Shown here: positions 1-25,382 of the stretch, piece by piece
Numbering within the stretch: position 1 is the stretch's first letter
Layout: each line of letters starts with the position of its first letter
Virus record (IMG/VR): IMGVR_UViG_3300033145_000235
Location: 1 to 25,382 of that record
Length of the DNA: 25,382 nucleotides
Strand: one strand, 5' to 3'
Origin: a virus
Notes under the pieces: model-generated
Databases searched by the model: none
The model's input: the letters and a program-made list of their open reading frames with translations, nothing else
Told to the model about the DNA's origin: nothing
Translations under genes and position numbers: made by a program

Positions 1-92
1 GCAATGCAATTATTTCTTAAGAAGTCAATAACTGCTGCCCGATTAATATAACCATTGTTGACAATAAGGTCTTTATAATTTTCTTGTGTCAT
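1..92 (-). CDS. Partial divergent gene, N-terminal 30 codons only
   Basis: An open frame on the minus strand starts at the ATG complementary to 90-92 and runs off the left edge of the window. The readable peptide begins MTQENYKDLIVNNGYINRAA and stays open for 30 codons. It is the only minus-strand gene I would keep, and it points away from the terminase genes across an A/T-rich intergenic region, as expected at a divergent boundary between modules. No Shine-Dalgarno is visible, in line with most genes here. Too little is present to assign a family. The short open length leaves some chance that it is not a gene. Confidence 0.4.
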   Translation of the reverse strand, partial: MTQENYKDLIVNNGYINRAAVIDFLRNNCI

Positions 93-161
93 AGTTTTAA
101 ATTAAATTGATTAATTATATTATTATTTTAAATTATTAAAAATTATCTGTCAATTTCAATC

Positions 162-170
162 TGTGGATAA
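162..170 (-). promoter_or_regulatory. Perfect DnaA box, copy 1
   Basis: TGTGGATAA reads as TTATCCACA on the minus strand, the classic high-affinity DnaA box. It lies in a longer direct repeat, CTGTGGATAACTTT, shared with 278-291. The stretch 100-150 beside it is almost pure A/T. The match is seen directly. Use as an origin, or as a DnaA-regulated promoter site between the divergent gene and terminase, is inference. Confidence 0.55.
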
Positions 171-278
171 CTTTTCTTTCACGCCTTGGCTTTAAATAGC
201 CGTTTTAGACAATCACGCTTTAAAAATAACTCATTAAATATATTATAACAAATTAAAAATAAAAAACAATAATCAACC

Positions 279-287
279 TGTGGATAA
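279..287 (-). promoter_or_regulatory. Perfect DnaA box, copy 2
   Basis: This is a second exact TGTGGATAA (TTATCCACA on the minus strand), in the same orientation as the copy at 162-170 and 117 bases away. The repeat extends to CTGTGGATAACTTT in both copies. Two identical boxes in a 272-base non-coding gap are more than expected by chance for a 14-mer. Confidence 0.55.
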
Positions 288-364
288 CTTTATGATTAAA
301 AAAATACTAAACTGGCTAAAAAATAAATTATTAAAACCCTTTGGAGTTTCCGCCTGCTGAATAT

Positions 365-715
365 ATGACTAAACTAAAATTAAAACCTAAACAATTTGCC
401 AAAGAGTATATTAAAGAAAAAGGCAATGGAACTAAAGCATATCAAAAAGTATATGATGCTTCTTATAATACAGCCAAAGCAAACGCTTCAAGATTGCTAA
501 CTAAAGATAACATCAAACAAGAGATTGCTGACTTGATTGATAAGCAAGAAGACGGGACTGACGAAGCCATTGTCTCAAGGATAATTGAACGGGCCAAAGA
601 TACATCAGATAAAACTAACGCAACGCGCAATGACGAGATATTATTAAAGCTTAAGGGCAAGTTCAAAAAAGACGAAGGGACAACTTTAAACAGCTTTTTA
701 AGTAAACTTCAATGA
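365..715 (+). CDS. terS: Terminase small subunit (Terminase_2-like)
   Basis: This 116-residue protein most resembles the Terminase_2 type of small terminase subunit, which recognises the packaging site on phage DNA and hands it to the large subunit. The N-terminal part (LKPKQFAKEYIKEKGNGTKA, then AYQKVYD, TAKANASRLL and IKQEIADL) is the helix-turn-helix pattern of that family, in which a new chromosome end is read. The C-terminal half is charged and helical and probably forms the ring. The ATG at 365 follows tatat and matches the leader style of neighbouring genes. A TTG at 341 would add eight residues but is less likely. It is separated from the large subunit by about 860 bases, which is unusually far. 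It is short for the family (often 140-180 residues), so the C-terminal portal-binding part may be reduced. Confidence 0.8.
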   Translation: MTKLKLKPKQFAKEYIKEKGNGTKAYQKVYDASYNTAKANASRLLTKDNIKQEIADLIDKQEDGTDEAIVSRIIERAKDTSDKTNATRNDEILLKLKGKFKKDEGTTLNSFLSKLQ

Positions 716-917
716 TAACTATATCAACTTAAGTTTTTTAAAGGCCTTAAAACGCATTTAAATGCTTCAAAATATCAGTAAATTATTAAAAAACGCCATA
801 TTTTAACAAAAACGCTTAAATTATATACCCACTATTAAAAACTTATCTATATCTAAACCCTGATTGCGTAACATTAAAAGCCCGAATAATATTTAGAGTA
901 TAGTAAAAGTAATATTT

Positions 918-945
918 GGGGCATGGTAAAACCCTACCATTCCCC
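918..945. other. Stem-loop, 10 bp with one mismatch
   Basis: GGGGCATGGTA (918-928) pairs with TACCATTCCCC (935-945) around the loop AAACCC, with a single C/T mismatch at the fifth position. It is G/C-rich in a very A/T-rich region. No T-run follows on either strand, so it is not a standard intrinsic terminator. It starts about 25 bases after the weak promoter-like pair at 864-892. Confidence 0.5.
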
Positions 946-1103
946 CACAAAAACACATAATAAAACCCTCTTTTTTAACAAAATAATACTTTTTTACCAC
1001 TTTTCAACAATTCCCTTCAATATAAAGGCTTAAACTAAACACCAAAAGTTAAAACACGGGGAATCTTAAACAATAATAAGTAAATTGGTAATAATGGCAG
1101 AAA

Positions 1104-1186
1104 CGCCTCTAAACTGCCCCTAAACAATCTAAACAGGTAAATAATCAACTATTTTATTAAAACCTCGTAGAGGGGCAATTAGGGCG
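1104..1186. repeat. Long imperfect inverted repeat
   Basis: The left arm 1104-1121 (CGCCTCTAAACTGCCCCT) pairs with 1171-1186 (AGGGGCAATTAGGGCG). This gives CGCC/GGCG, CT/AG, AA/TT and TGCCCCT/AGGGGCA with two single-base bulges and one mismatch, about 15 pairs. The loop of about 49 bases contains a competing mini-hairpin, CCTC-GTA-GAGG (1163-1173). It may be a protein-binding or packaging site, or a structured leader for the genes starting at 1281. Confidence 0.4.
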
Positions 1187-1280
1187 ATAAGAATGGACGA
1201 GGGGGTTCTGGTTTATGGAGTGGGTTATTATATATACGGTCTTCAACGATTTTTTCTAAATTAAAAGTGGTTAATCTAAA

Positions 1281-1484
1281 ATGAATAAAAAAGAATTTTT
1301 ACAACAATTAAAGAATAAGAAAGAAATAGCTCTCTGGGAAGAAGAACTTATGGCGAAATATTATAATCGTAAAATTCTTTCTGGTGACAATATTTGGCAG
1401 GAGAATTTAAAAATGGTTAAAATTAAGATTAAAGGTTTACGAGATTTAATTGAGATTTTAGATGAAGAAATCAAAGAGGTTTAA
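1281..1484 (+). CDS. Small charged helical protein, unknown
   Basis: This is a 67-residue protein beginning MNKKEFLQQLKNKKEIALWE. It is rich in Lys and Glu and likely wholly alpha-helical, with a heptad-like C-terminal half (KIKIKGLRDLIEILDEEI). I do not recognise a family. It opens the forward gene run after the non-coding region, and its 3' end overlaps the next small gene by 23 bases. Together with that gene it lies directly upstream of the large terminase, so it may take part in packaging or simply be a small phage accessory protein. The leader GGTTAATCTAAA has no Shine-Dalgarno. Confidence 0.6.
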   Translation: MNKKEFLQQLKNKKEIALWEEELMAKYYNRKILSGDNIWQENLKMVKIKIKGLRDLIEILDEEIKEV

Positions 1485-1581
1485 ATTAACTGGCGGAAAA
1501 GGGCGAGAAATGATATTTGGGTTTAAGGATAGTAAAGACCCAAAAGCGATGAATTGGAATAAAGTTTTTAAAAAGAAATGA
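1462..1581 (+). CDS. Tiny basic protein coupled to terminase, unknown
   Basis: This 39-codon frame starts at ATG 1462 inside the end of the previous gene. It reads MKKSKRFKLTGGKGREMIFG, then a segment ending AMNWNKVFKKK, and stops with a TGA that overlaps the terminase ATG (ATGA at 1578-1581). It is strongly basic. The head-to-tail overlaps on both sides, and the fact that it exactly fills the 93-base gap left between its neighbours, are the case for a real gene. Translation probably couples into the terminase by stop-start re-initiation. No family is recognised; nucleic-acid binding is only a guess from charge. Confidence 0.55.
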   Translation: MKKSKRFKLTGGKGREMIFGFKDSKDPKAMNWNKVFKKK

Positions 1582-3866
1582 AATTTAATGACAAGAAAAT
1601 TTGTGATTTGATTAAATATAAGCCAAATAAATGGCAGAGTAAGGTTCGTAAAAGTAAAGTTCGCTTTAAAGTTATTGTAGCTGGTCGTAGGGCTGGTAAG
1701 ACTTTATTTGTGGCTAAAGACCCATTGGTAGGATTAGTCCATTATTTATTTGAAAGAGATAAAAATATTTGGATTGTTGCTCCTTGTGTAGACGAAAAAA
1801 CGAATATTTTAACTAAAAGGGGGTGGTTAAAATATGATGAACTCAGAGTTGGCGATATTGTTTTAACTCTTAATAAAAATGGGCAAGCAGAATGGCAGAA
1901 ATGTTTAAAGGTAAATATTTATAAAAAAGAAGGAAAAGTGTTATCTCGTGAATTTAGGGGGCATAGTTCTTTAACTACTATAAATCATAAATGGTTAGTT
2001 GGGTGGACGGGAAATTATAAAAATAAGAGAAGAATTAGGGGTTATAGATTTTCTACCGAAATCAAAAACAATGAATTTGTATTATGTGCTGCAAAATTAA
2101 AAACTTTACCAAAAAAGAAATATTCTAATTCTTTAGTAGAACTTGTTGGTTGGTATTGGACAGAGGGTGGAGAAAATGGGAGTGGAACAAATATTAGCCA
2201 AAATAGAGGGAAAAAAGCAAATAGAATTAGAAGTGCTCTTTTAAAAGAATTTGGCAAACCGCAAGAAAAAGGAAATAGGGTTTCTAAAAAAATTGCTTCT
2301 TGGACAGATTGGAGAAAACAGAATAGGGATAAAAATAATGATAATGGAGTTTTTTATTTGAATAAAATTGCCACTGATAAACTAAAAACAATTGCTCCCG
2401 ATAAAGTTATAAAACCCGAGTTTCTGACAAGTTTAACGCAAGAACAATTAGAACTTCTTATTGATGTTTCTGTAATGGCAGATGGACACGAGAGAAAAAG
2501 AGATGGTTATAGAGAAAGAACCATAATTCAAAAAAGAAAAGATAGGTTAGAAATGTTTCAAATGGCAGTTCAGTTAGCGGGTTATCAATCACATTTAAAA
2601 TATAGCAAAACAAGAAATATTTGGGTGTTGCATATTTTTGAAAGAAATAAAATATGGCTTGGACAAAAAAATCAAAGACAAAAAACAAAACCAGTTTATT
2701 ATAATGGCGTTGTCTGGTGTCCAACAACCAAAAATGGCACTTGGTTGGCGAGAAGAAATGGCACAGTTTATTTTACTGGAAATTCATACGACCTAACTGA
2801 AAGAATATGGGAAGAGATTACTCGTCTTTGCAGGAGAGAACTCAAACCCCTTATTAAGAAGATTTATAATACTCGGGGACAGCAAAGAATTGTAACCCAT
2901 TTAGGAACTGTTATTGAGGCAAAGTCGGCTGATAGTCCAGAAACGCTTGTGGGTAAAGGATTAGATGTCCTTATATGCGATGAGAGTGCAATGATTGATG
3001 AAAAAGCGTGGAATGAAAGCTTAAGACCATCTTTAATTGACCGTAAAGGTGTGGCAATTTTTATTGGAACGCCTAAACAGAAGAATTGGTTTTATTATAT
3101 GTTTCTTAAAGGGCAAGACCCAGCCAACAAAGAATATGAGAGTTGGCAGATTAGTTCTTTTGAAAATGAGTATATTGACAAGGAAGAGTTAGAGAAGATT
3201 GTTAAAGATATGCCCGAACTGGAATATAAACAGGAAATTAAAGCTGATTTCTTACAGGATTTTGGACAAGTTTTCCGAGATATTCGTAAAAATGTGAGAA
3301 ATTGTATGGGTAAGCCTGAATACGGGCATAGGTATATTTTGGGTGTAGATTTTGCCAAAGCAAGAGATTTTACAGTTATAACCATTGTAGATAGAGAAAC
3401 AAATCAGGTTAAATTTTTTGACCGCTTTAAAGAAATGGATTATAACCTGCAAAAGCCAAGGGTTGAGGCAGTAGCCCGCAGATATAATAATGCTTTAATT
3501 GTTGGTGATGGGACTGGCGTAGGAACTGCCGTAATGGAAGATTTAAAACTTATGGGATTAAGGGTTAAGCCATTTATTTTTTCAAGTAAATCAAAGCCAG
3601 AATTGATTAAAAAATTGATGATTGCCATAGAAGAGAGTAAAATATTTTATCCTGATATTCCAGAGTTATTGGGAGAATTGGAATCGTTTGGCAAGTGGAA
3701 TAAAGTTAAAGGTGAAACAGAGTTTTGTGCTCCACCTGGACTACACGATGATTGTGTAATGTCATTAGCATTAGCTAACTGGCTTTTAAAAAATCCGACT
3801 AATACAATTTATAAAGAAGAAGACCCTTATGTTAAGCAGTGGGGAACTGCTTATAGGGGATATTAA
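1578..3866 (+). CDS. terL: Terminase large subunit precursor with intein
   Basis: This is the DNA-packaging motor: an ATPase that pumps DNA into the prohead and a nuclease that cuts the concatemer. The 762-residue precursor carries an intein at residues 70-402, leaving a normal 429-residue terminase after splicing. The Walker A motif is AGRRAGKT (35-42). Walker B is VLICDE with D468 and E469. The RNase H-like nuclease has GVDFAK (D591), VGDGTG (D644) and LHDD (D724, D725). The N-extein ends WIVAP and the C-extein resumes SYDLTERIW, giving the usual adenine-pocket region when joined. The ATG overlaps the upstream TGA; the portal follows after 8 bases. All ATPase and nuclease residues I looked for are present, so function depends on splicing. 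Confidence 0.95.
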   Translation: MKFNDKKICDLIKYKPNKWQSKVRKSKVRFKVIVAGRRAGKTLFVAKDPLVGLVHYLFERDKNIWIVAPCVDEKTNILTKRGWLKYDELRVGDIVLTLNKNGQAEWQKCLKVNIYKKEGKVLSREFRGHSSLTTINHKWLVGWTGNYKNKRRIRGYRFSTEIKNNEFVLCAAKLKTLPKKKYSNSLVELVGWYWTEGGENGSGTNISQNRGKKANRIRSALLKEFGKPQEKGNRVSKKIASWTDWRKQNRDKNNDNGVFYLNKIATDKLKTIAPDKVIKPEFLTSLTQEQLELLIDVSVMADGHERKRDGYRERTIIQKRKDRLEMFQMAVQLAGYQSHLKYSKTRNIWVLHIFERNKIWLGQKNQRQKTKPVYYNGVVWCPTTKNGTWLARRNGTVYFTGNSYDLTERIWEEITRLCRRELKPLIKKIYNTRGQQRIVTHLGTVIEAKSADSPETLVGKGLDVLICDESAMIDEKAWNESLRPSLIDRKGVAIFIGTPKQKNWFYYMFLKGQDPANKEYESWQISSFENEYIDKEELEKIVKDMPELEYKQEIKADFLQDFGQVFRDIRKNVRNCMGKPEYGHRYILGVDFAKARDFTVITIVDRETNQVKFFDRFKEMDYNLQKPRVEAVARRYNNALIVGDGTGVGTAVMEDLKLMGLRVKPFIFSSKSKPELIKKLMIAIEESKIFYPDIPELLGELESFGKWNKVKGETEFCAPPGLHDDCVMSLALANWLLKNPTNTIYKEEDPYVKQWGTAYRGY
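1785..2783 (+). mobile_element. Intein with LAGLIDADG homing endonuclease in TerL
   Basis: This is a 333-residue in-frame insertion, from Cys70 (first residue, CVDEKTNILTKRGW) to Asn402 (end, RRNGTVYFTGN), followed by Ser403 as the +1 nucleophile. The N-terminal Hint block and a histidine block (SLTTINHKWLVG) are readable. A homing-endonuclease centre carries two LAGLIDADG-like motifs: LVELVGWYWTEGG (186-198) and LELLIDVSVMADG (291-303). These are followed by the C-terminal splicing blocks (GVVWCPTTKNGTWLARRNG). The penultimate residue is Gly rather than the usual His, as in a number of phage inteins. It sits between Walker A and Walker B of the ATPase, a favoured insertion zone. The second LAGLIDADG motif keeps an acidic residue (MADG). 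The first has Glu (TEGG), so nuclease activity is plausible. Confidence 0.93.
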
Positions 3867-3874
3867 ATAAATAT

Positions 3875-5572
3875 ATGAGTAAAGATTTAGAACTCATTAG
3901 TGAGTTAGACAGGGAGAAAAAAACTTATTGGTCTCAAACTCAACGAATGAGAAGGGTTTGGGAGAATTGTTGGAAATATTATATAGGTTCAACGCAAGAT
4001 AGGGCATATCCTTGGCTTAATAATGTTTTTGTTCCAAAAACACATCAGTCAGTAGAATTACTTACATCTTTTTTGGTTGCTAAAGACCCGACATTAAGGG
4101 CAAGACCACAGATGATTGACGATATTAGTAAAGTTCCATTGGTTCAAAAACTTCTTACTTTTCAGTGGCGTAAGCAAATGAAAATGAGAGAAAAGGTTAT
4201 TACTTGGGTAAAATCTTCTATTTTATTTGGAACAGGTATTATGAAAGTTTATTGGAAGACAGATGTTAGAAATGTGGGCGGAGAAGATAGAATTATCTAT
4301 GATGACCCAGAATGCCAGAATGTAAATCTTTTAGATTTTTATATTGACCCGTTTGCCCCCTCTATAAGTGAGGCACACTCTGTAATACAGCGTATTATAG
4401 CCAATAGGGAAGATGTAGAAAATAATGAGAATTATAATAAAAATAAACACAACCTTGTAAATTATAGCGATAAAAGTTCAAATGAGGATAGTTCTAATTT
4501 AGATTATTATGATACAGACCAGGCAGGCGAAAGTATTTCAAAAGTTGAATTATTTGAAAGATGGACAAAAGAAAATGTTATAACTTACGGAAATACAACC
4601 AATGGCACAAAAATTTTAAGAAAAATGCCTAATCCTTATGGGTTTATTCCATTTGTGGCTATTCGTTTAAAAAAATCACCTCTGCCAAACAGGTTTTATG
4701 GTATAGGAATTATTGAACCAGGATTAAAACTTCAATTCTCTCTTAATAGCCTTGTAAATCAGCTTATGGACAATATCCAGTTGATTATGAATAAAATGTT
4801 TAAGGTTAAAAGAGATGCAAATATAAATCCTCGTCAATTGGTTTCCAAACCAGGTGGAAAAATTGAAGTTGATGAATTAGATGATATTGATGAACTCTCA
4901 GTAAGTGATATTAAATCATCTGCTTTCGGGCTTTATACTTTATTTGATAGCGAGTTCCAACAAGGAACAGGTATTCCAAATATCTTAAAGTCAGTTCCAG
5001 GTGCAGAGTTTGCCACTGAAGCTGCTTTAATGCAGAGAAATGCTTCAACATTGCTTAGTATTTTTCAAGGAAATATTGAGGGTGCGATTGCTGAATTAGG
5101 GCAGATGATATTAAGGCTTGATATAGATAATATACAAGATAGTCGTTCGGTTGCTATATTTAAAGAACAACCAAAGGGTGTGAATGCTACTGGGCAAGAA
5201 ATTGAATTTGAACCTTATGAGATTGAAGAATTTAATCCAGAAGATATTAGGGGAGTATTTGACATTGAGGTTGTTGCTGATAGCACAATATCACAAGATA
5301 TTGTTACTCTTAGAAAACAACTTATGGATATTTATGCTTTAGTGGCAAAAGACCCAGAAAGCGGAATAAATAGACCAAAATTATTAAAAACTATATTTAA
5401 GTTAACTGGTGTTCCTGAGATAGATGATTTATTTGAACAACCATCTCCGCCAGCAGAACCACAAGGCGGGGCTGAAAATATCAGTCGGGTTACACCAAGA
5501 GGGGAACAATTAAGGGAAGAAGCAAGGGTTAAATCAGCTCTATCCGCTTCTGTTCCAGAAAATAAGATATAA
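3875..5572 (+). CDS. Portal protein
   Basis: This 565-residue protein forms the dodecameric ring at the unique vertex through which DNA enters and leaves, and it docks the terminase and the adaptor. Identification rests on its position directly after terL and on portal-like text: an N-terminal helical part with YPWLNNVFVPKTHQSVELL, a stem region around NRFYGIGIIEPGLKLQFSLN, and a clip/wing pattern with GIPNILKSVPGAEFATEAAL. The tail end is proline-rich and likely disordered (about 525-565). The size fits portals of short-tailed phages. It starts at ATG 3875, 8 bases after the terL stop, with the A/T leader AAATAAATAT. It is followed by a small gene 2 bases later, so co-translation is likely. 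Confidence 0.88.
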   Translation: MSKDLELISELDREKKTYWSQTQRMRRVWENCWKYYIGSTQDRAYPWLNNVFVPKTHQSVELLTSFLVAKDPTLRARPQMIDDISKVPLVQKLLTFQWRKQMKMREKVITWVKSSILFGTGIMKVYWKTDVRNVGGEDRIIYDDPECQNVNLLDFYIDPFAPSISEAHSVIQRIIANREDVENNENYNKNKHNLVNYSDKSSNEDSSNLDYYDTDQAGESISKVELFERWTKENVITYGNTTNGTKILRKMPNPYGFIPFVAIRLKKSPLPNRFYGIGIIEPGLKLQFSLNSLVNQLMDNIQLIMNKMFKVKRDANINPRQLVSKPGGKIEVDELDDIDELSVSDIKSSAFGLYTLFDSEFQQGTGIPNILKSVPGAEFATEAALMQRNASTLLSIFQGNIEGAIAELGQMILRLDIDNIQDSRSVAIFKEQPKGVNATGQEIEFEPYEIEEFNPEDIRGVFDIEVVADSTISQDIVTLRKQLMDIYALVAKDPESGINRPKLLKTIFKLTGVPEIDDLFEQPSPPAEPQGGAENISRVTPRGEQLREEARVKSALSASVPENKI

Positions 5573-5574
5573 TT

Positions 5575-5724
5575 ATGCCATTACCAACACCAAAAAATAG
5601 GGAAACTAAGACAGAATTTATGCATAGGTGTATGGATAGTGAAGTTATGAAAAGGGAATTCCCTAATAATAAACAAAGAATAGCAGTATGCCTATCTCAA
5701 TGGAGAAAAAAGAACCAACAATAG
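5575..5724 (+). CDS. Short conserved phage protein with FPxxxQRxAVCxSQW motif
   Basis: This 49-residue frame begins MPLPTPKN and contains EFMHRCM, then MKREFPNNKQRIAVCLSQW before the stop. The pattern (RCM, then EFPx2QRxAVCxSQW) recurs widely in phage genomes next to portal, scaffold or maturation-protease genes, either alone or as part of a larger protein. Its role is not established. The two Cys and the central His might bind metal or make a hairpin fold, but this is a guess. It begins 2 bases after the portal stop and overlaps the next gene by 25 or more bases, so it belongs to the head operon. The familiar motif outweighs its shortness as evidence that it is a real gene. Confidence 0.75.
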   Translation: MPLPTPKNRETKTEFMHRCMDSEVMKREFPNNKQRIAVCLSQWRKKNQQ

Positions 5725-5909
5725 AAGAATTAAGGGACGCCCTATATTCTTCAAGTTGGGAAATTATAAATAAATATTTTAAAAGACATTTAGACAAGCG
5801 GTTTAATCGTATTAAGAAAGATTTTGAACATTATAAAGATTGGCAAAGTGTTGATAAATATTATAGAGAAGTTATTGGTGAAATAGAGACAAAGGTCAAA
5901 AATATTTAA
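5700..5909 (+). CDS. Small helical protein, unknown, head operon
   Basis: This 69-residue protein starts MEKKEPTIEELRDALYSSSW. An ATG at 5688 would add four residues (MPIS). It is alpha-helical, lysine- and glutamate-rich, with several aromatic residues (INKYFKRHLDKRF, HYKDWQSVDKYYREV) that suggest an amphipathic helical hairpin. No family is recognised. It lies between the short conserved protein and the scaffold, which it precedes by 19 bases, so it is probably expressed with the prohead proteins. It could be a minor head or scaffold-associated factor, but nothing in the sequence decides this. Confidence 0.65.
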   Translation: MEKKEPTIEELRDALYSSSWEIINKYFKRHLDKRFNRIKKDFEHYKDWQSVDKYYREVIGEIETKVKNI

Positions 5910-5928
5910 ACAATTTTAAAATTTTCTT

Positions 5929-6621
5929 ATGGAAAATAAGCAAACCGAATTAACAGACGGTGAAATCAAAACTGATGAAGAAATTAGTAATGATGAAACC
6001 AAACCTGTTGAAGAGACGCAGGAGTTGGGAACTCCAAAAGAACCCACAACAGAGGAAATTGATTATAAGCAAAAGTTTTCTGAATCTTCTGCAGAAGCTC
6101 AACGCTTACTTGAAGAATCCAAAAGTAAGGATTTAACAATTTCTGAATTAAAAGAGAAATTGGCAAGAGTTAGTGAATTGGAAAATGTTAGTAATTCAAG
6201 TATAGATGATTTTCTATACTATTACAAACAAAATCCGCAAGCAGACAATTCTAATCTTACAGACGCTAAAATTAGGCGTGAGGTTGAAGAGCTTAAAAAA
6301 GCTCATCAAGTTCAATTAGAAGAGTCAAAACTTGGAGAATTCATTTTCTCAAAGAAAGAAGCCTTACCCTTTAAGGAAACATTAAGAGCATTGGGTAAAA
6401 GTAATCCAAATCTTTCTTATAAGGAATTATGGGAAAGACATTTAGTTCCCGCTATTAATGTGGGAAGAAATGCCGCTTCAAAAAAACTTGACACAAAAAA
6501 GAAAAGTCAGGTTGAAAGTGGTAAGGGTTCAGGTGAAGAAACGCAGGAACTTTCTATTGCTCAATTCAAAAAACTTTCTGTTGAAAAACAAGCAAAATAC
6601 TTGAAAGAAAGGGGATTATAG
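5929..6621 (+). CDS. Probable scaffolding protein
   Basis: This 230-residue, highly charged protein sits immediately upstream of the major capsid protein, the standard place for the internal scaffold that guides prohead assembly and then leaves. The N-terminal about 45 residues are acidic and Thr/Glu/Pro-rich (disordered). Residues about 50-90 and 120-145 look coiled-coil (SKDLTISELKEKLARVSELE; KIRREVEELKKAHQVQLEE). The C-terminus is basic to mixed (KKLDTKKKSQ, ending KYLKERGL), where scaffolds commonly bind the capsid protein. No protease motif is seen. Sequence alone is low in information, so the call rests on position and composition. Confidence 0.75.
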   Translation: MENKQTELTDGEIKTDEEISNDETKPVEETQELGTPKEPTTEEIDYKQKFSESSAEAQRLLEESKSKDLTISELKEKLARVSELENVSNSSIDDFLYYYKQNPQADNSNLTDAKIRREVEELKKAHQVQLEESKLGEFIFSKKEALPFKETLRALGKSNPNLSYKELWERHLVPAINVGRNAASKKLDTKKKSQVESGKGSGEETQELSIAQFKKLSVEKQAKYLKERGL

Positions 6622-6678
6622 ACAAGGTCTCTTGGTCGTTCTTTCAATTAAGTTGACAAGGCAAAAGAGGAAAATCTT

Positions 6679-7614
6679 ATGGCAGACCTTACATCTACTA
6701 CTTCTACAAATAGTGAGATGCTAAAGCAGTATTGGAATAAAAAGTTCCTTACTACTTTTGAGGACTCATTTGTAATGAAGAGTATTGCTCAGGTTGGAAG
6801 AATGCCTAAAGGTGAGGGAACTGTTGTTCATTGGTTAAGAATTAACAACTTACCAACTGTATCAGCTGCTCTTACCGAAGGAACTGACCCTGATTCTGTA
6901 ACTGGTGACACTGATGAGATTTCTGCAAGTTTAACCGAACAAGGAGGTTCAGTTAAATTATCAAGCAAATATCTTGATACCGCCATTGGCGGCACACTTG
7001 AAGAGACAATCAGAAGGTTGGCTTATCAGGCTGCTGAAAGAATTGACAATGTCATTGGCACTGTTGCTTATGCTGATAATGCGGCTACTGAACAATTTGT
7101 TGGTGGAGCGGTTGACGAAAGTTCAATTCCGCAATCATCTTCAAGTCGTTTAACAGTTGATGAAATCAGAAAAGCAGTTAGAACTCTTGAAAGTTTTTAC
7201 ACTCCTCGCTGGGGTGATGGGTTCTATCGTGGTGTATTGCAGGCGGCAACAAAGTATGATATTCAGGGTGATAGCACTTGGCAGGATTTTGTAAAGTATA
7301 GAGATACTCGTAAGTTAGACATTAAGGGTGAAGTTGGTGAAATCTTTGGAGTTCGCTTTATCCAAACCCAAAATGTTCCTACTCACGATAATTCTGGCTC
7401 TGCTTCAGCAGACCTTTATGGTGTGTTAATTTGCGGTCCAGATTATATCGGTATTTCTGAAATGCACAATACTCAAGTAATTATCAAAAATCCACATCCA
7501 GCATCTGACTTAAATATGTATAGCACTATTGGTTGGAAAGCAGGCTTTGCAACAAAAGTCCTTTCTCAATCTGGAGCTGTTCAGGTTTACGTAGCTGCTT
7601 CGGTTAATGATTAG
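6679..7614 (+). CDS. Major capsid protein, N4-gp56 family
   Basis: This 311-residue protein builds the icosahedral head. It has the N4-gp56 type layout: a short N-arm (MADLTSTTSTNSEMLKQYWN) and an early block, FVMKSIAQVGRMPKGEGTVV. An LTEG/SASLTEQGGSVKLSS segment comes next, with the long helix ETIRRLAYQAAERIDNVIG and the C-terminal beta/alpha core WKAGFATKVLSQSGAVQVYVAA. This is the one gene here with a clear ribosome binding site: AGAGG at 6666-6670, 8 bases before the ATG. That fits high-level expression. A TTGACA sits at 6653-6658 but no good -10 box follows. A strong hairpin (7629-7657) follows its stop codon. Confidence 0.9.
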   Translation: MADLTSTTSTNSEMLKQYWNKKFLTTFEDSFVMKSIAQVGRMPKGEGTVVHWLRINNLPTVSAALTEGTDPDSVTGDTDEISASLTEQGGSVKLSSKYLDTAIGGTLEETIRRLAYQAAERIDNVIGTVAYADNAATEQFVGGAVDESSIPQSSSSRLTVDEIRKAVRTLESFYTPRWGDGFYRGVLQAATKYDIQGDSTWQDFVKYRDTRKLDIKGEVGEIFGVRFIQTQNVPTHDNSGSASADLYGVLICGPDYIGISEMHNTQVIIKNPHPASDLNMYSTIGWKAGFATKVLSQSGAVQVYVAASVND

Positions 7615-7628
7615 TTAGTTCTGATATA

Positions 7629-7657
7629 GAGGGGGTGATAATAAAAATCACCCTCTC
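7629..7657 (+). terminator. Strong stem-loop after the capsid gene
   Basis: GAGGGGGTGAT (7629-7639) pairs with ATCACCCTCTC (7647-7657) across the loop AATAAAA, 11 bp including one G-T pair. It lies 14 bases past the capsid stop and ends 2 bases before the next ATG. There is no T-run after it, so it may protect or attenuate the abundant capsid mRNA rather than terminate fully. It would also occlude initiation at 7660; the ATG at 7672 is free. Confidence 0.6.
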
Positions 7658-7659
7658 AA

Positions 7660-7989
7660 ATGAGCACTAATATGAAAGTTTATTCACCAAGACAATTTGA
7701 TAATGTTATTAAGAGGTTAAATCCTGAAATTAAAGTTTATAGATTTGGTTTCCCAGAGTGTATGTATCACGGATATTGTTGTTTACTTAAATGGAAAAAA
7801 CATAAACTTACAATTCCAAATGGTTATATTTTAGAAAAAAGTTGTAAAAATTATACAGATTGGTTTGATTTACACAGATGGTATGGTAAAAAAAAATCTA
7901 ATTCAATTCCACACAGGTCATTTAATAATATAATTAAACATTTATTAGATTGGGGAGCAATCCACCATTATCAGACAAGGAATATTTAA
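7660..7989 (+). CDS. Orphan protein between two hairpins, unknown
   Basis: This is a 109-residue protein, or 105 if the Met at 7672 is used. It is basic and aromatic, with a Cys/His-rich centre (FGFPECMYHGYCCLLKWKKHK), then CKNYTDWFDLHRWYGKKKS and a helical end (HRSFNNIIKHLLDWGAIHHY). The several Cys and His could bind metal, but no standard zinc-finger spacing is evident. I do not recognise a family. Strong inverted repeats on both sides (7629-7657 and 7999-8067) separate it from the capsid gene and the co-chaperonin. This isolates it inside an otherwise tightly packed head operon, the arrangement of an inserted 'moron' gene. It has no Shine-Dalgarno. Confidence 0.65.
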   Translation: MSTNMKVYSPRQFDNVIKRLNPEIKVYRFGFPECMYHGYCCLLKWKKHKLTIPNGYILEKSCKNYTDWFDLHRWYGKKKSNSIPHRSFNNIIKHLLDWGAIHHYQTRNI

Positions 7990-7998
7990 AAACAGCTG

Positions 7999-8067
7999 TG
8001 GGAAGAAATTTTAGTAGCAGATTTAATTATTGTCCTTGTCCCTTAATTAAATTGGAATTTCTTCCCA
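7999..8067 (+). other. Branched double stem-loop before groES
   Basis: The outer stem TGGGAAGAAATT (7999-8010) pairs exactly with AATTTCTTCCCA (8056-8067), 12 bp. Inside it, ATTTAATTA (8021-8029) pairs exactly with TAATTAAAT (8044-8052), 9 bp, around a 14-base loop rich in C and T (TTGTCCTTGTCCCT). There is no T-run after the outer arm, so it is more likely a structured RNA or processing element than a simple terminator. It ends 13 bases before the groES ATG. Confidence 0.6.
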
Positions 8068-8080
8068 ATAGACAAGAATT

Positions 8081-8323
8081 ATGAAGTTATTAAAAAAATT
8101 AGTTTTAATTGAAAAACCAAAAAAAGAAGAAAGTAGGTCGGGTATTATTTTACCAGAAACAGTTAAAGATGAAAAACCGACAAAAGGTAAAGTTTTAGCT
8201 GTTGGACAAGAGGTTCAAGAAGTTAAAGTCGGACAAGTAGTTTTATTTAAAAAGTATGCCCTTGAAGAATATGAAGAGGGGTTCATCGTTGACGAAAGAG
8301 ATATTCTTGGGATATTTAATTAA
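8081..8323 (+). CDS. groES-like: GroES-like co-chaperonin (Cpn10)
   Basis: This 80-residue protein has the Cpn10 fold pattern: an N-terminal strand (KLLKKLVLIEKP) and a mobile loop (residues 15-25) ending in SGIILP, the part that docks on GroEL. GKVLAVG follows, then VKVGQVVLFKKYALEEYE and the C-terminal strand FIVDERDILGIF. It is shorter than the about 95-residue bacterial protein. The lid caps the GroEL ring during folding; phage versions, such as T4 gp31, tune the host GroEL for capsid folding. Its place just after the major capsid gene, with no GroEL gene in view, supports that role. It is 5 bases from the glycosyltransferase that follows. Confidence 0.88.
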   Translation: MKLLKKLVLIEKPKKEESRSGIILPETVKDEKPTKGKVLAVGQEVQEVKVGQVVLFKKYALEEYEEGFIVDERDILGIFN

Positions 8324-8328
8324 AAATT

Positions 8329-9780
8329 ATGGACAAGGAAATTAGCGTAATTATTTCAACATTTAACAGATGTAAAACTTTGCCAAGAGCAGTTAAATCT
8401 GTTTTTAACCAGTATTTTAAAAATTGGGAATTGATTATTGTTGATGACGCTTCAACTGATAATACAAGAAATATTATTAAAAAACTTCTTAAAAAATATC
8501 CAGAGTTTATTTCAAGGGTTGAGTATATTAAATTGGAAAAAAACTCTGGTTCTGATACTTTACCGAAAAATACTGGTGTAAAAAAATCAAAAGGAAAATA
8601 TATTTGTTTTTTAGATGACGATGACGAGTTTTTACCAGACCATTTACAGGTTCTTTATAATCAAATAAAAAATGATAATTTTGATGTTGTTTATGGTGAC
8701 AGAATTGTTAAAAGTAATAAAGGTGAGTTTATAGCACCAACAAGAGATTTTTATGCTCCATTACTCGGACAGGTAAACTGGATAGCAATGTGTGACCCAA
8801 TAATAAATAAAAAAGCATTTTTATCTGTTGGGGGGTTTGATGAAAGTTTACCTAAATTTGTTGACTGGAATTTATGGATTAGATTAAGTAAGGCAAATTT
8901 CAGATTTAAACATATTTCAATTCCAATAAGTAGGGTTTATATTCATAAAAAGAGTAAATCACATCTTGTTAAAAATGATGTTGACCCAAGAACTGGTGGA
9001 TATTTACCAACTTATTTTGACCCAGCAGAGTGTAAAATTTTTGCCAGTAAAACATCTTTGGGAAAAGAGAAAAAACTTAAAGTTGCTATATTTACTCTTA
9101 CAAAAGACAGATTGAAATATACAAAGAAAATGTATGAAACTATGACTAAGTTTGCCGATTATCCGTTTGACTGGTATGTTATAGACCAGGGTTCAAAAGA
9201 CGGAACAGTAGAGTGGCTAAAGGGTAAATGTAATTTAACTGCTTTAAAAGAAAATGTGGGGATTTCAAAGGGTTCAAATATGGCACTTGATAAAATTGGC
9301 GATGATTATGATATTATAATTAAGGTTGACAATGATTGTTTCTTCTTGTCTGACAAATGGTTATCTACAATAGTTGAACTTTATCGGGTTAACAGACAAC
9401 TTATTTTATCTCCTTATGTTGAGGGATTAAAGGAAAATCCAGGAGGAACGCCAAGACAGGTTAAAAATGGCGGTAATCCATATAGAAATATAGGTGATAT
9501 TTTATTGGGAGCAGTTGAACATATTGGCGGGCTTTGTATTGCCTCACCAGCAGAAGCATATAAGAATTTTAGGTGGAAAGAAAATGACTTTTATTCAGGA
9601 ATACAAGATTTGGTTTATTCCCAATATTGTCAGCAGGTTTTGCGCTATACAATGTTTTATGTTGAAAATATAAGAGTTTCTCACGGACCAGGAACAATAC
9701 AGCAACACAGAGATTTTGAAGATTATTTTGAATTAAGAAAAAAAGAAAATACAACTAAATATGTCGGAGAAAAAGTATAG
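8329..9780 (+). CDS. Two-domain GT2 glycosyltransferase
   Basis: This 483-residue protein holds two GT-A type sugar-transfer domains. Domain 1 (about 3-230) is a GT2 family enzyme: ISVIISTFNR, LIIVDDASTDNT, and the metal-binding DDDD at 96-99 in CFLDDDDEF. VGGFDESLP with DWNLWIRL follows, typical of the acceptor side. Domain 2 (about 250-480) repeats the fold: KVAIFTLTKDR, WYVIDQGSKDGT, ENVGISKGSN, and a DND motif at 334-336 in KVDNDCFF. Each domain takes a nucleotide sugar and moves the sugar to an acceptor, so one protein may add two residues. It opens the sugar cassette. Its end overlaps the methyltransferase by 20 bases, suggesting coupled translation. No membrane segment is seen, so it acts in the cytoplasm. 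Specificity is unknown. Confidence 0.88.
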   Translation: MDKEISVIISTFNRCKTLPRAVKSVFNQYFKNWELIIVDDASTDNTRNIIKKLLKKYPEFISRVEYIKLEKNSGSDTLPKNTGVKKSKGKYICFLDDDDEFLPDHLQVLYNQIKNDNFDVVYGDRIVKSNKGEFIAPTRDFYAPLLGQVNWIAMCDPIINKKAFLSVGGFDESLPKFVDWNLWIRLSKANFRFKHISIPISRVYIHKKSKSHLVKNDVDPRTGGYLPTYFDPAECKIFASKTSLGKEKKLKVAIFTLTKDRLKYTKKMYETMTKFADYPFDWYVIDQGSKDGTVEWLKGKCNLTALKENVGISKGSNMALDKIGDDYDIIIKVDNDCFFLSDKWLSTIVELYRVNRQLILSPYVEGLKENPGGTPRQVKNGGNPYRNIGDILLGAVEHIGGLCIASPAEAYKNFRWKENDFYSGIQDLVYSQYCQQVLRYTMFYVENIRVSHGPGTIQQHRDFEDYFELRKKENTTKYVGEKV

Positions 9781-10285
9781 ACAACTTGGTGCTTATCACT
9801 GGCATTCAAGAAAAGATAGTATTTATTTAAAATTAGTTGAAATTACAATAAATCAATTTCCAAATAAGGGTTCAATAATAGATTTAGGTTGCGGTGATGG
9901 ATTTGTAACTGAAAAATTATTAAATAAAGGACTTGATGTTATCGGTGTAGATAGTTCACCAATCGCCATTAAATTAGCTAAAAAACATAGTAAAGCAAAA
10001 TTTATTTTAGGTGATATAACGAAATTAGATACAAATAAAAAATATGATTATGCTTTATTACAAGAAGTTATAGAACATTTAGATTATCCTGAAAAAATTA
10101 TTCCAATTTTAAAAAAAATAGTTAAAAAATATTTTGTAGTTTCAGTTCCAAGATTAGGATTTGAAAGCGAAGAAGATAAAAGGGGATATACAGATGAAAC
10201 ATTATTAGATTTATTTAAAGATTTTTATGCTGATTTAATAGAATTTCATTCAAGTTCTGTAATTTATAAGTTTATAAAAAAATGA
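9761..10285 (+). CDS. Class I SAM-dependent methyltransferase
   Basis: This 174-residue protein has the Rossmann-fold methyltransferase motifs. The SAM-binding loop is IIDLGCGDG (39-47). The acidic residue D64 lies in VIGVDSSP, and a FILGDIT segment precedes motif LLQEVIEHLDYPE (99-111). This resembles the small methyltransferase_11/12 class often found in glycan clusters. It most likely methylates a sugar hydroxyl or carboxyl in the glycan made by the surrounding enzymes. A small molecule or protein target cannot be excluded. It is short, with a reduced C-terminal part. It overlaps the glycosyltransferase before it by 20 bases and the deacetylase-like gene after it by 4 bases (ATGA). Confidence 0.85.
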   Translation: MSEKKYRQLGAYHWHSRKDSIYLKLVEITINQFPNKGSIIDLGCGDGFVTEKLLNKGLDVIGVDSSPIAIKLAKKHSKAKFILGDITKLDTNKKYDYALLQEVIEHLDYPEKIIPILKKIVKKYFVVSVPRLGFESEEDKRGYTDETLLDLFKDFYADLIEFHSSSVIYKFIKK

Positions 10286-10977
10286 GTTTTAAAAAACCAA
10301 ATTGGTTAAGATTTGAATTAGAAGATAGGGGAGAAGTTCGTTTTAGAGATGATGATTTATTTTGGAAGGAAGGTCAAGAATTACACAAATGGGGAGATTT
10401 TAGTAATCAGGAATTTATATTTTGGGATGAGAAGTTTAAGGAGCATAAAGTAAAACACATAGTCGCTTGTATATGTTCTGGAATAGATAGCAACCCTGAA
10501 CTTGTAAAATATATTAGAGCAAATAGGCACATTGAAGTTCAAATACACGGCTGGAAACATAAACCTTATTATGACCTTTCTTATGAGGAATGTTATAATG
10601 ATTTTAGGAAATGTAAAGAAAAGATTAAACAAAGGTTTGGTATAGTTCCAACAATCTGGTATCCGACTTGGAATAAAAGTGGTGTAAATAGTGATAAGGC
10701 GGCAGAAGATTTAAATTTAGAAGTTAGAAAAACACATTTTACATTACCAGAATATCTTGGTATGGGTGAATTAGATTATAGATATGAGAGGGAAATAAAC
10801 TTTCATTATTGGAGTAAAGATAGGAAACAAATAATTAAAAAAGATAATTGTGAACTTGAAGAAATAAAACACGGAAATACATATTGGCTTGAAGCTTGTT
10901 TATATAAATATGCCAGCCGTAGAAGAAAAGGATGTTATTGGGATAAAAAACTTAATCGTGTAGTAATATGCGTATAG
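10282..10977 (+). CDS. Polysaccharide deacetylase-like (NodB fold), copy 1
   Basis: This 231-residue protein resembles the NodB/CE4 metal-dependent deacetylase fold, which removes acetyl groups from N-acetyl sugars. The metal ligands look present: RFRDDDLFW (D23-D25, motif 1) and HGWKH (H89 and H93, motif 2, HxxxH). WYPTW (126-130) stands where RxPxG (motif 3) is usual, but the Arg is missing. It lies between the methyltransferase and the GT4 gene, overlapping by 4 and 10 bases. The second copy (13634-14293) has the same neighbours. Activity is plausible but the changed motif 3 leaves doubt. A non-catalytic glycan-binding role is possible. No signal peptide is present, so it acts in the cytoplasm, on a sugar intermediate rather than on the cell wall. 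Confidence 0.65.
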   Translation: MSFKKPNWLRFELEDRGEVRFRDDDLFWKEGQELHKWGDFSNQEFIFWDEKFKEHKVKHIVACICSGIDSNPELVKYIRANRHIEVQIHGWKHKPYYDLSYEECYNDFRKCKEKIKQRFGIVPTIWYPTWNKSGVNSDKAAEDLNLEVRKTHFTLPEYLGMGELDYRYEREINFHYWSKDRKQIIKKDNCELEEIKHGNTYWLEACLYKYASRRRKGCYWDKKLNRVVICV

Positions 10978-11885
10978 CAGCAATGACACAACATATGCTT
11001 TGTTTTGGTGGAGTTCGCAGGTGGCTTGAACTTGGCAATGAATTTACAAAACAAGGACACGATTATACAATTTATGTTGATAAAATGTCTTATGGTCCAG
11101 ATTGGTTTGATTATAAGGGTAAAATTGAGAAGAAAGAAGACCACCCAGAAATTGACGCAGATGTTTTAATGGTTGGTAATGCCTTACATTTTTCAGAATT
11201 ATTAAGATTTAAAGGATTAAAAGTTCTTTATTTAATAGGACACTCACCATATTATATTAAAAAATATCAAAGAGTTATAGATAAAGTTGATTTAGTTGTG
11301 GGAAATAATCATAAATGGGCTGATATTTTCCCGCAGGCAGAAATTATTGTTGGCGGAATAAATACAAACTTTTTCAAACCGCTTGATATTGAAAAAATTA
11401 AAAATTCTGTTCTTTTTTATGGCAGGTGGGATAGTGGTCATTTACAAGTTGAAAAACTTTATAATCAGATAAAAGATTTAGATATTTATAAAATGTCTTT
11501 TGATACAAAGAAATATGGAGCGGTTGGTGTTTGTGAAATAAATGGTTCTAATCAAGAAGATTTAAGGGAAGCATATAATAGGGCAACAATGTTTATTTCA
11601 ATTTTAGCAGATAGCGGAATAAATAATACCGTGTTAGAAGCAATGGCTTGTGGGTGTCCAGTTATAACAAATGGCGTAGGTTGTAAGAAATTTGCCATAG
11701 ACCATAAAACAGCCCTTGTAGTTAACGAGAATGAGCTGAGAGGGGCGATAGAGGAATTGTTGAATAATATGTCATTGAGAAAAAAAATCGCTCAGAACGC
11801 AATTAAATGCGTTTCAGAGTATAGTTGGGAAAATGTGGCTAATAAATTATTAAAATTATGGAAAAAAGAATTGAACCAAGGGTAG
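10968..11885 (+). CDS. GT4-like glycosyltransferase
   Basis: This 305-residue protein has a GT-B layout. The N-terminal Rossmann part starts MRIAAMTQHMLCFGGVRRWL. A linker, GGINTNFFKP, leads to the C-terminal donor-binding domain, which carries VLFYGRW and the family block LEAMACGCPVITNGVG with E224, the nucleotide-sugar-binding glutamate. The GT4 family retains the anomeric configuration and uses NDP-sugars. It is the last enzyme of the first half of the cassette and overlaps the next, unknown gene by 28 bases. At 305 residues it is slightly shorter than typical GT4 enzymes, mostly in the N-terminal domain. The substrate is unknown. Confidence 0.85.
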   Translation: MRIAAMTQHMLCFGGVRRWLELGNEFTKQGHDYTIYVDKMSYGPDWFDYKGKIEKKEDHPEIDADVLMVGNALHFSELLRFKGLKVLYLIGHSPYYIKKYQRVIDKVDLVVGNNHKWADIFPQAEIIVGGINTNFFKPLDIEKIKNSVLFYGRWDSGHLQVEKLYNQIKDLDIYKMSFDTKKYGAVGVCEINGSNQEDLREAYNRATMFISILADSGINNTVLEAMACGCPVITNGVGCKKFAIDHKTALVVNENELRGAIEELLNNMSLRKKIAQNAIKCVSEYSWENVANKLLKLWKKELNQG

Positions 11886-12259
11886 AAGAAGGGGTTTCTG
11901 AACCAAAAGAAATAGAAGTTCCTGATAAATCCGTTCATAAAGAATTTATCGGGGATTTAGATGAAATAACAGACGAAATGCCTTTGGCAATTTTTGAAAA
12001 TAAAAAAAGACAACCATTTTTAGTTGAACATTTTAATGCTGGTGAAATTTACGAACACAATGGAGATGATTTTCAAAAAAAAATAGTTCTTATTGATAAA
12101 TGGATTAAAGACAAAATAAATGTCAAAGAAATGAGTTTAAGTATAGGTTCTTATAAAAATGTTTTAGACGAACTTATAAATGAAACAAAAGTAAATTCTG
12201 ATTCTGATTTTGTTAAAATAAATAAATTATACGATTTTTTAAAATTTTTATATGAGTAG
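11858..12259 (+). CDS. Uncharacterised protein upstream of the surface-type protein
   Basis: This is a 133-residue protein, not recognised. The first about 45 residues are acidic and look disordered (EEGVSEPKEIEVPDK, GDLDEITDEM). The middle has a compact stretch (FENKKRQPFLVEHFNAGEIYEHNGD). The end is helical (KKIVLIDKWIKDKINVKE; VKINKLYDFLKFLYE). It overlaps the GT4 gene before it by 28 bases and the probable surface protein after it by 8 bases. It may be a chaperone or attachment partner of that protein. No enzymatic motif is visible. Confidence 0.6.
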   Translation: MEKRIEPRVEEGVSEPKEIEVPDKSVHKEFIGDLDEITDEMPLAIFENKKRQPFLVEHFNAGEIYEHNGDDFQKKIVLIDKWIKDKINVKEMSLSIGSYKNVLDELINETKVNSDSDFVKINKLYDFLKFLYE

Positions 12260-12935
12260 AAGCAATTCCTATCATAGGCAGGAAATACAAAACGATGTTT
12301 ATGACGCCAGTGCTGGCGTTTGGAAAACTGCCCCATATGGTTGGGACGGCTCTTCTAATGTTCAGTTTAAGGTTGATGCTTCTGGAAATGTTAAATCTGT
12401 TATTACGGATGGAACTAATGATGCTTATATTTGGAATTCTGGTGCTATAACCTGTGTTGATGAAATTCATTATAGAATAAAAAATTCAAAACAATGGGCT
12501 GTTTCTCATAAATTTGAGGCGGTGGCTGATGGTGAAACTGCTGTTGTTCATATTAAAACTGCGGAAAAAACTGCTCACGGAGATTATTATATAGTATCAG
12601 ACGGGAAATGTTGGATTGATTTTTGTGAAGCAGTAACTCTTTCTGCTAATGCTGACGGAACTGCTTTAGACGACTTTTGTATAAATCGTGAAACAACAGC
12701 AAGTGCCGTAACAAATTGTTTTTATAATCCAATTATTACAGATACTGGAAATATATTAGAGAGTGCCGCACTTGGAACTGCTGGAAAATTTATTGGGTCT
12801 GGTGGTTCATCTGAAATGGGTTTATATTGGTATCTTAAACCCTCTACAAGTTATGCCATAGTAGTAACTAATAAATCGGGGGGAAATTCCGATATTGTGA
12901 TAGGATATGGTTGGCACGAACATATTAGTGTTTAA
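12252..12935 (+). CDS. Probable virion surface/decoration protein
   Basis: This 227-residue, beta-rich, Ser/Thr/Asn/Gly-rich protein has no enzyme motif. The C-terminal about 160 residues resemble a common phage beta-sandwich structural domain: AVSHKFEAVADGETAVVHI, a strand segment DYYIVSDGKCWIDFCEAV, the NRETTASAVTN turn, and MGLYWYLKPSTSYAIVVTN. The closing segment SGGNSDIVIGYGWHEH is very typical. Such proteins are found on heads or fibres. It stands between two glycosylation half-cassettes and has many Ser, Thr and Asn on probable surface loops, so it is a natural candidate acceptor; that is inference. It overlaps its upstream neighbour by 8 bases and is 6 bases from the GT2 gene. Confidence 0.7.
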   Translation: MSRSNSYHRQEIQNDVYDASAGVWKTAPYGWDGSSNVQFKVDASGNVKSVITDGTNDAYIWNSGAITCVDEIHYRIKNSKQWAVSHKFEAVADGETAVVHIKTAEKTAHGDYYIVSDGKCWIDFCEAVTLSANADGTALDDFCINRETTASAVTNCFYNPIITDTGNILESAALGTAGKFIGSGGSSEMGLYWYLKPSTSYAIVVTNKSGGNSDIVIGYGWHEHISV

Positions 12936-12941
12936 AAAAAT

Positions 12942-13673
12942 ATGACAAGATTTACAATTATAACAGCACTTTATAATCATAAAAAGTATTTACCACAACT
13001 TATTAAAAGTTTGAAAGCACAGACATTTAAAGATTTTGAAGTTATATTTTGTGATGATGGTTCAAAAGACGGAACAAAAGATTTTTTTAAAAATTCCAAA
13101 TATCAGTATTACAGAAATAGATTTGATTTTGGTATGCGTATGTCAAAAGTTGTTAATAAAGGGATTAAGCGAGCCAAAGGTGAATATATTGTTATGATAA
13201 TGGGTGATAGTTATCCGCCAGCAGATTATTTAGAAAAACTTGATAAAATTGTAAAAGATAATAGGGTTGTATGTGCTGTTAGAAGACACATTAAAGACGG
13301 AAAAGTAATTGATATAGATTATAGAGTAAAATATAATATTATACCTCAATTTGATACTTTATTAACTGGTCAGGTTTGGAATAAAATAACTGGAAACGGA
13401 TTGGTAATTCCGACAAAATGGTTAAAAGAAATTGGCGGTTGGGCTAAAATTAAAGGTTATGGGGCAGATGATAATATAACAGCGTTTAGATTATGGACAA
13501 AGGGTTTAGAGTTTATATCATTATATTCATTGGTTTTATATCATAATTGGCACGAAGACAGGGGAACTGAAAAGAAAAATGTAAAGCAACTTTCAGACGA
13601 GATTATTAAATTTTTTAATAATAAATTAAGTTTATGGACAAGGATAAAAAACAAATTAAAAGTATCTGTTTAG
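12942..13673 (+). CDS. GT2 glycosyltransferase, single domain
   Basis: This 243-residue GT-A enzyme starts MTRFTIITALYNHKKYLPQL, with VIFCDDGSKDGT as the nucleotide-binding block. GEYIVMIMGDSYPPADYLEKL stands at the position of the metal-binding DxD motif. Here it reads MGDS, so the motif is changed: one Asp is kept and the other replaced. The acceptor-side segment VIPTKWLKEIGGWAKIKGYGADDNITAFRLW contains the typical acidic ADD. It starts the second half of the cassette and overlaps the deacetylase-like gene by 40 bases. It may use another residue for the metal or have altered donor use. Confidence 0.83.
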   Translation: MTRFTIITALYNHKKYLPQLIKSLKAQTFKDFEVIFCDDGSKDGTKDFFKNSKYQYYRNRFDFGMRMSKVVNKGIKRAKGEYIVMIMGDSYPPADYLEKLDKIVKDNRVVCAVRRHIKDGKVIDIDYRVKYNIIPQFDTLLTGQVWNKITGNGLVIPTKWLKEIGGWAKIKGYGADDNITAFRLWTKGLEFISLYSLVLYHNWHEDRGTEKKNVKQLSDEIIKFFNNKLSLWTRIKNKLKVSV

Positions 13674-14293
13674 ATTTAGATGATTGGTATCCTTATTCTG
13701 GCGGATTAAACGAAATGTTAGAAATTAAAAAGCATTATCCAGGTTTTAAAATAACTCTTTTTACTATTCCATTTCCCGCAAGTTTTACAATGAAGGGTGG
13801 TGTTGCTAAAAGTTTTAATATGGGAAAATACAAGGACTGGGCGAAACTGATGAATAGTTTTGACTGGATACAAATAGCGGTTCACGGAACAATGCACATA
13901 AAGGGTGAATATAATTGTGACAGAAAAAGGGCAAAACTGCTTTTAAAGGCGGCTGAAAATGTTTTTAAACAAGCAGGGATGAAATATGAAAAGATATTTA
14001 AAGCACCATATTGGCAGTTAAGCCAAGAGGCATTAGATGTTTTATATGAGAAAGGTTATGCCGTTGCATTGAACCCAGAACAACCATTAAAATTAAAAAT
14101 ACCGAAAGATATGAAAGTATATGTTTTCAATCATAACATTAAAGACATATTCCCGAATAAAGAACACTTAAAATCTCACGGACACGTTTTGACATATAAT
14201 AATGCTTTTAAAGATAGATTAGGTTTAATTTGTAGTTTACCAACTAATGTAGAGTTTAAATTTGTATCACAATGTCTGGAAAAAATATCATAA
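13634..14293 (+). CDS. Polysaccharide deacetylase-like (NodB fold), copy 2
   Basis: This 219-residue protein shows the CE4 pattern more clearly than copy 1. Motif 1 is CLDLDDW (D14, D16, D17). Motif 2 is VHGTMH (H84 and H88). KAPYW (123-127) matches the RxPY-type motif 3 with Lys for Arg. A later SHGH segment resembles the terminal His motif of the fold. It likely removes an acetyl group from an N-acetyl sugar intermediate in the cytoplasm, as there is no signal peptide. It overlaps the GT2 before it by 40 bases and the GT4-type gene after it by 22. This repeats the order seen at 8329-11885. Confidence 0.7.
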   Translation: MDKDKKQIKSICLDLDDWYPYSGGLNEMLEIKKHYPGFKITLFTIPFPASFTMKGGVAKSFNMGKYKDWAKLMNSFDWIQIAVHGTMHIKGEYNCDRKRAKLLLKAAENVFKQAGMKYEKIFKAPYWQLSQEALDVLYEKGYAVALNPEQPLKLKIPKDMKVYVFNHNIKDIFPNKEHLKSHGHVLTYNNAFKDRLGLICSLPTNVEFKFVSQCLEKIS

Positions 14294-15339
14294 TTTTTTT
14301 AAATAAAACAGGTTCTCGTCATTATAGGTTAAATCCGCAGATTGATTATTTAATAGAAAAGGGTTATAAAATTATTGCGAGGGAGTGGGATAATAAAATT
14401 GATATAAATGAAATGAAATGGGCTGATTTAGTTATACTTGAAATGATTTCCGCTCCAAAGTTAATTAAAAAAATACAAGGATATAATTGTAAGGTTTTAA
14501 TTGATTATGACGATTTAGTTGAAAGCGTCCCAAAACTTCACCCGAATTATGAATTTCTTAAAGGAAAAAGGGGGCGTAAAAAATGGAGAGAAGTAAAAAA
14601 ATCCTGTAAAATTGCTGATGGAATTATTGTTGCTTCACCAGAGTTAAAAAAGAGATACGGAAGATATGCTAAAAAATGTTTATTATTTCCAAATTATTTA
14701 GATGAAAAACATTGGAAAAAAACTTATTGTCCAAATGACAGCGACCAAATAAGATTATTATGGGCTGGTTCAACTTCACATAAGGCAGATTTAATCCCGT
14801 TCAAACCTGTCTTAAAAGATATTCTTGAAAAAAATAAAAATGTAAAGTTTATTTATATTGGGACTGGCGGGGCAAGTTCTTCAAATCCGATAACTGAATT
14901 ATTTTATGGTGAAGATTTTTTCAAAGGTTTTCCAGATAATAGGGAATATATTATTGGAACGCCAAGTGGTGCTTGGTCATATAAATTAGCAAGTTTAAGG
15001 GCTGATATTGGATTAGCACCATTAGAAAAAAATTATTTTAATAAGTGTAAATCTTTTTGTAAATATCTTGAATACTCAATAAATAAAATTCCTGCTGTTT
15101 ATTCTGGTTGGTTTTATAAAGACATTGTAAAACATAATGAAACTGGATTATTAGCAAATACGCCAGAAGAGTGGAAAAAAGCAATTAAAAGTTTAATTGA
15201 TAATCCCGATTTAAGAAAAAGATTAGCAGAAAATGCTTATCAAGATGTTATAAAAAATTATAATATCAAAGACCATTTACAAACTTGGGAAAACTTTATA
15301 AATTTAATTAAAGACAAGGGACATTTACTTGTCTTTTAA
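14272..15339 (+). CDS. GT4-type glycosyltransferase, second cassette
   Basis: This 355-residue GT-B enzyme has an N-terminal domain with GSRHYRLNPQIDYLIEKGYK, VLIDYDDLVESVP and ADGIIVASPELKKRYG. It continues with CLLFPNYLDEKHW, then the donor domain IRLLWAGSTSHKADLIPF, FIYIGTG, and ADIGLAPLEKNYFNKCKSF followed by CKYLEYSINKIPAVYSG. The Glu in KYLEYS is at the usual GT4 donor position. The C-terminal tail (LRKRLAENAYQDV, YNIKDHLQTWENF) is typical. It is the last gene of the sugar cassette, overlaps the deacetylase-like gene by 22 bases, and ends inside a hairpin. The substrate is unknown. Confidence 0.85.
   Translation: MSGKNIIIFLNKTGSRHYRLNPQIDYLIEKGYKIIAREWDNKIDINEMKWADLVILEMISAPKLIKKIQGYNCKVLIDYDDLVESVPKLHPNYEFLKGKRGRKKWREVKKSCKIADGIIVASPELKKRYGRYAKKCLLFPNYLDEKHWKKTYCPNDSDQIRLLWAGSTSHKADLIPFKPVLKDILEKNKNVKFIYIGTGGASSSNPITELFYGEDFFKGFPDNREYIIGTPSGAWSYKLASLRADIGLAPLEKNYFNKCKSFCKYLEYSINKIPAVYSGWFYKDIVKHNETGLLANTPEEWKKAIKSLIDNPDLRKRLAENAYQDVIKNYNIKDHLQTWENFINLIKDKGHLLVF
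15310..15336 (+). terminator. Stem-loop closing the sugar cassette
   Basis: AAAGACAAG (15310-15318) pairs exactly with CTTGTCTTT (15328-15336), 9 bp around a 9-base loop. It ends next to the stop codon (15337-15339) of the GT4 gene, so the last codons of that gene sit within it. The T-rich 3' arm (TCTTTT) gives weak terminator character. It marks the boundary between the sugar cassette and the adaptor gene. Confidence 0.4.
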
Positions 15340-15350
15340 TATACAAAAAT

Positions 15351-16070
15351 ATGGCTACATTAGATGAAATAATATCTCAAACACAATTTAAAAGCGGAAT
15401 AAGTAATACTACTACATTGTCTACTGCCACAATTTTAACTTATGTAAATTACGGTTATCAGTTTTTAATTGATAAAGTGGTTGAGGTTAATGAAGATTAT
15501 TTGGAAGAGCAAAAAACAACTGCTAATCTTGTGTCAGCACAAGCATATTATTCTTTACCCGATGACTTTATAAAAATGAAACAGGTTAGATTGGCTTATT
15601 CCACACCAAGTAGCGATTTAGATTATAATATCGCAAGGGAATTAGATATTACCGCAATAGAAGACCCTGCCTATGAAGAGAATTATTCAGAAAGTGCCCC
15701 ATTTTATGATATTACTGGCGACCATTATAGGGTATATCCAAAACCAGAAAATAATGTGACTAATGGAATTTATTTATATTATATTGCCAGACCAGATGAT
15801 TTAGCGGCTGAAAACTCTGCTGATGCTATTACTGGTATTCCTTCCCAATATCACGAACTTATATCAACTTATGCTGCCAAAAAAGTTTGTGAAAAGTTTA
15901 GTTTATGGGATAAACACAATATATTGGCGAAAGAATTTAATTTCGGAATTAAAACTATGCAGGATAATCTTAAAACAAGAAATCTTGATAGAAGGGACAG
16001 AATAAAATCTATTGTTGAAATTGGTCGCAGACCATATACTAATAAACGAATAAGTGACCTTGACTGGTAA
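15351..16070 (+). CDS. Probable adaptor / head-tail connector protein
   Basis: This 239-residue protein has the common phage adaptor layout: MATLDEIISQTQF, an N-terminal helix pair (TILTYVNYGYQFLIDKVVE), then AYYSLPDDFIKMKQVRLAY. SAPFYDITGDHYRVYPKPENN follows, with an IYLYYIARPDDL strand and IPSQYHELISTYAAKKVCEKF. The 'LP.DF..' and 'I....Y.YP.P' signatures are typical of the protein that binds below the portal and connects to the nozzle in short-tailed phages. It ends in a basic segment. It follows the sugar cassette by 11 bases and continues the assembly operon. Confidence 0.8.
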   Translation: MATLDEIISQTQFKSGISNTTTLSTATILTYVNYGYQFLIDKVVEVNEDYLEEQKTTANLVSAQAYYSLPDDFIKMKQVRLAYSTPSSDLDYNIARELDITAIEDPAYEENYSESAPFYDITGDHYRVYPKPENNVTNGIYLYYIARPDDLAAENSADAITGIPSQYHELISTYAAKKVCEKFSLWDKHNILAKEFNFGIKTMQDNLKTRNLDRRDRIKSIVEIGRRPYTNKRISDLDW

Positions 16071-16072
16071 TT

Positions 16073-16261
16073 ATGACTTTACCTGACACAAATTATACAA
16101 AGGCAACTTTACCAACTACCAACTATGCTGATAGGGGTGGTGATTATTGGAGGTCAGAATTTGGTATTGCTCAATTTGATATGGATAGATTTGATAGCGG
16201 TTCAATAGCAACAAATTATACAAAGGCAACTTTACCAACAACAAATTATACTAAATTATAA
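16073..16261 (+). CDS. Short repeat protein, unknown
   Basis: This is a 62-residue protein with two copies of NYTKATLPTTNY (one at each end) and a third partial NYTKL, around a centre GGDYWRSEFGIAQFDMDRFD. At the DNA level the two copies share an exact 29-base direct repeat. It starts 3 bases after the adaptor stop and precedes the tail fibre by 5 bases. The Thr/Asn/Tyr-rich repeats suggest a small exposed structural peptide, perhaps a fibre or connector accessory, with sites that could be glycosylated. No family is recognised. Confidence 0.6.
   Translation: MTLPDTNYTKATLPTTNYADRGGDYWRSEFGIAQFDMDRFDSGSIATNYTKATLPTTNYTKL
16088..16116 (+). repeat. 29-bp direct repeat, copy 1
   Basis: Exact copy of 16211-16239. 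It encodes TNYTKATLPT in the small repeat protein. The first bases are ACAAATTATACAAAGG. The second copy is followed by a further partial unit (ACAAATTATACTAA at 16241), which suggests recent tandem growth of the gene. Confidence 0.8.
16211..16239 (+). repeat. 29-bp direct repeat, copy 2
   Basis: Exact copy of 16088-16116, lying near the 3' end of the small repeat gene and in the same reading frame. A shortened third unit follows at once. Identity at the DNA level, with synonymous sites included, points to recent duplication or recombination. Confidence 0.8.
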
Positions 16262-16265
16262 ATAT

Positions 16266-17408
16266 ATGTCAACATTTCCAACAAGTTTAAATTCATTTTC
16301 TTCGGGAGATATAGTTTCGTCTACCGAATGGAATGCTATTGAAAAAAAAATTGGTATTGACGGCTCTGCCGTTGCTACATCTCTTGATTATTTAATAAAA
16401 AATACATCTTCTCGGCTTGGTAAAATTGCTTCTTTGGCTGTTACTGATGGCAATTTTTTAGTTGGAAATGGAACAAATTGGAGTGTTGAAAGTGGTGATA
16501 CAGCAATTACTTCTTTGGGCTTATCCACTAATTTAGCAGATTTAACTGATGATGAAGTTTCTCAATTGGAAAATATCGGAACAACGACAATATCTGCCAC
16601 TCAATGGGGTTATCTTGGAGCTTTAGACCAATCCTTAAAATCTGACCAAAATCCAACTTTTGCTGATTTAACTTTATCAGGATTAACCGCCTCTGAATTA
16701 GTGGCAACAGACGCCAACAAGAAACTTCAATCTTTGGCAGTATCTACTTACCCTTCTTTAACAGAAATTTCTTATATTAAAGGGCTTTCCTCTGCCGTTC
16801 AAACTCAATTAGACGGCAAGCAAGATGCTTTAACTTTTGGCATAGCAGACACAAACGCAGTTAGGATAGATGACGCTGATGCCGCTGATAATGATTATGC
16901 TAAATTTACTGCAAATGGTTTAGAGGGTAGAAGTTATAGTGAAGTTTTAAGTGATTTAAGCGGACAGGCGGGTGCTGCTTTTGATTTTAATTCTCAAAAT
17001 CTTACAAATGTAGGAGATATTGAATGTGGTGCTATAACAGCAACTTCTTATGACGGAGTAGCCGCTGCTGATTTACCTGATAAGACTGCTAATGAAACTA
17101 TAACTGGAGTTTGGAGTTTTAAGGGAAGTAATTGGAACCCAATAACAATACAAAGGAGTAAAGATGTTCCGGGTGCTGCATATTTTGTAGGATATAAATC
17201 AAGGGGTTCTGTTGGTAGTGAAACTACTATTGTAAGTGGAGATACTCTTGGTGGTTTTCAATTTAGGGGATATGATGGCACAAGTTTTGATGAGAGTGCA
17301 AGGATTGATGTAGTATCAGAGGGAACAATAGCAACTGGTCAAATTCCAACAAAATGGGTTTTTAAAACTTCTAATAGTTCAGGAACATTAACTGATGTGA
17401 TGCTCTAA
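16266..17408 (+). CDS. Tail fibre / virion structural protein, 3' end frameshifted
   Basis: This 380-residue fibre-type protein is rich in Ser, Thr, Ala and Asp. It has the start MSTFPTSLNSFSSGDIVSST followed by EWNAIEKKIG, then fibre-type repeats: LTDDEVSQLENIGTTTIS, ATQWGYLGALDQ, FADLTLSGLTASELVATD, ISYIKGLSSAVQTQLDGKQD and TANETITGVWSFKG. Such proteins form trimeric rods and bind the host surface. The frame ends early at 17406-17408. A tandem TGATG-TGATG (17393-17402) just before the stop shifts the natural 3' end out of frame. With only one TGATG the frame would continue for 46 more residues to 17536. The truncation is therefore either a mutation, a switch, or a read error. The rest of the gene looks intact. 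Confidence 0.82.
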   Translation: MSTFPTSLNSFSSGDIVSSTEWNAIEKKIGIDGSAVATSLDYLIKNTSSRLGKIASLAVTDGNFLVGNGTNWSVESGDTAITSLGLSTNLADLTDDEVSQLENIGTTTISATQWGYLGALDQSLKSDQNPTFADLTLSGLTASELVATDANKKLQSLAVSTYPSLTEISYIKGLSSAVQTQLDGKQDALTFGIADTNAVRIDDADAADNDYAKFTANGLEGRSYSEVLSDLSGQAGAAFDFNSQNLTNVGDIECGAITATSYDGVAAADLPDKTANETITGVWSFKGSNWNPITIQRSKDVPGAAYFVGYKSRGSVGSETTIVSGDTLGGFQFRGYDGTSFDESARIDVVSEGTIATGQIPTKWVFKTSNSSGTLTDVML

Positions 17409-17536
17409 CTCTTGATAGTTCCCAAGTAGTAGATTTAGCCGGAACCTCAAGAGTAGCGGGCGACCCGACAACAGACGGATATTTTGTAATTAAATTAAGT
17501 GGGGTAGAATATAAAGTGCCTTGCGTAGCAGTATAA
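17403..17536 (+). pseudogene. Frameshifted C-terminal end of the tail fibre
   Basis: This stretch reads in the -1 frame as LTLDSSQVVDLAG, TSRVAGDPTTDGYFVI, KLSGVEYKVPCVAV and a stop at 17534-17536. It looks like a normal fibre C-terminus and fills exactly the gap to the next gene, which starts 3 bases later. It has no start codon of its own. It becomes in-frame with the fibre if one of the two TGATG units at 17393-17402 is removed. Confidence 0.75.
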
Positions 17537-17539
17537 ATT

Positions 17540-17791
17540 ATGAACACCCAAACACTAACAATTATTCTCGCAGGGCTGGCTATAATAACTTATGGCATAT
17601 CTTTTATTAAAGGGATTTTACATATAAGAAAATCAGTAGATGAACCAAATCAAGAACAAGACCTAAAGATTGCTTTAATGCAGGAAGATTTACACGATAT
17701 AAGAGCCAATCATTTAGACCACATGGAGCGGGATATAAAAGATTTAATTAAAGGGCAAGCTCGTATAGAGGGGATACTTTTAAAAAAATAA
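17540..17791 (+). CDS. Single-TM coiled-coil protein (holin/XhlA-like)
   Basis: This 83-residue protein has one N-terminal membrane helix (TLTIILAGLAIITYGISF, about residues 5-25), a basic border (KGILHIRK) and a long acidic/charged helix after it (QEDLHDIRANHLDHMERDIK). The layout matches small phage membrane proteins of the XhlA or holin-associated type, which help place or time lysis. Alternatively it may be a virion protein that enters the membrane. It lies between the fibre and the nozzle-like gene, not beside the peptidase, which weakens a simple holin call. It begins 3 bases after the frameshifted fibre end. Confidence 0.55.
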   Translation: MNTQTLTIILAGLAIITYGISFIKGILHIRKSVDEPNQEQDLKIALMQEDLHDIRANHLDHMERDIKDLIKGQARIEGILLKK

Positions 17792-17802
17792 ATTTTTAAA
17801 AA

Positions 17803-19536
17803 ATGGCTAAACTGCGAATAAACAATTTTACAGGACAAAAAGATAATGGTTTTTATTGGACGCAATCTATGTCTCCAGTTATTTTAGGTGATAGAGTTGG
17901 TATGGGTAGAGGATGTCATATAATAGACATAAACCAAAGGGGAAATACTAATTTAACTCATTTAGGTTTAGTGTCAGGTTTTTGTTCTGCTTCCCCGCAA
18001 GGAAGTAATAAGGTTTATGGAAGTTCATATCATACAGACGGGCAATATATTGTTGGAGCAATAGCAACAACTTTTACTGAACTTTTCAAAGCTAATGGAG
18101 CGGAAGCGGGTGGGACAGCGGTAGCCGCCCAATTTGGTGATATTAAGCCATTTACAATATCTGGAACAGAAAGTTTAATTTATACATCTTTAAGACATTT
18201 AGGAAAAACTACTGATAATAGCGACCAAGATAATTTATATCAAACTCTTGACGCAACTGCTACCGCCCAAGATTATCGCCAAATAGAGATATGGGAAGAT
18301 ACAGCATTTATTGGTAACGGGAATTATATTGCTTCTTTAGATGATAGTGGAAACTTTAATGCCCTACATAAACAATTGCCAACAGGATATAAATTTAGAT
18401 GTATGGCTCAAGGTGGGAGTTATCTTGCCGTTGGTATGAATAAAGATTATGAAGGACAAATAGGTTTATGGGATAGTTATTCAGACGGGTGGAATTATCT
18501 TAATCCGTTAAAAAATAAAGTTGTAGCAATCAGACCTTATTCTAATGGCTGGATTTATATAAGCGGTAGTGCCCTATTTTTTACAGATGGCTATAATTCT
18601 CGCTTATTATCTTATTTCCCAGACGCAAATGAAAGAAGCCAAGATATAGAGATTTGCCAAAATGGTATGGAAATTATAAATAATAAAGTTATAATTTCTG
18701 GAAATATAGACGGGACAGATAGAAGAAAGGTTGGAATTTGGATTTATGATTTAAGTAATGAAAGTTGGGATTATTCACCTTATAAATGTGGAACTGGTGT
18801 ATTTAGTTTATATGATAATAATCCAGGTGCTATTTACTATTCAACTATGATAAACTATATTTATAGTAGTTTTCAAGTAAATGAGAATATCACAAATCCG
18901 TATTATATAGGTTTACTTTTTATAAATAGTAGGGGTGGAGTTGGTGGAGCAAATGAAATGGATAATGTTTTAATAACACCACCAATATATTTTGACAATA
19001 ATGTTTTGTTAAATTATTGTAAAGTAAATTATATTGTTGACCCTAAAATAACTAATAAATCAAGAAGTCCGTCTTTTGATATGACACTTAATATAAGTGA
19101 TGCTATTAAACCGACTTGGCATTATGCAGAAACAAATGCGAGTGCTACCGCCGAAAATCTTATTCAAATAAATGGCAGTTCAGATTATGTAGCAGACGTT
19201 GGAGATGAAATTCTTGTTTTAGAAGGTAAAAATGGTGGACAAAGAAGTCATATTGCTTCTATTGCCAATTCAGGAACAGCCACAGAACAATGGACTTTAA
19301 ATGATAATTTAAAAGATAAAACCGAAAAAACTATTCTTGTAAATATTTTACCATTTGAAAGAATTGGAAAACAAACTATAAATTCTTATCAGGATAATTA
19401 TGTATATTTTGATTGTGGTGGAAAAGAAATTCATAATGCCGCTATGTTAGAATTGATTACAAAAAATACAGATACTTATCCAATAATTATAAATTCAATA
19501 ACATTAGAATATGAACCAAGAGGAGAACAAAATTGA
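17803..19536 (+). CDS. Probable tail nozzle / beta-propeller structural protein
   Basis: This 577-residue, beta-rich protein starts MAKLRINNFTGQKDNGFYWT. It has spaced blade-like motifs: TFTELFKANG, IEIWEDTAFIGNGNYIASLD, KFRCMAQGGSYLAVGM, IGLWDSYSDGWNYLNPL, KVVAIRPYSNGWIYISG, GIWIYDLSNESWDY and YSTMINYIYSSFQVNE. This WD/kelch-like rhythm resembles the propeller found in nozzle proteins of short-tailed phages, which close the tail channel. A C-terminal part (about 410-577) is beta-sandwich-like (YCKVNYIVDPK; WTLNDNLKDKTEKTIL). No enzyme motif is seen. It overlaps the second fibre gene by 26 bases. The nozzle role is inferred from pattern and position. It could also be a receptor-binding propeller. 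Confidence 0.6.
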   Translation: MAKLRINNFTGQKDNGFYWTQSMSPVILGDRVGMGRGCHIIDINQRGNTNLTHLGLVSGFCSASPQGSNKVYGSSYHTDGQYIVGAIATTFTELFKANGAEAGGTAVAAQFGDIKPFTISGTESLIYTSLRHLGKTTDNSDQDNLYQTLDATATAQDYRQIEIWEDTAFIGNGNYIASLDDSGNFNALHKQLPTGYKFRCMAQGGSYLAVGMNKDYEGQIGLWDSYSDGWNYLNPLKNKVVAIRPYSNGWIYISGSALFFTDGYNSRLLSYFPDANERSQDIEICQNGMEIINNKVIISGNIDGTDRRKVGIWIYDLSNESWDYSPYKCGTGVFSLYDNNPGAIYYSTMINYIYSSFQVNENITNPYYIGLLFINSRGGVGGANEMDNVLITPPIYFDNNVLLNYCKVNYIVDPKITNKSRSPSFDMTLNISDAIKPTWHYAETNASATAENLIQINGSSDYVADVGDEILVLEGKNGGQRSHIASIANSGTATEQWTLNDNLKDKTEKTILVNILPFERIGKQTINSYQDNYVYFDCGGKEIHNAAMLELITKNTDTYPIIINSITLEYEPRGEQN

Positions 19537-20440
19537 AGAAATAAAAGAAGTTCCAATTAACACAGATGTTGAAAAAATTGAAGAAGAACCCTTAAATCCA
19601 ATAAAGTTTGAAAGAGAAATGAATAGTTATACTGGTAATTCTTTTTTAAGAAAGTTTTTAAGCAAGATTGCTAATTCCGCTACTGCCATTGGTTGGAAAT
19701 TTGATACTAAAGCACTTTTATCAACTGCTGGTGCTAAACTTGTTTCTTGGTTAAATAATGGAACAGAAAAAGCATCTATTGATAAAGACGGAAAAATAAC
19801 TTGTGTTGGATTGGCTGCTGGTAGTGAAAAAATAACTGGCGTTAAAGACCCCACAGAAGACCAAGATGCAGCCACAAAGAAGTATGTAGATGATAATGAA
19901 AATACTGGTTTATGGGAAATAGATGGAAATGAAACTCAACTTAAAACTGCCGATGAGATTGATATGCAATCTAAGAAAATTATAAATCTAACTGACCCAA
20001 CCGCAAATCAAGACGCTGCAACCAAAAAATATGTTGATGATAATGTTTCTCCAAGTCCGACTGCTTCTGATGATATGTTAGTAGCTTCTGCTGATACAGA
20101 AAGGAGTAATACTGATGTTTTTAATTATGCTAAAGTTAAAGAAATTAAAATTGGTAAAACTGGGACATATAGAGTTAAATATGAAATGAAACTTGCAGAG
20201 GCTTTGGGACACGGAGAAGGTTTAGTTTATAAAAATGGTTCTCCTATTGGAGTAGAAGATACTACCTATGTTGATGTTTATAATGATTACGGAGATGCTT
20301 CATTAGCATTTAATGCTGGTGATTTAATACAACTTTACACTAAGGTAACTGAAGTAGATGGTTATTGGAGTGTTTGTAAGGTTAAGAATTTTAGAATATA
20401 TGCTACTAATTTTGATATAGCAAATGTAATAATAGATTAA
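19511..20440 (+). CDS. Second fibre-type structural protein
   Basis: This is a 309-residue protein with an acidic N-terminal tail (EENKIEEIKEVP) and an anchor-type region (YTGNSFLRKFLSKIANSATA). Two copies of the fibre repeat follow: ITGVKDPTEDQDAATKKYVD at 108-127 and IINLTDPTANQDAATKKYVD at 157-176. The 'L.DPT..QDAATKKYVDDN' unit is common in phage tail fibres. A C-terminal beta-sandwich (about 190-309; YRVKYEMKLAEALGHGEG, LAFNAGDLIQLYTKV) may be the receptor-binding head of the TNF/C1q type. It overlaps the propeller gene by 26 bases. The call as a fibre is strong; the target is unknown. Confidence 0.78.
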   Translation: MNQEENKIEEIKEVPINTDVEKIEEEPLNPIKFEREMNSYTGNSFLRKFLSKIANSATAIGWKFDTKALLSTAGAKLVSWLNNGTEKASIDKDGKITCVGLAAGSEKITGVKDPTEDQDAATKKYVDDNENTGLWEIDGNETQLKTADEIDMQSKKIINLTDPTANQDAATKKYVDDNVSPSPTASDDMLVASADTERSNTDVFNYAKVKEIKIGKTGTYRVKYEMKLAEALGHGEGLVYKNGSPIGVEDTTYVDVYNDYGDASLAFNAGDLIQLYTKVTEVDGYWSVCKVKNFRIYATNFDIANVIID

Positions 20441-20450
20441 ATATAAATAT

Positions 20451-22016
20451 ATGGCTACCAAACTTTTAAAAGTCAAAGATAAACCAACCGTTTATCAGGT
20501 TGACGAAGAAACACAGGTCGCAAGTCCTTTTTTGGGAACGAAAGCTTTTACTGAACAAGGATATACTTATGGTGATATTCAAGAAGTGTCACCAGAAGCT
20601 TTTAGTCCTTATAAATTGGGGCAACCCTTTGGTTCTCAATTTGTAAAAACCGCTGAAAGCCCGTCTGTATTTCAAATACAAGGGGGTGAAAGACGACCAA
20701 TTAAAAGTGAAGCCGCTTTTGAAAAACTTACAGGCGGAAAGGATTGGTCACAAGTAGCCACAATCGGTCCTGAACTTATGGCTGGTTATAAAATGGGTGA
20801 TATAATTGATATTGGTGTTGCTGAAACAAAAAAGGCAGGAAAAGAGTTTACTGAAATCCAGAAAGCCGCAGTAGCCCCACCAACACCAGGACTTCCAGCC
20901 CCACCTACCATTGAAGAAAAAGAAACAGCAAGACCAGGTATCTTTTCTCGTATGGCAGAAGCAATTAAAGGGAAGCCAAAAGCAGTTGCTGAAGCAAGAA
21001 CTGAAGCCGCTGAAACTTATGGTTTATCTGAAAAAGAAGCTGCTGTTTCTGGTATCCTTGAAAGTGCGGCAAAAACCAAAACTAAATATATGGAAGCATT
21101 AGAAGCCAATAGACGGAAACCAATATCTGCTCATTTAATACAGGGCAGAGAGGGAATACTTAATCGCCAAATGTCTATTGAATTACAGGGTTTGGCTGCT
21201 TTGGCTGATATTGCTCAGGGAGATGTTCTTTCTGCTCAATCTAAAATTGACCAATCTGTTAATGACGCTATTGCCGTTGAACAGGCAAATCTTGATGCTC
21301 TAAAAGTTGAAATGGAATCAACTGAATTATCTGATATGGAAAAAATGAGATTAGATTTTATGTTTAGTGAAAGGGCAAGAAATCTTGAAAGAGAACAAGA
21401 ACTTGCCGACCAGAAGAAACAACTTCAACTTACTTTATTACAAAATGGTATTCAAACAAGTTCTACTGAAACCTTTGACCAAATGGCTTCTAAGCTCTCA
21501 CAGATATATTCAAGAGAAGAAGAAAGAAACCTTATGGCTCAAATGGGTATGGTTTATGACCCGTTTGAAAAGAAATATGTAACTACTGCTGCTCAAGAAA
21601 TGGCAGAAGAAGAATTAGCGTTAAATAAAGCACGATTAGCATTAAGTAGAGAACAAGCATTAGGTAATATTACAAATTTTGAAACCCTTATGGCTGAACT
21701 TGCTTTACGACAAGAACTACTTGGAGATGACTTAACCCCAGAAGATATTGAAACACAAAAAGAGGCTATTCTTAATGACCCAAATCTTACACCAGAAGAA
21801 AAAAGAAAAGGAATTACCGATTTAGATAAAACAAAGGGTGTATTAGAAAAAGGTGAAAAACAACGAGCTAAAGCATTTAGAAAAAAATGGTTAGATATTA
21901 TTGGTGGTGCTGCTGGTGGCGAAGTAATACTTGAAACAATTAAAGCTGGTAAAAAAGTTGCTGAAAAAATAACAGAAAATGAAGAGGGATTTTTTTATAG
22001 ATTATTTAGTAGATAA
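20451..22016 (+). CDS. Coiled-coil internal virion/ejection-type protein
   Basis: This is a 521-residue protein. Two N-terminal repeats, about residues 12-60 (PTVYQVDEETQV, FTEQGYTYGDIQEVSPEAF) and 71-119 (PSVFQIQGGERRPIKS, KDWSQVATIGPELMAGY), resemble the 'xVYLIxNGxKRPI...F...GY.W..V' repeat found in many bacterial surface proteins. A Pro-rich linker (about 140-155) leads to a long helical part with coiled-coil segments (about 160-400; NLEREQELADQKKQLQLTL). Near the end, WLDIIGGAAGGEVI is a short glycine-rich hydrophobic patch. The size and build suit an internal protein that is ejected with DNA. It lies 2 bases before the next large gene of the same type. No enzymatic site was found. Confidence 0.55.
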   Translation: MATKLLKVKDKPTVYQVDEETQVASPFLGTKAFTEQGYTYGDIQEVSPEAFSPYKLGQPFGSQFVKTAESPSVFQIQGGERRPIKSEAAFEKLTGGKDWSQVATIGPELMAGYKMGDIIDIGVAETKKAGKEFTEIQKAAVAPPTPGLPAPPTIEEKETARPGIFSRMAEAIKGKPKAVAEARTEAAETYGLSEKEAAVSGILESAAKTKTKYMEALEANRRKPISAHLIQGREGILNRQMSIELQGLAALADIAQGDVLSAQSKIDQSVNDAIAVEQANLDALKVEMESTELSDMEKMRLDFMFSERARNLEREQELADQKKQLQLTLLQNGIQTSSTETFDQMASKLSQIYSREEERNLMAQMGMVYDPFEKKYVTTAAQEMAEEELALNKARLALSREQALGNITNFETLMAELALRQELLGDDLTPEDIETQKEAILNDPNLTPEEKRKGITDLDKTKGVLEKGEKQRAKAFRKKWLDIIGGAAGGEVILETIKAGKKVAEKITENEEGFFYRLFSR

Positions 22017-22018
22017 AT

Positions 22019-24406
22019 ATGGCTATATCACCAATACCAATTAGAAAAATTGCTACTCCAAGTAAAATTACTGAACTTACTGAGATAGGAAGACGAGCAG
22101 GACTTGAGAAACAAGTAGCAAAGGTTACTAAGAAACAGGTTGAAAGACCTGGTGAGATTTTTAGTGGTGGATTTATTTCTGATATATTTGACACCTTAAA
22201 TGTTTTACAATATGGAATTACTGGTTTGGTAAAAGGAAAATCTTTTAAAGAAGGGGTTAGGACGCGACAAAGTTTTACCAATAAAGATGCTTTGGGTGAC
22301 CTGGGAATACCTGGTGTTATTGGTGGTCTTGTATTAGATATTGCTATTGACCCATTAACCTATATTCCAGTATTGGGTTGGGGTGCTAAAGCATTAAAAG
22401 GAATAAAAAAGGGTGGAAAAATTGTTGGAAAAGGATTAGCAAAGGTTCCTGCTATTAAAAAATCTGGTGATGTTTTAGGAAGAATGTTTATTTATCGACA
22501 CGGACAAGATAAACTTTATCGTGAAATAGCAGAAAGAAGTATTAAAAACATTGCCATTGGACAACAAAATGTTCTTAAAATTGCTGAACCATTAACTAAA
22601 TTAGATGCTGGTATTCAAAGAACTATTGCTACTGCTCGTAAATTAGGTAAATTAGATAGTTTATCTCCAGATATATTAGCAAAAGCAAAACCAGCATTTA
22701 ATAAACTTGATGAGCTTGGAGCTCAAGCAGTTAAGGTTGGTTTATTAGATAAGGCAACTTATGATAAAAATGTTGGTAAATATATAGCTCGTCTTTATAG
22801 GACAAAAGAGGTTGGTAAAAAAGCATTAACACCATTTGCTAAAGCAAAACCAAAAAGAATTGATATTTCCCGATTTATGAAAAAGAAAGATATTCCAGAT
22901 ATTGTTAGAGAATCTCTTGGAGAAATATTAGAAGCTGGTTATCCAACCGCTAAATCATTAGTCCAATTAACATCAGCAGTAGAACAAGCAAAATTGTTTA
23001 ATGTTGTTGCTAAAAAATGGGGAAGTAATGTTCTTAAAAGTGGTTTTGAAAAATTGCCAGTATCAAAAAGATTAGGAAATTTATCTGGTATGTATATCCC
23101 AAAAGCAATTTTTGATGATATACAAGAGATATTAAGACCCACTGGTGGACTTGGAAAAAAAATAGTTGCTGGTTTTAAATATGGAAAAGTTATTCTTAAT
23201 CCCGCTACTCATAGTAGAAATATTATGAGTAATTTTATCCTTAATAATTTTGAAGGACTTAATCCTACTCGTTTAGATATTTATGGAGAAGCTGCTAAAC
23301 AGTTAGCAACTAAGGGAAAATGGTATAAAGAAGCTACTAAAGAGGGATTAGGATTAAATACATTTGCTGCTCAAGAAATTAAGAATATTTTATTTGGACC
23401 AGAGGTTGGTAAATTAAAAAGGGGAACAAGAAAAGTAATGGATAAAATAGCTGACCTTTATCAGAAAGAAGAAAACTTTGCTAAGATGGCTCAATATATT
23501 TTTCAAAGAAAAAAGGGATTAGTTCCAACCGAGGCGTGGAAGGTTGCCGAAAGAGCCACATTTAATTATACGCAAGTTACGCCTTTTATACGGAAATTAA
23601 GAGAGAGTTTATTTGGTTTTCCTTTTATAACCTTTACTTATAAAGTAACTCCACAAGTTTTAAAAACTGTCATTAAATCTCCTACTAAAATATCTAACAT
23701 TGGAAAAATAAAAACTGCTATTGAAAATCTTTCTCCTATATCAGTAAGAGAAGCTGAACGAGAAGCACAACCAGATTATATTAGAAATGGTTTATTTATT
23801 CGTATACCCAAAAAAGATAAATATGGTAGAAATCTTTATTTTGATTTAACTTATATTGTTCCTTTCGGAGATATAGTTTCTGGTCAATTCTTTTCAGCAG
23901 AAGGTAGGGCAACAACACCAGCACAAGCAGTATTTGGTAAATTTCCTTTATTAAATACCATTAAAGAACTTTCTGAAAATAAAGATTTTTTTGGCAGAGA
24001 TATTGTTAGGGGAGATAGCATAGAACCCTGGCAACAAGGTGGAGATATAATGAAATATTTATTAAAATTTTATTTACCACCCTTAGCTGAAGGACCAATA
24101 GAAGCTACCTTAGATAAAAAGGTTAGACAACAAATTGGTGCTGCTGCTTTTTTGCCTGGGCGTATGGGAAGGTCTTTAGAATTTGAAAGACTTATTAGAA
24201 AAGACCCAAAAGCAGCTACCTTTAGAACAACAAGAACACCAACACAAGAATTGTTAAGAAGTTTTGCTGGAATAAAAACTACCCCATTTAATTTAGAGGC
24301 AGAACAGATGAAAAGAGAAAAAGAATTACGAGAAAAACTTGAAAGACTTTTAATCTCTGCTGGTGTTGTAAAAGAATTTAAAAGAACATTTGTTCCTAAA
24401 TTATGA
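22019..24406 (+). CDS. Large internal virion/ejection-type protein
   Basis: This is a 795-residue protein with a hydrophobic segment at about 96-140 (LGIPGVIGGLVLDIAIDPL followed by TYIPVLGWGAKALKGIKKGG). This 'LDIA.DPLTYIP..G' pattern is seen in large phage proteins thought to be ejected into the host. The remainder is helical and basic, with ATHSRNIMSNFILNNFEG at about 400 and KVAERATFNYTQVTPFIRKL at about 510. FPFITFTYKVTPQVLKTVIK at about 535 suggests membrane interaction. There is no visible catalytic site such as a lytic transglycosylase Glu motif. It starts 2 bases after its neighbour and its stop overlaps the peptidase start (ATGA). A role in forming the DNA channel during entry is inferred. 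Confidence 0.6.
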   Translation: MAISPIPIRKIATPSKITELTEIGRRAGLEKQVAKVTKKQVERPGEIFSGGFISDIFDTLNVLQYGITGLVKGKSFKEGVRTRQSFTNKDALGDLGIPGVIGGLVLDIAIDPLTYIPVLGWGAKALKGIKKGGKIVGKGLAKVPAIKKSGDVLGRMFIYRHGQDKLYREIAERSIKNIAIGQQNVLKIAEPLTKLDAGIQRTIATARKLGKLDSLSPDILAKAKPAFNKLDELGAQAVKVGLLDKATYDKNVGKYIARLYRTKEVGKKALTPFAKAKPKRIDISRFMKKKDIPDIVRESLGEILEAGYPTAKSLVQLTSAVEQAKLFNVVAKKWGSNVLKSGFEKLPVSKRLGNLSGMYIPKAIFDDIQEILRPTGGLGKKIVAGFKYGKVILNPATHSRNIMSNFILNNFEGLNPTRLDIYGEAAKQLATKGKWYKEATKEGLGLNTFAAQEIKNILFGPEVGKLKRGTRKVMDKIADLYQKEENFAKMAQYIFQRKKGLVPTEAWKVAERATFNYTQVTPFIRKLRESLFGFPFITFTYKVTPQVLKTVIKSPTKISNIGKIKTAIENLSPISVREAEREAQPDYIRNGLFIRIPKKDKYGRNLYFDLTYIVPFGDIVSGQFFSAEGRATTPAQAVFGKFPLLNTIKELSENKDFFGRDIVRGDSIEPWQQGGDIMKYLLKFYLPPLAEGPIEATLDKKVRQQIGAAAFLPGRMGRSLEFERLIRKDPKAATFRTTRTPTQELLRSFAGIKTTPFNLEAEQMKREKELREKLERLLISAGVVKEFKRTFVPKL

Positions 24407-25275
24407 ACTACTTAATAGACATACAACCAAAACGCCCTACTGATTATTCTATTGGTGCGTTAGATGAAACCCCAATAAATCCTTCGGGAAACTGGAAGGA
24501 TTGTTTACCCATAAAAGAATATCAAAACAGAGGTTTAGAAACGGTAGCCTGCGTGTCCTTCTCCGCCCTAAATTGCCTTGAGATACTCCACAAGCGTCTG
24601 TATGGCGTTGAAATGAACTGGTCTGATAGATTTACCGCCAAAATGTCTAACACCACGCACAGGGGCAACTGGTTAACAACAGTGGCTGATAGCATTAGGC
24701 ACGACGGCTTAATTTTAGAGAAAGATTATCCAAGTATTTGGACAAGTTGGGACAATTATTATCAAGAAGTGCCACAAGAATTAAAAAACAAAGGTAAAGA
24801 GTTTTTAAAACAATATAAAATAAATTACGAGTGGATTATACCAACAAATCCAGATACTCTTATATATGCTTTAAAAATAGCACCAATACAAGTTGTAGTT
24901 CACGCTTGGAGTAATAAGGTTAATGGCATTTATCAACGAACAGAAAAACCATTAAATCACGCAGTTGTTTTAATCAATTCAGTTTATGGCAAATACTGGG
25001 AAATTTTTGATACATACGACGGAATTATTAAAAAACTTGCTTGGGATTATAATATAAATCACGGCTTTAAATATAGTTTAACTAAAAACAATATGCGATT
25101 TATCAAAGAAAAATCTAAATCAGCAGTTTATTTAATTAAAGGTCAGGAATTGTATCCGATAAATGATGAGAAAGATTATCTTAATTTAGAATTAGATTGG
25201 TCGGTCGTTCAAGAAGTTGAAAATCTTGACGGATATACAATTTCAGATAAAAAATTATATACTTTTATTAGGTAA
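24403..25275 (+). CDS. Papain-like cysteine peptidase with surface-type repeat
   Basis: This 290-residue protein has a C1-type arrangement: Cys50 in ETVACVSFSALN at the nucleophile position, His186 in PLNHAVVLINSVYG, and Asp203 in YWEIFDTYDG. In papain the third residue is Asn, about 16 past the His. Here it is Asp 17 past it, at the expected site. Gln41 might form the oxyanion hole. The C-terminal part (about 241-278; AVYLIKGQELYPINDEKDY, LDWSVVQEVENLDGY) resembles the repeat in the protein at 20451. No signal peptide is seen. It could process virion proteins, act on the cell wall during entry or lysis, or act in the host. Position at the end of the internal-protein genes, before a small hydrophobic gene, fits lysis or entry. 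Confidence 0.65.
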   Translation: MNYLIDIQPKRPTDYSIGALDETPINPSGNWKDCLPIKEYQNRGLETVACVSFSALNCLEILHKRLYGVEMNWSDRFTAKMSNTTHRGNWLTTVADSIRHDGLILEKDYPSIWTSWDNYYQEVPQELKNKGKEFLKQYKINYEWIIPTNPDTLIYALKIAPIQVVVHAWSNKVNGIYQRTEKPLNHAVVLINSVYGKYWEIFDTYDGIIKKLAWDYNINHGFKYSLTKNNMRFIKEKSKSAVYLIKGQELYPINDEKDYLNLELDWSVVQEVENLDGYTISDKKLYTFIR

Positions 25276-25293
25276 TTAACTAATTAAAAACTT

Positions 25294-25382
25294 ATGATTT
25301 CAACAACAACATTAGAAAAAGCGTTTGAAAGAGCGTTAGAGGCATTTGCATTAGGTGCTTTGGCTGCTTTTTCTGTAATTCC
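25294..25382 (+). CDS. Partial small hydrophobic protein, possible holin
   Basis: The frame opens at ATG 25294 and runs off the window. The visible 29 residues are MISTTTLEKAFERALEAFA followed by LGALAAFSVI, an amphipathic helix leading into a hydrophobic one. This pattern is common in small phage holins and other membrane proteins. It follows the peptidase stop by 18 bases, so a lysis pair is plausible. Only the first part is visible, and the start leader (TTAAAAACTT) is like those of the other genes. Confidence 0.5.
   Translation, partial: MISTTTLEKAFERALEAFALGALAAFSVI

Follow-up and report, generated by a model that had tools for sequence, protein, structure and literature searches.

A conserved sugar-gene cassette behind the capsid gene of an uncultured phage clade, with a probable role in virion glycosylation

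The window analysed here, the whole 25,382-nucleotide stretch of a viral record (IMG/VR IMGVR_UViG_3300033145_000235), raises the question of what seven sugar-modifying genes are doing inside a phage head operon. A sequence-only reading had proposed that a duplicated set of enzymes, probably made late, builds a de-N-acetylated and perhaps methylated glycan on a virion protein. The open reading frames were found where that reading placed them, and seven sugar-type genes were recognised by Pfam and PHROG matches (Table 1). From the capsid/GroES side towards the adaptor, the genes run in the order GT2(double)-methyltransferase-NodB1-GT4a-unknown-surf-GT2b-NodB2-GT4b. The coordinates agree with the reported overlaps of 4-40 bases between neighbours and the 6-base gap ahead of position 12942, and also with the reported flanks, a major capsid protein (MCP) and a GroES gene on one side and a head-tail/adaptor-like gene on the other. 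No terminator-like site was found on the + strand from the end of the MCP gene to the end of GT4b.

Table 1. Genes of the cassette and its surroundings in the window.
Feature	Position	Strand	Basis
Major capsid protein (MCP), anchor of the locus	6679..7614	+	phrog_1357, 138 bits; 34-41% identity to MCPs of cassette phages
GroES-like co-chaperonin	8081..8323	+	phrog_3188, E 1.7e-14
GT2d, fused two-domain GT2 glycosyltransferase, conserved core	8329..9780	+	Pfam Glycos_transf_2, 160 bits
SAM methyltransferase (Methyltransf_31/11)	9761..10285	+	Pfam; recurs after GT2d in relatives
NodB1, polysaccharide deacetylase	10282..10977	+	PF01522, 43.5 bits
GT4a glycosyltransferase, part of insertion	10968..11885	+	Pfam, 51 bits
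u11858, small acidic protein, recurrent structural-operon gene	11858..12259	+	Homologues behind GT4b or MCP in relatives
surf, predicted structural protein, separate from cassette	12252..12935	+	phrog_5335, weak (E 7e-5); relatives' loci
GT2b glycosyltransferase, frequent core member	12942..13673	+	Pfam, 82 bits; 33-49% in relatives
NodB2, DUF2334/NodB-type deacetylase, conserved core	13634..14293	+	Pfam over family alignment
GT4b glycosyltransferase, conserved core, most widely shared element	14272..15339	+	phrog_7162, 111 bits
Adaptor-like structural protein bounding cassette	15351..16070	+	phrog_399; 40-51% relatives directly behind GT4b

GT2d belongs to the GT2 family, with a GT2 domain and a DxD motif in each of its two domains; the second domain was also recognised as GT2 in Pfam and PHROG comparisons, and in the family alignment both motifs (D96/D98 and D334/D336) were kept in 43/43 sequences. 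Full-length relatives at 40-50% are contained in 53 viral contigs, and the best 80 matches from bacterial genomes aligned mainly with the N-terminal GT2 domain; by sequence comparison, GT2d is of phage type. The methyltransferase matched Methyltransf_31 best (52 bits) and scored 28.6 bits with the NodS model, for which the cut-off is 24. NodB1 passes the gathering cut-off of PF01522 (23.1 bits), has DD and HxxxH motifs, and matched PDB deacetylases at E 0.002; a Listeria NodB match was set aside as a bacterial-type sequence in an unverified record. The NodB2 of the window falls just under the Pfam cut-offs (25.6 vs 26 for DUF2334, 19.2 vs 23.1 for PF01522), and members of its family matched these models at E <= 0.01 in 8/10 and 6/10 cases, respectively. 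Residues D17, H84, H88, H182 and H184, which make up the Asp-His-His metal triad and a later His motif, were invariant in 38/38 NodB2 sequences. The single-sequence structure model of NodB2 was poor (pLDDT about 51), and Foldseek returned no significant match to a (beta/alpha) barrel or other fold; a NodB2 profile run against nine bacterial genomes gave a weak match in one. On balance, these comparisons favour placing the NodB-like proteins in the deacetylase superfamily, with invariant metal ligands.

The repetition of enzymes in the two halves of the locus had been taken for a duplication, and this proved not to be one by descent, with only the enzyme classes repeating. NodB1 and NodB2 showed no similarity by BLASTP (E 1.7) and have different best Pfam models, GT4a matched GT4b over 79 amino acids only (E 0.002), and GT2d and GT2b have just the GT2 domain in common (31% over 127 amino acids). 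Tandem duplication of one trio was rejected, since GT2b, NodB2 and GT4b are far nearer to the genes of other phages than to GT2d, NodB1 and GT4a.

Relatives were recovered from IMG/VR with a GT4b motif pattern and by alignment-based scans. Single-protein IMG/VR scans with MCP, NodB1, NodB2 and the GT4 of MW202801 returned no matches, and one contig from the first GT4 alignment scan (L014) was discarded because it belongs to another phage, which lacks the cassette. In about fifty related phage contigs, a shared core occupies this position: MCP, then GT2d, then a stretch holding the methyltransferase, GT2b and variable sugar genes, then NodB2 and GT4b, and finally the adaptor or u11858. An MCP gene was present on the same strand, no more than 1.4 kb upstream of GT2d, in all 45 independent GT2d clusters whose contigs reach far enough upstream. 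Both NodB2 and GT4b lay downstream of GT2d in all 27 clusters with enough downstream DNA, the gap between them being less than 400 nt in 24/27, and GT4b was accordingly seen in every testable cassette locus (27/27). No relative was found with the cassette away from structural genes, the GT2d loci all (45/45) lying behind MCP, and the proposal of a dedicated glycan pathway inside the head operon is supported by gene order in relatives. One contig (L086) is an exception in detail, with part of the set upstream of portal, yet within the head operon. A search based on MCP, in which sugar genes were not a condition, yielded 9 informative contigs, each of which has glycan genes in the MCP-adaptor interval, and in an MCP tree the cassette phages fell on one side of a weakly supported split (91/78). 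Gene content between GT2d and NodB2 varies among relatives, and sister cassettes also encode an aminotransferase, UDP-galactopyranose mutase, epimerase and ketoisomerase. A second phage group has GT4b alone behind MCP. Pascal, API480 and Y3, close outgroups whose capsids are related, have no such sugar gene, indicating that the capsid fold can assemble without the cassette.

Among the cassette loci compared, the NodB1-GT4a-u11858-surf insertion was seen only in this phage. No NodB1 relative was found in the cassette loci of related phages, and GT4a has a weak relative (21%) in L079. The pairing of NodB enzymes, singled out earlier as unusual, stands for this phage, to which the second enzyme (NodB1) is peculiar, but does not extend to the clade, whose rule is one NodB. 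NodB1 and GT4a are best read as an extra arm of the pathway in this phage. The protein surf, encoded between the two halves, had been regarded as the obvious glycan acceptor, a view that we do not retain, since surf homologues sit elsewhere in structural operons and the cassettes of nearly all relatives are without surf. A homologue with 45% identity is upstream of portal in L080, and a u11858/surf-like pair directly follows MCP in L086; on these positions we reject the pair as a cassette member and read it as an apparently separate structural pair. No Pfam match was obtained for surf, its weak PHROG match is to a family of unknown function, and its structure model was of low confidence (pLDDT 35.5) and had no significant Foldseek match. 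No acceptor gene co-varying with the cassette was found. A threonine/NYT repeat at 16073-16261 was considered as an acceptor signature; the pattern scan recovered not even its source ORF.

We consider it probable that the cassette encodes a late-expressed, cytosolic phage pathway, which puts a short, partly de-N-acetylated heteroglycan on a virion protein. What the comparisons establish across the clade are the predicted enzyme classes, their intact catalytic residues, and a locus fixed between MCP and the adaptor or neck genes. The cassette would be expected to be transcribed late, together with the capsid gene. GT2d (with two active sites), GT2b and GT4b would add sugars one after another, NodB2, joined by NodB1 in this phage, would take N-acetyl groups off amino-sugar residues to leave free amines, and the methyltransferase would cap or methylate the glycan; we infer both this order of steps and the identity of the sugars. 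The target is presumably a head protein, which could be MCP and need not be surf, and the glycan may shield the particle, or tune its surface charge and adsorption. A more far-reaching version, which we hold to be doubtful, is a clade-wide obligate, self-encoded virion glycan with Nod-factor-like logic, in which sugars added by GT2 and GT4 enzymes would be N-deacetylated by NodB2 and afterwards methylated, perhaps at the newly exposed amine, to yield a cationic, customised coat that is diversified between phages by extra deacetylase/GT arms such as NodB1-GT4a.

Several points count against a virion glycan: gene position tells timing and linkage, not target, no acceptor co-varies with the cassette, the outgroups with related capsids lack such genes, NodB2 falls just under the Pfam cut-offs and is poorly modelled, and few phages have a demonstrated virion glycan. 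Phage glycosyltransferases often serve conversion, and the cassette might instead remodel a host envelope polysaccharide during infection, through cytosolic lipid-linked host intermediates, with superinfection exclusion or a serotype-like conversion as the outcome. The first GT2d domain does match PHROGs labelled GtrB-like O-antigen conversion, and an integrase in 3/16 larger relatives points to a possibly temperate lifestyle. We nevertheless regard this as unlikely, since a GtrA-type flippase (PF04138) was found in 0/16 larger relatives in a search where control genomes were positive, no transmembrane segments were found in the cassette proteins of the window, unlike the membrane-bound bactoprenol glucosyltransferase of Gtr clusters, and the locus is fixed in the head operon and not at a site typical of lysogeny genes or morons, with integrase absent from most relatives.

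The variable content between GT2d and NodB2, together with the low GC of the sugar genes (29% vs 33% around them; surf is at 36.8%), would also suit ordinary metabolic cargo that has no specific part in the virion and occupies an insertion hot spot downstream of the capsid gene. Such cargo would be lost or swapped, whereas the GT2d...NodB2-GT4b core is kept across deep divergence with every catalytic residue intact, making this explanation less likely still. Hypermodification of phage DNA with sugars by the cassette enzymes, as in T4-like and TET-bearing phages, appears the most improbable of these alternatives. Hypermodification of DNA with diverse glycans by phage glycosyltransferases has been described (Pyle et al. 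2024, cited in PMC12619734), and the MW202801 cassette includes a PhyH-type dioxygenase. However, the locus is tied to the capsid gene rather than to replication genes, and a thymidylate-synthase/hydroxymethylase-type enzyme (PF00303) was found in 0/16 relatives, as was Tet_JBP (0/16), the latter in a search where no control genome matched either.

Virion glycosylation has been demonstrated in few phages. The addition suggested by these comparisons would be a variant of phage virion glycosylation that is set apart by clade-wide conservation of the cassette. If the virion-glycan reading is true, particles across a broad uncultured phage clade bear self-made de-N-acetylated glycans, from a pathway tied to the capsid gene as firmly as scaffolding, and virion glycosylation becomes a clade-level trait instead of an isolated curiosity. 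The MCP-GT2d...NodB2-GT4b arrangement could then be a genomic marker to find glycosylated phages, and the enzymes, as cytosolic deacetylases and as glycosyltransferases that act on a protein, might be usable as tools.

Among known systems, Pagevirus and API480-like podoviruses resemble this phage in their related capsid fold and in the gene order TerL-portal-scaffold-MCP, but their MCP-adaptor interval is free of glycan genes. Podovirus ctQWt234 (MW202801) carries GT2-PhyH-methyltransferase-NodB-GT4 at the same MCP-adaptor junction and shares the methyltransferase-NodB-GT4 order, but differs in its added radical SAM and PhyH genes, in a NodB whose DD motif lacks the second Asp, and in sequences that are remote. 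As in the Nod factor enzymes NodC-NodB-NodS, a GT2, a NodB-type deacetylase and a SAM methyltransferase adjoin, whereas the phage cassette has GT4 enzymes, no NodA and a virion operon context, and NodS is not the methyltransferase's best match. The capsid glycan of chlorovirus PBCV-1, an unrelated eukaryotic virus, is likewise made with glycosyltransferases and methyltransferases of the virus's own. In mycobacteriophages Che8 and Rita, the major capsid protein is reported to bear a covalent glycan (Freeman et al. 2023, cited in PMC11256854), and there, as here, glycosyltransferases are encoded by the phage. A deacetylase is not mentioned for the Che8/Rita system in the PMC11256854 account, whereas the present predicted glycan system combines three to four GT active sites, deacetylases and a methyltransferase in one cassette between MCP and adaptor.

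The window phage is podovirus-like, its whole IMG/VR record comprising 25,382 bases, with TerS, TerL, portal, scaffold-like protein, major capsid protein (MCP), GroES, adaptor and tail genes all on one strand, and a capsid distantly related (about 25-30%) to those of Pagevirus and API480-like podoviruses. All nine cassette ORFs of the sequence-only reading were recovered at the same coordinates, and seven encode sugar-type enzymes. Its description of the GT2-NodB-GT4 cassette as duplicated did not hold, since pairwise comparison found no similarity between NodB1 and NodB2, a match of only 79 aa between GT4a and GT4b, and nothing beyond the usual GT2 domain common to the two-domain GT2d and GT2b; the repetition concerns enzyme class rather than descent. 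GC content is 29% in the sugar genes, 37% in surf (the probable surface protein) and 33% in the flanks, and hydropathy analysis of the cassette proteins in the window found no membrane segment.

IMG/VR was scanned with a DNA pattern encoding the GT4b motif FN..KS...YLE......P.V; of the 54 stretches retrieved, several come from relatives with the order MCP-GT2d-methyltransferase-GT2b-NodB2-GT4b-adaptor. An MCP alignment, blind to the sugar genes, yielded 12 contigs, 9 with sequence behind MCP; glycan genes lay between MCP and adaptor in all nine, and GT2d came first in eight, in a sample that leans towards cassette phages because the alignment sequences were taken from them. A GT2d alignment gave 53 contigs, which at 90% identity form 46 clusters. 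All 45 clusters with 1.5 kb or more of upstream DNA have MCP within 1.4 kb upstream, in the same orientation, and all 27 with 4.5 kb or more of downstream DNA have NodB2 and GT4b there (gap between the two <400 nt in 24). The deacetylase is not strictly universal, since NodB2 is missing from locus L112 (same record as L022), where GT2d, GT4b and two genes of GT2b type are present. The collection scans were pattern-based and incomplete, on metagenomic contigs with mechanical ORF calls, and remote labels (e.g., methyltransferase, or the small acidic protein u11858) are softer than GT2d, NodB2, GT4b and MCP because the survey profiles were built from the sequences they annotate.

In the MCP tree, cassette phages fall on one side and lone-GT4 and no-GT4 phages on the opposite side of a weak branch (91/78). 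In the lone-GT4 group, whose MCPs are related, a single phrog_7162-type GT4 separates MCP from the structural gene that follows, an arrangement that may represent this system in minimal form. MW202801 (podovirus ctQWt234, from the phage collection), a long branch opposite the cassette phages, has radical SAM, GT2, PhyH, methyltransferase, NodB and GT4 genes between MCP and an adaptor region assigned from position alone, profile and pairwise searches giving no match; it shares the methyltransferase-NodB-GT4 order with the window. At the equivalent site Pascal, API480 and Y3, whose capsids are related, carry small genes only, or nothing.

Between methyltransferase and GT2b the window carries NodB1, GT4a, u11858 and surf. 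Among the surveyed loci NodB1 has no relative and GT4a remote ones only. Since a u11858/surf-like pair directly follows MCP in one relative (L086) and a surf homologue lies upstream of portal in another (L080), the pair is, judging from gene order, a structural module brought inside the cassette by rearrangement in the window phage.

NodB2's metal Asp (D17), HxxxH (H84, H88), P-x-W motif and HxH (H182, H184) are invariant in 38 proteins. Next to the metal Asp, 27 of these proteins have Asp and 11 have His, as DUF2334-like proteins do; eight of 10 family members matched DUF2334 and six PF01522. The DxD motif is kept in both GT2d domains (43/43), which makes it likely that the enzyme has two active sites. 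The genes that vary among relatives between GT2d and NodB2 (including DegT aminotransferase, UDP-galactopyranose mutase, NAD-dependent epimerase, FdtA/RmlC-like isomerase and GT-D glycosyltransferase) have predicted roles in nucleotide-sugar chemistry. A dehydrogenase-like protein of ~250 aa (GxGxxG, VHSPVRGVHPNL) recurs beside NodB2/GT4b in several cassettes; a Pfam search of one such protein gave no match.

The apparent TerL intein, delimited from sequence and alignment, starts at Cys70 in APC/VDEKTNILTKRGW and ends at FTGN/S, and phrog_85 matches this stretch weakly. In some relatives, putative LAGLIDADG-type endonuclease ORFs lie immediately upstream of truncated MCP or GT2d frames, so a mobile intron may split the capsid gene there.

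Features of the window phage and of compared loci (L handles)
Locus	Coordinates	Feature
Window	1578-3866	TerL
Window	about 1785-2783	apparent TerL intein, ~333 aa
Window	16073-16261	62-aa repeat protein
MW202801 (L006, Manatee Spring phage)	19640-22137	radical SAM/SPASM and PhyH-type dioxygenase genes within glycan cassette
L033	7370-7975	putative LAGLIDADG-type ORF
L049	5690-6211	putative LAGLIDADG-type ORF
L095	6359-6973	putative LAGLIDADG-type ORF
L045	7270-8001	dehydrogenase-like ORF
L067	10541-11287	dehydrogenase-like ORF
L083	1653-2450	dehydrogenase-like ORF
L086	3389-4150	dehydrogenase-like ORF
L067	13364-13801	collagen-like protein
L023, L026, L028, L030, L035, L039, L042, L047, L056, L059, L071		lone GT4

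The best-supported reading is that the sugar enzymes would act in the cytosol, late in infection, assembling a deacetylated, perhaps methylated, glycan whose target would be a virion protein. Enzyme classes, catalytic residues, locus position and its conservation are established at the sequence level; the timing of expression, order of steps, sugars and acceptor we infer. Modification of the host envelope by the cassette is improbable, as GtrA was not found in 16 relatives, whose records may be incomplete. Modification of DNA is less probable still: in the same 16, possibly incomplete, records a thymidylate-synthase-type enzyme was not found, and a TET/JBP search, run without a positive control, gave 0/16.

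For glycan assembly on a virion protein, a conceivable acceptor is the 62-aa protein directly behind the adaptor, Thr- and N-Y-T-rich and mostly made of repeats such as TLPTTNYTK. Downstream of the adaptor in one cassette phage (L067), a collagen-like protein with a GAQ/GPQ repeat is another possible candidate.

Mycobacteriophages are an established case of virion glycosylation, reported by Freeman et al. (2023) according to PMC11256854 and PMC12619734. We found no description of a phage structural cassette with a deacetylase in the open-access literature. The cassette appears to be a variation on established phage virion glycosylation, and what is remarkable is that it is fixed behind the capsid gene across the clade.
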